The position numbers and the translations under genes are program-made. The notes below the pieces were generated by a model. The model had not been told where the DNA came from and did no database searches. It saw only the letters and a program-made list of their open reading frames with translations. This document shows, piece by piece, positions 1-64,000 of a stretch of 64,000 nucleotides of DNA (positions within the stretch are counted from its first letter, which is position 1; each line of letters starts with the position of its first letter). The DNA is from Zygnema cylindricum. Taxonomy: Eukaryota > Streptophyta > Zygnematophyceae > Zygnematales > Zygnemataceae. The stretch is from assembly GCA_037447655.1 (NCBI GenBank), contig JBBHKE010001803.1:83200-147199 (forward strand), given 5' to 3'.

Positions 1-505
1 AAACTAATAATTTCAGCAGGGTCAAGTGAACTACGCTCTTTGGAAGAGATTGGCTTAAGAGCTTCTAAATTACGATTCATTTGCAAAGCTTGTAATGCTG
101 CAGATGGGATGGATGGGACGGTAGGTTTAGGGTTGGGAGAATCGGAAATCATAGTAGATAAAATACATAATCTTTCCTTAACCCTATGACTGTCCTGAAT
201 TGAGCGGTCAAGAATAGTGATTGCTTCCACCGTGATGGTGGAAGCGATTTCGGGCAAGTTAGTTACTGTCTTTTTAAAGAATGATAATGGAAGACGCGTG
301 CTAAACTGTTTACCCTCGCGATTGTGAACAACTGTCCCCTTTTCAAACGTGGTTACAGCTTTTGGATGGTTAAATCTCGTAAAACTTGACCAACTAGCGT
401 TGGAAGGTGGATAACTGTACGAGCCATATCAGTTAGGTGAGTTGGTGGTTTATTTGAGCCATAAGGGCTGCAAATTGGTCTTTGATCATAACGACCATTA
501 GAGTT
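1..505 (-). pseudogene. gag-like retroelement polyprotein fragment, runs off left edge
   Basis: Read on the minus strand, two overlapping frames together form one protein-like stretch of about 165 residues that continues past position 1. The first frame (505 to about 375) contains DMARTVIHLPTLVGQVLRDL and ends at a TAA. The second (about 435 to 1) contains AVTTFEKGTVVHNREGKQ and stays open to the edge. The change of frame looks like a single indel. The piece lies downstream, in minus-strand order, of the zinc-knuckle fragment at 1556-1898, with only a copia LTR between them, so I infer both are parts of one gag of a Ty3/gypsy-like element. It may belong to the same family as the protease-methyltransferase-RT element at 10284, which runs on the other strand. 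Family assignment is inferred from context; I recognise no catalytic motif here. Confidence 0.5.
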
Positions 506-1555
506 TGAAACTCTAAGACCTCCATAAGTCCTCAGAGTGGACAGCTTCCAAGAAGCCTATAGGATAATCCTGACCCCTTTGTGTTTAAGCAAAAATAACT
601 GCCACCCTGGCAAACAAAAACTCTGACCAACTTCACCCCTATGAAGACAAGACTCCCCTGAGTCGATAGCAAAAATAATCTCTGAATTTGCTCCCCTGAG
701 CAGTAAGTTATGGAGGGTCAAAGTTGACCTTTTGTACAGAAGCTCTCTGGGAGAGGGGGTCCTATCTTCTAATTTTTCTAAGTCCTTTCTCTCTCACAGA
801 CTCTATCTACTGATGTACGGAACCAATCATAATTGAGTTCCGTACGCAAAAGTACAGCTGCCGGTGTACTTTATGTACGGACATTGTACGACATGGCCAA
901 AATGTCGACACATGTCAAATCCGGATTCGGTGCCATAATCTCCGGAGATTCCACAATCCAACGGAATTTTGCCACGCGTCATCCGATGTGGCGATGGCCA
1001 CAAGCCGCCGAAATCTTCCTCCGCGATCTCAGCGCTAATCCTGGCCGTCCGATTAAATTCGGCTTTAATCGTAGCCGTAATAAATACATGCGCGGTATTT
1101 GTTTCATTTACGAAACAAATGCGCGGTACTGATTTGTGTCCGTACCATAAGTCGTACATTTATATATTACTGGATCTATATATCCCGTAATTCATTTCAG
1201 TTAAATGGTTTATCGCACGTATACGTATTTAAATAACTATCAAACTATATGCTACGTAACACTACCGCTAGACTTAACGGCTAAGGCTACCGGCTAATTC
1301 TTGTCTGACGGCCGGTAGGTACAAGGATCAAATCCTGCCGCCGGCACATACCTTTTAATTAAATAAATAAACCCTAATATAAAATTCCCGTAAACCTCAG
1401 GATAGCCAAGGTAGCCATGGCTCTAGCTTCCTCTCCAATTTCTCAGTGACTGCGACAAGTTTGAGAGTTGGAGAGAGAAGTTAGAGATAGACTGCCTCGA
1501 CTTCTATATTTCTTTTCAGACCTAGAAAATACTAATAAAACCATTAGTTTCTACA
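506..1555 (-). repeat. Copia family-B LTR, isolated, minus strand
   Basis: A complete LTR of about 1050 bp that begins TGTAGAAACTAATGG and ends GAGTTTCA on the minus strand. It is nearly the same as the LTR at 2779-3826 (both share the variant start and the GAAGTCGAG variant), so the two form a subfamily distinct from the LTRs of B1 and B2. No internal region is attached. Flanking pentamers are gagtt and tgcat, so there is no target-site duplication, which points to recombination or deletion after insertion. It interrupts a gag-like reading frame. The antisense strand of the LTR contains a tRNA-like box followed by TTTT near 1325-1355. Confidence 0.85.
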
Positions 1556-1898
1556 TGCATTTCCTCTCTCTCTTTTTGTCTTCGAGACACTTTAGGTGGA
1601 GAGTTTTTTTGTGGCTCTTTAATCGGCACCGATTGGACTACTTTGGCACATCTAGCCTGGATTCCACCAATTCGAATCTGATTTTGATATGAAAATTCAA
1701 GGTTTTTGATGTGACAACGATACACAAAGTGGCCGGTCTGTTTGCAGTGTGTACAGGTCGCAGATTTATCTGGACACATCTGAGCATCGTGCCTGGTTTT
1801 GCCACATCAGAAACAAATCCGATTCGATGGTTGATTTGGTGGGGTTCCCATGGCTAAGACCCTTGGTGGCCGATTATTTGGCCCCAAGCTACGAGGAT
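1556..1898 (-). pseudogene. gag fragment with two CCHC zinc knuckles
   Basis: On the minus strand a frame reads two adjacent CCHC boxes: the first, CGKTRHDAQMC preceded by CF and an in-frame stop between the two cysteines, and the second, CTHCKQTGHFVYRC, intact. The spacing CX2CX4HX4C is the nucleic-acid-binding knuckle of retrotransposon Gag proteins. A basic tail follows (SRRQKEREE) and the frame then runs into the copia LTR at 1555. The lower-coordinate fragment 1-505 probably continues the same protein. The boundary with the truncated LTR at 1899 is abrupt, with no duplication. Confidence 0.65.
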
Positions 1899-2511
1899 TT
1901 CGTGAACATCTCGCACGAAAACAAATGAATCGGACATTTGTTTTGACGACGGATATTTAATGTCGGATTTAATTTGACGGTGTATATCACTGCCGAGATC
2001 GCAGAATGGTCACTATGGCGTTTATCGACGTGGCGTGAAATGGCGCCACGTGGAGGGATGACATTTGGTCGCAGGAATTCCGGCGAACATAAGGACAAGT
2101 TAAAAGTGGACACGCGTCCACTTAATGGCGTTGCAATACTTAGGCCGTATAGAAAGTGCATCGGCCATAGTACTTTTCTGTACCCTACAATGTTTTGATC
2201 GGTTCGTACTTCAATAGATTGGGGTTGTGAGAGGGTTTTGGGACTTGGAGAATTTGGTAGATAGGTACCTCTCTCCCTTTGAGAGTTTGTATAAACTTGG
2301 CATTTTTGCCGACTCATAACTTATCGGCTGGTTGGCCGTTTTTAGTGATTCTTTTTGCTATGGACTGAGGGGAGTCCACGTTGCACAGGGGTGCTGTCAA
2401 ATTGTCAGTTTGCCTTCTTGGACAGCAGTGGTTGTTGCTTGAAGTGGGTTAGTTAAATACTATCTAGAGGCTTCTTGTATTCCGTAGTGTAATTGAGGAC
2501 ACAGAATTGCA
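1899..2511 (+). repeat. 5' LTR of element A, first part missing
   Basis: Matches the last 613 bp of the 3' LTR (9671-10283) at equal length and ends in the same GAATTGCA / ATAATTGCA form. The left part of the LTR is absent; the sequence instead joins the gag zinc-knuckle fragment at about 1898. It differs from the 3' LTR by scattered substitutions, so the insertion is not recent. Confidence 0.85.
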
Positions 2512-2512
2512 C

Positions 2513-2522
2513 GTTATGGGCC
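2513..2522 (+). other. primer binding site, half tRNA-iMet type, element A
   Basis: GTTATGGGCC lies two bases after the LTR end. It is complementary to the anticodon loop and stem of plant-type initiator tRNA-Met (the GGCCCATAAC region), not to the tRNA 3' end. The ATG inside it (2516-2518), complementary to the CAU anticodon, is in frame with gag and is the likely start codon. Confidence 0.65.
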
Positions 2523-4484
2523 TATCCTCTAGGGTGTCGACCTTCAATGGATATTGGTTCATCTATTGGGAAGCCATGATGATGGGAGCTTTGTGCGAAA
2601 AACGATGCTGGGGTATCGTCAGTGGACAAGTGAAACGTCCCCCTTCGGGAACTCCACCAGGATTTGGAGGAGTAAGGTTTCATGCAGCAACGCCTGCCTC
2701 AGCGGAGGAGGTAGATGATGGGGACAACAGTGTGTCCGAAAAGGGGAAAGGGAAGGAGACACCTCTCACTCCTATTGCTGTAGAAACTAATGGTTTTATT
2801 AGTATTTTCTAGGTCTGAAAAGAAATATAGAAGTCGAGGCAGTCTATCTCTAACTTCTCTCTCCAACTCTCAAACTTGTCGCATACACTGAGAAATTGGA
2901 GAGGAAGCTAGAGCCATGGCTACCTTGGCTATCCTGAGGTTTACGGGAATTTTATTTTAGGGTTTATATATTTAATTAAAATGTATGTGCCGGCGGCAGG
3001 ATTGATCCTTGTACCTACCGGCCGGCAGGCAGGAAATAGCCGGTAGCCTTAGCCGTTTAGTCTAGCGGTAGTGTTACGTATCATATAGTTTGATATTTAT
3101 TTAAATATGTATACGTGCGATAAACCATTTAACTGAAATGAATTACGGGATACATAGATCCAGTAATATATAATGTACGACTTACGGTACGGACAAAAAT
3201 CAGTACCGCGCATTTGTTTCGTAAATGAAACAAATACCGCGCATGTATTTATTACGGCTACGATTAAAGCCGAATTTAATCGGACGGCCGGGATTAGCGC
3301 CGAGATCGCGGAGGAAGATTTCGGCGGTTTGTGGCCATCGCCACATCGGATGACGCGTGGCGAAATTCCGTTGGATTGTGGAATCTCCGGAGATTATGGC
3401 ACCGAATCCGGATTTGACATGTGTCGACATTTTGGCCATGTCGTACAATGTCCGTACATAAAGTACACCGGCAGCTGTACTTTTGCGTACGGAACTCAAT
3501 TCTGATTGGTTCCGTACATCAGTAGATAGAGTCTGTGAGAGAGATAGGACTTAGAAAAATTAGAAGATAGGACCCCCACTCCCAGAGAGCTTCTGTACAA
3601 AAGGTCAACTTTGACCCTCCATAACTTACTGCTCAGGGGAGCAAATTCAGAGATTCTTTTTGCTATCGACTCAGGGGAGTCTTGTCTTCACAGGGGTGAA
3701 GTTGGTCAGAGATTTTGTCAGCCAGGGTGGCAGTTATTGTTGCTTAAACACAAAGGGGTCAGGATTATCCTAGAGGCTTCTTGGAAGCTGTCCACTCTGA
3801 GGACTTATGGAGGTCTCAGAGTTTCAATTGCCACAGTACCAGGAGCGACGACCGTGAAGACCGCGGAAAACGATACTCAAATGTGGGAGGATGTAAACAT
3901 GGCTGCCAAGAACTTAATTTTGAGGCACCTCACTCAAGCTTTGGCCACTCATCTTCACATTTACAAGGCCGAGGAGTTGTGGGTGAGTTTGGTGGAGATT
4001 TATAGAGCTGGAACTATTCAGGAGCTCCAGTTGGTTGAGCAAAAGATAGTGAGTTACACTTACAAAGGCGGAAAGATGTTAGATTAGTGTAATGATCTTT
4101 CTTGTTTGTATATGGAGATAGAAAGTGCCGGGTGGACAAGTACAATGAAAATGAAAGTTAACACTCTTATCATGAAGTTACCATATGAGTTCGAGAACAT
4201 AGTGTATCGAGTACAGGAAATGCTTGATAGTTTACGGAAATGGAACACAGTGGTTAGGATGATACTTGTGCAGGAAAACACAATGGAGATTAGGAGAGGA
4301 GGAAAGAGCATTCAAGCTCTAGCAGCAGGGGGCGACCGATGGGGGAAGGACTCAAAGAAACTGTACAAAGGGGAAAGAGATACTTCATTAGGACCGAGGC
4401 CCCCAAAGGGTCTTTGTCATTTTTGCAAAAAGTCGAGACACTTCATCGCAGATTGTGTCAGGCTGTCAGAGCTGAGGCTCTAAG
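2516..4484 (+). pseudogene. element A gag, split by a solo LTR
   Basis: Reading starts at the ATG in the primer site (MGLSSRVSTFNG), runs to 2778, is interrupted by the solo LTR 2779-3826 plus one copy of its 5-bp duplication, and resumes in frame at 3832. The N-terminal FNG...YWE block is the usual copia UBN2/gag start and aligns with the gag genes of B1 and B2. An in-frame TAG at 4085-4087 replaces a sense codon present in B1. A CCHC box, CHFCKKSRHFIADC, lies near the end (about 4414-4455). TAA at 4482-4484 closes the frame, and pol lies in another frame. Role when intact: nucleocapsid-like particle protein. Confidence 0.85.
2779..3826 (+). repeat. solo LTR, family B, with 5-bp duplication
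   Basis: Complete LTR from TGTAGAAACTAATGG to GAGTTTCA. It is flanked on both sides by attgc (2774-2778 and 3827-3831), and the gag of element A reads on across the empty site, so this is a solo LTR left by LTR-LTR recombination after insertion into element A. Nearly identical to the inverted LTR at 506-1555. The antisense tRNA-like box lies around 2985-3075. Confidence 0.95.
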
Positions 4485-4528
4485 ACAACTGTGGAGGGGG
4501 TTCTTTTGGAGGGAAGAAAAAGGCACTT

Positions 4529-5695
4529 GTGGTTACAAAAGTGACAGGAGAAACCGAGGATGGGGAGCTTCTTCTTGACGAGTGTCTGGAGGCGAAGGAG
4601 ATCCCTCGGAGACAGAAGTGTGCCCTTGGAGCAATTCGGGAAGCTCCACAAGAAGGATGGATCATCGACTCAGGTGCATCCATGCATATGTGTCGTGATA
4701 AGGAACTCTTCACTAAGCTAAGAAAGATCCTTACTGTAGAGATAGACTATGGGGATGGGAGAGTGGTTACTACATATCTAGTGGGATTAGTAGATCTCAA
4801 AGTCTTAGTGGAGAGTAAAAATTATATACTTACATTCTCAGATGTACTCTACATTCCTCAACTGAGTAAAAATCTTGTCTTTACGTCTGTGTTAAATAAC
4901 AAAGAGTTTGATACCTTCACTAGAAATGGAGTCTTTACAGCTAAGTATGGGGATGAAGTTTACTTCACGGCAGATAAGGGTAGCCAAGGAATGATTAGGC
5001 TTAACCTGAGTAATGAAAAGAAGAATGCTTACTATGTTGGTGTTCCTAAGTTGATGATTTGGCATAAGCGGTTGGGGCATGTTCATTTTGATAGGTCGAG
5101 GGAATTGAAAAAGCTTGGGGTAGTAGAATGCATTCAATTTGGGGATAATGAAATGATGGATGATTGTAGTGGCTGTGCTTAAGGTAAGGCTCACAGACTT
5201 CCCTTTCCAAAAGCCGCCACATATAGAGGTGAGAAAGTATTAGATTTGGTCCACACAGATATTTGGGGACTTGCAAAAGTACCTTCGGTTGGAGGAAAGA
5301 AGTTTATGAAGACAATAACCGATGACTGGTCTAGATACTCTAGAGTATACTTTCTAAAAACAAAGTTTCAAGCATCAACTTACTTCAAAGAATATAAAGC
5401 ATGGAGTGAGAAGCTGCATGAAACCCCCATTAAGAGGATAAGGAGTGATAATGGGGGGGAATATACCTCTAACCAGTTTGAGGAATATATGAGAGATGAG
5501 GGAGTGCAGCACCAGAAAACTATACCATATAACCTGGAACAAAATAAGGTAGCTGAGAGGTTGAATAGAACACTAGGAGATAGTGCATGCAGTATGTTGG
5601 CCGACAAGAAAATAGGAAAGAGATTTTGGGCAGAAGCAATGAACTGTGCCAACTACATTAAGAATAAAGTCCTTACCTCAGCTGTAAAGGAGTGA
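4529..5695 (+). pseudogene. element A protease and integrase
   Basis: Aspartic protease signature IIDSGASMHMC at about 4660-4694, then the integrase zinc-binding region (WHKRLGHVHFD ... CSGCA, about 5060-5180) and the integrase core with VHTDIWG, RSDNGGEY and VAERLNRT carrying the D, D and E of the DD35E triad. An in-frame TAA at 5180-5182 stands where B1 and B2 have CAA. A further frame change occurs at the end, where TGA closes the frame and the next block starts at 5692. Family: copia pol; acts in the virus-like particle and at integration. Confidence 0.9.
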
Positions 5696-7821
5696 CACCT
5701 TATGAGAGATGGGTTGGAAGGAAACCACATATCTCACACCTTAAAGTATTCGGGAGCCAAGTTTACAGTCTTGAAACAGATAGGAAAAACTGTAAACTAG
5801 ATGTTAAGGGAAAACCTGGATACTTTTTGGGATATGATGAGGATGTTAAGGGATATAGAGTCTATGACTTATCAAAGAAAGATATCATTCTGGTCAAACA
5901 CTTAGTTGTCATGGATGAAGGGAAGTCATTTGACCCCTTCAAATATAGAAAGAAGATAAGAATCAGATTTGAGTCTGAAAGTGAGGAGAACTCGGTCGTT
6001 CCCGAAAGTGACATAAGTGAAACCATGATTGCAGATTCAGGGGAGATCAGAGATACTGGAGACTCACCGGAAATATCACATACCCCTATGGACTTCGAGG
6101 AGATAGAAGATGTGGGACCAGAACCGACTTCTATGAACAAGGGAGCCGATGAGACTATGAGGAGAAATCCAAGACTTCCATCCATTCCAGCTTCCGAGTT
6201 TGAGGGAGGGAGAAAGAGCAACAAAATGTTACAGGAAAAACAGGTCACTCTTAAGGTAACTAAGCTATCTCACCCAGATGAGCCTGAGTCTTACTCAGAG
6301 GTAGTAAATAGTCTCGAGAAAGAAAGATGGATTAGTGCCATAAATGATGAGACGACCTCTATCATGGAAAAAAATACTTGGGAACTAGCGGATTGTCCTC
6401 CTGACAAAAAACCTATTGTGTGTAAATGGGTATTTAAATTAAAACTGAACCCAGATAATACCATTGAGAGATATAAGGCTCGATTGGTAGCGAAAGGGTT
6501 CACCCAAAAAGAGGGGATTGACTATGAGGAGACCTTTGCTCCTGTTGTTCGGTTCCCATCAGTAAGGATTCTCCTCAGTGTGGCAGCAGCGGAAGACATG
6601 GAAATACACTAGATGGACATTAAGACTGATTTTCTTAATGGTGAGTTAGAGGAAGAAATTTTCATGAGGTAACCCGTGGGGTTCGTGGAAGAAGGAGAAG
6701 AGAGCAAAGTCTGTAGGCTCATAAAGTCCTTATATGGACTGAAGCAGGATCCTCGACAGTGGAATAAGAAACTAGATGAGTTTCTCACCTGTCTGGGATA
6801 TATCCGGATCAGCTCAGACTATTCTATCTATATGTTTGAAGATGAGAATGGTGTCATTTTTATTGCAATTTATATGGATGATCTGTTTGTGTGAAGTAAG
6901 TCTTTGGAGAAGATCAATAGGCTAAAGAAAGATCTTAGGGGCAGATTTGATATGAAGGATTAAGGGGAGGCAAAATATATTTTTAGGACCTAAATGGAGA
7001 GAGATAGGGGGAAGAAGATTATCAGAATTACTCAGAAAGAAGCAATAGGAAATATTAGTGTTGGGTATCGAGGACCCTTTGCCGATATTCGATAAATATC
7101 GAATTTCAAGTACCCGATAATCGATATATCGCTTCGATATATCGAAAACCAAATTATCGCGATATATCGGTGATATATCGCCGATATATCGAGCCATAAA
7201 AAACTGAAATTTCCATTTTTTTTACCCCCCCCCCACGCCCCGGCTCGGTGAAGTAATATCCGTAAGATTTTCCGTACTATGACTGTACGAACACCCATTT
7301 TTTTGCGATATATATCGCGATAATTTATGTTGGTCCTGGTACGATATATCGAGGAATCTGCTCGATCGATATTCGATATATCGAATATCGCAATTATCGC
7401 GATATGAATTTACCTGATACCTAACACTAGGAAATATGCTTGAGAAATTCCAGATGGAAAATACTAACAGTTGTACCACTCCCATGGACTTGAAAAAAGT
7501 AAGTGATGGGAGTGTAGAAGGAGGAGTGATGATCTTAGATGAACAGATGAGCCCACAGGGGAGAGAATTTATGAAGTCTATCTCCTATAAACAGGTTGTA
7601 GGAAGTTTATTCTATTTCATGAATTGTACCAGGTCGGACATAGCGACAGCAGTTGGAGTACTCAGTAGGAGTCTTAATGATCCTAGGAAGAGAGACTGGG
7701 AGGCATCCAAGAGAGTCATGAGATATCTGGTGGGAACTAGAGAGTTATGGTTGTGATTGGGAGGGGAGCACACTAACATCACTACTTGGAGTGATGCCAG
7801 TTATGAGGACGCACCTTTGAG
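5692..7821 (+). pseudogene. element A integrase tail and reverse transcriptase
   Basis: Begins with the conserved TPYERWVGRKP integrase tail, then an acidic linker, then RT from CKWVFKLKLNPDNTIERYK through the KARLVAKGF block and the catalytic IYMDDLFV (about 6865-6890; copia elements usually have YVDD). In-frame stops at 6610-6612 (TAG for CAG), 6670-6672 (TAA for CAA), about 6892, about 6961 and about 6991 (TAA for CAA). A 374-bp MITE interrupts at 7056-7429, after which the frame resumes with MLEKFQMENTNSCTTPM. The C-terminal part ends at the solo LTR at 7822 within the SDASY RNase H segment. Confidence 0.9.
7056..7429. mobile_element. hAT-like MITE rich in CGATATATCG
   Basis: Starts TAGTGTTGGGTATC and ends with the near-complement GATACCTAACACTA. 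It is flanked by a perfect 8-bp duplication ggaaatat (7048-7055 and 7430-7437) and interrupts the RT of element A, whose frame reads across the empty site. An 8-bp duplication with TAGTGTTGGG ends suits the hAT superfamily. The interior is mostly overlapping palindromes of CGATATATCG type plus a C-run. No ORF for a transposase. A second, inverted copy is at 56512-56971. Confidence 0.85.
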
Positions 7822-8827
7822 TGCAATTCTGTGTCCTCCATTGGACCACAGAATACAGGAAGCCTCTAGATAGTATTTAACTAACCCACTTTAAGCCACA
7901 ACCACTGCTGCCCAAGAAGGCAAACTGACAATTTGACTGCACCCCTGTGTAGCCTGGACTCCCTTGAGTCCGTAGCAAAAAGAATCACTGAAAACGGCCA
8001 ACCAGCCGATAAGTTATGAGCCGGCAAAAATGCCAATTTATACAAGGCTCTCTTAGAGAGAGAGAGGTGTCTATCTACCAAAATTTCCTAAGTCCTAAAT
8101 CTCTCTCACAACCCCTATCTACTAAAGTACGAACCAATCATATTACTGTAAAGTACAGAAAGGTACTACGGCCGATGTCCTTTCTGTACGGCCGGTGTAC
8201 GACAAGGCTACTGAGTGGACCCGTGTCATTTTTCCACTCGTTCGTATATTCTCCAGAATTTTCGCGACCGAATGTCATCCTTCCACGCGGCGCCACGTCA
8301 TGCCACGTCCATATAATCCAAAGTGACCATTCCGCGATCTCGGCGATGACGTGCGCCGTCGGATTAAATCGGACATTAAATGTCGACCGTTTAAACAAAG
8401 GTCCGTTTCATTTGTTTCGTGCGAAATGACGTTCGCACTAAACCTTAACAGGTTCTATGTTCGTTTCGTCCATATTCAGTTAAATCATTTCAGTGTAATA
8501 CAATAATTTAAATATAAATGAAACCCTATATCATCTAACGGACTTCTACGACAGACTGGTTAGAGCTAACGGCTACGCCGCGCTCTATCGGTCGGGGGTT
8601 CGAGTCCTGCCGGACTCAACCTTTTGTTGAGAGTGACGTAAGTCACTCTTTAGTCCTTCCTATGGAGCTGAGGCAGCCATGGCTCCATCGCTCTTTCTCT
8701 CCTTCAGTGACTACAATAAGTATCGGGGAAAGAGAGAAGAGATGGAGGCAGGCTGCCATCATTTTCTATATATGTTTCCGCTAATTTATTTTAGACCTAG
8801 AAAATACAAAAACTACTTATTTCAACA
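7822..8827 (-). repeat. solo LTR, family A, minus strand
   Basis: Full-length LTR of 1006 bp, the reverse of 9278-10283. It begins TGCAATTCTGTG on the plus strand and ends TTTCAACA. Flanks are ttgag (7817-7821) and atgag (8828-8832), a 5-bp duplication with one mismatch. It splits the RNase H of element A. Its plus strand carries a tRNA-like segment with GGTTAGAGC (A-box-like) and GGTTCGAGTCC (a consensus B box) at about 8558-8610, followed by TTTT. Confidence 0.9.
8558..8625 (+). other. tRNA-like A box/B box segment inside LTR
   Basis: CTGGTTAGAGC and GGGTTCGAGTCC are spaced roughly as Pol III internal promoter boxes, and the segment is followed by CCTTTTG. It does not fold into a full cloverleaf by eye: the acceptor stem is missing. 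It is antisense to the LTR and recurs in diverged form in LTR families B and D. Not called as a tRNA gene. Confidence 0.35.
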
Positions 8828-9264
8828 ATGAGAAGATGCACTTCTAGGTATGTGTTGTATGTTGGGGAAGGTGTTTGCTGTTGGAGCAGTAAGCAACAAA
8901 AGGTTGTTGCTCATCTACTATGGAGGCTGAGTACATGGCCTGTTGTTCTGCTATGAAAGAGTTGATGTGGGTCAAGTCCTTGCTGCAAGAACTGGGGTAT
9001 ATGAAGGAGGGAGTGCATGAAGTGTTTTGTGATAATCAAGCTGCCATTGCAATTGCAGCTAATCCAAAACATCATTTTAAGGCTAATCATATGGACATAA
9101 GATTAAGTTTTGTAAGAGAAAAAGTTGAGAATAAAATCGTGAATCTTGTATATAGATCTGATGAGGAAAAGGTAGCTGATATGATGACAAAACCGGTGCC
9201 TTCTTCCAAGTTAAAATATTGCAGAGAAAAATGTGGATTAAAACTGAAATTTAAATTTGACTAG
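8828..9264 (+). pseudogene. element A RNase H, C-terminal part
   Basis: After the solo LTR the copia RNase H resumes with RCTS...YVLYVGEG (frameshifted near 8900) and then MEAEYMACCSAMKELMWVKS, VFCDNQAAIAIA, KHHFKANHMDIRLSFVRE and VADMMTKPVPSSKL, and stops at TAG 9262-9264. These are the standard copia RNase H blocks, closely matching B1 and B2. Directly downstream is the purine-rich tract AGAAAATAAGGGGAG and the 3' LTR. Confidence 0.9.
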
Positions 9265-9277
9265 AAAATAAGGGGAG

Positions 9278-10283
9278 TGTTGAAATTATTAGTTATATAT
9301 GGTATTTTCTAGGTCTAAATTTAGTAGAAATAGTAAAAGGAAAAAGGCGGACAACCTGTCTCCACCTCCTCTCTCTACCCACCATACTTGTCGTTGTCAC
9401 TAAGGATAGAGAGGGTGGCTGAGCCATGGCTGTCCTAGCTTAAGCTGGCAGGGCTAAAGAGTGACTTATGTCACTCTCAAATAAAGGTTGAGTCCAGCAG
9501 GACTTGAACCTCCGACCGGCAGAGCGCGGAGTAGCCGTTAGCTCTAGCCAGTCTGTCGTAGATGTCCGTTAAGATACATTAAGTTTGATATATATTTAAA
9601 CAGTGTTACGACCATGAATTCGATTAACAGAATGACAAACGAAGGAACATAGAACAAATTATTATATAGTGCGAACATTATCTCGCACGAAAACAAATGA
9701 ATCCGACATTTGTTTTGACGGCGGACATTTAATGTCTGATTTAATCGGACGGTGTATATCACTGCCGAGATCGCGGAATGTTCACTTTGGCGTTTATGGA
9801 CGTGGCATGAAATGGCGCCACGTGGAGGGATGACATTTGGTCGCAGGAATTCCGGCGAACATAAGGACAAGTTAGAAGTGGACAGGCGTCCACTTAATGG
9901 GGTTGACGTACTCAGGCCGTATAGAAAGTACATCGGCCATAGTACTTTTCTATACCCTACAGTGATCTGATTGGTTCGTACTTCAATAGATAGGGGTTGT
10001 GAGAGGGATTTATGACTTAGAGAATTTGGTAGATAGGTACCTCTCTCCCTTTGAGAGTTTGTATAAACTTGGCATTTTTGCCGACTCATAACTTATCGGC
10101 TGGTTGGCCGTTTTCAGTGATTCTTTTTGCTACGGACTGAGGGGAGTCCAGGCTGCACAAGGGTGCTGTCAAATTGTCAGTTTGCCTTCTTTGACAGCAA
10201 TGGTTGTGGCTTGAAGTGGGTTAGTTAAATAGTATCTAGAGGCTTCCTGTATTCTGTAGTCCAATGGAGGACATATAATTGCA
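9278..10283 (+). repeat. 3' LTR of element A
   Basis: Starts TGTTGAAATTATTAG right after the purine tract and ends ATATAATTGCA; 1006 bp, the same length as the solo copy at 7822-8827. Its right neighbour is the gypsy-type protease frame, which starts at once (gac ccg-like codon DP), showing that element A sits within the gypsy-type element. Confidence 0.9.
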
Positions 10284-10745
10284 GACCCACACATCTGTTT
10301 TCTAGATAATGGGAAACGGGCATTTTCACTCAATGGTGTCACACCGTCATTAACACTTATGGACACCGGTGCAAAACTAGTTATTTTGGGGTCATCTTTT
10401 TCACTAAAACTAGGTGTGATAGTTGATAATCTTCAGTCCACCACAACACGCCTACTCACCTCAACGGGAACCACCGAACTAGTTTTGGGCATTACAAAGG
10501 ATCCACTCTGTTTTAGGTTTCAAAATGGTACAGAATCTGATTTTGCAGAAGTCCTTGCTCACGCATTGGTCATTAATTGTAGTGACTACTAATGTTTAGT
10601 GGGGCAAGATGTGATTTTCAGAGTAAGAGTCGGCGTTGACATGTACGATCAAAAATTTTTCTACTGTCGAACCGATTATCCGGAAAAGAAAATGTGTCTC
10701 CCTCTAATTTCCACACGACAACCCTTACTGATTATTGCTCACGCT
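10284..10745 (+). pseudogene. gypsy-type aspartic protease
   Basis: The open frame from 10284 contains LTLMDTGAKLVILGSSF (DTGA active site, about 10359), then DFAEVLAHALVINCSDY, a TAA at about 10590, and in the same frame LVGQDVIFRVRVGVDMYD, the usual LLGxDFL-like close of a Ty3/gypsy protease domain. A second stop lies at about 10749. The N-terminus is cut off by element A. In this family the protease releases Gag and Pol products in the particle. Order here (protease, methyltransferase, RT) is unusual because of the methyltransferase between them. Confidence 0.75.
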
Positions 10746-11058
10746 GCCTAATCTGTCCCAGCTTATTCCGGAAATTCGGTGGGATTTGAAATTTTTTCAT
10801 TCTCTATCGGCAGCTACCCGATAGTCCCTCTTTGACTGAACTTTTTGATAATCCAGGTTTTATTCTTGATTCCTGCGAGTTTGATTACATTTACAAACAC
10901 GCACATCATATTCTTTTATTGCGAGTTCCACCTCGTCCTCTCATCTTAGTAGATCCTTCCGGTTTTCTTCCCATTAATTAGAAACCAATTCAGCTCAACC
11001 CTCATCAAGATGGTGTGGTCATTTCAGATCTATTCCCACGCATGGGTACCTCTCTACT
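10746..11058 (+). pseudogene. linker and start of DNA cytosine methyltransferase (motif I)
   Basis: After about 90 bp of unclear frame, an open stretch from about 10836 reads ELFDNPGFILDSCEFDYIYK, VPPRPLILVDPSGFLPIN, a stop, then HQDGVVISDLFPRMGTSL at about 11000-11058. DLFPRMG is motif I, the SAM-binding DLFxGxG loop of C5-methyltransferases, with one glycine replaced. The frame is cut by copia element B1 at 11059 and continues at 17512 after one copy of the duplicated ctact. Confidence 0.7.
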
Positions 11059-12105
11059 TGAAACTCTGAGACCTCCATAAGTCCTCAGAGTGGACAGCTT
11101 CCAATAAGCCTCTAGGATAATCTTGACCCCTTTGTGTTTAAGCAAAAAGTTCTGCCACCCTGGCAGACAAATACTCCAACCACCTTCACCCATGTGAAGG
11201 CAAGACTCCCCTGAGTCGATAGCAAAAAGAATCTCTGAATTTGCTCCTCTGAGCAGTAAGTTATGGAGGGTCAAAGTTGACCTTTTGTACAGAAGCTCTC
11301 TGGGAGAGAGGGTCCTATCTTCTAATTTTTCTAAGTCCTATCTCTCTTACAGACTCTATCTACTGATGTACGGAACCAATCAGAATTGAGTTCCGTACGA
11401 AAAAGTACAGCTGCCGGTGTACTTTATATACGGACATTGTACGACATGGCCTAAATGTCCACACGTGGAATATCCGGATTCGCTCCTTTAATCCTCGGAG
11501 ATGCCGCGCTCCAATGTAACATTGCCACGTGTCATCCGATGTGGCGATGCCCACAAACCGCCGAATTCTTCTTCCGCGATCTCGACGCTAATTCAGGCCG
11601 TCCGATTAAACTCGCATTTGATCGTAGCCGTAATAAATACATGCGCGGTATTTGTTTCGCTTACGAAATCAATGCGCGGTATTGATTTCTTATCCGTACC
11701 GCAATTCGTACTTTTACACTACCATATCTATGTATCCCGTTAACAGTTATAGTTAAATGATTTATCCTACGTGTACATGTTTAAATCATTATCGTACTAT
11801 ATACTATGTAAGACTACTTCTAGACTTAACGGCTAAGGCTACCGGCTATCTACTCTCTGACGGCCGGCAGGTACCAGGATCAAATCCTGTCGCCGGCACA
11901 TACCTTTTAGTAATTAATCCCTTGACTAATATAAATTTCCCGTAAACCTCAGGATAGCCTAGGTAGCCATGGCTCTAGCTTCCTCTCCAATTTCTCAGTG
12001 ACTGCGACAAGTTTGAGAGTTGGAGAGAGAAGTTAGAGGTAGACTGCCTCGGCTTCTTTATTTCTATTCAGACCTAGAAAATACTTAAAAACCATTAATT
12101 TCTCA
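11059..12105 (-). repeat. 3' LTR of B1
   Basis: Opens TGAAACTCTGAGACC on the plus strand and closes TTTCTCA, two bases short of the TTTCTACA form at the other end. Next to it is CTCCCCTTATTTTCT, the purine tract read in reverse. It differs from the 5' LTR at a modest number of positions. Confidence 0.92.
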
Positions 12106-12118
12106 CTCCCCTTATTTT

Positions 12119-12959
12119 CTAGTCAATCTTTAATTTCAGACCACACTTCTCCCTGCAGAAAATTAGCTTAGGGGAAGGCACAGGTTTGGTCATCATATCT
12201 TCTACCATCTCACTATCTGGTCGGTACTCTAAACTGATTATTTTATTTTCTACTTTCTCTCTAACAAAGCTGAGTCTAATGTCCATATGTTTGGCTTTAA
12301 AATGATGTTTTAAGATTGGCAGAAATAGCAATTGCTGCCTGATTATCACAAAATATTTTCTGCACACCACTCTTAAGATGACCAAGTTCACCAAGTAAAG
12401 ACTTGACCCACATCAATTCTTTTACAGCAGAGCAAGAGGCCATATACTCAGCCTCCATGGTGGACTGAGCAATAACCTTTTGCTGTTTGCTACTCCAACA
12501 GCAAGCCCCATCACCCACATATAATACATATCCAGAAGTGCATCTCCTCATCGGAGCATCACCATAACTAGCATCACTCCAAGTAGTGATGTCAGTATTC
12601 TCCCCACCCAAATGCAACCATAGATCCCTAGTTCCTATCAAGTATCTAAGAACTCTCTTAGCTGCCTTCCAATCCCTCTTAGTGGGAGCATTTAGAATTT
12701 TACTCAGCACTCCTACAGCTGCAGCTAAATCTGGCCGGGTACAATTCATAAAATAGATTAGACTTCCCACTACTTGCCTGTAAGGAATAGTCTGCATGAA
12801 CTTCTGTTCTTCAGGAGATAATTCCTCGTCTAAGACTATGACTCCTTCTTCCTCACTCCCCTCACTTCCCTTCTTCAATTCCATTGGAGTTGTACAACTA
12901 TTAGCTTTATCCATTTGAAATTTTTCAAGCATGTTCTCTATTGCTTCCTTTTGAGTCAA
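12119..12959 (-). pseudogene. B1 RT C-terminus and RNase H
   Basis: Two overlapping minus-strand frames. The first (12959-12297) holds MLEKFQMDKANSCTTPMELK, the YFMNCTRPDLAAAVGVLSK block, TWSDASYGDAPMRRCTSGY, SSKQQKVIAQSTMEAEYMAS and IFCDNQAAIAIS. A frameshift near 12312 moves to the second (12394-12119), which carries HHFKAKHMDIRLSFVRE and MTKPVPSPKL. These are copia RNase H blocks; the catalytic acidic residues are present. Upstream, TGA at 12978-12980 replaces the CGA found in B2. Confidence 0.9.
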
Positions 12960-12977
12960 TCTTATAATTTTTCTTTT

Positions 12978-14411
12978 TCAGTCTCTCTCTACTTGAATTC
13001 CCAAAATATATTTTGCTTCCCCCATATCCTTCATTTCAAATCTCCCCTTAAGATCGGTTTTCAGTTTATTAATTTTTTCCATTGATTTACTTAAAACAAG
13101 CAAATCATCAACATAAATTGCAATAAATATATAACCTTCCTCATCTTCGAAACCATATATTGAGTGATCTGAGCTGATCCTGATATATCCCAGACCGGTA
13201 AGAAACTCATCAAGCTTCTTATTCCACTGTCGAGGCGCCTGTTTCAAACCATAAAGAGATTTAATCAGCCGGCATACCTTACTCTCCTCTCCTTCTCCCA
13301 CAAACCCTTCGGGTTGTCGCATGAAGATCTCATCTTCCAATTCTCCATGCAAAAAGGCTGTTTTGATGTCCATCTGGTGCACTTCCATGTCTTCCGGTGC
13401 TGCCAGGCTGAGAAGTATGCGGACGGAGGGAAATCTGACCACCGGAGCAAAGGTTTCCTCGTAGTCAATTCCCTCCTTTTGTGTAAATCCCTTTGCCACT
13501 AGTCGGGCCTTGTAGCGCTCGATTGTGTTATCTGGGTTCAGTTTTAATTTGAAAACCCACTTACAATCGATTAGTTTTCGGTTAGGTGGACAATCCACCA
13601 GCTCCGAAGTATCGGCTGCCATAATTGAGGCCATCTCTTCATTGATGGCTGTCTTCCACCGATTTCTTTCTGGACAAGTCATCGCCTCTCCATAAGTTTG
13701 AGGTTCATCTTGGTGAGATAGTATAGTTACCTTGTTATTAACCTGTTTTTCTTGCAGTCTTTTACTACTTCTCCTTCCCCCCTCAAAATCTGAGGCCGGA
13801 ATAGATGGTTCTCGTGGATTCTTTCGAACAAACTCAGTTTCTCCCCTATCCCTTGATTCCGAATCAATTTCCACCACGTCTTCCGCTTCGGGTAGAGTTG
13901 TCACTGGAGTTTCCACAGCCGAGTCCTTTTCAGTCTGATTTGTACCTGCAAGAATGTCATCGTCTCTAAAACCTGGATAGTTAGGAAGCTCAAAGTCATC
14001 AGAATTTTCTGACTCAAATCTGATTTTTACTGACTTCGTATATTTGAAGGGATCCACAGACTTTCCTTCATCCATAACTACTAGATGTTTTACTAAGATT
14101 ATATCTTCCCTTTTTAGATCATAAACTCTATATCCTTTAACATCTTCATCATATCCTAATAAGTATCCTGGTTTTCCTTTAGGATCTAGCTTCCAATTAG
14201 ACCGATCTGTATATAGACTAAATACTTGACTGCCGAAAACCTTTAAGTGAGATATGTCTGGTTTCCGGCCTGTCCATCTCTCATAAGGTGTTTGATCTTT
14301 TATAGCTGAAGTAAGAACTCTATTCTTGAGATAATTAGCACAGTTCATGGCTTCTGCCCACAAATATTTTTCATATCTTTTTATCTGACAACATACTTCT
14401 AGCACTATCAC
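12978..14411 (-). pseudogene. B1 integrase tail and reverse transcriptase
   Basis: Reads WAEAMNCANYLKNRVLTSA, TPYERWTGRKPDISHLKVFG (integrase tail), KGKPGYLLGYDEDVKGYR, an acidic linker, then RT with CKWVFKLKLNPDNTIERYK, KARLVAKGFTQKEGIDYEE, FAPVVRFPSVRILL, MDIKTAFLHGELEDEI, LYGLKQAPRQWNKKLDEF and the catalytic IAIYVDDLLVL. The most complete copia RT of the window. It ends at a TGA (12978-12980) just after ILGIQVERD. The frame overlaps the upstream block by about 40 bp, which implies one frameshift near 14380. Confidence 0.93.
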
Positions 14412-15552
14412 TTAGTGTTCTATTTAACCTTTCAGGTACCCCATTTTGTTCCGGATTTTCTGGAACTGTCTTTTGGTGTTGGACCCCATCTTCCCTCAGA
14501 AAAACCTCAAACTGGTTAGAAGTATACTCTCCACCATTGTCACTCCTTACTCTCTTGATTGGAGTTTCATGGAGTTTTTCGCTCCATGCTTTATATTGTC
14601 TAAAACAATCCTCAGCTTTTGACTTGTTTTTCAAAAAATACACTCGGGAATACCGAGACCAATCATCAGTTATAGTCATCATAAATCTCTTCCCCCCCGG
14701 TGAGCGCACTCTAGCCGGTCCCCAAATATCTGTGTGTACTAGATCTAGAAGTTTTTCTCCCTTGTTGATGGCTGATTTAGGAAAGGGTAATCTGTGTGCT
14801 TTACCTTGAGCACACCCACTACAATCATTTATATCATCACTCTCACTGAACTGAATCCCTTCCACCACTCCCATCCTTTTCATCTCTCTTAACTTATCTA
14901 GATTCACATGCCCAAGCCTCTTATGCCACATCATAATATCATGAACACCAGCATAATAAAGTTTCTTCGTTTCATTACTTAAGATCAGCCTAAACATCCC
15001 ATGGCTACCTTTCTCAGCAATGAAATAGACATCCTCCTCAAAACTAGCAGTAAAGACTCCTTCCCTAGTGCTAGTGAAAAAACCCTTATCATCTAATACA
15101 GATGTAGAGATAAGGTTTTTGTTCAGCTCCGGAATAAACAATACATCGGAGAATGTTAATATGGATGTCTTTCCTTCTACTAACACTTTCAGATCTACCG
15201 ATCCTACAAGAGTAGTGGTGACTATCCTCCCATCCCCGTACTCTATCTCTACGGTGGGAATCTTTCTTATCTTAGTGAACAGGTGCCTATCCTTACACAT
15301 GTGCATTGAGGCACCTGAATCTATAATCCAGCTTGCTTCACCTTTCAATCCACCGTAAGCACATTTCTGCCTTCGTGGAATTTCAACCTCAGTTTTCGCC
15401 TCCAACTCCTCATCCAAAAAGAGCTCATCGTCCTCGTCCTCGGATTCCGCCTCAAGTACCTGTGTGACAAGGGCCTTTTTCTTTCCTCTCGGGGTACCAC
15501 CGGTCTGCCCCTCCTTTAACCGAAGCTCGGTTAGCTTAGTGCACTCTGCCAT
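14371..15552 (-). pseudogene. B1 gag end, protease and integrase core
   Basis: Begins in the gag tail (AECTKLTELRLKEG), then an acidic stretch, the protease site SWIIDSGASMHMC, the GAG-pre-integrase zinc region (MMWHKRLGHVNLD ... CSGCAQGKAHRLPFP) and the integrase core with LVHTDIWGPARV, KRVRSDNGGEYTSN and GVPERLNRTLSDSARSM (the triad D, D, E). It ends by frameshift at SDKKI. The purpose is proteolytic maturation and integration. Confidence 0.93.
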
Positions 15553-16454
15553 ATAGTGCCCCGGTTTCTTACAAAAATGACATAAACCTTTGGGAGCCCT
15601 TGGTTGAACTCGTCAACCTGTTTTTTCTGCTCCCTACCCCCATAGTTTCCGACTGGTTTCCGGGAATCCTTGTTCCTCCAATCGGTCACTGTTGCCAAGG
15701 CTTGGCCACTCTTTCCTCCCCTTCGGATCTCAATTGTATTCTCTCGAACGAGAATCATCCCTACCACTGAGTTCCATATCCACCTAGAGTCCGGCAAGTC
15801 CTCCACACGGTTGACTATGTTCTCGAAATCATCAGGTAACTTCATCAGTAAGCAGTTAACCTTTTATTTTTCACTAAAAACTTTCCCCGCACTCTCTAGC
15901 TCCATGAAGAGTGTAGCAAGCTCATTGCAAAAATCCAACATATTTCCCCCTTTGTATACATACTCCTTAACTTTCTGATCAGCCAACTGTTGTTGCTGAA
16001 TCGTACCACTTCGGTACATCTCTATGAGAGCCATCCAAAGATCGGATGCCCTTTCTACCTACAAATGAGGACATGCAAGTCCTTGAGTAAGATGGCGTAG
16101 GATGAAGTGCTTTGCCGCCATATTGTTGAAGTCCCAGGTTTCAGTATCATTCTCCTCGTTCCTCGGTATAGGTGACATGAATGCTAAACCAATTGCTATT
16201 GGTGTGGTCGCCTCCTTCTCCTTTCCTTTGTCCACCACCTCTCCTTCCTTTGTTTCCTCCGTTGAAGGTGAATCCTCTTTCCTGGTGAATCTGCTTCCTT
16301 TAAACCCTGGAGGAATTCCAAGAATTGATGGACGCCCCAATCGTCCACTCACTATCCCCCAAAACCTTTTTTCGCATAGAGCTCCTATCATCATACTTTC
16401 CCAGTATATGAAGCCAGTTCCATTAAAGATTGGTACCCTAGAGGGTGGGCCCAT
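15531..16454 (-). pseudogene. B1 gag
   Basis: Starts at the ATG in the primer site (16454-16452, MGPPSRVPIFNGTGF) or at an upstream in-frame ATG within the LTR (16478). It reads through NNMAAKHFILRHLTQGLACP to a TAG at 16059-16061 where B2 has CAG. It continues past that stop in the same alignment with a second stop near 15871, and finally KLPDDFENIVNRVEDL and MILVRENTIEIRRGGKS (15845-15531). The zinc knuckle region is disrupted by a frameshift near 15600. Confidence 0.88.
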
Positions 16455-16456
16455 AA
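16444..16456 (-). other. B1 primer binding site, half tRNA-iMet type
   Basis: On the minus strand TTATGGGCCCACC follows the LTR end with two intervening bases. Thirteen bases are complementary to the anticodon stem-loop of plant-type initiator tRNA-Met. The enclosed ATG is the proposed gag start. Confidence 0.75.
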
Positions 16457-16458
16457 TA

Positions 16459-17506
16459 TGAAACTCTGAGACCTCCATAAGTCCTCAGAGTGGATAGCTT
16501 CCAAGAAGTCTCTAGGATAATCCTGACCCCTTTGTGTTTAAGCAAAAATAGATGCCACCCTGGCTGAAAAATACTCTGACCACCTTCACCGTTGTGAAGG
16601 GAAGACTCCCCTGAGTCGATAGCAAAAAGAATCTTGGAATTTGCTCCCCTGAGCAGTAAGTTATGGAGGGTCAAAGTTGACTTTTTGTACAGAAGCTCTC
16701 TGGGAGAGAGGGTCCTATCTTCTAATTTTTCTAAGTCCTATCTCTCTCACAGACTCTATCTACTGATGTATGGAACCAATCAGAATAGAGTTCTGTACGC
16801 AAAATTACAGCTGCCGGTGTACTTTATGTACGGACATTGTATGACATGGCCTAAATGTCCACACGTGGAATATCCGGATTCGCTCCTTTAATCCTCGGAG
16901 ATGCCGCGCTCCAATGTAACATCGCCACGTGTCATCCGATGTGGCGATGCCCACAAACCGCCGAATTCTTCTTCCGCGATTTCGGCGTTAATTCCGGCCG
17001 TCCGATTAAACTCGCATTTGATCGTAGCCGTAATAAATACATGCGCGGTATTTGTTTCGCTTACGAAATCAATTCGCGGTATTGATTTCTTATCCGTACC
17101 GCAATTCGTACTTTTACACTACCATATCTATGTATCACGTTAACAGTTATAGTTAAATGATTTATCCTACGTGTACATGTTTAAATCGTTATCGTACTAT
17201 ATACTATGTAAGATTACTTCTAGACTTAACTGCTAAGGCTACTGGCTATCTACTCTTTGACGGTCGGTAGGTACCAAGATCAAATCCTGTCGCCGTCACA
17301 TACCTTTTAGTAATTAATCCCTTGACTAATATAAATTTCCCAGAAACCTCAGGCTAGCCTAGGTAGCCATGGCTCTAGCTTCCTTTCCAATTTCTCAGTG
17401 ACTGCGACAAGTTTGAGAGTTGGAGAGAGAAGTTAGAGGTAGACTGCCTCGGCTTCTTTATTTCTATTCAGACCTAGAAAATACTTAAAAACCATTAATT
17501 TCTACA
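16459..17506 (-). repeat. 5' LTR of B1
   Basis: 1048 bp, ending TTTCTACA on the plus strand, then the second copy of the ctact duplication. The antisense tRNA-like box around 17225-17305 is degraded compared with the other LTR (GATCAAATCC kept). Confidence 0.93.
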
Positions 17507-18480
17507 CTACTCTCATGCCTTCGCAATGAATTACTTATCACGTGCTACTACTCAGTCGAGATTGACATTTTAGCTCGAAAAGCCTAGACACATCACTTTA
17601 ATCTGTTACACGGACAATATCCACATCTTTTCCCCAAATCTGCCTTTGCTTACCTGCATTCTGCCCTACCTCAAGATATTCGTTTGATAGGCAATCAACA
17701 CCTTCTCGATGTGGAACCAATCGATCTTCTCTTTGCCGGTTCGGTGAATTTGGGAATGTCACGGGCAGGCAAAGGTCTCGGCTTAGCTGATCCTCGCACT
17801 AAATTATTTTTTGAATTACTTCGTATCATGAATTTTCTGCAATCTTTTGATCGACCATTAGGATATATTTTAGAAAACGTGTGAGCCTATAACGATCCTC
17901 GACCTATAGTATTAGCTGATTGCAAGAAGATAGAAGCGTTAATTGGCCCTCCTCTTATCATTGATGCAGCCGGTCACGGGTCCTTAGCTCATCGGTTTCG
18001 ATCTAAATGGACCAACTTGATTGATATTGGTCGCCTTAGAGAAGGGAATCTTTCTGTCATACCCCTTTTTACAGATATTTAGACAACACTTTTGCTTTTT
18101 CACAAAGTCTAAACATGTCTACAGCCTGATCACTCGCCGAATTACAACATTAACGTCTAAGGTCAACCATTTAAAGTTCTCCCCACTCCAGTGTCTTATC
18201 CACACTCTCACGCTTTCTCTAGTGATGGGCCCAGTCTACTCAGAAATATTTACACAGGCGGCCTAGATAAACCTACAGCCACAGAACGGGAACACCTTAT
18301 GTATTTTCTTCCCAACACTACGGTTGCCCATGGTCTCAAAGATCGACAACGCTGCATCCGTTTAGGTCTTGTCATGGACCTTGAATCTCTCTCATTTGTC
18401 TTAGGCCTCGGATTTGCACCAGGTCGTTACGCACAATCCCATCCATCTGAACTAGTTGGGGGGAGAGGATGCATCATTAA
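17507..18480 (+). pseudogene. DNMT3/DRM-like C5-cytosine methyltransferase in gypsy-type element
   Basis: Continues the frame cut at 11058. Motifs in order: II (CYYSVEIDILARKA, about 17530), III/IV (DLLFAGSVNLGMSRAGKGL, about 17725-17775), V (DPRTKLFFELLRI), VI (GYILENV, about 17862-17881), VIII (IDAAGHGSLAHRFRSKWTNL, about 17957-18017) and IX/X (TATEREHLMYFLPNTT, KDRQRCIRLG, about 18280-18370). The FFELLRI, ENV and AHR...WTNL blocks are those of DNMT3/DRM-type enzymes. The catalytic Pro-Cys expected after GS is missing: GS-V-NL looks like GS-PC-NL with one codon lost, so this copy is dead. Stops lie at about 17587, 17882 and 18079. In an intact element it would methylate DNA, perhaps its own cDNA. 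Confidence 0.8.
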
Positions 18481-19290
18481 TTTCTAAACACATACCTACA
18501 CGATCTCCTGTCACCCTTAGAGGGACACCTTCTCAATTTTTCCTCTTTCCATCCCCTATAAAACCTGGGACACCTTCTCAATTTTTCATGTTTCCATCCC
18601 GTATAAAACCTTCTCCAGATGTCACCCTATATGATTTCTTGAATCCTAGTCACATGTCATGGTCCATTCTGGCATGTGCTGCTGCCATATTTTCTCTCTC
18701 TATTCATATTTCAACACCTCCTCACTTAACTGCAGCCTTTACTACTCGCAGCAGGCAAAATTAGACAAACTCCTTAAAGGAAACACTGGTTCTTTACTCA
18801 TTATGTCAGTCACTTATTGATGATGAACAACTAGCTTTTGCACAAGCCATGGAAGCAATGACGATTAAAGGTTCGGAAACTCCTAAATGGAAATTTGGCT
18901 CTAATCTCTCTCAATCTGAACACGATCTACTGAACGAAGTGATTCTCCGGAATATTGACGCTTTTTCTTTCTCTATGAATGATATTGGTCGCCATACCAC
19001 GTATAAAATGTCTATAGATCTCGAAGATGATCGTCCCATTTTCAAGCCAAAACACCGCTTATCCGAAACGGAATGGGAATTAGTGGACCAACGCTGCGCT
19101 GAATGTGAGGAAGCTGGCCTCATTTATCGGCGGACTCTATTTTTGCAGCACCCACTGTCATGCCCCGGAAAAAAGATGCCGAAGGGAACTTTACCGATCG
19201 CCGGATGTGCGGCAATTACCGTGAAATCAATGCTAAAACTATACAAGATCAACATCGAATGCCATTGGTTAAAGAGGATTTATATTTTTT
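18481..19290 (+). pseudogene. gypsy-type reverse transcriptase, N-terminal part only
   Basis: Between about 18481 and 18780 the frame is weak and broken (a short duplication of CACCTTCTCAATTTTTC at about 18527 and 18571). From 18849 it reads NEVILRNIDAFSFSMNDIGR, IDLEDDRPIFKPKHRLSETE and ECEEAGLIYRR, the usual N-terminal RT lead-in of Ty3/gypsy Pol. After a frameshift near 19128 it reads APTVMPRKKD, RRMCGNYREINAKTIQDQHR and MPLVKEDL, the first RT blocks (CxDYRxLN-like). It stops at about 19290, before the catalytic YxDD, so the element is 3'-truncated. Confidence 0.8.
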
Positions 19291-20015
19291 TGTCTTTTTC
19301 CCTTGTCTTTTTCCTTAGTCAAATTGTCAGTTTTTTTCCCTGCAAGGCTTTTTCTGCCTTAGTTTGTTAAGCGCTTAGCTTTTCTATTTCCTCATTATGC
19401 TTTCATTGTAATCCCTACAAGTTAATTGACTCAGTTTCGGCCTAAGACAGCACGGTTTCCCTTCAACAACCTCTTTTAGTGTGGATTGTGCCTACTTTCT
19501 CAGGTAGTTTTTGAACCTTTGTGGATGCCTTTTGTGAATTAGTGTTTGAATTTGTCTTATCTAATTTTCGTTGCCTTGGTTGGAGTTTGCTTGTGGTTTG
19601 TTAGAATCTAGTTATCTTGGATTCTCTATAGCTTCCAATTTCTTGTTTTCTATTATTATTTTCTGCAATTGGTTATTAGTGTGTCAAAATCCGGTTTTCT
19701 CGAATTTTGTGCAGATTTTTAACGTTGCTTTCTTGTATTTTCTTCTTTCTATTTTTACTTGTTTGTTAGAATTCGGTTATTTCAGATTCTCTACATATTT
19801 TCATTGCTTGTTTTCTTGTTGTAATTTTTTGCAATCGGCGTGCCAAGATCTGGTTAGGATTCTCCACAGATTTTTATTGTTGTTTTCTTGCATTTTTCTG
19901 GTTTTGTTTTTTTTATTCGAAATCCTAGACCTAAATTTTGTAAGGAATATGCCGAGACCGTGGAGCCTAGTGGCTACCCATCGGCTTAGTATTCCTGTAC
20001 TCTCAAATTATTGAA
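19290..20015. repeat. T-rich stretch with a diverged two-unit tandem repeat
   Basis: Very T-rich on the plus strand. Two units of about 150-160 bp start TTTGTTAGAATC (about 19597) and TTTGTTAGAATT (about 19759). They share in order GATTCTCTA, TTGTTTTCT, TTTTTGCAAT-like, a G-T-C/T-C-A-A-like block and CAGATTTTTA. I see no gene in it; the long frame here is made of hydrophobic low-complexity residues. Confidence 0.5.
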
Positions 20016-20329
20016 CGGGATGTTCATGACTTTCTTACTTATTTCTTTATTCTTTGTCCTGTAGCTGATTGTGTTGCATGTTTACCATCTCTTTTGTCAC
20101 ATGCACGACAATAGGGTAGTATTTTGATTGAAATCAGATCGCGATTTGATTCCACTGCAAGTGTGAAGATGAGCTGGAAGTGGTTCGCGATGATAATAAC
20201 GCAAAATTGTCTTACCTTCCAAGTTCAAAGATGACGCAAAATGTACTTGTATTTTTACCCATTTTTCATACGGCGTAATATTTTCTCGTTAGATGTCCCA
20301 TTTTCTGTAAAAGCGATAGAAAAAAACCC
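20016..20329. other. non-coding, nothing recognised
   Basis: I see no coding signal, repeat unit or RNA gene. It separates the T-rich stretch from the dispersed repeat that follows. Confidence 0.5.
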
Positions 20330-21085
20330 TTACTTGAACGCATGGGAACACGCCCTAACTTAACTGCATGAGTCGCAATATGAAAAGATTTTCACGTAGC
20401 AAGTTTTTTTTCGCAATGACGCGATTCATGGACTAATGGCATGACACGGGTCATTTTTTTGGCCATTCAAAATACACCCTCGTGGCCATTTTGAACAAAT
20501 AGGAATGAAAGATTTTTAGCAATCTATTTTCCTGGAATTCACACTCTTTAGACATGAGCAGACCATCTCGATCCCCCCCCCCCAACTATCCGTAATTATT
20601 GTGGCTTTCGCAAATCTATTTATTCATTTGATGTTTGATTCGATTAGATTCGAAATTGATTTCATGTCGGAGTCCGCTAGTTAGTTATATTTCACTTTAT
20701 TTGATATGCGCTATCTAGTTATGTTATTTCTTTTTCCATATTGATTCCGGATTTGCTATAGGCATCAAGGCTTGAGAATTGGGTAAAGTGTTTGGTACAA
20801 ACACGCTAGGAGACCAAACAGGCTAGAAGTCCAAACACGTTAGGATACTGTTTTGGATGGAAACACGTACCTTTTGAAAGTCGCCGTACCCCGTCTTTTG
20901 ACAAGTGGTTGACAAAAACTTGATGATATTTATGCGTATCATTTATTCAATGGGAACATTGTGCCCATAATTGATGGCGTGGTTTGCATCAGTAATTGTA
21001 CGGACACATTTACTGGCAGTTGTTTTCGGGTGGAGATGACATCACGTCGTTCGCCTACCACTCTCTTACGCGTTATGTTTTGAGT
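20330..21085 (+). repeat. dispersed repeat R1, copy like the pstS upstream region
   Basis: Colinear with 27220-27804 and 28473-28510. Shared blocks include AACTGCATGAG, GGCATGACACGGGTCAT, GGCCATTCA, AAATAGGAATGAAAG, CTTTCGCA, TATCTAGTTATGTT, GACAAAAACTTGATGAT and GTACGGACA. It ends around CACTCTC..GGTACCA. This copy lacks the 659-bp insertion found at 27805-28463, so it shows the empty site. Non-coding. Confidence 0.7.
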
Positions 21086-21404
21086 GGTACCAAGACTGAA
21101 AAATAATCGAACGGTCAAATTTTGCGCCTTGATCTAAGAAAAATCTTGGTCTGATCTGTTGTAAGGATGTTTTCAAAAAATAAAAAAAAACAGTACGGCA
21201 TGGTAAATAAAAGGTGTTGGCTCTATGTGTGATTGAAGGCGAATATCGTGTACCGACGATCTTATGGGACCACAATTGAGAGGTCGCAAACGGTCACCTG
21301 AAACCGTAACCGACCGTTACCCGACCGCCCGCGTTGGATCCAGAACGGATTCGGGTGCCAAATTTGGGGGGGCCAAGCGAATTCAGGTGGGTGATTTTTT
21401 AGGT

Positions 21405-21560
21405 ATTTTAGGACAAGTACATGGGCTCCGCACTTTGTCAAATTTTCGAGGCCTCTCAGGGAGATTCTATGGGCTCTAATAGCTAGCCAATTTTTCGCGA
21501 CTTATTGAGGCAAGTCTGTGCGCTCCAATACTTAACCAAAATGGCCTTTTTCTCTTGGCC
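21405..21560 (+). repeat. degenerate tandem repeat of about 50 bp, three units
   Basis: Three diverged units each carry a TGGGCTCC / TGGGCTCT / TGCGCTCC block followed by a CAAATTTTCG / CCAATTTTTCG / CCAAAATGG block and AGGC. Short, non-coding. Confidence 0.45.
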
Positions 21561-23209
21561 TCTCCATCATCCTTTGTTCTTTTCCTTGTTTCCAATCATT
21601 CAATACATACGTTTCATTAAGTATATACCACTTTGCAGTCTTCTTTTTTTCAATACCACTACGGCTTTATAACAACCCGTGCTCCAACTTAAATGATAAT
21701 AACCTCGAGAATCTTGTTCAAAGCTAAGAGACACTTGAGCAACGAAACATGAATATTACGTCGCACGTTTCCCAATATTTCCTCATTTTTCCACAAGCGT
21801 GAGTATAGGTTAGACTGTTTTTTACCCATCGCGCTCATGTACATAAAAAGAATTGCAGGGTTCTCGAACGACCACTTTTGTTTATGGAGTCTTTGTAAAT
21901 TCTACGCCTCTGTTGTTTCTCACACTCACCCTCCCTTTCCCCATGCCCTCCTCTTAGGAAAAAATACGACAATTGTAGCATGAAATGGAAAAGTGATGGA
22001 AAAGTAATTTATTGACTATATGTGCACGAAAATGAGTAACATGTCGAAAGAGAATATAGAAAAAACCAAGTTGAAATGCCATAGCGAACTTTTTTAGAAT
22101 ATGTGATGTCGTTGTTGCCACAAATAGACATGACGTCCAAATGTTTAAATAGGGAGACATTTACACATCAAAATGGTGTTTATAACACCAAAATTAATTT
22201 GCGTTTCGAAGTCTCATCAAACACCGATAATCCTTTCCACCACGTAATATGAAAACGTGACATTAACCATAACAACAAAATCCATGCGAGTAAATATTTT
22301 AGTTAGGATAACCTAAAGTATAAAAAATCATCAAATATTATGATGTTCCAAGTGGCTTAGCACAGTTCAAAGGCCTAGTGGACCACCTAAAATCGAAAAA
22401 CATTAATTATTGGTATAGTTGCGGTTGAGAGACGTTGATAAATGAGCCCTTCGTGTTGTAACATATAACATCTAAAAATAAGATGGCCAATATGCTCTCA
22501 AAGGTTGGCAACGGTCCACATCTCGAGTTCTTTGTGGAAAATGAAAGACAAGTCTAGCAACGACAGCAAATTGAGAGGAGGGGTTCATTGAGTTTCAATT
22601 AAATTTGGGACAAGAAGTTGTGGAATGTTTATTTTGTGACAGGTTTTTAGAATAGTTACTAGAAAGTGAAGGTATATTGCAGCGTGAATCCTCGTCTTTT
22701 TCCTTAAAGTGGTATATATATGATTTTGGTCAATCACTTCAAAGCATGTACTGATTTGTCCACCTTTCTCAAAACAAAAACTTTTCTGTATTTTTTTGTT
22801 GATGCGTCTTTAATAAGCTATATTTTTACCGCTTGAAAAAAAAACTACAAAGAAAAAATATGCAGCAAAACAAGGAAAGATATAATAATGAAGAATTACG
22901 AAGGAAGGCAAAAAACTTTAAAATTGATTAAAAAACGTTTGTAAAAGTTTACAGATAAAGGAAGGGGATATTTACATGCACCCATTAGAACCTTTGTTAT
23001 CGACCTACAATGTAAATTGGAACTACAAAACACAGAACTTTAAGGATCAATTTTGAAACAATTTTAAATGTCGTACAATTTGCGGTACAGTGTAGAATTA
23101 GAAACGACGTGTTTCAATGACGAAGTCAAAAGCTCCCTTGCCGCCCCGGAAAAGTCTATAAATTAGAAGTACATTGCAGGATATAGTTACACCGCCCAAT
23201 GTTATTAGA
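21561..23209. other. AT-rich non-coding region
   Basis: No gene is supported. The part 21860-22200 is similar to 61205-61560 (shared blocks GGGTTCTCGAACxACCAC-like, GAGTCTTTG, CTCACCCTCCCT, ATGAAATG..AAA, TTATTTATTGAC, GATGTC, ATGACxTC), so it is another old dispersed repeat. From 22200 to 23209 I see only short A-runs and no repeat partner within the window. Confidence 0.5.
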
Positions 23210-23410
23210 GGTAAAAACACTAATTCGGTCGTGACTTTTTTGGCCGAAAATCATAAAATAGTGTCAACAATACCATTAAAGGAAGTGGACAAAAATCTGC
23301 CACGTCTCTTTGCAATAAATTTAGTATTATTACTTCTAATTTCTCGTTAAAAACTCTAATGACGATGGGCGGTGTAGTATACCATATATCTTTAATAGAG
23401 TATACAAAGT
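23210..23410 (+). repeat. dispersed repeat R2
   Basis: Similar to 57095-57290, with blocks AACACTAATTCGGTCG, GACTxTTT, GGCCxAAAATCA, AAAATAG, GGACA, TGCCACGTCT/TGCCATGTCT and TTAGTATTATTA. Weaker echoes are at about 28985 and 57300. Non-coding. Confidence 0.6.
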
Positions 23411-24990
23411 AAGCCACTCCAAACGTCTTTCTTTGTGTTCATTTGTCGGATTGCTAATCCGACGGCTGCCTATAAAGGTAAGTGTCTTGGCTACTACAAA
23501 CTTGTAGTTGGCGGTCTCCAACCGAAAATTGGACAAGTGTGCACAATCAAATCATGGCTTACGTGGCGAAAATGACATCAACTCTAATAGCGATACATTG
23601 TGTACACAACTAAAAGTACATGTTTGAGTCGTCGTCAAGCTATACCGTAAAAGTCGAGCTATCAAATAGAAGCTCCTAGAAGCTCTAAACCTCCAAATCA
23701 AACATCTTATGGATTTTTCCGGCGCGCTTTCTTCAAGGTTACCCACACCTCTACTCAGGGCATGTTCCCCATCAGCCGGAAATGTCTTCTTTCTCTTCGT
23801 ATCTTCCTCTCCCCTAACATTTTTAATCTCCACCGACGGACGTTCTGTACTCCTATCGTCGATTTCTGACTGAAAAGGTACACTAGCTTGAATATCATTA
23901 TCCATCTTTCCACAAGTGGGTAATTGATCTGATCACTTCTTTCTTTACTTCCTTTTTGTTTCTCTAATTTCTAACAGAATTCCTTCTAATTCCTCATTCT
24001 TTTCCTCCTTCCAATTTTCCTCTCATCTTTCTCGTTTTCCCTCACTACCTTGTTGGCTTTCCTCTTCCCTTATTTCTTCTACTCTACCTGGCCTACAATA
24101 GTTGCCAACTGTCGCCACAACCATCATATGCCCTGTCTCTTCCCAATAGGAATCACATTCATCTTTCTTCACAAGATGTGTACTTGAAAAATGAATCGAT
24201 CATTTATAAACACACAATAATTTCTCCCATTCTACACAGCCTAGTTAGAGGAATATCACTACATATCTGGATACAATCTATTTGTTACATATGTTTTTTC
24301 AACATTTATAATATCCAATCTGTTTGTTATATATGTTTATTCAACATTTTTAATGTTATAGGACACAAAATACAGAAAACCTCACACATCATAACTTCAA
24401 TCTTAACCATTCTATAAAGTATGCCCAACATACCAGTGTGATGCCAAAACTCAATAACATTTTGCATTGCTTGTCCTAGTAAGTATATCACCTGTAAAAT
24501 TTCTAGACATTTCATATTCTGTAAATATTTTAACCATAACTAACCCACAAAAAAATATTTTTTCTATTTGCGATATTGAATCTACAAAAACATAGATGCC
24601 AATCAATGGAGATTAAAAATACAACAAAAAAACTACCAAACACAGTTCATCCCCAAAGCCATAGCAAAAAGCAAAGAAGAAAACATAGCAAAAATGTAAG
24701 GTATCCGCAACCCATAAAGATATATAGAAACATGTATAATATGTTAATTATATTTACTGTAAATTTTTTTAAGTACAGAACAAAAATAATTACTTGCTCA
24801 AGCAACTCCACAATTGCCATGATTTCAACCCTTCCTACCAGCTATCCAATATAAAAGATACAGTTCAGCATCATGAAAGAATGAAAACATTCTTTCAAAT
24901 TTATCCATCCCTCTTCAAAGGTTCTCGCTTTCTAACTCTCCTTCTTCCCGCTCTCACACAATCTTCTTAACCCAAGAGGTACCAGCAGCG
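23411..24990 (-). repeat. pstS-locus downstream block, copy 1
   Basis: Colinear with 40430-41860 downstream of the second pstS copy. Shared blocks include GTCTCCAACCGAAAAT, GTGGCGAAAATGACATCAA, AAAGTACATGTT, CCTCCAAATCAA, GGCGCGCTTTC, TCCTATCGTCGAT and ATACCAGTGTGA. The block is therefore part of a segmental duplication of the whole locus. Contains the conserved short frame at 23552-23950. Confidence 0.7.
23552..23950 (-). pseudogene. short conserved frame, unknown protein, copy 1
   Basis: Not recognised. The minus-strand frame reads CGKMDNDIQASVPFQSEIDD, RSTERPSVEIKNVRG and EHALSRGVG, and copy 2 (40640-40960) keeps the same residues in the same frame (CGKIDNDIQASV, DDRSTESPLVENKNVRG). Further upstream both copies share ELEGILLEI, but here two stops (K-stop-RKK-stop) fall between. 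Copy 2 is open at that point and has a stop later. Sharing of residues with different stops suggests an ancestral exon. It lies downstream of pstS on the same strand. Confidence 0.35.
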
Positions 24991-24993
24991 GTG

Positions 24994-25172
24994 TGTAGAA
25001 ATTAATGGTTTTAAAGTATTTTCTAGGTCTGAAAAGAAATAAAGAAGCCGAGGCAGTCTACCTCTAACTTCTCTCTCCAACTCTCAAACTTGTCGCAGTC
25101 ATTGAGAAATTGGAGAGGAAGCTAGAGCCATGGCTACCTAGGCTATCCTGAAGTTTACGGGAAATTTATATT
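24994..25172 (+). repeat. family-B LTR fragment
   Basis: The first about 180 bp of a family-B LTR (TGTAGAAATTAATGG to GGGAAATTTATATT), truncated on the right. It lies just past the 3' end of pstS copy 1, and the frameshifted pstS tail runs into it. Confidence 0.9.
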
Positions 25173-26493
25173 CTTTGGTTCTCTACACAATCTTTCTGGC
25201 CCAAGTGATACCAGCGGAGGTAAACTGGCTGGGAAGAGGATCGAACTGGAATGTTGCGGCCAATCCCTGCGCGCTGAAGACATGGTATAAAGTACGAATT
25301 TCTTGACTGTTGCCCCGCCCCTCAGTTTGGCGAACTCGAAGGCAAGGGCGCAAATGGGGTAAGTCGACGGTCCGGAGACATCGATAAGGTCAACGTCGTT
25401 CCATGGCAAGTTCAAAGCCCTCACAGTTCGGGGAAGGGCGGCGTAAATATCTCCACGGTCGGTGGTTCCCGCAGCAGCCACGAACTTTCCACCCAAGTTC
25501 CTGATAGCCGTGGGGAAAAGTTTGTAGGTGACAGCTCCGATTCCAGTCTGCAAGTAGCCGAGAGCGTTGGGGGTCGCGGCGAGGTACTGCCCAATTCCAT
25601 TCGATCCTGTCCTGTATACAACCGACCTAGAAATACCACTTTTCCCCCTCCAGGAAGCGGAGCCGCAGACGGGGCTCTTGACGGAGGCCGGCCAGAAAGA
25701 GGACTTTGCGAGCCATCGGCAGACGACTTCGGTGGTTCCGGAGCCGTCGGCTCGAGCCACGGGAATGACGTTTCCAGAGAGACCGGCCTTAATCGAGGAC
25801 CAGGAGACGGTGGAGGTGTAGATTTTGGCGACTTGGTCGGTGGTCAAACGGAGTCCGGAAGCCTTCTTGGTGAAGAAAGAGTACGTGGCGACAGTGAAGG
25901 GAACGCTGAGCTTGGCTTTTCCTCCGGCCTGGACGTCCTGGGAGGCTGACATTGCCACGTCGGAGAACGCCACCTGGTAGGTTTTGCGGATGAATCCGGA
26001 GATACCGGCGGAGGATCCCACAGAGGAGTATGATCCGTACAGAGCCTTGTTGCTCATGCAGAGTTGCCCAACATACTGATTGAGGGAAAGAGATTGAGAG
26101 AGAGAGGGAAAAAGAATAGGTTAGAAGAGAAATTCATGAGGCAAGGACAGTTTGAACATGTACTAATAGTTAGTAGGAGGGTTCCTTCGGTCAGTTTATA
26201 AAGATATCAAAAGACAATAGAGACAGGGAGAAGAAGGGCTGGTTGAAATAGCAATGGCAAGAGCTCAATGAAAGCTCGATGACAATGGAAAGAAACGCGT
26301 CACCAAAATCCGCAACTTTAGGGCTAATCCGCAAAATGAAAATGTGATGGAGAGAGAGCAAGCGAAACAGTCGCACAGAGGAGTTCGAACAAACCTTCTC
26401 CACTGACGTGGCGCCACCGATTTTAATTGCTGCCTCGGCGCTGTTGACTGCTGCGAGAGCGACGATGGCGAGGAAAGCGACGATGGCGGCCAT
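25155..26493 (-). pseudogene. PstS/PBP-type phosphate-binding protein, copy 1, C-terminal frameshift
   Basis: Two exons on the minus strand. Exon 1 (26493-26395) encodes a signal peptide, MAAIVAFLAIVALAAVNSAEA, then IKIGGATSVEK. A 319-bp intron with GT-AG ends (26394-26076) follows, and exon 2 (26075 down) encodes the PBP-like fold: SVGSSAGISGFI and AFSDVAMS (phosphate-loop residues), VPFTVATYSFF, LTTDQVAKIYT, ARADGSGTTEVVCRWLA (the RxDGSGT ligand loop of PstS), TGSNGIGQYLA and STYPICALAF. About 330 residues, normal for PstS. A 1-bp loss near 25274 shifts the last 30 or so codons, so the stop at 25183-25185 is missed and the frame ends at 25155 in LTR sequence. Secreted or lumenal phosphate capture is the likely role. 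The gene may still work, because only the C-terminal end is altered. Resembles bacterial PstS and eukaryotic DING-type proteins. Confidence 0.8.
26076..26394 (-). other. intron of pstS copy 1
   Basis: GTTTGTTC at the donor and TCAATCAG at the acceptor, phase 0 between the codon for K and the codon for Y. The interior is A/T rich. The matching intron in copy 2 begins and ends with the same bases but has been enlarged by elements E and F. Confidence 0.75.
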
Positions 26494-26595
26494 TTTGGCT
26501 CGGAGGGAGAGATGGCGAGAGCGGAAGTAGGCGTTGGGAGATATTAGTTTCGCTGTGTGCGCCAGATGATTTTGAAGAGATGGCGAAGAAACGGG

Positions 26596-26602
26596 TTTAT
26601 AG
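26596..26602 (-). promoter_or_regulatory. TATA box of pstS copy 1
   Basis: CTATAAA on the minus strand about 103 bp before the ATG. The same CTATAAA is kept at 55366-55372 about 98 bp before the ATG of copy 2, although surrounding bases have changed. A start of transcription about 30 bp downstream would give a leader of roughly 70 nt. Confidence 0.5.
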
Positions 26603-27219
26603 TTTGTAGTTCTCGCGTCCTAAGGGACGTCACGTCGCAAGGGAGGCTGATGGACGCTTTGGGTTTCGACCACGTGGCGGGTCTCCATAGATGCGCATTT
26701 TCGCTACGCTCCAGTAGCGTAGAGGCAAAAAGGTTTGGAATCTTTTCGCTACTGTTTGTTTTGTCGGTGGTCCGCGGTCTGTGCTTGTCGTATGTGAAGA
26801 AGGCACATCTAGGTGAGTACATATGGAAAGGAGAACGCGACTTTGTCGTAGTCTTGCGCGGTCGGTGTAGAGCTGCTGGAAAATGCAAGGATGGGCCGTA
26901 CATTTTTGCGAAAAGATTCAAATCTGTTTCGCTGTCGTATATGTGACTCGCGTTCAAAGATTGGCCTTTGATTGTTCGGCAAACGCCTAACGTATACCTT
27001 CCGCCAGCGAAACAGATTTGAATATGATCGCACGGAATACCGCTTTGCGCACGGAATTACGAAAGGCTCCAAAAAGTGCGAATGGCGACTTAACTGTACT
27101 GTACCTTCGAAGCTCGAATCCACAAAATGGAGAATCATTGTCATCATCGGTCTGAACGCTTTTGTCATTTAGGGGCTGGTCCGCCATCGGCATATGTGGG
27201 GAAGGCGGCACTGGTGCGA
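26603..27219. other. pstS copy 1 upstream region
   Basis: Shared with copy 2 up to about 55560 (GACGTCACGTCG, TTTGGGTTTCGACCACGTGG, CTCCATAGATGCGCATTTTC, CGCTACGCTC). A CACGTG-type core lies in CCACGTGGC (about 26668). Inverted GCGAAACAGATTTGAATATG (about 27005-27024) mirrors ATTCAAATCTGTTTCGC (about 26918-26934). I find no gene of its own. Confidence 0.5.
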
Positions 27220-27804
27220 AATTGCGAATGAATAACTCAGCTGCATGAGCCATTAGGAAAAGATTTTCCCGTAGAAGGTCCTTAACTCAATGATCCGATT
27301 CATGGCCCAATGGCATGACCCGAGTCATTTTTGGCCATTCATAACACATCCACGTGGAAGATACCAACAAATAGGAATGAAAGATTTTTAGTGATATATT
27401 TTCACGGAAATCACACGCTTAAGACATGAGCAAGCCCTGCCCGATTCCCCCGACTCTCCGTAAATACTGTAGCTTTCGCAGGTCTATTCATTCATTTGAC
27501 TATTTGATTGAATTCGATTCGGATTTGATTTCATGTTAGATTTTGACTTTGTTGGACATGCTTTATCTAGTTATGTTTTTGAAACATGCAAGGAGACCGT
27601 AATGAATCGTACACGTACCTTTTGAGAGTCACCGTACGCCTGTCTTTCGACAAGCCGTTGACAAAAACTTGATGATATTCTGCGAGACCTTTATTCAGCG
27701 AGGATATTGTGCCCATGCGCCAAAGGCGGGATTTACATCAGTAACTGTACGGACATGCTTACTGGCAGTTGTTGTTAGGACGAGTTGCCATCAGGTCGTG
27801 CACC
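27220..27804 (+). repeat. dispersed repeat R1, copy upstream of pstS
   Basis: Colinear with 20330-21085; see the shared blocks listed there. It is interrupted at 27804/28464 by the TIR element and finishes at about 28510 (CTAGCACTCTCATACGTGTT ... GGTACCA). Confidence 0.7.
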
Positions 27805-28463
27805 ATAGATGTCCTATGCGCATAAAACGCACGGAGTAAACTAACGAATACTAAGTAGAGTGCGCATAAAACAATTTCAAACTTTTAAAATTCGTAGGTA
27901 AAATTCGTACTTTTTTTGGACTTTCAAATTTCATTTTTTTTCAATATTCAATACCCTAAAAAACTGAAAAGTGCAACGAACTAGCGGCGAGCGCCGAAAT
28001 TTACAGCGTCTCCAACGGCGGCTTCCTTCTAAGGACGGAGTGGAGGACATGAAAATACGCGCGCGCAAATGACGCAAAACGGTTCAAGGAAGCCGCCGTT
28101 GGAGACGCCATAATTTCCGCGGCTCGCCGCTGAGATAAAAATACGCGTGCGAGACGCCATAAATTCCGCTGCTCGCCGCTAAAATAAAACAACGCGCGCA
28201 AATGAAGCGAAAATGCAAAACTGAAAAGTGCAACGAAACAAGCGACAAGCGGCGGAATCTACAACGTCTCCAACGGCAGCTTCCTTTTGAAGACGGAGTG
28301 GAGGACAAAAAATACGCGCGCAAATGAAGCAACTTTTTTTTTTAGTGTCCGTACAATTTTTCGTACAGTGTGAGACGTACGAAATTTACGAAAGCTACGA
28401 AACAAACGAATACTACGTAGTTTTTGTAAAAAAGTCCAAATCCGTACGAATAGGACATCTATA
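27805..28463. mobile_element. 659-bp TIR element with internal inverted modules
   Basis: Ends are ATAGATGTCCTAT and its complement ATAGGACATCTAT(A). The flanks are TCGTGCACC at 27796-27804 and again at 28464-28472, a 9-bp duplication (8 bp if the ends are moved by one), which fits Mutator-like or hAT elements. The related repeat R1 at 21040 lacks the insert. Inside, a 22-bp perfect inverted repeat CGTCTCCAACGGCGGCTTCC+TT lies at 28007-28028 and 28086-28107, and a third, direct copy of the module at 28228-28325. No transposase. Confidence 0.75.
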
Positions 28464-28509
28464 TCGTGCACCTAGCACTCTCATACGTGTTCTTTTTGAA
28501 TGGTACCAC

Positions 28510-29301
28510 GTAGGCTAAAATAAAAATATTAATAATCTTTAAAGATTATTCAAACCGTGCAGCCTAGTTTTAAAATTATCACTTGTTTACAATGTGTTTG
28601 TACATTAAGCTTTACTGTGCCATTGTAGGACCACCATCTCTCTCAATTCCCTGGCGTTGTCTTTTTCCAGCCTTTTCAAATAAAATCTTTCTTTCTAACG
28701 GCTCCCTTTTCACCCTTTTCTGTTCAAAACGTCTTCTAAACATATGAAGCTTTATTTGCATAAAACGCCCACATAAAATGCCTAAAAAATAATGGATATG
28801 CTCATGGAACAAATGCATTTTTTATTAAATGAGTTGACCTACTTTAACTTGATAAAAAAAGAAAAAATAAAAAAAACACTTCATCAAAAAAAGTCAATTT
28901 ATTCAAAACGAAATGAAACACATTTCGACGTCAATTCAAATATTTGTGTAACTCTCTGCATAGTGAATCGATATTTTCGTTAATAACGCTAATTCGGCTG
29001 CCCTAAAATTTGACCCTCGAATCTAAAATATAATTAACGACTCGGTTTTTTCTACATTAATATAGATACCGTTGAATTAGCTCTAATTACTCAATTCTTA
29101 ACTGTTTTTAAATAGTGTATTGTACAAAATCTATCAATCTGTACTAAAACTCCTCACCATTTCGTACAAACATATAGATCAAGTGTCGAATAAAGGCGTT
29201 GACACGGTAAATTAAGTGCGTCGCCACGGACACAAATTTGTTTCCCGATCATAAAGATGAGGGAAAATTGCGAGAACTTGACACATTCAAGGGTCGAATA
29301 T
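28510..29301. other. AT-rich non-coding region
   Basis: No gene seen. 28960-29230 is distantly similar to 61985-62260 (GTGAATCG/ATGAATCG, TTTTTCTACATTAAT, ACAAACAT/ACCAACAT, GGCGTTGACAC/GGCGTCGACAC), so this is a third class of dispersed repeat. Confidence 0.45.
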
Positions 29302-30272
29302 TTAAACTCTGAGACCTCCATTGAGACCTCCATTGGTCCTCAGAGTAAATAGCTCATAAGAAGCTTATATAGATAGTGTCAACTCCAAGTTGATACAAAC
29401 CCAAATGACTAATACCTTGACTGTTAAAACCCTAATACAGCTTCACCCCCCTGTGAAAGAAGACTTTATGTGTGCTGAGTTCCCTCACAGAATGCAAAGT
29501 AAGAACATGAGTATTTGGACACATTCCACTTTGACTTTCCCTTAGAAATGCCGCTACCCTAGCAAGCAAAAACGTTGACCGACTACACCCTTGTGTAGCT
29601 TGGACTCCCTTGAGTCCGCAGCAAAAAGAATCAGTGAAAATGGTCAACCGATTAAGTTGTAATTAAATGGCAAAGTTTGCCTATTTATACAGATGCTCTC
29701 TGGGAGAGAGGCGGCTACCTACCAAAATTATTATAAGTCCTAAGACCCGTCTCTAAGCCCCGTAGTATTGAGGTACGGACCAATCACAAGAATGTAATAT
29801 ACAAGATAGTATAGGTACCAGCGTACTTTCTTTACGGTCCATTTACGACGTCGCCATAATATGACATTTGTCACATCCATAATAATCATCTCGCGTTCCG
29901 GAGATCCCCCAATCCTCCTAGATCTTGCCACGTGTCATCTAGAGTGACGGTGCCAGCAAACGCAAGTCGCCCAATCCGGAATCCTAGATCGCACCACGGC
30001 CGTTCAATGAAGATCGACATTTAGTATTGGTCATCTAAATAAAATGTCGTTTCGTTAATTTCCGTGGGGTCCACAATTCGTGCGGTCTTATCTGTTTCTG
30101 TGTAGAGTTTGTCCTGTAATCAGTTAAAGGAAACATGTTGTGTCATTCATGTTTATATAATTATAGTACATTATATATTTTAGCATTGATCCTAGACTAT
30201 AGGATAAAGCTACCGGCTATCGGAAACTTGACGGACGAGATGTACCAGGATCAAATCCTGGGCCCATCATAT
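29302..30272 (-). repeat. LTR of element D, first part (split by element C)
   Basis: Distant relative of LTR B: it opens TTAAACTCTGAGACC, has a 12-bp tandem duplication of GAGACCTCCATT at 29311-29334, CAGCAAAAAGAATCA and, near 30246, GGATCAAATCCTGGGCCC, and continues after element C at 39267-39478. Total length without C is about 1183 bp. No target duplication is visible at the C junctions (catat and cctca). Confidence 0.75.
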
Positions 30273-31158
30273 AGGATTTAACTTCAATCTAAAGCGATGA
30301 ACATTACTCGTCGCTGTAACAAATAGTTACCACGGAAATCACTGAACTATGGACGCCAACAAATGTCGGTGAAAATACGATTCACTATTTTTGTACGCCG
30401 TTTAAATTCGAAAAGTTACACGTCAAACAAATATTTTTAAAAGTATGCCACGTCAATTACTTTCAAAAGGTAGGCCATGTCAAATTCTAAAAGTTACTAC
30501 GTCACTGCAAAAGGTAATCAAAACGACAAAGTACCGCGGGAAATTAAAAATTGAAATAGTACCAAGAAAGTCCATTGTAACTCAGAAGAACTTTGAAATT
30601 CAAATTCTTGATTTCAAACTCATTCAAATTTCTTAGTAAGCAAAATTTGAATGTTTCAATCCGATGTAGCTTAGTTCGTTATATTCAAGGAAGAACTGTG
30701 TTAGTTTAGGAAGTATATAATTACCATTGTAGGAAACTGAAAGATCATCAGATTATTTTACATTGTATGTTTACATTCTTCTATAATTTCAAGGAAATTT
30801 CATTTGCTTTGAGTTCTGTGTAAATCTGAATGTGAATATCGAAGTATAAATTTGATCAAGTATAATCTGAGAATATCAGAAGGTTATTACTGTCAGAAGG
30901 GAAGTAATTATTTGAATGTCAGTAAGATAAATTGGCTTCAAGGTCTGAAATCTGATTTCTTTTAAAGCTAGAAGTCTTTAATAGATTTCAGGGGGACAGG
31001 TTATTTGTCCAAGGTCTATTTCAGTTAAAAGTTAATACTTAAGAATTTAAGATACCTTGAAGTAATTTGTTTGCAAGGGATTTGTGAGAGTATTGCTTTG
31101 GCAGTTTAAGGTTGCTTAGCTGTAAGTGATCAGTCAAGATGGACGATCAAAGTGTACA
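30273..31158 (+). repeat. 5' LTR of element C
   Basis: Aligns with 38381-39266 over the full length; first base differs (AGGATTTAAC against TGAATTTAAC). Carries the hairpin AGCGATGA..TCGTCGCT and several ACGTCA-type boxes (GCCACGTCAATTAC, ACTACGTCACTG). Confidence 0.9.
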
Positions 31159-31773
31159 GGTTAGGGGCCCACGCCCTAAACTGCCTGTATTCAATGGATC
31201 TAACTATCAGTTATGGAAGACAGTTATAGAAGGACACCTCGAGGAGAAATAACTTCTTCATGTGGTGGATAAATCAGTTACAAGGATATCATCAGGATCA
31301 GATGATGAAAGATCAGAATAGATGGAAAATACAAAAGTAAGAAAAGTGCAAGAAGCATGTTGGCGGACAAAGGGATGGACTCAAAATTTTGGGCCGAAAC
31401 ATTTAATTGTGCGAATTATATCAAAAACATAGTAAGTACAAAAGCTATAGAAAATAGAAAACTCCATATGAATTGTGGACAGGAAAGAAACCAGATGTTA
31501 GTCATCTAAGGGTTTTCGAAAGCAAAGTATTCTATCTAGATAATGATCAACCTAAGTGGAAGATGGATCCAAAAAGAAAGCCTAGAATCCTAGTAGGATA
31601 TGATGAAAATGCAAAAGGAGATGGAGTATATGATCTACTTGCTCATGATGTAAAGGTAGTAGGAAGTATGATAGTCAAAGGCGAAGGAAAAAATAAAGAC
31701 CTATTTCAGCAAATTATTACTCCATCATACCAAGAGTACATTTTACAAGAGGAAGAAGATAAGAAAATCAAAG
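31139..31773 (+). pseudogene. element C gag start fused to integrase tail
   Basis: From ATG 31139 the frame gives KLPVFNGSNYQLWKTVIEG, the copia gag N-terminus, and stops at about 31251. Around 31330 the sequence turns into integrase tail: KSARSMLADKGMDSKFWAET, then after a frameshift TPYELWTGKKPDVSHLRVFE and PRILVGYDENAKGDGVYDL. It ends at the insertion of B2. The jump removes about 2.5 kb present in B1. Confidence 0.8.
31159..31173 (+). other. element C primer binding site, half tRNA-iMet type
   Basis: GGTTAGGGGCCCACG directly after the LTR end. Fourteen of the first fourteen positions but one match the complement of the initiator tRNA-Met anticodon arm. The ATG is lost here (AGG), and the gag frame instead begins at ATG 31139 inside the LTR (MDDQSVQVRGPRPKLPVFNG). 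Confidence 0.65.
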
Positions 31774-31778
31774 AACCC

Positions 31779-32825
31779 TGTAGAAATTAATGGTTTTTAA
31801 GTATTTTCTAGGTCTGAATAGAAATAAAGAAGCCGAGGCAGTCTACCTCTAACTTCTCTCTCCAACTCTCAAACTTGTCGCAGTCACTGAGAAATTGGAG
31901 AGGAAGCTAGAGCCATGGCTACCTAGGCTATCCTGAGGTTTACGGGAAATTTATATTAGTCAAGGGATTAATTACTAAAAGGTATGTGCCGGCGACAGGA
32001 TTTGATCCTGGTACCTGCCGGCCGTCAGAGAGTAGATAGCCGGTAGCCTTAGCCGTTAAGTCTAGAAGTAGTCTTACATAGTATATAGTACGATAATGAT
32101 TTAAACATGTACACGTAGGATAAATCATTTAACTATAACTGTTAACGGGATACATAGATATGGTAGTGTAAAAGTACGAATTGCGGTACGGATAAGAAAT
32201 CAAACCGCGCATTGATTTCGTAAGCGAAAAAAATACCGCGCATGTATTTGTTACGGCTACGATCAAATGCGAGTTTAATCGGACGGCCGGAATTAGCGCC
32301 GAGATCGCGGAAGAAGAATTCGGCAGTTTGTGGGCATCGCCACATCGGATGACACGTGGCGATGTTACATTGGAGCGCGGCATCTCCGAGGATTAAAGGA
32401 GCGAATCCAGATATTCCACATGTGGACATTTAGGCCATGTCGTACAATCTCCGTACATAAAGTACACCGGCAAATCTACTTTTCCGTACGGAACTGTATT
32501 CTGATTGGTTCCGTAGATCAGTAGATAGAGTCTGTGAGAGAGATAGGACTTAGAAAAATTAGAAGATAGGACCCTCTCTCCCAGAGAGCTTCTGTACAAA
32601 AGGTCAACTTTGACCCTCCATAACTTACTGCTCAGGGGAGCAAATTCAGAGATTCTTTTTGCTATCGACTCAGGGGAGTCTTGCCTTCACAGGGGTGAAG
32701 GTGGTCAGAGTTTTTGACTGCCAGGGTGGCAGTTATTTTTGCTTAAACACAAAGGGGTCAGGATTATCCTACAGGCTTCTTGGAAGTTGTCCACTCTGAG
32801 GACTTATGGAGGTATCAGAGTTTCA
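31779..32825 (+). repeat. 5' LTR of B2
   Basis: 1047 bp from TGTAGAAATTAATGG to GAGTTTCA. Its tRNA-like box, antisense, is at about 31984-32060. Close to the 3' LTR at 35460. Confidence 0.95.
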
Positions 32826-33324
32826 GGTTATGGGCCCACCCTCTAGGGTACCAATCTTTAATGGAATTGGCTTCATATACTGGGAAAGTATGATGATAGG
32901 AGCTCTATGCGAAAAAAGGTTTTGGGGGACAGTGAGTGGACGATTGGGGCGTCCATCTAGTCTAGGAATTCCTCCAGGGTTTAAAGGAAGCAGATTCACC
33001 AGGAAAGAGGATTCACCTTCAACGGAGGAAACAAAGGAAGGAGAGGTGGTGGACAAAGGAAGAGAGAAGGAGGCGACCACACCAATAGCAACTGGTTTAG
33101 CATTCATGTCACCTATTCTGAGGAACGAGGAGAATGATACTGAAACCTGGGACTTCAACAATATGGCGGCAAAGCACTTCATCCTACGCCATCTCACTCA
33201 AGGACTTGCATGTCCTCATTTGCAGGTAGAAAGGGCATCCAATCTTTGGATGGCTCTCATAAAGATGTACCGAAGTGGTACGATTCAGCAACAACAGTTG
33301 GCTGATCAAAAAGTTAAGGAGTGA
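32806..33324 (+). pseudogene. B2 gag, N-terminal two thirds
   Basis: Open from ATG 32806 in the LTR, across the primer site (ATG 32830), through VPIFNGIGFIYWESMMIGAL, TETWDFNNMAAKHFILRHLT and QGLACPHLQVERASNLWMAL to QQQLADQKV. It ends at TGA 33322-33324 created by the deletion junction. CAG at the position of the TAG in B1 shows the intact codon. The zinc knuckle is lost. Confidence 0.9.
32826..32840 (+). other. B2 primer binding site, perfect half tRNA-iMet match
   Basis: GGTTATGGGCCCACC begins directly after the LTR and is a perfect 15-base complement of the anticodon stem-loop of plant-type initiator tRNA-Met (GGTGGGCCCATAACC). The ATG at 32830-32832 is in frame with gag. Confidence 0.85.
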
Positions 33325-33868
33325 TGATATAAGTGATTGTAGTGGGTGTGCTCAAGGTAAAGCACACGGATTACCCTTTCCTAAAACAGCCACCTACAAG
33401 GGAGAAAAGCTTCTAGATCTAGTACACACAGATATTTGGGGACTGGCTAGAGTGCCCTCACCGGGGGGGGAAGAGATTTATGATGACTATAACTGATGAT
33501 TGGTCTCGGTATTCCCGGGTGTATTTTTTGAAAAACAAGTCAGAAGCTGAGGATTGTTTTATACAATATAAAGCATGGAGCGAAAAACTCCATGAAACTC
33601 CAATCAAGAGAGTAAGGAGTGACAATGGTGGAGAGTATACTTCTAACCAGTTTGAGGTTTTTCTGAGGGAAGATGGGGTCCAACACCAAAAGACAGTTCT
33701 AGAAAATCCGGAACAGAATGGGGTAGCTGAAAGGTTAAATAGAACACTAAGTGATAGTGCTAGAAGTATGTTGTCAGATAAAAGATAGGAAAAAGATTTT
33801 GGGCAGAAGCAATGAACTGTGCTAATTATCTCAAGAATAGAGTTCTTACTTCAGCTATAAAAGATCAA
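33325..33868 (+). pseudogene. B2 integrase core fragment
   Basis: Begins in the CSGCAQGKAHGLPFP zinc region, then LVHTDIWGLARV, a frameshift at the G-run near 33466, and TITDDWSRYSRVYFLKNKSE, RSDNGGEYTSN and GVAERLNRTLSDSARSM, so all three triad residues are present. A stop follows at 33786-33788 and a frameshift before MNCANYLKNRVLTSAIKDQ. Confidence 0.9.
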
Positions 33869-35446
33869 AGTTATGGAGAGGCGATGACTTGTCTAGAAAG
33901 AAATCGGTGGAAGACAGCCATCAATGAAGAGATGGCCTCAATTATGGCAGCCGATACTTGGGAGCTGGTGGATTGTCCACCTAACCGAAAACTAATCGAT
34001 TGTAAGTGGGTTTTCAAATTAAAACTGAACCCAGATAACATAATCGAGCGCTACAAGGCTCGACTAGTGGCAAAGGGATTTACACAAAAGGAGGGAATTG
34101 ACTACGAGGAAACCTTTGCCCCGGTGGTCAGATTTCCCTCCGTCCGCATACTTCTCAGCCTGGCAGCAGCGGAAGACATGGAAGTGCACCAGATGGACAT
34201 CAAAACAGCCTTTTTGCATAGAGAATTGGAAGAGGAGATCTTCATGCGACAACCCGAAGGGGTTGTGGAAAAAGGAGAGGAGAGTAAAGTATGCTAGCTG
34301 ATTAAATCTCTTTATGGTTTGAAACAGGCGCCTCGACAGTGGAATAAGAAGCTTGATGAGTTTCATACCGGTCCGGGATATATCCGGATCAGCTCAGATC
34401 ACTCAATCTATGTTTTCGAAGATGAGGAAGGTTATATATTTATTGCAATTTATGTTGATGATTTGCTTGTTTTAAGTAAATCAATGGAAAAAATTAATAA
34501 ACTGAAAACCGATCTTAAGGGGAGATTTGAAATGAAAGATATGGGGGAAGCAAAATATATTTTGGGAATTCAAGTAGAGAGAGACCGAAAAAGAAAAATT
34601 ATAAGATTGACTAAAAAAGAAGCAATAGGGAACATGCTTGAAAAATTTCAAATGGATAAAGCTAATAGTTGTACAACTCCAATGGAATTGAAGAAGGGAA
34701 GTGAGGGGAGTGAGGAAGAAGGAGTCATAGTCTTAGACGAGGAATTATCTCCTGAAGAACAGAAGTTCATGCAGACTATTCCTTACATGCAAGTAGTGGG
34801 AAGTCTAATCTATTTTATGAATTGTACCCGGCCGGATTTAGCTGCAGCTGTAGGAGTGCTGAGTAAAATTCTAAATGCTCCCACTAAGAGGGATTAGAAG
34901 GCAGCTAAGAGAGTTCTTAGAAACTTGATAGGAACTAGGGATCTATGGTTGCATTTGGGTGGGGAGAATACTGACATCACTACTTGGAGTGATGCCAGTT
35001 ATGGTGATGCTCCGATGAGGAGATGCACTTCTGGGTATGTATTATATGTGGGTGATGGGGCTTGCTGTTGGAGTAGCAAACAGCAAAAGGTTATTGCTCA
35101 GTCCACCATGGAGGCTGAGTATATGGCCTCTTGCTGTAGTGTAAAAGAATTGATGTGGGTCAAGTCTTTACTTGGTGAACTTGGTCATCTTAAGAGTGGT
35201 GTGCAGAAAATATTTTGTGATAATCATGCAGCAATTGCTATTTCTGCCAATCCTAAACATCATTTTAAAGCCAAACATATAGACATTAGACTCAGCTTTG
35301 TTAGAGAGAAAGTAGAAAATAAAATAATCAGTTTAGAGTACCGACCAGATAGTGAGATGGTAGCAGATATGATGACCAAACCTGTGCCTTCCCCTAAGCT
35401 AATTTTCTGCAGGGAGAAGTGTGGTCTGAAATTAAAGATTGACTAG
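33869..35446 (+). pseudogene. B2 reverse transcriptase and RNase H
   Basis: RT from SYGEAMTCLERNRWKTAINE, CKWVFKLKLNPDNIIERYK, KGFTQKEGIDYEETFAPVV and MDIKTAFLHRELEEEIF to TAG 34295-34297 (TGCTAG for TGCCGG in B1). It continues with LKQAPRQWNKKLDEF, IAIYVDDLLVLSKS, YFMNCTRPDLAAAVGVLSK, a TAG at 34895-34897, and RNase H with TWSDASYGDAPMRRCTSGY, STMEAEYMAS, IFCDNHAAIAIS and MTKPVPSPKL, ending at TAG 35444-35446. Few lesions, hence fairly young. Confidence 0.92.
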
Positions 35447-35459
35447 AAAATAAGGGGAG

Positions 35460-36507
35460 TGTAGAAATTAATGGTTTTTAAGTATTTTCTAGGTCTGAAT
35501 AGAAATAAAGAAGCCGAGGCAGTCTACCTCCAACTTCTCTCTCCAACTCTCAAACTTGTCGCAGTCACTGAGAAATTGGAGAGGAAGCTAGAGCCATGGC
35601 TACCTAGGCTATCCTAAGGTTTACGGGAAATTTATATTAGTCAAGGGATTAATTACTAAAAGGAATGTGTCGGCGATAGGATTTGATCTTGGTACCTACC
35701 GACCGTCAAAGAGTAGATAGCCGGTAGCCTTAGCAGTTAAGTCTAGAAGTAATCTTACATAGTATATAGTACGATAATGATTTAAACATGTACACGTAGG
35801 ATAAATCATTTAACTATAACTATTAATGGGATACATAGATATGGTAGTGTAAAAGTATGAATTGCGGTACGGATAAGAAATCAATACCGCGCATTGATTT
35901 CGTAAGCGAAACAAATACCGCGCATGTATTTATTACGGCTACGATCAAATGCGAGTTTAATCGGACGACCGGAATTAGCGCCGAGATCGCGGAAGAAGAA
36001 TTCGGTGGTTTGTGGGCATCGCCACATCGGATGACACGTGGCGATGTTACATTGGAGCGCGGCATCTCCGAGGATTAAAGGAGCGAATCCGGATATTCCA
36101 CGTGTGGACATTTAGGCCATGTCGTACAATGTCCGTACATAAAGTACACCGGCAACTGTACTTTTGCGTATGGAACTCTATTTTGATTGGTTCCGTACAT
36201 CAGTAGATAGAGTCTGTGAGAGAGATAGGACTTAGAAAAATTAGAAGATAGGACCCTCTCTCCCAGAGAGCTTCTGTACAAAAGGTCAACTTTGACCCTC
36301 CATAACTTACTGCTCAGGGGAGCAAATTCAGATATTCTTTTTGCTATCGACTCAAGGGAGTCTTGCCTTCACAGGGGTGAAGGTGGTCAGAGTATTTGTC
36401 TGCCAGGGTGGCAGTTATTTTTGCTTAAACACAAAGGGGTCAGAATTATCCTAGTGGCTTCTTGGAAGCTGTCCACTCTGAGGACTTATGGAGGTCTCAG
36501 AGTTTCA
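35460..36507 (+). repeat. 3' LTR of B2
   Basis: Follows the tract AGAAAATAAGGGGAG. Ends GAGTTTCA and is followed by the second aaccc. Differs from the 5' LTR by scattered substitutions, including changes in the tRNA-like box. Confidence 0.95.
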
Positions 36508-36512
36508 AACCC

Positions 36513-38308
36513 AACCAGGTACACATAAATGACAAAAAGACATAAACAAATGAGGAGACTTCAAGTGATCAAGAAGAAGCTCATGAGGAAATCAGAGCAC
36601 CAGGTGGGAGACAACCAAGCATACCAGCTTCAACATTTCTAGGAGGAAGGAGAACAAGTTCAAGACTTCAAGAAAACAATATGGTATTTTCTCTATCTGC
36701 CCAATCTAACGAACCACTTACTCTACAAGAAGCATTAGAAAGCTCGGAAAAGGAGAGATGGAAGGAAGCTATCCATGAGGAAATGAATTCTTTTATGAAG
36801 GCACAAACTTGGGATTTAGTAGAATTACCTCTAGACAGAAAAGATATTGGATGTAAATGGGTGTTTAAACTAAATCTAAATCCAGATAATACAATAGAGA
36901 GATATAAATCAAGGGTTGTAGCTAAGGGATACAATCAAAAGGAGGGAATAGATTATGAAGAGACATTTTCCCCTGTAGTAAGATTTCCATCTATCAGAAT
37001 CCTCCTAAGTAGAGGTGCTACCGAAGACATGGAAGTACATAAAATGGACGTAAAGACCGCCTTTTGAAATGGAGAACTGGAAGAAGAAATCTACATAGAA
37101 CAACCGGAAGGATTTATTGAAGAAGGAGAAGAAAGACTCATATGTAAACTGATTAAATTATTGTATGTGCTTAAACAAGCTCTTAGGAGATGGAATGCCA
37201 AACTAGATGAATTTTTGACTAAACTAGGATATCAAAGAATTAGTTCACATCATTCAGTATATGTTCTAAACACGGAAGATAAAGATGAAGTGTTATATAT
37301 CGCATTTTATGTAGATGACCTACTAATCATTAGTAAATGTAAGGAACGAATTCAAAAGCTAAAAGAAAATTTTTGTAAGGAATTTGATATGAAAGACATT
37401 GGAGAAGCAAAATATATCCTAGGAATACAAATGGAAAGAGATAGAGAAAAGAAAATCATAAAATTAACACAGAAATAGGCCATAAAGAATATGTTAAGAA
37501 AAATTAACTTCAGTTCAGCTAACAATTGTATTACACCTTTGGATACCAAAAACAAAAAAGAGGAACAGGATGAAGAGGAGGATCAAAAGATAAATGTACC
37601 TTATAGAGAAATTGTGGGAACCCTTATCTACTTCAAGAATTGTACGAGACCTGACATAGCAGTAGCAGTGGGAATACTCAGCAAAAGTTTATAGGATCCA
37701 AGGAAAACTGATTGGAATACAGTCAAGAGAGTCTTAAGATATCTTATTGGAACAACAGATTTATGGTTACACTTGGGTGGAGATTCAATCAACATCCAAA
37801 CTTGGAGCGATGCAATTTATAGAGATGACATCACCAGGAAATCAACATCTAGATACATTCTGAAGATTGGACAAGGAACGTGTTGTTGGGGGAGTAAAAT
37901 TCAAAAGGTGACAGCTCAGTCAACAATGGAATATCAATTTTTACCAGTCAGCATGGCAGTAAAAGAAATCATTTGGGTAAAAACCTTTTTACAAGAATTA
38001 GGATGGATGCAAAATGGATCTCAGATCTTATAATGTGACAATCAAGCCGCCATAGCTGTAGCAAACAATCCTAAACATCATTTCAAAAGTAAACATATTG
38101 ACATCAGACTTAGTTTCGTCAAAGAAAATATACAGGACAGAGTTATTAAAATGAGTTTCGTCAGAGAAAATATACAGGACAGAGTTATTAAAATGCAACA
38201 TGTGTCAGACTCACACATGATAGCTGACATGATGACTAAGGCACTACCAGGTCCTAAGTTACAGTTTTGCAGATCAGAAAGCAAATTTCTCCTGAGTGGC
38301 TTAAACTA
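36513..38308 (+). pseudogene. element C reverse transcriptase and RNase H
   Basis: Resumes after B2 with a linker containing PSIPASTFLGGRRTSSRLQE, then ALESSEKERWKEAIHEEMNS, CKWVFKLNLNPDNTIERYK, VAKGYNQKEGIDYEETFSPV, MDVKTAF and a TGA (37065-37067), the RT core IAFYVDDLLIISK, a stop at about 37476, NCTRPDIAVAVGILSKSL, a stop at about 37692, and RNase H (TWSDAIYRDDITRKSTSRY, CDNQAAIAVANNPKHHF, MIADMMTKALPGPKL). A 42-bp unit at 38112-38153 is repeated at 38154-38195, which adds 14 residues in frame within RNase H. Confidence 0.9.
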
Positions 38309-38380
38309 AGTATAACAAAGATAAATAGTTTAGGGGAGTAATTTTGAAGAGAATACACAGATAGAAGTTAAGGGGAGGAT

Positions 38381-39266
38381 TGAATTTAACTTCAATCTGT
38401 AGCGATGAACTTTACTCGTCGCTGTAACAAATAGTTACCACGGAAATCACGGAACTATAGACGCGAACGAATGTCGATGAAAATATGATTCACTATTTTT
38501 GTACGCCGTTTAAATTCGAAAAGTTACATGTCAAATAAATATTTTTAAAAGTATGCCACGTCAAATACTTTCAAAAGGTATGCCACGTCAAATTCTAAAA
38601 GGTACTACGTCACTGCAAAAGATAATCAAAACGACAAAGTACCGCGGGAAATTTAAAATTGAAATAGTACTTGGAAAGTCCGGTGTAACTCAGAAGAACT
38701 TTGAAATTCAAATTCTTGATTTCAAACTCATTCAAATTTCTTACTAAGCAAAATTTGAATGTTTCAATCCGATGTAGCTTAGTTCGTTATATTCAAGGAA
38801 GAACTGTGTTAGTTTAGGAAGTATATAATTACCATTGTAGGAAACTGAAAGATCATCAGATTAGTTTACATTGTATGTTTACATTCTTCTCTAATTTTAA
38901 GGAAATTTCATTTACTTTGAGTTCTGTGTAAATCCGAATGTGAATATCGAAGTATAAATATGATCAAGTATAATCTGAGAATATCAAAAGGTTATTACTG
39001 TCAGAAGGGAAGTAATTATTTGAATGTCAGTAAGATAAATTGGCTTCAAGGTCTGAAATCTGATTTCTTTTAAAGCTGGAAGTCTTTAATAGATTTCAGG
39101 TGGACAGGTTATTTGTCCAAGGTCTATTTCAGATAAAAGTTAATACTTAAGAATTCAAGATACCTTGAAGTAATTTGTTTGCAAGGGATTTGTGAGAGTA
39201 TTGATTTGGCAGTTTAAGGTTGCTTAGCTGTAAGTGATCAGTCAAGATGGACGATCAAAGTTTACA
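38381..39266 (+). repeat. 3' LTR of element C
   Basis: Starts TGAATTTAACTTC and ends AAAGTTTACA. It contains TAGCGATGAACTTTACTCGTCGCT (a stem of AGCGATGA and TCGTCGCT with a short loop), and repeated CCACGTCAAA boxes. Confidence 0.92.
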
Positions 39267-39478
39267 CCTCAAGACCTTTTTGGTAAACCTACCAAAAACT
39301 ATAGCCTGTCTCTCTCTCTGGGCAGCAGTGGTAGCCATGGCTCTGGCTTCCTCTCCACCATATAGTGATTGCGACAAGTGATGAGGTGTGGAGAGTGGAG
39401 CAAGAGGTAGGCTCCCTTGTGCTGACTTCCTCTAATTAATGTTTCTTTTATTCAGACCTAGAAAATACATACATTTCA
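39267..39478 (-). repeat. LTR of element D, second part
   Basis: Continues 30272: GCAGTGGTAGCCATGGCTC, TTCCTCTCCACC, CTCCCTTGTGCTGAC, TTCAGACCTAGAAAATACAT, ending ACATTTCA. The order matches LTRs A and B in reverse. Next comes CTCCCTTTATTTTCTTGTC, the purine tract on the minus strand. Confidence 0.8.
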
Positions 39479-40340
39479 TCACTCCCTTTATTTTCTTGTC
39501 TTCTCCCTTTCAACTCCTACCAAATACAGTTTTCTTTTCTTTTTTTTTGTTTCTTTTCTTCTCATAAATCTTGAAGTAAATAACCTCATATTCAAAAAGG
39601 TTTGTTAGATGAGCTGAAATAAACGTCACTGTGTTGATCACACATTTTATTTAGCATCCCACTTTTCATAAATCTGAACAAAGATTTTTTCCACCTCATC
39701 TCTTTTCCATCCACACAAAATCCAATTTCCCTATTGCAATTCAAACAGCCAGCCCCATCTCCAATCTGCAACACACACCTTGATGCTAACCCTTTTATAG
39801 GCTCACATTCATAGATGGCATCACTCCCATTAGTGATGTCAAAACCATTACCCCCCAAATTTATCCTTAAATCAAGAGTCCCCACTAAGTTCCTCATAAA
39901 ATCTACATCTTTCGAACTTGTATTTTTATCTATGATAATTACTCCATTTTCTGCACTTTCCTCACTCTCTCCCATAGAATTCTTTCCACTTTCACTTTCT
40001 ATTTTTATTCCCAAAATATATTTCTCCCCTAAACCTTTCTTTAAATATTCCTCTTCTCCCCTATTTTTTAAAACACCCTCTAGATTAACTTCTCCCCTTT
40101 CCTTGGAATCCGTTGAAGTCTTTTTTTCCGACCAGTTTTCTGTTTCCAAAATATCTATAAAATTATCCTCATTATTTTTATTTTTCCCTTTTTCAATTAT
40201 GGATCCTAGATCTGAATTTTTCAATTCTAAGTCATATTTTATACACTCATTGACATGCTCATCATGTTTAACTCCCTCAATTCAATCCCTCAATTCCGTG
40301 CACATAGAATCAAAAAATTCCTTTCCCATTACTTTTCTAT
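39479..40340 (-). pseudogene. element D pol remnant (RT end and RNase H)
   Basis: The minus-strand frame 40224-39592 keeps shreds of copia Pol: KYILGIKIESES, NGVIIIDKNTSS..DVDFMR, VGTLDLRINLGGNGFDIT, SDAIYECEPIKGLASRCVLQ, GDGAGCLNC and MRWKKSLFRFMKSGMLNKMC, matching in order the B1 RT-RNase H. Large parts between blocks are gone, and upstream it fades at about 40340 into a G/A-rich simple sequence (GTGGGA repeats, 40380-40415). Heavily deleted and the oldest element of the nest. Confidence 0.65.
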
Positions 40341-40429
40341 TTCTTGCCACAATTGCCGTATTTTTTCTTAGAAGAGGGCATGGGGAGTGGGAGTGGGAGG
40401 GGGAGTGGGAGAAGGAACAGAGGTGTAGA

Positions 40430-41860
40430 ATTTTGCAAAGACAGTGATAGTCTCCAATCGAAAATAAAAAAGTGTGCACAGGCAAACTATGGCATAAATG
40501 GCGAAAATGACATCAAACTCAAATAGCGATAAATAGTGTATCGAACTAAAAGTACATGTTCGAATCGTCGTCACGCTATATCTTACATATTCTAGCTTAC
40601 AATATGGTAAGCGCCTAGATGCTCCAAACCTCCAAATCAAGCACCGTTCGGCGCGCTTTCGTCAAGGTACCAACACCTCTACTCACGGCATGTTCCCATC
40701 AGCCCGAAATGTCATCTCTCCCTCCGTATCTTCCTCTCCCCCTCACATTTTTATTCTCCACCAACGGACTCTCTGTACTCCTATCGTCGATATCTGACCT
40801 AACATGTACACTAGCTTGAATATCATTATCTATCTTCCCACAAGTGGGCGATTCATCTAATAACTTATTTTTTTCTTGCATCCTCATTTCCTTAATTTCT
40901 AGCAGAATTCCTTCTAATTCCTCATTCTTGTCCTCCTTCCTGTTTTCCTCTCATCCTTCCTATTTTCCCTCATTTTCTTCCTCTCGTTCCTCTCTCCTAA
41001 CTTCTTCTACTTTACACTGGTCTAAAATAATTGCCAACTATCACCAAACCCTACCCCATCCTATGCGCTGTCTACCCAACCCTACCCCATCCTATGCACT
41101 GTCTCTTCACAACTCTGGGAATCACATTCATTCTTTTCTCCTCTCTTTATTCTTTGGTAAGTATTTGGCAAATGAATCGATAATTTATAATGCACACGAT
41201 CATTTTTCCCTATTGTCCACAACCTGGTTAAAGGAATATCATTGCATGTTTGGACTCACAAATCACAAATTTCGGAAAACTCTATTTGTTACATACATTT
41301 GTTCAACATTTGTAAAGTTCTAAGACAAAAAAAAACATGGAGAACCGCACACATCATGGCTTAGAGTGGCTCAACCATTTTATAAAGTATTCCCGATATA
41401 CCAGTGTGAGGCCTATATTCAAAATCTTTTTGGATCGACTTGTCTCAATAGGTAACATTTGAAAAATTCCTGACATTTCATATTCTGTACTTATTCTAAT
41501 CATAACTTAACCCACAAAATGTTATTATTCTATTTGAAAAGTAGAGAAAAAAATCAAAGCAAAAATTGATGTAAGATATCGCAACCCATAACAAGATTTA
41601 GAAACATGTCTAATATTTTTTATTTATTAGCTGCAAAAATTTTAAAATATAGTGATAGCCAAAATTACCTGCTAAAGCAACTCCAAAATTGCCATAATTT
41701 CACCCCTTACTACCGGTTACCCAATAAAATAGATACCATTCAACCACATGAAAGAATGAAAACCTTATTTTTAATTTATCCCTCGCTCTTCAAAGATTCC
41801 CCCCTTCCTAACTCTCCCTCTTCCCGCTCTCCACACAATCTTCTTGACCAAAGAGGTGAT
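40430..41860 (-). repeat. pstS-locus downstream block, copy 2
   Basis: Second copy of 23411-24990. Internal tandem of CCCTACCCCATCCTATGC.CTGTCT near 41045-41105 is specific to this copy. Contains the conserved short frame described at 23552. Confidence 0.7.
40640..40960 (-). pseudogene. short conserved frame, unknown protein, copy 2
   Basis: Minus-strand frame: NEELEGILLEIKEM, KNKLLDESPTCGKIDNDIQA, SDIDDRSTESPLVENKNVRG, then a stop at about 40699 and, beyond it, EHAVSRGVG as in copy 1. No known domain seen. Confidence 0.35.
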
Positions 41861-41989
41861 GGCAGCGGTGAGCTTAATTCCCTCATTACAACCTACCTAC
41901 CCAATATCATCTCAAACTGCCTCGAAAAAGCTAAATTACAAACTCCTATAGAAAAAAAAATGAAACCCCATTTCAATTTTACCTCCCTT

Positions 41990-42841
41990 TCCCAGATCCC
42001 CCCCTCTCCATCTTTTTGTTCTCTTCACGATCTTCTTGGCCAAAGTGATACAAGCAGAGATAAACTGGTTGGGAAAAGGATCGAACTTGAATGTGGCGGC
42101 CAATCCCTGCGCGCCGGAAGACATGGTATAAAGTACGAATTTCTTGACTGTTGCCCCGCCCGTCACTTTAGCCAACTCGAAGGCAAGTGAGCAAATGGGG
42201 TAAGTCGCCGGTCCGGAGACATCGATAAGGTCAACGTCGTTCCATGGCAAGTTCAAAGCCCTCACAGTTCAGGGAAGGGCGGCGTAAATATCTCCACAGT
42301 CGGTGGTCCCCACAACAGCCACGAACTTTCCACCCAAGTTCTTTATAGCCGTGGGTAAAAGTTTGTAGGGGACAGCTCCGATTCCAATCCGCAAGTAGCC
42401 GAGAGCTTTGGGGGTCGCGGCGAGGTACTGCCCAATTCCATTTGATCGTGACCTCTATACAACCGACCCATAAATACCACTTTTCCCACTCCAGGAAGCA
42501 GAGCCGCATACAGGGCTCTTGACGTCGCAGATAGAGCCCTTGACGGAGGCCGACGAGAATGAGGACTTTGCAAGCCATCGGCAAACGACTTTGGTTGTTC
42601 CGGAGCCGTTAGATCAAGCCACGAGAATGACGTTTCCAGAGAGACAGGCCTTAATCGCAGACCGAAGATGGTGGAGGTGTTGATTTTGGCGACTTGGTCG
42701 GTGGTCAAACGGAGTTCGGAAGCCTTCTTGGTAAAGAAAGAGTACGTGGCGACAGTGAAGGGAACGCTGAGATTAGCGGTGTTCCGGCCTGGACGGGAGG
42801 CTGACATTACCACGTCTTAGAACGCCACCTGGTAGGTTTTG
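41990..42841 (-). pseudogene. pstS copy 2, exon 2 main part
   Basis: Three overlapping minus-strand frames hold the same protein as copy 1: PFTVATYSFFTKKASELRLT, TDQVAKINTSTIF, AVPYKLLPTAIKNLGGKFVA-like codons, TVRALNLPWNDVDLIDVSGP, TYPICSLAFELAKVTGGATV and KKFVLYTMSSGAQGLAATFK. At least two frameshifts (near 42265 and 42470) and an extra duplicated GACGTCGCAGA-like piece near 42525 break it. It preserves the original C-terminal frame (SSGAQGLAATF) that copy 1 has lost, but its stop codon is changed so it would read past the usual end. Confidence 0.85.
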
Positions 42842-44159
42842 TTGTTCTTTGGTCTAAAATAGACCGCAGAAGCGACCCAAACTATCATGCAAGAAGCTAA
42901 GCAAAAATAGGTCGACGAACAATCATATGAAATGCATCCTCCATATGCGTACACAGACGCAACAAACAACATTTAGGGTTTCATGGAATAATCAACATAA
43001 ATAAACCCTATGACAACATCTAAGGTTTGATGGAATAATCAACATAAGCAAACCCTAGGACAAATGCATAAATAATGCATATCAAACAAACATAAAATAA
43101 CATAAATAAATAATAACAAAAAGAGTGCAATCTCACATAAACATTAGATAAACAAAAGTATATCAATAAACATATTACTCAAATGCATGACCTAATCGGC
43201 AACCCTAAAAGTCTACATCTTCGGTCCCCACTTTACTAACCAGCATTGATGATTCATTCTTAACAAAGCTCATTCCTATATATACACTTGTGAGCTGTCA
43301 AATAATCACTAAGTGTCATAAATTACGTTACTGTCACTAAATCCTATTTACGCATAATAACCTTTTAGTAAGAGTAAACTAATCGTAAGCGTACACCTGA
43401 AAGACAAGCAATCGTAAGCGTACACTTGTCTGCAAATACGACACATAAAGACACACAATTAAACTGTCGATATCCTCATTGATCACCTAAAATATAACTA
43501 TTTTAATCAACACTAAATCATTAATTCAAATAAGACAAAACATTGATGCTTCAAATATTTACACCGACGCATCCAAAAATCCGCGTCATAAGTGACAACT
43601 TGCTTAGTCACTTGTCGATAAGTCCACGCAGCAAGCCGATGTCACATACTTACGACCCACTTGATCATACATTCTCAAAATAGTGTGATCCATCAAAAAG
43701 CGGCGGACGCCGTCCGCCTTCGAAGTACAACACAATCCACTCGTTGAAATAATACGGTACCATCAAAATCTTGTCCGTATCGAAAACCGCGTACTTCGTC
43801 ATAAATGCCGCACGTCAAAATTGAAGTATACTTATCCAAAAAGATTCTTTTGTACCATCGCGTACTTTCCATAATTGTCGCCCGTCACATTAGATTTCGT
43901 ACGGCCGGCGTACAATTTAAATATTTCAAACATTTCATATCGGATCGCGAAGCGATCCGCCGTCCATTTCCATTTTGTATTCCGTATTATTCGTACGCTT
44001 CTTCGCGTCACTCAATTTGTAATTTACCTCACTTTAAATTCATTCGTACAATTACCCCCCAAACTACAAATCCATTCGAACCACCATATTACATTTGGTT
44101 ACTAAGTATGCGAACATGCGAGCGCACGCATGTACGAAAATGAATCTTCCAAAAACAAC
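42842..44159. mobile_element. 1.3-kb non-coding insertion with 8-bp duplication
   Basis: Inserted in exon 2 of pstS copy 2. The flanks are AGGTTTTG at 42834-42841 and 44160-44167. Ends are TTGTTCTTTGG and its near complement CCAAAAACAAC. No ORF with known similarity. Contains a direct repeat around GGAATAATCAACATAA (about 42985 and 43031), GTCACTTGTCGATAAGTC, CGGATCGCGAAGCGATCCG (a 19-bp palindrome at about 43941-43959) and many CGTAC boxes. A non-autonomous DNA transposon is likely. Confidence 0.65.
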
Positions 44160-44256
44160 AGGTTTTGCCGATGAATCCGGAGATACCGGTGGAGGATCCC
44201 ACCGAGAGGTACCTTCTGTACAGAGCCTTGTTGCTCAGGCAGAGCTGCCCGACATA
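44160..44256 (-). pseudogene. pstS copy 2, start of exon 2
   Basis: Resumes the exon after the insertion and runs back to the splice acceptor at 44257-44258: YVGQL...NKALY, then divergent bases and DTGGGSHRE-like out-of-frame reading; the SVGSSAGISGF segment is damaged by indels. The intron follows, with the same TCAATCAG acceptor. Confidence 0.75.
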
Positions 44257-44307
44257 CTGATTGAAGGAAAGAGAGGGAGAGATAGAGGGAAAGATAATAG
44301 TTAAGAA

Positions 44308-44876
44308 TGAAAGATTACAAACCTAATAAAATACACACACAACAATGGTGTTCCTCCAAAAAACATTCAATATATTAAGCACAATGCAAATACAACTTTT
44401 TTTCTTCCTTCCTTTTACTTCTGATCTTTCTACGCCTCCTTAACAAGCTACGCCTCCAAAAGATAATACTACCACGAAGTCTTAACTTATATATATAGGT
44501 ACACGACTAGAAACTCGTAGGAATCAACATGGTAAAATGCACGACCAATAAGTTGAACCGACTTGAACAACACGGTACGACTAGGAAAGTCAACCGCGAA
44601 CCAACTTGAATCACACGGTACGACTTGAACTTACGTGAACCGAAACTACCAAGCAATTTACACGTCACTTCTATAGTACTATTCAAACATACGTGAAACG
44701 AAAGGAACACTTAATTTCTACGTCACTTCAAATATCTAGCGATGAAACTACTTCGTCGCTAACTTCTACGTCACTTCAAATATGTAGCGACGAGACAGCT
44801 TTCATCGATAGTCGTCGCTACTTTAGCTACGAGAGTACCTCGTCGCTAAGTAAGTGCTCAGTAGAATATCCTAACA
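44308..44876 (-). repeat. 3' LTR of element E
   Basis: 569 bp; opens TGAAAGATTACAAACC and ends ATCCTAACA on the plus strand. Contains the hairpin block described for the 5' LTR, with some arms degraded (TTTCATCGATAGTCG). Confidence 0.93.
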
Positions 44877-46310
44877 TTCCCCCTCTTACTGAGACACTTA
44901 AAGCCCCCTCTTACTCCATGCCAACTAACTTCTTTCCCATTTCAGAGACTTCCTTCAATGCTGCTTTGTTTAACATATCAGCAGCTTGTTCTTCTGTAGG
45001 AACAAACGAAAATTCAACTTTTTTTTCCGCAACCATATCTCGAACAAAATGCCACTGAATTTTAATGTGTTAAGTGCGCTTATGCAAAATAGGATTTTTA
45101 CTAAGTGCAATGGAAGACATATTATCACTTAATATTTGCATGCATTCTTTTTCCACTCCAACCTCCGATAGAAATTCTTTAATCCACACAGCATTCTTCG
45201 CAGCATGACACGCAGCCATATACGCCGCCTCCGTTGATGAAAGTGCAACAGTAGGTTGCAAACGGGAATTCCACGAGATCGCTCCTCCTGCAAGTAAAAA
45301 CACATATCCAGACGTTGACCTTCTTATATCATTGTCTCCTCCATAGTCGGCATCACAATATCCATAACAACTCAAGCCCTCCCCCTTCTTACAAACAATT
45401 CCAAGACTAAGTGTTCCAGCCAAATATCTAAAGATTCTCTTCACTGCCTCCCAATGTATTTTTTTCGGATTGCTACAATACCGACTAACCACGCTCACTG
45501 CGGCACTAATGTCTGGCCTAGTACCGACACTCAAATACATTAAGCTTCCGACAGTCTCCCTATACGGAGCATCAACGTCAAGGACTTTTAACAAAATTAG
45601 AAACCTTATCACGAGGATCAAGGGGAGTTGCAAGTGGCTTACAATCTAAAAACCCAAATCTTTCAAATACCTCTTTTGCATATTGTTCCTGGCTTAACTT
45701 AATATCTCCGTTCCTCCTTCTCTGAATTTGAACTCCCACAATGTATTGTGCATCTCCTAAGTTTGTGATTTTAAAATACTTTCGAAATTCAATCTTTAAT
45801 TCTCCAAGTAAATCCAAGTTGTGAGAGATAGAAATGAAATCATCTACGTAAACACTGAAAATTACCATGTCCCTACCCTCTCCCCGAATATACAATCCAC
45901 AATGTGCAGTAAGCCTCCTAAATCCCAAAATTAGTAAGTCCTTGTGAAGCTTATGGTTCCATGTTCTTGGTGCCTGCTTCAAACCATACAAAGCCTTCCA
46001 CAACCTCCATACTTTTCCATTCTTTCCACGAACTCCTTCTGGAATTTTCATATACACCTCCTCTCCTAATTCTCCATTTAAGAAAGCAGTCTCTACATCC
46101 ATCTGTTGGATATGCATTCCTTCCGCCACCGCCATTGCAATAATTGCTCGCAAAAAATCAAACTTAACCACAGGAGCAAAGGTCTCTGAATAATCAATAC
46201 CCTCCTTCTGTTGAAAGCCTTTACATACTAACCGCGCTTTATACTTAAGAATTTCTTCCGAAGCTCCTGTCTTTGTCTTAAAAACCCACTTTGAGTCAAT
46301 CGCCTTCTTA
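44877..46310 (-). pseudogene. element E reverse transcriptase and RNase H
   Basis: From about 46310 downward: KKAIDSKWVFKTKTG, KYKARLVCKGFQQKEGIDYS, ETFAPVVKFDFLRAIIA, MDVETAFLNGELGEEVYMKI, LYGLKQAPRTWNHKLHKDL, SVYVDDFISIS (catalytic), a frameshift near 45590, PYRETVGSLMYLSVGTRPDI, YCDADYGGDNDIRRSTSGY, ALSSTEAAYMAACHAAKNAV, a stop at 45070-45072 (ALT-stop for T/K codon) and IQWHFVRDMV, SFVPTEEQAADMLNKAA. These are copia RT-RNase H blocks, close to element F. Confidence 0.92.
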
Positions 46311-48050
46311 CCACCCTGTAAATCTACATATTTTGCATATTTTTGGTCAAAATGCCTTCTGCAAATGGCCCTGTTTTACTACTCAAAATGATTCTACCTC
46401 CTTCCAAGCATGTGGCTCTTCCTTCTTTCTTTTGAAGCTGTGGGACACTTAAGAGATTAATGCACCCCCCCGGATTATAAAGCACATTGTTAAAGCGTAC
46501 TCTATTGACTCTAGTTTTCCCTTCCCTATCTTGTGTTGGTAGATCCAACCGTACTGTTCCCACTGTATTGATGACCATCATTGAACCATTAGCCAGTATG
46601 ATGGATTAGGGTATAGTGAGTTTTCTAATGTCACTGAATAGTCTTGGATCTGAACACATGTGATGTGTGGCACCTGAATCTATGATCCAACTGTTAAATT
46701 TTCCCTTACTCTCCTTGCCTCGTGTGTGAAATAGAATATCCTCTTTTTCCTGTGATTCCTCGATAAGTGAAACGAAAAATTCTTGATCTTGTCCCATTGG
46801 CCCATCCCCAACAAAATCCCCTCTACCTGATGAGCTAATTCCACTTCCTCCACTTCCTTCGCCTCTAAATTGTCCCACTCCGCGATTGTTTCCCTTGTTT
46901 TGATAACAACCTTGACTAGTGTGTCCCCATTTATGACAAATGTTACACTGTTTGCTTTTGTTTGGGCATTCAAAAGATCCATGCCCAATCTCGTTACAAT
47001 TGTAACAAGTCATCTGAGAGGTATCACGTTGATATGAGCCTCTCCCTGGGCCCTGTGACCTGCCTCCTCGTCCACGATGTCCACCTCCTCTCCCCCTAGA
47101 TCCCCTAAAGCTGTAAGCTCTTCCGTCATCCTCCTCTTGATAACTCTGGTAGGATGACCCCTGTTTTTCCTCTTTCGGTGTTGCTTTCTCCTTCTCCGTA
47201 CTTTTCAAGTGATTGATAGCGTATGCCTTTTTTAGTTTCTCTCGCCCTTTGATGACCTCCTTTGCTACCGCAAACTTGCTTGGAAGACTCCTCATGAAAA
47301 CAAACAACCTCTCTTTTTCTGTAGTGAAGTTATTGAGTGAGTTAAGTTGTTTTGTGATAACATTAAACCTTTTGACTCCATCATCAATGGACTCATTCTC
47401 CTTCATTCTAAACACAATATACTCCTCAAAGAGATAATTTTCATTTGCCTCAAATCCTTTTTCAAACGCATTTGGCAAAGCGGTCCTACAATCAAAAGCC
47501 CTATCATGAGTTAGAAGGTGTTCATGCATAGAACTAGCACAACTTTGTATAAGTGCGGTGGAGGCCGCCATATCTTTCTTGTCCCACTTATGTGCTCCGG
47601 CTGGATCCACGAAAGGATCTGGTCGTGTTTCTTCCCCGATAACGATGTCCCAAAGTTTTTTTGGTGTGAATGCTCCTCGAATGTATCTCTTCCAAATTGC
47701 ATAGTAGGAACCCGTGAAGACGATGGTTTTATTAAACACTTTAAAATCATCATCTTCGCTCTCCTCCTCTTCCTCATAAAGTTTAGATTTCCCCTTCTTT
47801 TTTTTATTTTCTTAGAGTTGCGTAAATCTCCACTTACTCCTCCATCTCCATCATCTTCTTGTGTTTTGAGAAACTCTTGAAAGCGTTCAAACGTTCTTTC
47901 GTCCATCTTCACATTTTCCTCCCCCCACTTGTCATACTCATCATATTGTGTCCCTGTAACTCCTCCTCCACTAACTCCCCCACTAGCTCCTCCACTAGGT
48001 TCCGCCGGGGATTTCCCTTTCTCCGCCTTACCGGCAAGTGTTGCCTGTAA
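46311..48050 (-). pseudogene. element E gag and protease
   Basis: Upstream frame holds MDERTFERFQEFLKTQED and a K-rich run where the frame changes at the A-tract near 47810. The main frame (47739-46606) gives FTGSYYAIWKRYIRGAF, KKDMAASTALIQSCASSM, ESIDDGVKRFNVITKQLNSL, an RGRGG-rich linker and two CCHC boxes, CYNCNEIGHGSFEC and CNICHKWGHTSQGC, then the protease site SWIIDSGATHHMC. TAG at 46606-46608 and then MMVINTVGTVRLDLPTQDRE and INLLSVPQLQKKEGRA. At about 46330 the sequence jumps to RT, so the whole integrase is absent. Confidence 0.92.
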
Positions 48051-48066
48051 CCTGGCTGCGATACCA
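48051..48066 (-). other. element E primer binding site, tRNA-iMet 3' end
   Basis: On the minus strand TGGTATCGCAGCCAGG, two bases after the LTR, matches the complement of the 3' end of initiator tRNA-Met (TGGTATCAGAGCCAGG) with two differences. This is the common plant copia type and differs from the half-tRNA sites of A, B and C. Confidence 0.8.
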
Positions 48067-48068
48067 AT

Positions 48069-48639
48069 TCAAAGATTACAAACCTAATAAAATACACACA
48101 CACCAATGGTGTTCCTCCAAAAAACATTCAATATATTAAGCACAATGCAAATACAACTTCTTTTCTTCCTTCCTTTTACTTCTGATCTTTCTACGCCTCC
48201 TTAACAAGCTACGCCTCCAAAAGATAATACTACCACGAAGTCTCAACTTATATATATATAGGTACACGACTAGAAACTCGTAGGAATCAACATGGTAAAA
48301 TGCACGACCAATAAGTTGAAACGACTTGAACAACACGGTACGACTAGGAAAGTCAACCGCGAACCAACTTGAATCACACGGTACGACTTGAACTTACGTG
48401 AACCGAAACTACCAAGCAATTTCCACGTCACTTCTATAATACTATTCAAACATACGTGAAATGAAACGAACACTTAATTTCTACGTCACTTCAAATATCT
48501 AGCGACGAAACTACTTCGTCGCTAACTTCTACGTCACTTCAAATATGTAGCGACGAGACAGCTTTCGTCGCTAGTCGTCGCTACTTTAGCTACGAGAGTA
48601 TCTCGTCGCTAAGTAAGTGCTCAGTACAATATCCTAACA
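48069..48639 (-). repeat. 5' LTR of element E with hairpin array
   Basis: 571 bp. At 48499-48612 three inverted repeats follow one another: TAGCGACGAA/TTCGTCGCTA with a 5-nt loop, TAGCGACGA/TCGTCGCTA with an 8-nt loop, and a weaker TAGCTACGAGA/TCTCGTCGCTA. ACGTCACTTCAAAT repeats lie between them. Confidence 0.93.
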
Positions 48640-48789
48640 AAGAAGAGAAGTTCATGAGGCAAGGACAGTTTGAACTTGTACTAATACTTAGTAGGAGGGT
48701 TCCTTTGGTTAGTTTATGCATTTATCCAATGTGAATACAATCGGGGAAAGGAAGGGCTGGGCGAAATAACAATGGCAATAGCTCATTGA
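48640..48789 (-). repeat. pstS copy 2 intron segment between E and F
   Basis: 150 bp colinear with 26123-26275 in the intron of copy 1 (TTCATGAGGCAAGGACAG, AGTAGGAGGGTTCCTT, GAAGGGCTGG, TAGCTCA). It ends with the 5-bp attga of element F. Confidence 0.85.
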
Positions 48790-49369
48790 TGTTAGAATTG
48801 CAATGTGGGATTTTATCGATGTTGGTTCGTTTTTAGTGTGGGTCAGTTTTGTCGCGCGTCACGTCGTGCTTTTTTTTTCGTTTCTTTATTACTTTTAGTT
48901 TTGTTTGATTAAGTGAGAACGGTTTGGTCCATTTTGTTTGTGTACGGGACTTCTAGTATTTCAGTTCGTGTGTAGTACTTCTAGCGGTGTCGTTTCACGT
49001 AGGTTAAGTTGTACTTTAAGTATTGTACTTCTAGACGTTTTGTTTTGAGTAGTTTCAGTTTGCATCGTACTCTATTTTGCGTCTAAGTACATGTGACGCT
49101 TCTAGAATTAGATTTCTAGATGTAATTTGCGACTAAGTTAAAATGCCAACCAGTGAGGGAATTAGACACAATTAAGGAGAAATTATTGTAGAATTAATGT
49201 ATGAGAATAAATGTGAATTCCTCTTCTGAATTATGTAATGTCTCTATCTATGTTCATGAGAATTTAATGTGTATGAGCTGGTTGATAATTGACATTGAGT
49301 CAAATTCGCTTCCGCATTGTGTAATTTGTCAATTTTCTGCGCATTCCGATTGTGTTATCGATCCTTTCA
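48790..49369 (+). repeat. 5' LTR of element F
   Basis: 580 bp from TGTTAGAATTGCAATG to CGATCCTTTCA. Repeated TTGTACTTCTAG / GTACTTCTAGC / GGGACTTCTAG boxes occur at about 48948, 48976 and 49024. Confidence 0.93.
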
Positions 49370-49371
49370 AT

Positions 49372-49383
49372 TGGTATCAGAGC
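49372..49383 (+). other. element F primer binding site, tRNA-iMet 3' end
   Basis: TGGTATCAGAGC, a perfect match to the complement of the initiator tRNA-Met 3' end, two bases after the LTR. Confidence 0.92.
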
Positions 49384-49467
49384 GGGTTAGCTCCACATTG
49401 AGGATCTAGTGAGTTAGGTATAAGAGGGAAGAAAAAGAAGAACACACCCTCTCCATCCGGACCGAGG

Positions 49468-50824
49468 ATGCCTATGGGGACCTCGGGAACTCTGCCGACA
49501 TCGGAGCCATCTCTTCGGGGTCCGAACGAACGAGAATTCAGTTTTGGTGAACGAATTGCGCCAAAGTCCGAGGATTCATTGCCAGCTAAACCCTTTGGAT
49601 TGGATCAACCTAAAGAGAAGGAAAGTTGTGACATTCGGTTAGATAGAGACACTTATAAGGAGTGGGAGAAATTTATGAAAGAAAAGGATAAAAAGGTGAA
49701 AAATGAAAATGTTTCGGTGAAAGAGGAATTCGAGGGCAGCTCTAGCTCTAGTTCTAGTAGCAGCTCAGATAATTTCGATGATGATGAAAAATGTAAGAAA
49801 AAAAAAAAAAAAAGATAGAAGAGGATTTTGATTTTGAGAATGAGTTGGAACGAGAAGAAGATTTCCAAATGGGAGGCAAGCCGATTATCTTCCACAGATC
49901 AAACTACGCTATTTGGAAGAAGAACATGAGAGCGAGTGTCATCTTGAAGAGTTATGGAAGATCGTCAACGGCAAGGAGAAAATGCCAAAAGATCCCAAGG
50001 CACAAAATTTGTGGAGATTGAAAGATATGGCGGCCATGAATGGATTGATTCAAAGTTGTACCGGATCGGTCCATGATTATTTTCTTATTCATGATACAGC
50101 ACATAAATGTTGGCAAGCATTAGAAAATCATTTTGAGAAAAGAGTCAAAGATAAGGCAAATTATGTGTTCAAGGGTTTCATTAAGTTTAAGTTTAAGCAT
50201 AATGAGTCAATAGATGATGGAGTCAAAAGATTTTATATTTTGTTGGAGCAATTGAGTAGTCTTGGTAAAATTGTACCCGAAAATGAAAAGTTACAAGTGT
50301 TTTTAGAGGGATTGCCCAAAAGATATTCTACGTCTAGTGAAATAATTCAATCTAAAAGGAAGGCTACACTTGAGTATGCGGTGAATTATTTGAATTCCAT
50401 TGAGAAGTCTAGAGAGAGTGTAGGTAGAGGTTTTGAAAGCAGTGGAATCCATAATGTTAATACCTCAGATTCCCCGGATCTAAATTTGTTCCGAGGAAGA
50501 GGGGGTATTAGAGGAAATTTTAGAGGAAGAGGTAGAGGAAGAAGTCAAAATGTTGGATTTAGTAGAAGTCAATTTGATAAATCTAACACCTCTAACGTGA
50601 CTTGTTTCAAATGTGATAAGGTTGGGCATTTTGCAGCCGAGTGCCCGGATAAGGAGAAGAGGTGCAATATTTGTCATAAGTGGGGACATGTGAGTTCTCA
50701 TTGTTTTCAACGAGAAGGCGAGAATTATTCCTTTTATGACGATCGAAGAAATGGACGAAGACGTGGCCGAGAACGCGGACGCGGTCGTGGCCAATTGAGA
50801 GGATTCGGTTATCAAGGAAACTAA
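49468..50824 (+). pseudogene. element F gag
   Basis: The first frame starts MPMGTSGTLPTSEPS and reads DRDTYKEWEKFMKEKDKK and a serine run to KKKKKK-stop at 49818. A shift at the A-run (49797-49812) gives the next part, IIFHRSNYAIWKKNMRA, and a second shift near 49945 leads to EELWKIVNGKEKMPKDP, RLKDMAAMNGLIQSCTG, ESIDDGVKRF, RGRGG-type linkers and two CCHC boxes, CFKCDKVGHFAAEC and CNICHKWGHVSSHC. Stop TAA 50822-50824. Confidence 0.92.
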
Positions 50825-52131
50825 ACGGAGTTTGAAAAAGACTTTGAGGAGCGATATTACAATTTGGCTATTTATTCGACGAGAAAACCGGAGCAATTTT
50901 GAATTTGGCTTCTAGTAATCATTGTGTAAGAGATTGGATTATTGATACTGGTGCAACTCATCATGTGTGTACGGATTTAAGTTTATTTTCGGTTACAAAT
51001 AAACTTACGGTTCCAAATAATGTCACGGTTGCGAGTGGACATGTAATTCTGGTGGACACGGTTGGAACGGTCCGAATTGATTTACCGGTGAGAGATAAAT
51101 TTGGTAATGTTAGAGTGCATAAAGCTGAGTTGAATGATGCTTTGTTTATTCCTAATGGAGTGGTGAATTTGGTTAGTGTTCCTCAAATTCAAAAGGCCGG
51201 AGGTAGAGTTATTTCTTTGGAGGATTTTAGAATCATGATTAAAAGTAAGGAAGGAATTCAAATTGGGGAAGGATTTGTGTCGGATAATTTGGTTAGTAAG
51301 TTAATTTGGAAACGGCCGGTTAAAGAGGAACCTTCTATGCTTTCCGTGGAGATGGAGAAAGGCGACCTTAGCCTTTGGCATCATCGGTTATGCCACACTT
51401 CGGAGGAAAACATTAAAAGGATGATTAAGAATTCTTCGGTGAGAGGTTTGGAATTGGCGACCGGAGAAAAGGTGAATGGATGTAATGGTTGTAGCAAGGG
51501 GAAGCAAATGAGGAAACCACATCTTATCAAAAATGTACAATTTCGTGCGAGTCAACCTTTGGAACTTATTCATGTGGATCTATGTGGACATATTAAGCTG
51601 AGGAGTCTTGGGGGAAATAGATATATTTTTGTGATTGTTGATGATTTTTCCCGAAAGAGTTGGGTGTACCTTTTGAAAAGGAAGTTTGAGGCTTTAGATT
51701 ATTGTAAGAAGTTTGTTGTGATGGCTGAAAGGGAAACAGACAGGAAATTGAAAGTCGTGAGGTCGGATAATGGTGGAGAATTTATCGTATTTAAAGAGTT
51801 TTGTGAGGAGCAGGGAATCAAGCAACAATTTATCGTCGCTTATTCATCTCAATCTAATGGAGTGGACGAGAGGAAAAACAAGACGTTGCAAAAAATGGTG
51901 TGTGCGATGCTTCATAACACGAATCACAATGCTTCGCTTTGGGGAGAAGCCATAGTCACAGCAAACTATGTGTGTAATCGAAGATTGACTTCGATTTCTG
52001 GCGAGAAGACACCTCAAGAACTTTGGAGTGGACGGGTTCCGTCCGTACGACATTTAAGAATTTGGGGTTGCCGGGCGACCGTATATATTGAGCGAAACAA
52101 ACGGACCGGCAAGTTTAGTCCACGAAGTTAG
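50825..52131 (+). pseudogene. element F protease and integrase
   Basis: Protease WIIDTGATHHVCTDLSLF (about 50937), VNLVSVPQIQKAGGR, the zinc region LWHHRLCHTSEENIKR ... CNGCSKGKQ, integrase core LIHVDLCGHIKLRSLGG, VVRSDNGGEF and GVDERKNKTLQKMV (triad D, D, E), tail TPQELWSGRVPSVRHLRIWG. The frame ends at TAG 52129-52131. One of the longest open frames in the window (410 codons from 50899). Confidence 0.93.
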
Positions 52132-54228
52132 AGTGGAATTTCTGTCAAATATAGTGCGAATTCAAATCAGTATCGGATCTTCAATCCTGTGACGCGGAAC
52201 GTAGTGGAGTCACGGAATGTTGAATTCCACGAGAATTTAAAGGCGGCCATGGAATATTTGAACGGCAAGGAGCAAAGCTTGGATTTTGAAGAAGAAAACA
52301 GTTTGGAGGAGCTCGAAGTTGCGGTTTCGTCGGATGAGGAAGACGATCATTACGAGACTCCAAAACGGAAACCGAAATTTAAAAAAGTTTCAAATTCTAA
52401 CAAATTTGATTTGGAATCCAATTTGAGTGATGATAAGTCCGAGAGTTCAAAATTATCTTTGAAAAGTCAAAATAGTGAAAAGAGTCTGCCATCAATTTAT
52501 GAGAAGAGTGAAAAGAATGTAATGGAAGAAGAAGTGATTGTTAGGAGAAGTAATCGTGAGAATAAGGGAAAAGCACCAGAGCGATTAAGTCTTCAAATGA
52601 AAGCTAGTGATAAATATCATAATTTTATTTCAGAGGCTAATGAATTCCTTTTATAGCAATTACTGCAAGAGAGTGTAAGTGGTTACCCGAAATCTTATAC
52701 GGAAGCTAGATATTCGGGTGATTAGGAGTCTAAGTGGAAAGATGCATTTAACAAGCAATATAAATCTATTGTTGAGAATGAGACTTTTGAGGAAGTAAAA
52801 TTGCCTGAGTGAAAGAAGGCCATAGATTCTAAGTGGGTATTTAAGACAAAAACTGGTGCGTCTGGTGAATTGATTAAGTACAAAGCAAGATATTAAGTAC
52901 AAAGCAAAATTAGTTTGTAAGGGATTTCAACAAAAAGATGGAGTGGATTATACGGAGACTTATGCTCCCGTGGTCAAGTTTGATTCTTTGAGGATGATCA
53001 TCGCATTGGCGGCAGCCGGAAAGAAGCACATCCATCAAATCAACGTGGAGACCGCCTTCCTCAATGGAGATCTCAAAGAGGAGGTTTAAATGAAGATTCC
53101 AGAAGGAGTACCAACCAAACCCGGTTTAGTGTGGAGACTAAAGAAATCCTTGTATGGGTTGAAGCAAGCACCAAAGACATGGTATTTACGCTTACATAAG
53201 GTTTTGATTGATTTTGGATTTGTAAGAACAATTTCAGATTCTGGTGTATATGTAAAAGGAAATGGAGTGGATCAAATTATTTTTAGTGTCTATGTGGATG
53301 ATTTCATTATGATGTCGGAAAGTTTAGAGAAAATTAAGGAACTGAAGTCTTATCTCAAGAAGCATTTTAAGGTGACAAATTTAGGTGAAGCAAAATATAT
53401 ATTGGGAATTGAGGTGATTAGAAGTAAATCCGTTATATTAAATTGAGTCTAGAACAATATTGTAAAGAAGTTCTTACTCGGTTTTCTATGTTAGGTTCTA
53501 ATCCCCTTAGCACACCTCTAGACCCAAAATTACAGCTTAGCAAATTTGATGATGAGGAAATTGTTAATGTCCCTTATAGAGAGGCAATTGGATGCCTAAT
53601 GTATTTGAGTGTAGGGACAAGACCGGATATTTCTGCAGCTGTTTCAACTGTAAGGAGGTACAGTCAAGCTCCAAAGAAGCAACATTGGGAATCGGTCAAG
53701 CGGATTTTCAGGTATTTGGCCGGAACATTGGACATTGGATTAGTTTACCGAAGTAGAGACGATTTGGATTGCTTCGGATATTGCGATGCTGACCGGGGAG
53801 GAGACTTTGACACGAGAAAATCCACCTCTGGTTATGCTTTTGTATTAAGTGGAGCGGCAATCTCATGGAGCTCCAGATTACAGCCTACGGTGGCTTTAAG
53901 TTCAACTGCAGCGGAGTACATGTCGGCTTGTCAAGCGGCGAAAGCTTCAATTTGGATTAACGACATGTTGAGTGGGTTGGGAATTTTTGTGAAGTGCATC
54001 AGGATTTATTCATACTGTATAAGTAGTATTGCTTTAGTGAAGAATCCAGTGTTTCATAAAAGGACAAAGCATATTAGAATTCAGTGGCATTTTGTGAGAG
54101 ATTTGGTGAAGGATAAAGAGTTAGAATTTATATTTGTTCCTACTTTAGAGGAGGCAACAGATATGTTGACTAAAGCTGCAATGCATGATGTATTTGTTAG
54201 AGGGAGACCTAAATTAGGGTTAATTTGA
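52132..54228 (+). pseudogene. element F RT and RNase H
   Basis: An acidic linker (52189-52656) then stops at 52654, 52723 and 52810, and RT from KKAIDSKWVFKTKTGASGEL. A 19-bp tandem (52873-52891 and 52892-52910) shifts the frame within KYKA. Then LVCKGFQQKDGVDYTETYAP, VETAFLNGDLKEEV-stop, LYGLKQAPKTWYLRLHKVL, SVYVDDFIMMS, a stop at 53444, and RNase H with GYCDADRGGDFDTRKSTSGY, TAAEYMSACQAAKASIWIND, KHIRIQWHFVRD and ATDMLTKAAMHD to TGA 54226-54228. Confidence 0.92.
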
Positions 54229-54272
54229 GTTTGTTCAGTAGTTAGTATAAATCGTCACATTGGTAGGGGGAA

Positions 54273-54851
54273 TGTTAGGATTGCAATGTGGGATTTTGTC
54301 GATGTTGGTTCGTTTTTAGTGTGGGTCAATTTTGTCGTGCGTCACGTCACGCATTTTGTTTCGTTTCATTATTACTTTTAGTTTTGTTTGATTAAGTGTG
54401 AACGGTTTGGTCCATTTCGTTTGTGTACGGGACTTCTAGTATTTCAATTCGTGCGTAGTACTTCTACCAGTTGCGTTTCACGTAGGTTAAGTTGTACTTT
54501 AAGTATTGTACTTCTAGACGTTTTGTTTCGAGTATTTCCACTTTGCGTCTTACTCTATTTTGCGTCTAAGTACATGTGACGCTTCTAGAATTAGATTTTT
54601 TGATGTAATCTGCGACTAAGTCAAAATGCCAACCAGTGAGGGAATTATACACAATTAAGGAAAAAATATTGTAGAACTAATGTATGAGAATTAATGTGAA
54701 TTCCTTTTCTGAATTATGTAATGTCTCTATCTATGTTCATAAAAATTTAATGTGTATGAGCTGGTTGATAATTAACATTGAGTTAAATCCGCTTCCGCAT
54801 TGTGTAATTTGTCAATTTTCTACGCATTCCGATTGTGTTATCGATCCTTTC
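54273..54851 (+). repeat. 3' LTR of element F
   Basis: 579 bp; begins TGTTAGGATTGC and ends GATCCTTTCA. Differs from the 5' LTR by scattered substitutions such as TCACGTCACGC for TCACGTCGTGC. Confidence 0.93.
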
Positions 54852-54856
54852 AATTG

Positions 54857-55146
54857 AAAGCTCATGAACATAAGAAAAAAATGCGTCACCAAAATCAGGG
54901 ACAAGGACAGTTTTAATATTTACTAACAACTAGTAACAATGTTCCTTAAATTATATGTAGTTATCAAATGACAAACGGGGAAATGAAGGTCTGCGCAAAA
55001 TAGCAATGGCCGCAGCTCAATGAAAGCTTAACAACAATGGAAAGAAATGCGTCACGAAAATCCCCAACTATAAGGCTATTCCGCAAAATTAAAATGTGAT
55101 GGAGAGAGAGCAAGCGAAACTGTTGCACAAAGGAGTTGGAACAAAC
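54857..55146 (-). repeat. pstS copy 2 intron, donor side
   Basis: Matches 26160-26394. The ATGCGTCACCAAAATC region occurs twice (about 54881 and 55048), so part of the intron has been duplicated. The GT donor is kept at 55145-55146. Confidence 0.8.
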
Positions 55147-55268
55147 CTTCTCCACTGACGTGGCGCCACCGATTTTAATTGCTGCCTCAGCCCGATTTTA
55201 ATTGTTGCCTCGACATTGTTGACTGCTGCGAGAGCGACGATGGCGAGGAAAGCGACAATGGCGGCCAT
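55147..55268 (-). pseudogene. pstS copy 2, exon 1
   Basis: ATG at 55268-55266, then MAAIVAFLAIVALAAVN as in copy 1. A tandem duplication of about 22 bp (CGATTTTAATTG.TGCCTC, 55182-55225) shifts the frame after VEATIKIG, so exon 1 cannot join exon 2 in frame. This confirms that copy 2 is dead. Confidence 0.88.
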
Positions 55269-55365
55269 TTTGGCTCGGAGTGTTAGTATGAGATAGTGGA
55301 AACAAGCGCTGATAGATATTTAACTCTGTGTGCCAGATGACTTTGAAAGGTTGGCGAAGAAACGA

Positions 55366-55372
55366 TTTATAG
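55366..55372 (-). promoter_or_regulatory. TATA box of pstS copy 2
   Basis: CTATAAA on the minus strand, in the same place relative to the ATG as in copy 1. Confidence 0.45.
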
Positions 55373-56503
55373 TTCGTAAGTTCTCTCTTCAAAGGGACGT
55401 CACGTCGAAGGGCGGCTGATGGACGTTTTGGGTTTCGACCACGTGGCGGGTCTCCATAGATGCGCATTTTCGCTACGCTCAGTATCGTAAGGGCAAAAAG
55501 GTTTGGAATTTTTGTTGGAGTTTGTCTTGTCGGTGGAGCGCGGGGGGGTCGTGACGTATTCGGGAAAGGCAAACTTGGAAAGTACCTACAGAGAAAAACG
55601 TGCCATTTTCGAGGGTCCTACTGTTGGTGAGGACTTGATGTGGGAATTAGGTCAACAAAAGATGTGAATCAATAACCTTTAGGATAGGAATCCATAGGAA
55701 AGGAGAAATATGACCGTTGTCAGTTAAGCGGTTGATCTCCCGCGGTTCTATGTGTGAAAGGCGTCACTGGTGGGAATAACTTAAGTTATGTGTCTGAACT
55801 GGTCCGTTTTCGAATGACGAAAATCTGGCCAATGGGATGGCCTCATTCGATTATCTAGCCAGTCACAACTCGCCATTGTGGCGAGCTTGTATATTTTTGA
55901 GACATGCGTTTCGTACTTTTTTGCGATGTCACACGCGTGAAAGAGTGATGGGCCTAACTCTGTTCCGCGGACTTACGCAACTACACCGCGAATCGTTATT
56001 CGTGTCAAAGTTTAAATAGCGTAAAAAAATAATTAGTGTGATTGATTCTTATTTAGTGCCAGAAACGTGACAGGTTATGGTCCACGTACTTAAATAGCGT
56101 TGCTAATTTAATTACAAAAATCATGTATACTAATTGCGGAAAAAAATCAAAATTTTAAGAACCCTAATTAGAGTTATATACTCTAATAACGATTCGCGGT
56201 GTACTGTACTGAGCTTTCGCAGGTCTATAGTTTATACTTTGGAGTGACTGTTTTTGGAATTGACTATTATCATTTTAGTTATGTTTATTTGATTTGATTC
56301 TTGTTAGCGAATTATATTATGCTTCATTTAATGAAACTGGATTTTCTCAAGGCATAAAGGGATATAGATTTGCGATTTTGAGAAGCGTTGTTTCATACAA
56401 AAATGTGAAGGAGACCGAGCTGGACCTTCTCAACCAGCGGCCTTATTTTGTCGCATCTGCATTTTGTGTTTCATGAAAGATATGCAGTTATGCGAGGGGG
56501 AGT
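55373..56503 (+). repeat. pstS copy 2 upstream region with diverged repeat R1
   Basis: 55400-55560 matches 26620-26800. Beyond that, AGTTAAGCGGTTGATC, AGCTTTCGCAGGTCTAT, TTAGTTATGTTTATTTGATT and TTTCTCAAGGCATAAAGG are echoes of R1 (see 20330 and 27220), and the same motifs run in reverse at 63640-64000. Non-coding. Confidence 0.55.
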
Positions 56504-56511
56504 GTTATAAC

Positions 56512-56971
56512 TAGTGTTGGGTATCGGGTAGTTTCATATCGCGATAATTTCGATATTCGATATATCGAATATCGATCGAACAGATTCCTCGATATATCGT
56601 ACCAGGACCAACATAAATTATCGCGATATATATCGCAAAAATTGCTTGTCCGTACAGTGAGAGTACGGAAAACTGTACGGAAAACTGTACGAAAAAACGT
56701 ACGGAAAATCGTACGGAAATTTTGCCCCCCCCCCCCCCCCCAACGCTCAGTGGGGGGTGGGGTGGGGTGGGGGGGGGGGGGGGGTGGGGGTTGAAAAAAA
56801 AAATTAAAATTTTTATTTTCGATATATCGTCGATACGATATATCGGCGATATATCGGCTATATATCGCGATATTTCGATAATCGATATATCGAAGCGATA
56901 TATCGATTATCGGGTACCTAAAATTCGGTACATATCGAATATCGGCAAGTGGTCTTCGATACCCAACACTA
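56512..56971. mobile_element. hAT-like MITE, second copy, inverted
   Basis: TAGTGTTGGGTATC at the left and GATACCCAACACTA at the right form perfect 14-bp TIRs. The flanks are gttataac at 56504-56511 and 56972-56979. Interior as in 7056-7429 but in the other orientation: CGATATATCG arrays on both sides, four GTACGGAAA boxes, and a C-run of about 17 followed by a G-run of about 17 in GGTGGGG context near 56725-56790. Confidence 0.9.
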
Positions 56972-56979
56972 GTTATAAC

Positions 56980-57420
56980 TACGGACGAGAATCTATTGCA
57001 AAAATTGCAATTGTTATAACTACTCTTTTAGCTTTAAGAATCTATTAGTATAAATTTTAAATCTGGATATATAATACACCGCTCGTCGTTATTGGTGTCA
57101 ATAACACTAATTCGGTCGCGACTATTTCTGGCCAAAAATCACAAAATAGAGTTTACAACATTATTTAAGGACATGGACTACAACCTGCCATGTCTTCTTG
57201 CAATGAATTAGTATTATTAATAATAATTTTGCATTAACACTTTAAAGCTAATAACGATAAGCGGTGTATTTTTAGTGCATAAGACGTGGCATTTTATGGT
57301 GTACTCCCTTACTAACACTATTTTATGATTCTTGGCCAAAAAAAGGCGCGACCCAATTAGAGTTATACAGACGATGGGCACCGTACTATTTTGGTGATTT
57401 TTTTTAACCACTGAAACATT
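56980..57420 (+). repeat. dispersed repeat R2, second copy
   Basis: 57095-57290 is the partner of 23210-23410. A partial inverted echo follows: CTAACACTATTTTATGATT.TTGGCCAAAA at 57310-57342 mirrors GGCCAAAAATCACAAAATAG. A direct duplication of ATCTATTGCAAAAATTGCAATTGTTATAAC-type bases lies at 56990-57050. Non-coding. Confidence 0.55.
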
Positions 57421-58020
57421 TCCTGATCGTTTGTCCTTCAACAATTCAATTTGATTTCGTACACTTACAATGCCTCAATGCGCCTTAATAAGGTATATCC
57501 CATCTAAAGAGAGAGCCCTAACTTTAAGTAAAAGTTTACTTACTCCCCTCAAGATTCCTTCCTATACAAAAAATTTGAGTTTCACGAAAAATAAATTACT
57601 GTAGACATTTTGCCAAAAACGCGATGGTAAGACCATCAAAGTACAAGACATGATAGTAACTAAAAAGAGTTGTTGACCATCAAAGGTGAAAGACCAACAT
57701 ATTTAAGTAATTAAAACTTAAAAAAGGTTAAACAACAATAAAAGTCTAAAAAGGAAAGGAGTACAACAAAAAGAACAAAAAAATAACGAAACGGTACAAA
57801 CATTACAAACTACCATAAACACTTAACTCTAAGACGATGCCACCATAAATGTCAAAACTACAAATATCGACTATACGGGTCAGATGAGGCGGGGGTAAGT
57901 CTCGCACTCCTTGACTATCATTCACCATCGTCCTTTGTCAAATAAGGGTCGTAGCTTGGGAACGTTGAAGCGCGACAAAGAAACGTTGGTGGTAGAAAGT
58001 CGATATGAGAGTTAGAACTG
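57421..58020. other. non-coding, nothing recognised
   Basis: A/T-rich with short GATGGTAAGACCATCAAAGT-like repeats of ACCATCAAAG (about 57630 and 57675). No gene. Confidence 0.45.
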
Positions 58021-58023
58021 TCA

Positions 58024-58076
58024 GGTCCTCTAACTTCAAAATATCGTTCGGGTCCTCTAACTTCAAAATATCGTTG
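58024..58076 (+). repeat. 27-bp tandem duplication
   Basis: GGTCCTCTAACTTCAAAATA plus TCGTTCG occurs twice with no spacer (58024-58050 and 58051-58076, last base changed). Confidence 0.9.
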
Positions 58077-58219
58077 AGCGCAGTCATGTTTCTGAATCTG
58101 GCGAGAGTAGACGGCCCTGGTTCCCCGAATCCTCATTTGAATGGCAACCGTTTGCAGCCAGGGCAACACGTGCGCAGAAGGCAATGGTAGATGTTTGCTA
58201 TGCCAATTTCTGTAGCAAT

Positions 58220-58560
58220 GGAAATTGTCGATGTCAACGTTGACACTATTATCAATGTCAATGTCAATGTCAATGTCAATAATGTAGCTGTCAATGTCGG
58301 AGAAAAATATGAATGGTTGTTTCAATGTCGATGCCATGGCAAATGTCGATGGCGATATCGGTGTCACTATAGCAAATGTTTGATGACAATATCTATGTCT
58401 ATAGAATATCAATGTAGATGTCAATGTCAATGTCGATGGTAATGTCGGTACCGATAGCCATTGTCAATGCCAATTCCAATGGTGATGCTTATGCCAATAT
58501 CTTATCCATACTATCTATTTTATTATCAACATTTATATCAATATCGATGTCAATTGCTTC
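58220..58560 (+). repeat. degenerate hexamer repeat, TCAATG/TCGATG type
   Basis: Core runs of GTCAAT(G) at about 58250-58285 and 58405-58445, with diverged units between. On the minus strand this reads as alternating D and I, which explains the apparent ORF. A slippage-derived simple repeat. Confidence 0.85.
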
Positions 58561-58619
58561 ACAACCCACAATAACGATTCCATCTCGTACCTTGTTGTGT
58601 AGTGTTATCCTTTTATGAG

Positions 58620-59100
58620 CAAAGAAAGCAAATAGCCGCCTTCCTCATCTATAGGTTGACCATAAATGCAACAAGGCTTTTGCCTATTAACGAAGAGTGA
58701 GGCATGCTAAGCTCAAAGCAAAACACAACATAAACTTGAAGAGAAGATAAATAGAGCGAGGAGAAAATTGGGGTAGCAACAACCTAAGCTCCAACCGCAA
58801 GCTCCGAAACATAATCCGAGTCAACCACGCGCTTTAAAAGTAAAGAGCCCTTGAAGTTGGTTGTTCAGTTCAACAACCGATACCTTAGCGACAATATGTT
58901 GTTTAGAGTGACTTAAAATAAAGAGAAAAGAAAACAAGATAACTTCATCGTGAGCCTTTATTCGTAAAAGCACTCGAGTGGACGGTTACGGTTGTTGAAA
59001 TGACATTAAGCCCTTATCAACGTGAGAGATCACATGGGCTAAAACATGAGTACCGTCCATTAAAATCCTTGAAGTAATAATAGATACCACTATAGCCAAA
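58620..59100. other. region downstream of LINE remnant
   Basis: No firm feature. On the minus strand LPLRYRHLCTSSLPNEFGY may prolong the reverse-transcriptase remnant, but stops are frequent. Confidence 0.35.
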
Positions 59101-60230
59101 CTCATTAGGTAAGCTGCTTGTGCAAAGATGGCGGTAACGCAAAGGAAGACCCTCTCAAGTTACCGGTAAAGTTGTTTTTCCATGAGTGAGAAGTCCACCC
59201 AAGTGAACAAAAATACCGTGGTTGACAAGTCGATGTAGGATCCGCAAGAGGTGATCTTCAAATTTTGAAAGGAATGAAAGGAAAGAAAAATTGGGAGATA
59301 AAATGTGAGATAAATATAATTGACGTTCTACAAAACAACGAGTTAAGATAGCAAACGCCACTTGAGAAACTCTATGTTTGAGAGGGTCTCCACAGTGGGA
59401 AAGGTCGTCTAACACGATGTCTTTAAGAAGCTGGTTGAAAAAATCAAGGGCTCCTATTGGTGAACCAAAAGCCCTTATACTCTCTTTCGGAGTGGAAATG
59501 TGAAATTCCCATAGGAGAAAAATACCCGTTGGCAAACCAATAGAGCTCTATGCGACAAATTTGTTGATTAAGACGGAAAAATGTATCTTTGGAAAGGTTC
59601 TTTACGAAATGGTGGAAGAGAGGAATTGCCTGGTCAAGTAAGTCAATGATATGAGTGTCGTCAACAATAAAGGAGAACAAATAACTTGGAAAAATTGTAG
59701 CGAATGCTCTTAGAGCTTTTACGTGAGCGAGAGAAAAAAAGTGATCTCCTAAAGGTTCACTTTGATGAATACTAATTATCGATTTCAAAGTGGTAGCCTC
59801 TCAGAATAGGCCTCCGATTTGACAAAGTAGGGGGTTAAATTTGTTGAAAAAAACCTGAAAAAATGGAATTTTTTTGGTTAATTGGAGACAAGGCGTGTCG
59901 AAACTTATAAAATATAGTGGTGTGCTTAACAGTGTGGAAGCCTTTAACAATGTCAACTTGGAGAAACACCCAATCTGAATGCAATTCAAAAGTCGTCGTA
60001 AACCGTGGAGAACCACCTCTAAACCTCCTCGCGTTGCGACACCAAACTAATATGGGGGAAAATGGTATTCGAATGCCATTGAAGTTGTAAACACATTTAT
60101 TCTCCACTTCCCCGCCAAAGATTGGACGAATACCATCAGTTGGTTTCGAGACACCAAAGAGACGAGTTGTCGACAAAAGTGGGACTATAGTGGGAGGCAC
60201 GTGCCCTCGCGCTAATTAAGAGGCCACCTT
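59101..60230 (-). pseudogene. LINE-type reverse transcriptase remnant
   Basis: Three overlapping minus-strand frames. Upstream frame (60200-59835): TDGIRPIFGGEVENKCVYN (like the DGGIRPIAxGE block of non-LTR RTs) and SDWVFLQVDIVKGFHTVKH (RT motif A, D kept). Next (59788-59444): FPSYLFSFIVDDTHIIDLL (the catalytic ADD reads VDD) and LFHHFVKNLS. Last (59535-59155): FGSPIGALDFFNQLL and QVAFAILTRCFVERQLYLS. The order fits a non-LTR RT. About 380 codons with at least two frameshifts; no endonuclease seen. Confidence 0.7.
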
Positions 60231-61200
60231 AAACAACAAATCAAAACGTGGTTTCTAAAGGAGAAAAATTGAGAAGAAACTCCTATACCATCTTGGATGG
60301 TCCCCCAACTGACAAATGAGGGGAGCTAAATATAGCTCTCCTAATGGTTTCTTATCGAGATAAAATGGTTTTGGAGGTTCATATGAAGGGTGAATGGCCA
60401 TGAGGGCTTCAATTGTAAATATTATGGTTGGCGCTGGTGAGAAAGGTCGAAATGCAGGAGTAGCAAAAGAGGCTCACCACATTGGCCAACGTGTAGTGCA
60501 TGTCAACAAGAGTCTCCCATACAATCGAAAGAAGCCACTAAAGGACAAAATTTGGTATCCCATGGAGGTGCAAGCCAAACAATTATAGAACCCGCACGAA
60601 ATAAGATAGAGCCATAAATTTTACACCAAGATCCGCCACGTAAACTTGGGCAGAAGAGACGTCATGTTTTATGACTACATCCCATTATATGATGGAAATT
60701 TGTGGAAAATTTAAACGACATATGCTATAGTGTGATACGCTATCGTGTATGTTAAAATGTTGGAAAACGTATAAACGAAGCTTTTAACGGAACATATTTT
60801 AATGTGGTTTGCTATCCTTTTAGACTAATTTTGAGGGCTTGGACCATGTGCTCGAGTAACAGTACTTTTCTATCGCTTTCCTCAAAAAATGAATTCTTCA
60901 CCGAGAAAATCTTCTTTGCTACAAAAAAAATGTAAAAAATGAAGTACAATTTACATCAACTTGGAACGTAATATGTAATTTTTTTTTGTCGTCTTACTAT
61001 TTTCGACCCACTGTCACGTCATGTTAACTCATCTTCAAACTTAAACCATAATCATATCAAAACCCAATTTAAGGCGGAATCATACATGATCAACAAGTGT
61101 AAAAACTTGTTTGCTCGTCTCACTTGATCCAAACATTTTATTACGACGGAGAACACGCTCTTTTATTTCTTTACCCGTCGAGCGAAGGTTCGTAAAATTA
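60231..61200. other. non-coding, nothing firm
   Basis: 60231-60600 lies upstream of the RT remnant on the minus strand and could be its decayed N-terminal part, but I see no motif. The rest is A/T rich without repeats in the window. Confidence 0.35.
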
Positions 61201-61204
61201 TTTC

Positions 61205-61560
61205 CGCATGGGTCTCGAACCCCCACTTTCATGAGTCTTTGCGAAAATTTATGTTGTCGACGCCTCTCACCCTCCCTCTTCCATTATATTTTACTTTTCC
61301 TCTTCTTGGAATGAAATACATTTTTTTTGTATGAAATGAAAAAGCTCGGTAAAAGTTATTTATTGACAATCTTTGCGTATAATTTGGTGAGAATTTACAA
61401 GAGAAAGGAAAAAAACAAGTAAGGAAGCAATAGTAAAAAATTCCAAAATTAGTGACCTCGACGATGTCACAAAAAAGCATGACATCATGATGTCAAAAAA
61501 AACCATACATCTTAAACGTCACAAAAGAATTGTATCATGTAGCAACTAAAAATGTCATCA
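61205..61560 (+). repeat. dispersed repeat R3, partner of 21860-22200
   Basis: Shared blocks in order: GGTCTCGAAC, GAGTCTTTG, CGCCTCT, TCACCCTCCCT, ATGAAATGAAAA, TTATTTATTGAC, GAGAAAGG/GAGAATAT and GATGTCAxxAA..GACATCA. Non-coding. Confidence 0.5.
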
Positions 61561-62760
61561 TTTTAAGTGAATAATTTTGTTTTGCGACACTACAACACTT
61601 GCAAAAGTAGTAAGGGGAATTTCTATTAAACAACAAAGTTTGATGGTTAAGTTAAAGGTACATGGGAGGATACCCTAAAAAAATTGTAATAAAAAATGCT
61701 TACCTTTTCCAATAGGACATTTAACTTTCCGCGTCACGACAACGTAACACACTGAAATATGTTCCCATAGAGATTTCTTACGGTGGCGTATAGAATCAGA
61801 ACCGCCTATTTTCAGTTTTTGGAAACGGTTACGGTCCCGCTATTACTCGTACTGCCAGTTCAAGAATAATTGCTGATATTTAGACTACACTATTTTTCTA
61901 CTTATTTTTTAGATTAGTTGAGGTTCATAAAACCCCTCATTTTATAGGCTATTTGAAGTGTTATAGACTTGTACTTTTTTTACGACAACATGAATCGCTA
62001 TTAACACCATTTCCACGCCCCAAAATTATGACCCATTGTCGAAATTTAATAGAATTAATAATAATATTGTTTTCTCTACATTAATGTAGGTATGATTTTA
62101 TTTTTGTCAACTACTCTTCTTTAAGAAATGTGTCAGTCCGTTCGAACACTATTCGCTATTTTGTACCAACATAAAAAGTGTTACAGAACGACGTCTAAAA
62201 GCTGAAGTGAGTGGCGTCGACACAGGAAAGCGCACTCATATTTGATTCATAAAAATAAAAGCTACGGGGGATCCCTCGAACAACATGTTCAAACGTCGAC
62301 TATGTGAATACAGACTCTAGCGACTACGCTGTGGAATGTGTATCCAAATTAGGGTTGTGTGTGTTAATTAGTCATAATATTCTGTTAGCTCTAGCCTTTA
62401 GGACATTTGAACCCAAACGACGTTAATAACACTTAGCTGTTTCCCTACGTTAATAGCTGTTACCCCCTTTGTGCTTGATGGTTTCTCCATCGCACTTTCT
62501 CTAATAAAGTTTTATTTCTTATGTTAATAATTTATAATCATAGTTGTTCATAGCGATTAGTGCAAACGTTTCAATCGTGAGGAATTATATGTAACGAACG
62601 CATTGAACTTTTGAACAAATCGTAAAAAATCGTTAATGAATTTTCATCCGTACAATTCCGTATAATTAAAACAAAATTTTTTTTGCATATAGCGAAGTTT
62701 GTAAGTTTTCCGTTAAATGAGCGCTAAAGTATTATGAACGGTTAAATAAATATGACACTT
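61561..62760. other. AT-rich non-coding region with an old repeat
   Basis: 61985-62260 resembles 28960-29230 (see there). The rest shows no gene or repeat that I can support. Confidence 0.4.
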
Positions 62761-62769
62761 TTTATCGGT

Positions 62770-62960
62770 ATCGTAATTCCTTCATCAACTGGTAGGGTGG
62801 AATATTAAGAAGGCTCTGTCAAGACTATGGCACACCCGGGTTCAAATATCTGCAAGGGCACATTTTTATCAAATTCCGTGTGTCTGAGCCTATCTGACAC
62901 GCAGCCATGGCCGCCTTCTCTCTCTATCTATCAGACAACACACGACTGCAAAAAGATAAA
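62770..62960 (-). repeat. possible old LTR fragment (A/B type)
   Basis: GGTTCAAATATCTGC (B-box like), then a GC-rich gap, GCAGCCATGGCCGCCTTCTC and ACGACTGCAAAAAG in the order in which LTRs A and B (reverse) carry the tRNA-like box, GCAGCCATGGCTCC and TGACTGCGACAAG. Too diverged to align further. Confidence 0.35.
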
Positions 62961-63104
62961 GTACAGACCAATTACAGATGACATTTTTTACATTAAGCAT
63001 TGCATGACATAAAAAAACGCGCGCAAAAATAGTGTGACGTTTCAACGTCTCTTTTCGAAAATGTGCGTACATTTACGATGAAGAGACGTACAAAATCCGT
63101 GATA

Positions 63105-63130
63105 TTTCTGTTCAGGTCACTGAACAGAAA
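63105..63130. repeat. perfect 11-bp hairpin
   Basis: TTTCTGTTCAG, loop gtca, CTGAACAGAAA. No T-run follows and no gene ends here, so it is not called as a terminator. Confidence 0.6.
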
Positions 63131-63399
63131 GTACCAATAACTACGACGTATCTTTTCCTCGAAGTTCCGTACATTTCCGTGAAAAACCGTACATATTATG
63201 GTAATTATCGTACTTTTCCCGTAAATTGTCAGTTTCAGTTTACGGTAGACGTTTTTTTCGCGATTTTCAAAATCGTCACGCATTATACGTTTCAATCGGA
63301 AAATATGAAAAAATTGCACGATTTGAACAACACTGTTTATAATGAAGTAACAGCAATTCACGGCGTACTGGACGAACTGCGGATACGGACGGTGGACCG

Positions 63400-64000
63400 C
63401 TATCCGTAGGCCTGAGCGTAGGTCGCGTCGGAATCCCCCCCTACATATAGATGCGACAAAATAAGGCGGCTGGTGAAACTGTCCTGTACGGTCTCCGTAC
63501 GTAGTTGAACCATACAATCTGCTCAACAAAATAAATTCAAATCCCTTGATCCCTGGAGAAAATCCGCCTTCATTAAATAAAGTACACTAACATAATTAGC
63601 TAACGCAAACAAATAAAAAATAGCTAGCTGGATAGTGACAATTCACACGTACCAAATCCAATCCCATCAAAAAGTCACGTGACATATTAGACCTGCGAAA
63701 GCTCCCAGCAGTTGCAATTGTCTGGGAAATCGGGTAGTCCTGCTAATGTGTTAAGCGTCTGATTTTTGGGAAAAAAAAGTATAAAATAGTAAAATACGCA
63801 TGGTTTTTCCCACGTGGGCGATTTTTGAATGGCCAGAAGCCCAGAAGCCACCATGACCCAACGGTCATACCAGATTCTGATTATTTGCGCAAACGGACCG
63901 GCTCAGGCTCGTAAATTATCTATTCGCACAAGTGGCGCTTTCCCACGTGTGAAGGTGCCCGCAGGGGACCAACCGCTTAACTGGTATGACATTGATTCTC
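63400..64000 (-). repeat. dispersed repeat R1, inverted copy at right edge
   Basis: Read on the minus strand: GAATCAATGTCATACCAGTT, AAGCGGTTGGTC, GACCGTTGGGTCATGG, GGCCATTCAAAAATC, CCACGTGGGA and AGCTTTCGCAGGTCTAAT, which follow the order of R1 at 55670-56230 and 27300-27500. It is cut off by the window edge, so a further pstS-like copy in inverted orientation may lie just outside. Confidence 0.55.

Follow-up and report, generated by a model that had tools for sequence, protein, structure and literature searches.

A decayed gypsy-type retroelement with a DNMT3-type methyltransferase domain in Zygnema cylindricum, and its relatives in the same genome

The window analysed here, a 64,000-nucleotide stretch of contig JBBHKE010001803.1 of Zygnema cylindricum, contains a decayed gypsy-type element in which a protease is followed by a cytosine methyltransferase (DNMT) and then by a reverse transcriptase (RT); the parts are summarized in Table 1. 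This order, which an earlier note had proposed from the sequence alone, was confirmed by alignments of the window and by relatives of the element. The DTGA protease described in that note (10284-10592) matched Asp_protease_2 below the Pfam cut-off (E = 0.0023, 19 bits against 24.3), and the protease region (10287-10796) was recognized in the uninterrupted relative P0122 (E = 6e-72, counted jointly with the next piece). The proposed gypsy RT was likewise recovered, since its region aligned with the linker and RT of P0122 and matched the RT of polyproteins with the order RT, RNase H, DNMT and integrase (see below), although the region alone gave no Pfam RT match. The RT ends abruptly at about 19287, and of protease, RT, RNase H and integrase only the protease and the start of the RT survive. 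Across protease, DNMT and the start of RT, the window shares 84-85% DNA identity with one relative (C82), in which the gag-to-protease linker part is collinear with the protease (locus L015). The earlier note had placed the whole element on the plus strand at 10284-19290; protease, DNMT and RT do lie on that strand, whereas position 10284 proved to be the right edge of a copia-type element, and the gag pieces on the minus strand had been missed.

Table 1. Parts of the gypsy-type element and of the insertions in it (window positions)
Feature	Position	Strand	Basis
Gag-to-protease linker part, inverted	18..522	-	tblastn of relative P0122 (residues 529-695), three pieces, 55-56% identity
Copia-type LTR (~1,050 bp) within gag part	505..1555		Self-comparison, 97% to 3827-2779
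Gag part with CCHC knuckle region, inverted	1558..1899	-	tblastn of P0122 (residues 422-533), 64% identity, E 1.6e-38
Second copia-type element, an insertion that separates gag from protease and is itself interrupted	1907..10283	+	Self-comparison, GACCC duplication
Aspartic protease (DTGA) and downstream linker	10287..10796	+	61% identity to P0122 (695-864)
N-terminal part of DNMT region, ending at motif I	10817..11058	+	56% identity to P0122 (874-958)
Copia-type insertion splitting DNMT between motifs I and II; two LTRs 95% identical	11059..17506	-	Self-comparison
DNMT3-type methyltransferase, motifs II-X	17507..18463	+	Pfam DNA_methylase, relatives' profile, PDB, motif tables
Linker and N-terminal gypsy-type RT	18486..19285	+	P0122 (1277-1525), two pieces, 56% and 75% identity
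Pieces resembling the family's terminal repeat A and its leader	19350..20009 (19350-19465, 19932-20009)	+	blastn with C829 and C1915, 73-83% identity

The later copia insertion between motifs I and II, also described in the earlier note, is flanked by a perfect 5-bp duplication, CTACT (11054-11058 and 17507-17511). The second copia-type element retains the remainder of its 5' LTR (1907-2512) and its 3' LTR (9278-10283), and the first ~360 bp of the 5' LTR lie reversed in L035, beyond the left end of the window. Its duplication, GACCC, is a perfect 5 bp and is present at 10284-10288 and, reverse-complemented, at 19-23. The left-hand gag pieces could be taken for an odd inversion; with the sequence of L035, they are accounted for by a single inversion after the second copia insertion, which flipped the gag part (18-1899) to the minus strand, or the arrangement may be an error of the assembly at this part. 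A plasmid search with the copia sequence gave no match, and scans for Rfam families and tRNAs were empty. The window copy is dead because its DNMT frame has five in-frame stops (in 17513-18484), Asn occupies the column of the catalytic Cys, and the RT is cut off. Very probably, then, the window contains a defunct member, interrupted twice and inverted in part, of a family of gypsy-type retroelements whose polyprotein runs from gag through protease, DNMT3-type C5-methyltransferase, RT, RNase H and DDE integrase to a PHD finger.

The ordered methyltransferase motifs proposed for the window were borne out by several comparisons. For the region 17588-17884 the match to DNA_methylase was above the cut-off of Pfam (26.4 bits with a threshold of 22, E = 5.7e-6), and 17508-18760 scored 212 bits against a profile of the relatives that was built without the window, compared with at most 5 bits for 200 codon shuffles. 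Motif I (11003-11050; domain E = 11, non-significant alone) aligned with model positions 19-34 and the piece to the right of the copia insertion began at position 39, so that the DNMT register is continuous across the insertion. Motifs I, II, IV, VI, VIII, IX and X were found in this order in one alignment, and the best PDB matches were DNMT3A/B/C. DRM2 in the PDB matched the profile only around motif IV, and the rearranged motif order of DRM was absent from the alignments of the window DNMT and its family. Of the earlier "DNMT3/DRM-like" assignment, the motif order and the best match thus point to DNMT3: the window methyltransferase is of DNMT3 type and unpermuted, and hence not a DRM. The CpG ratio was 0.85 for both the DNMT and the window, which gives no clear signal of methylation.

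The element has relatives, some of them with unbroken genes, at other places in its genome, and at least one green alga carries relatives too. In its own 353-Mb genome, the window DNMT gave 125 rows, corresponding to about 122 other places, and the nearest full-length relatives were 79-82% identical. The earlier note had set the search for copies with the same order as a check: among 20 fetched loci, selected mostly for long frames, 17 have the DNMT upstream of RT and then RNase H, and 16 of these have the integrase downstream. When 150 RT matches were considered, 66 had a DNMT match listed no more than 4 kb upstream, none had it downstream only, and 84 had none among the DNMT matches listed, so that copies without DNMT may be common. 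The outcome that the note had foreseen as contrary to its proposal, that relatives would carry no methyltransferase between protease and RT, was thus not observed. The other contrary outcome, a host pseudogene with introns, disagrees with locus L009, where the DNMT lies inside a single uninterrupted frame of 2395 amino acids from gag through the PHD finger, in which DNMT, RVT_1, RNaseH, integrase and PHD are above the Pfam cut-offs and CCHC and protease are below them.

RVT_1, RT_RNaseH, Integrase_H2C2 and rve are present in three polyprotein frames (L009, L012 and L013), and the relatives follow the order RT, RNase H and DDE integrase of Ty3/gypsy-type retroelements; no tyrosine recombinase family was seen among Pfam matches up to E = 1 for these frames. 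Best matches of the PHD finger include PHF12, Lid, BAZ2B and PHF21A, families that suggest unmodified histone H3 as its putative ligand. Two plain identical LTRs were absent from three copies extended past their ends. Since no duplications were found beside the presumed plain LTRs, we read the ends as split direct repeats (A1...B1-A2-B2), with 4-bp target duplications (TTGG, AAGG and CCCT). The terminal repeats of the three copies are 99.5-100% identical, and some copies of the family were inserted recently.

Searches outside the window also revealed a related group of polyproteins (192 matches) in which the DNMT follows RNase H. Two are named as from Haematococcus lacustris and one is labelled as from a bacterial MAG, and no Klebsormidium-named protein was present among those listed. 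Of 121 proteins analysed, 92 carry both RT and DNMT; the DNMT is after RNase H in all 92, and before the integrase in all 88 of these that have one. The group resembles the window family in its related DNMT, gypsy-type RT, DDE integrase and PHD finger but differs in the position of the DNMT, which in the window family precedes RT. The window DNMT found nothing among short proteins and two relatives among polyprotein-sized candidates, and no relative was confirmed among 105 stretches in a scan of viral contigs.

A gypsy-type element with DNMT3 is an already known kind, and the charophyte and dinoflagellate precedents were rightly named in the earlier note. KnitGypsy-Dnmt3 of Klebsormidium nitens was described as a gypsy Pol polyprotein with an intron-free, unrearranged Dnmt3-type DNMT, with conserved key residues and under purifying selection (de Mendoza et al. 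2018, PMC5890265). The window family shares an unrearranged DNMT3-type domain that lies, free of introns, within the Pol frame of a gypsy-type element (L009) and, as far as the legend of Fig. 4 in that report describes a DIRS-like arrangement of repeats, also the split repeats (3/3 copies examined), but it belongs to another genome; "protease" and "RVP" are not mentioned in the main text of PMC5890265. SymbioDIRS-Dnmt3 of Symbiodinium, described there as DIRS elements with a tyrosine recombinase and two repeat sets at the ends, is similar in its retroelement-borne Dnmt3-type DNMT and its two sets of end repeats, whereas the window family has a DDE integrase and 4-bp duplications. Animal DNMT3A/3B/3C share the catalytic core with the element DNMT but are cellular genes, and plant DRM2 is a cellular gene of rearranged type (as described for DRM in PMC5890265), unlike the unrearranged element DNMT. 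PMC12344493 restates, for streptophytes and dinoflagellates, what was reported in 2018, with Copia in place of the Gypsy of PMC5890265, and no further report of DNMT-carrying retroelements was found in the open-access text consulted (including PMC12344493, PMC11540031 and PMC9915684). The group with DNMT after RNase H is perhaps less known than the KnitGypsy-Dnmt3 kind.

The two groups might have captured DNMT3 from hosts independently, so that their likeness hides convergence, a reading that we regard as rather unlikely. The different position of the DNMT in pol accords with it, as does the ratio of between-group distance to distance within the group with DNMT after RNase H, which is higher for DNMT (1.4) than for RT (1.2-1.28) and integrase (1.06-1.08). 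However, the window DNMT matches the DNMTs of that group with E = 9e-41 and animal DNMT3 with about 1e-5 (in searches of different sizes), the PHD finger follows the integrase in both groups (PF00628 in 101 of 120 listed proteins; P0055, P0036 and L009), and DNMTs of one group can be as far apart (up to 1.32) as those of the two groups are from each other (1.29).

It is similarly improbable, in our judgment, that the DNMT is retained for a role other than methylation of element DNA, such as methylation of RNA, a scaffold that binds nucleic acids, or restraint that benefits the host. Ideas of RNA methylation and host benefit were already raised in PMC5890265, where the Klebsormidium enzyme gave no detectable methylation in yeast, a result that its authors call inconclusive. 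Glu replaces Pro before the catalytic Cys in 60 of 120 aligned relatives and in the lineage of the window (the triplet of motif IV is SVN in the window, SEC in its nearest relative L015, and WEC or WPC in most others), and at least five changes between Glu and non-Glu on the tree could be read in favor of another role. On the other hand, the 120 aligned relatives keep the catalytic Cys in 119 cases, the remaining one having a gap, and the Glu and Asn of motif VI in every case. The Cys is also present in all 14 aligned DNMTs of the same genome, and motif VIII shows almost no variation at its Arg, Trp and Asn. This conservation argues against a pure scaffold, which would need none of these residues. 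There are also rough signs of purifying selection on the DNMT, with a median dN/dS of 0.14 (15 usable of 91 pairs) and a weaker constraint than on RT (0.04), the pairs being few and non-independent. Finally, although the locus is indeed broken by two copia insertions and an inversion, we give practically no credence to a host pseudogene or separate fragments joined by chance, or to the order as a local accident, given the same order in the relatives, in one of them within a single uninterrupted frame, the perfect duplications at both copia insertions and the continuous DNA identity with C82.

Methylation activity, which the earlier note suggested for the element, is excluded for the dead window copy, and for its relatives self-methylation is inferred. 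As a tentative mechanism, to which we assign somewhat less than an even chance, the DNMT would be packaged with RT and integrase and would methylate either the new DNA of the element or the site of insertion. The PHD finger, resembling readers of unmodified histone H3, would hold the integrase on unmarked chromatin. DNMT and PHD finger would in this way recreate the combination of reader and writer in cellular DNMT3, and new copies would be made to look like DNA marked by the host.

More tentatively still, both groups may belong to a superfamily of gypsy-type elements that spans the green lineage and combines split-repeat ends and a DDE integrase with a DNMT3-type writer and a PHD finger that would read H3. 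The DNMT module would have changed its place in pol (ahead of RT in the host of the window and possibly in further streptophytes, behind RNase H in chlorophytes), and the catalytic loop would have switched between PC and EC several times. The elements would supply most of the DNMT3-type sequence in this host and may be its main source of de novo methylation. A search of the genome for cellular DNMT3 with an animal fragment (150 of 483 candidates scored), which could miss a spliced host gene, gave a best score of 49 bits and 29-41% identity, with no outstanding candidate.

A PHD family at least nine-fold larger was reported in a Zygnema strain (PMC9915684), and if that strain is the host of the window, the PHD fingers borne by the elements may account for it. 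The many copies of varied age in one genome, the two deep lineages and the related group with a relocated enzyme make selection, position and methylation state comparable. They bear on the question of whether jumping elements that carry the silencing enzyme of their host are hidden, protected or restrained by methylating themselves.

The protease, methyltransferase (DNMT) and RT pieces of the element were all found on the plus strand, at the places claimed for them by the earlier note (see table). A Pfam profile search of the translated window placed the methyltransferase piece above the cut-off (E 5.7e-6), and a profile of relatives, built without the window, gave it 212 bits, against a maximum of 5 bits for 200 codon shuffles of the same piece. 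The protease match was under the Pfam cut-off, and no RT family of Pfam matched the RT piece; both pieces are supported by alignment to relatives. The later copia insertion described within the DNMT was also recovered, with a perfect CTACT duplication. Motif I, left of this copia, was not significant by itself with the relatives' profile (domain E 11); it occupies model positions 19-34, and the right-hand piece begins at 39, a straight continuation. The window is rich in copia-type elements, and a binding-protein-like gene, whose open frame encodes a PBP_like_2 domain (PBP superfamily), is repeated amid the transposons.

Features in and beside the window (P0122, polyprotein of the uninterrupted relative in region L009; L035, region left of the window)
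Feature	Position	Strand	Basis
gag residues 529-695 of P0122	522-18	minus	protein-to-window alignment
gag residues 422-533 of P0122	1899-1558	minus	protein-to-window alignment
Second copia element, end	10283
GACCC duplication	10284-10288 and, reversed, 19-23
Protease, then DNMT and RT of P0122	from 10287	plus	protein-to-window alignment
Copia element inside DNMT	11059-17506	minus
RT of window copy breaks off	about 19287
PBP_like_2 open frame	25155-26120	minus	E 2.7e-16
Second PBP_like_2 copy	near 42014-42841		42014-42841 88% identical to 25174-25986
Another gag-bearing copy of the family	765-938 and 1093-2292 of L035

The gag pieces of the element are inverted relative to the rest. In L035, gag residues 169-410 lie on the plus strand and are followed by the first part of the second copia's LTR, reversed, and the relative on contig C82 (region L015) has these gag and protease pieces in collinear order. 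A single inversion, from gag into the left LTR of the second copia, explains this arrangement, although an assembly error may be the source of the apparent inversion. The further gag-bearing copy in L035, immediately left of the window's element, also runs into a copia-type LTR.

Searching the genome (352.8 Mb, 2,689 contigs) with PF00145 gave at least 123 matches (123 of 782 candidates scored), and the window DNMT as query, with 123 of 1,740 candidates scored, gave at least 125 rows; these include the window itself and two copies filling two rows each, which leaves at least about 122 other places, 57-83% identical. Twenty regions were fetched, mainly for long open frames and so with a bias toward good copies. 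The order DNMT, RT and RNase H on one strand was present in 17 of them, 16 of which also have an integrase; two others have a DNMT without RT, and one gave no match. In L009, a single frame of 2395 aa contains DNMT, RT, RNase H, integrase and a PHD finger over the Pfam cut-offs, with CCHC and protease under them. In each of regions L012 and L013 a single frame spans DNMT, RT, RNase H and integrase; the PHD matches there, at 21.5 and 17.5 bits, fall short of the 24-bit cut-off. As a less biased control, 150 RT matches (150 scored of 3,414 candidates) were paired with the listed DNMTs, namely all 125 window-DNMT rows and 19 of the 123 PF00145 rows, chosen by eye. A listed DNMT lay within 4 kb upstream of 66 of the 150 RT matches and downstream only of none (84 had none listed); conversely, 59 of the 125 DNMT rows had a listed RT downstream and none upstream only (66 had none listed). 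An animal DNMT3 fragment gave at least 150 rows in the same genome (150 of 483 candidates scored), none outstanding as a cellular DNMT3 gene.

Three copies (contigs C1344, C829 and C1915; L029-L034, L040 and L041), selected for visible end repeats, were extended past their ends. All have split direct repeats, A and B, in the layout A1, coding part, B1, A2, B2, in which B1 stands just before A2, and B2 after A2 at the right end. Their outer ends are TG and CA, with flanking 4-bp duplications TTGG, AAGG and CCCT, and none of the three showed an inverted repeat of at least 30 bp. This is a DIRS-like repeat plan combined with a DDE integrase; KnitGypsy-Dnmt3 likewise has DIRS-like repeats and gypsy domains, according to the Fig. 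4 legend of PMC5890265. The charophyte precedent mentioned in the earlier note is in print: the available text of that paper describes a gypsy-type element with Dnmt3. Features beyond that text are the position of the DNMT between protease and RT, the PHD finger, the duplications around the split repeats, and a related group whose DNMT lies elsewhere. Terminal repeat A (931-1475 bp) is 99.5-100% identical within the three copies, indicating recent insertion of some copies, whereas the LTRs of the copia within the window DNMT are only 95% identical, and the window copy is therefore older. Among copies in this genome, NG86 dN/dS was 0.14 for the DNMT (median; 15 usable of 91 pairs; range 0.085-0.405), 0.04 for RT (12 of 105 pairs) and 0.20 for the integrase (6 of 66 pairs), rough estimates because pairs share copies. 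These values suggest that purifying selection acts on the DNMT, though less strongly than on RT.

A second group of gypsy-type polyproteins (RH-DNMT-INT) was collected from the database with the DNMT part of P0001, one of its members, scoring the 7,991 candidates that shared most words. At least 192 proteins matched; the 120 listed and P0002 were analysed. RT and DNMT were both present in 92 of the 121, always in the order RT, RNase H, DNMT, with an integrase after the DNMT in 88 and absent in four; RT was absent in the other 29. PHD (PF00628) was found in 101 of the 120 listed proteins. The sources include two named Haematococcus lacustris, on which the green-algal label of the group rests, some from EukProt, and one with a bacterial-MAG label, which probably reflects a mis-binned contig. 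In an alignment of 120 of the 121 (one left out for length), 119 had the catalytic Cys of motif IV, the remaining one having a gap there, and all had the Glu-Asn of motif VI; immediately before the Cys, 60 proteins had Glu, 51 Pro, six Ser and two Ala, and one had a gap. In a tree of seven Zygnema copies and 58 of the aligned proteins, Glu versus non-Glu required seven changes, at least five of them forced by well-supported branches.

A 36-row tree (14 Zygnema copies and the window versus 21 aligned proteins) separated the Zygnema copies from the RH-DNMT-INT group (support 97/99), with the window DNMT sister to that of C82 (100/99); the copies formed two deep lineages, nine rows with Glu-Cys and five with Pro-Cys. 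Relative to distances within the RH-DNMT-INT group (74 of the 121 proteins; four and three Zygnema copies), the between-group distance was 1.4 for the DNMT, above those for RT (1.2-1.28) and integrase (1.06-1.08). The evidence leans slightly toward separate histories of the two groups' DNMTs, although the absolute between-group DNMT distance stays inside the RH-DNMT-INT group's own range.

What these data establish is anatomy and conservation. Among the best 60 of 87 matches, the element PHD matched PHDs of PHF12, Lid, BAZ2B, WSTF, PHF21A and others, several of which we take to be readers of unmodified H3K4; animal DNMT3 enzymes read unmodified H3K4 through a PHD-like ADD domain. Because of these matches and this parallel, the most likely role, judged from sequence, would be a pairing of reader (PHD) and writer (DNMT), by which new element DNA would arrive in, or be given, a methylated state. 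The Klebsormidium enzyme, whose activity in yeast was not detectable according to PMC5890265, counts against this proposal, and the Glu-Cys in motif IV may do so too. For Zygnema cf. cylindricum SAG 698-1a (359.8 Mb, 3,587 scaffolds, Copia 29.8%), PMC9915684 reports a PHD family enlarged at least 9-fold; element-borne PHD fingers would explain this enlargement.
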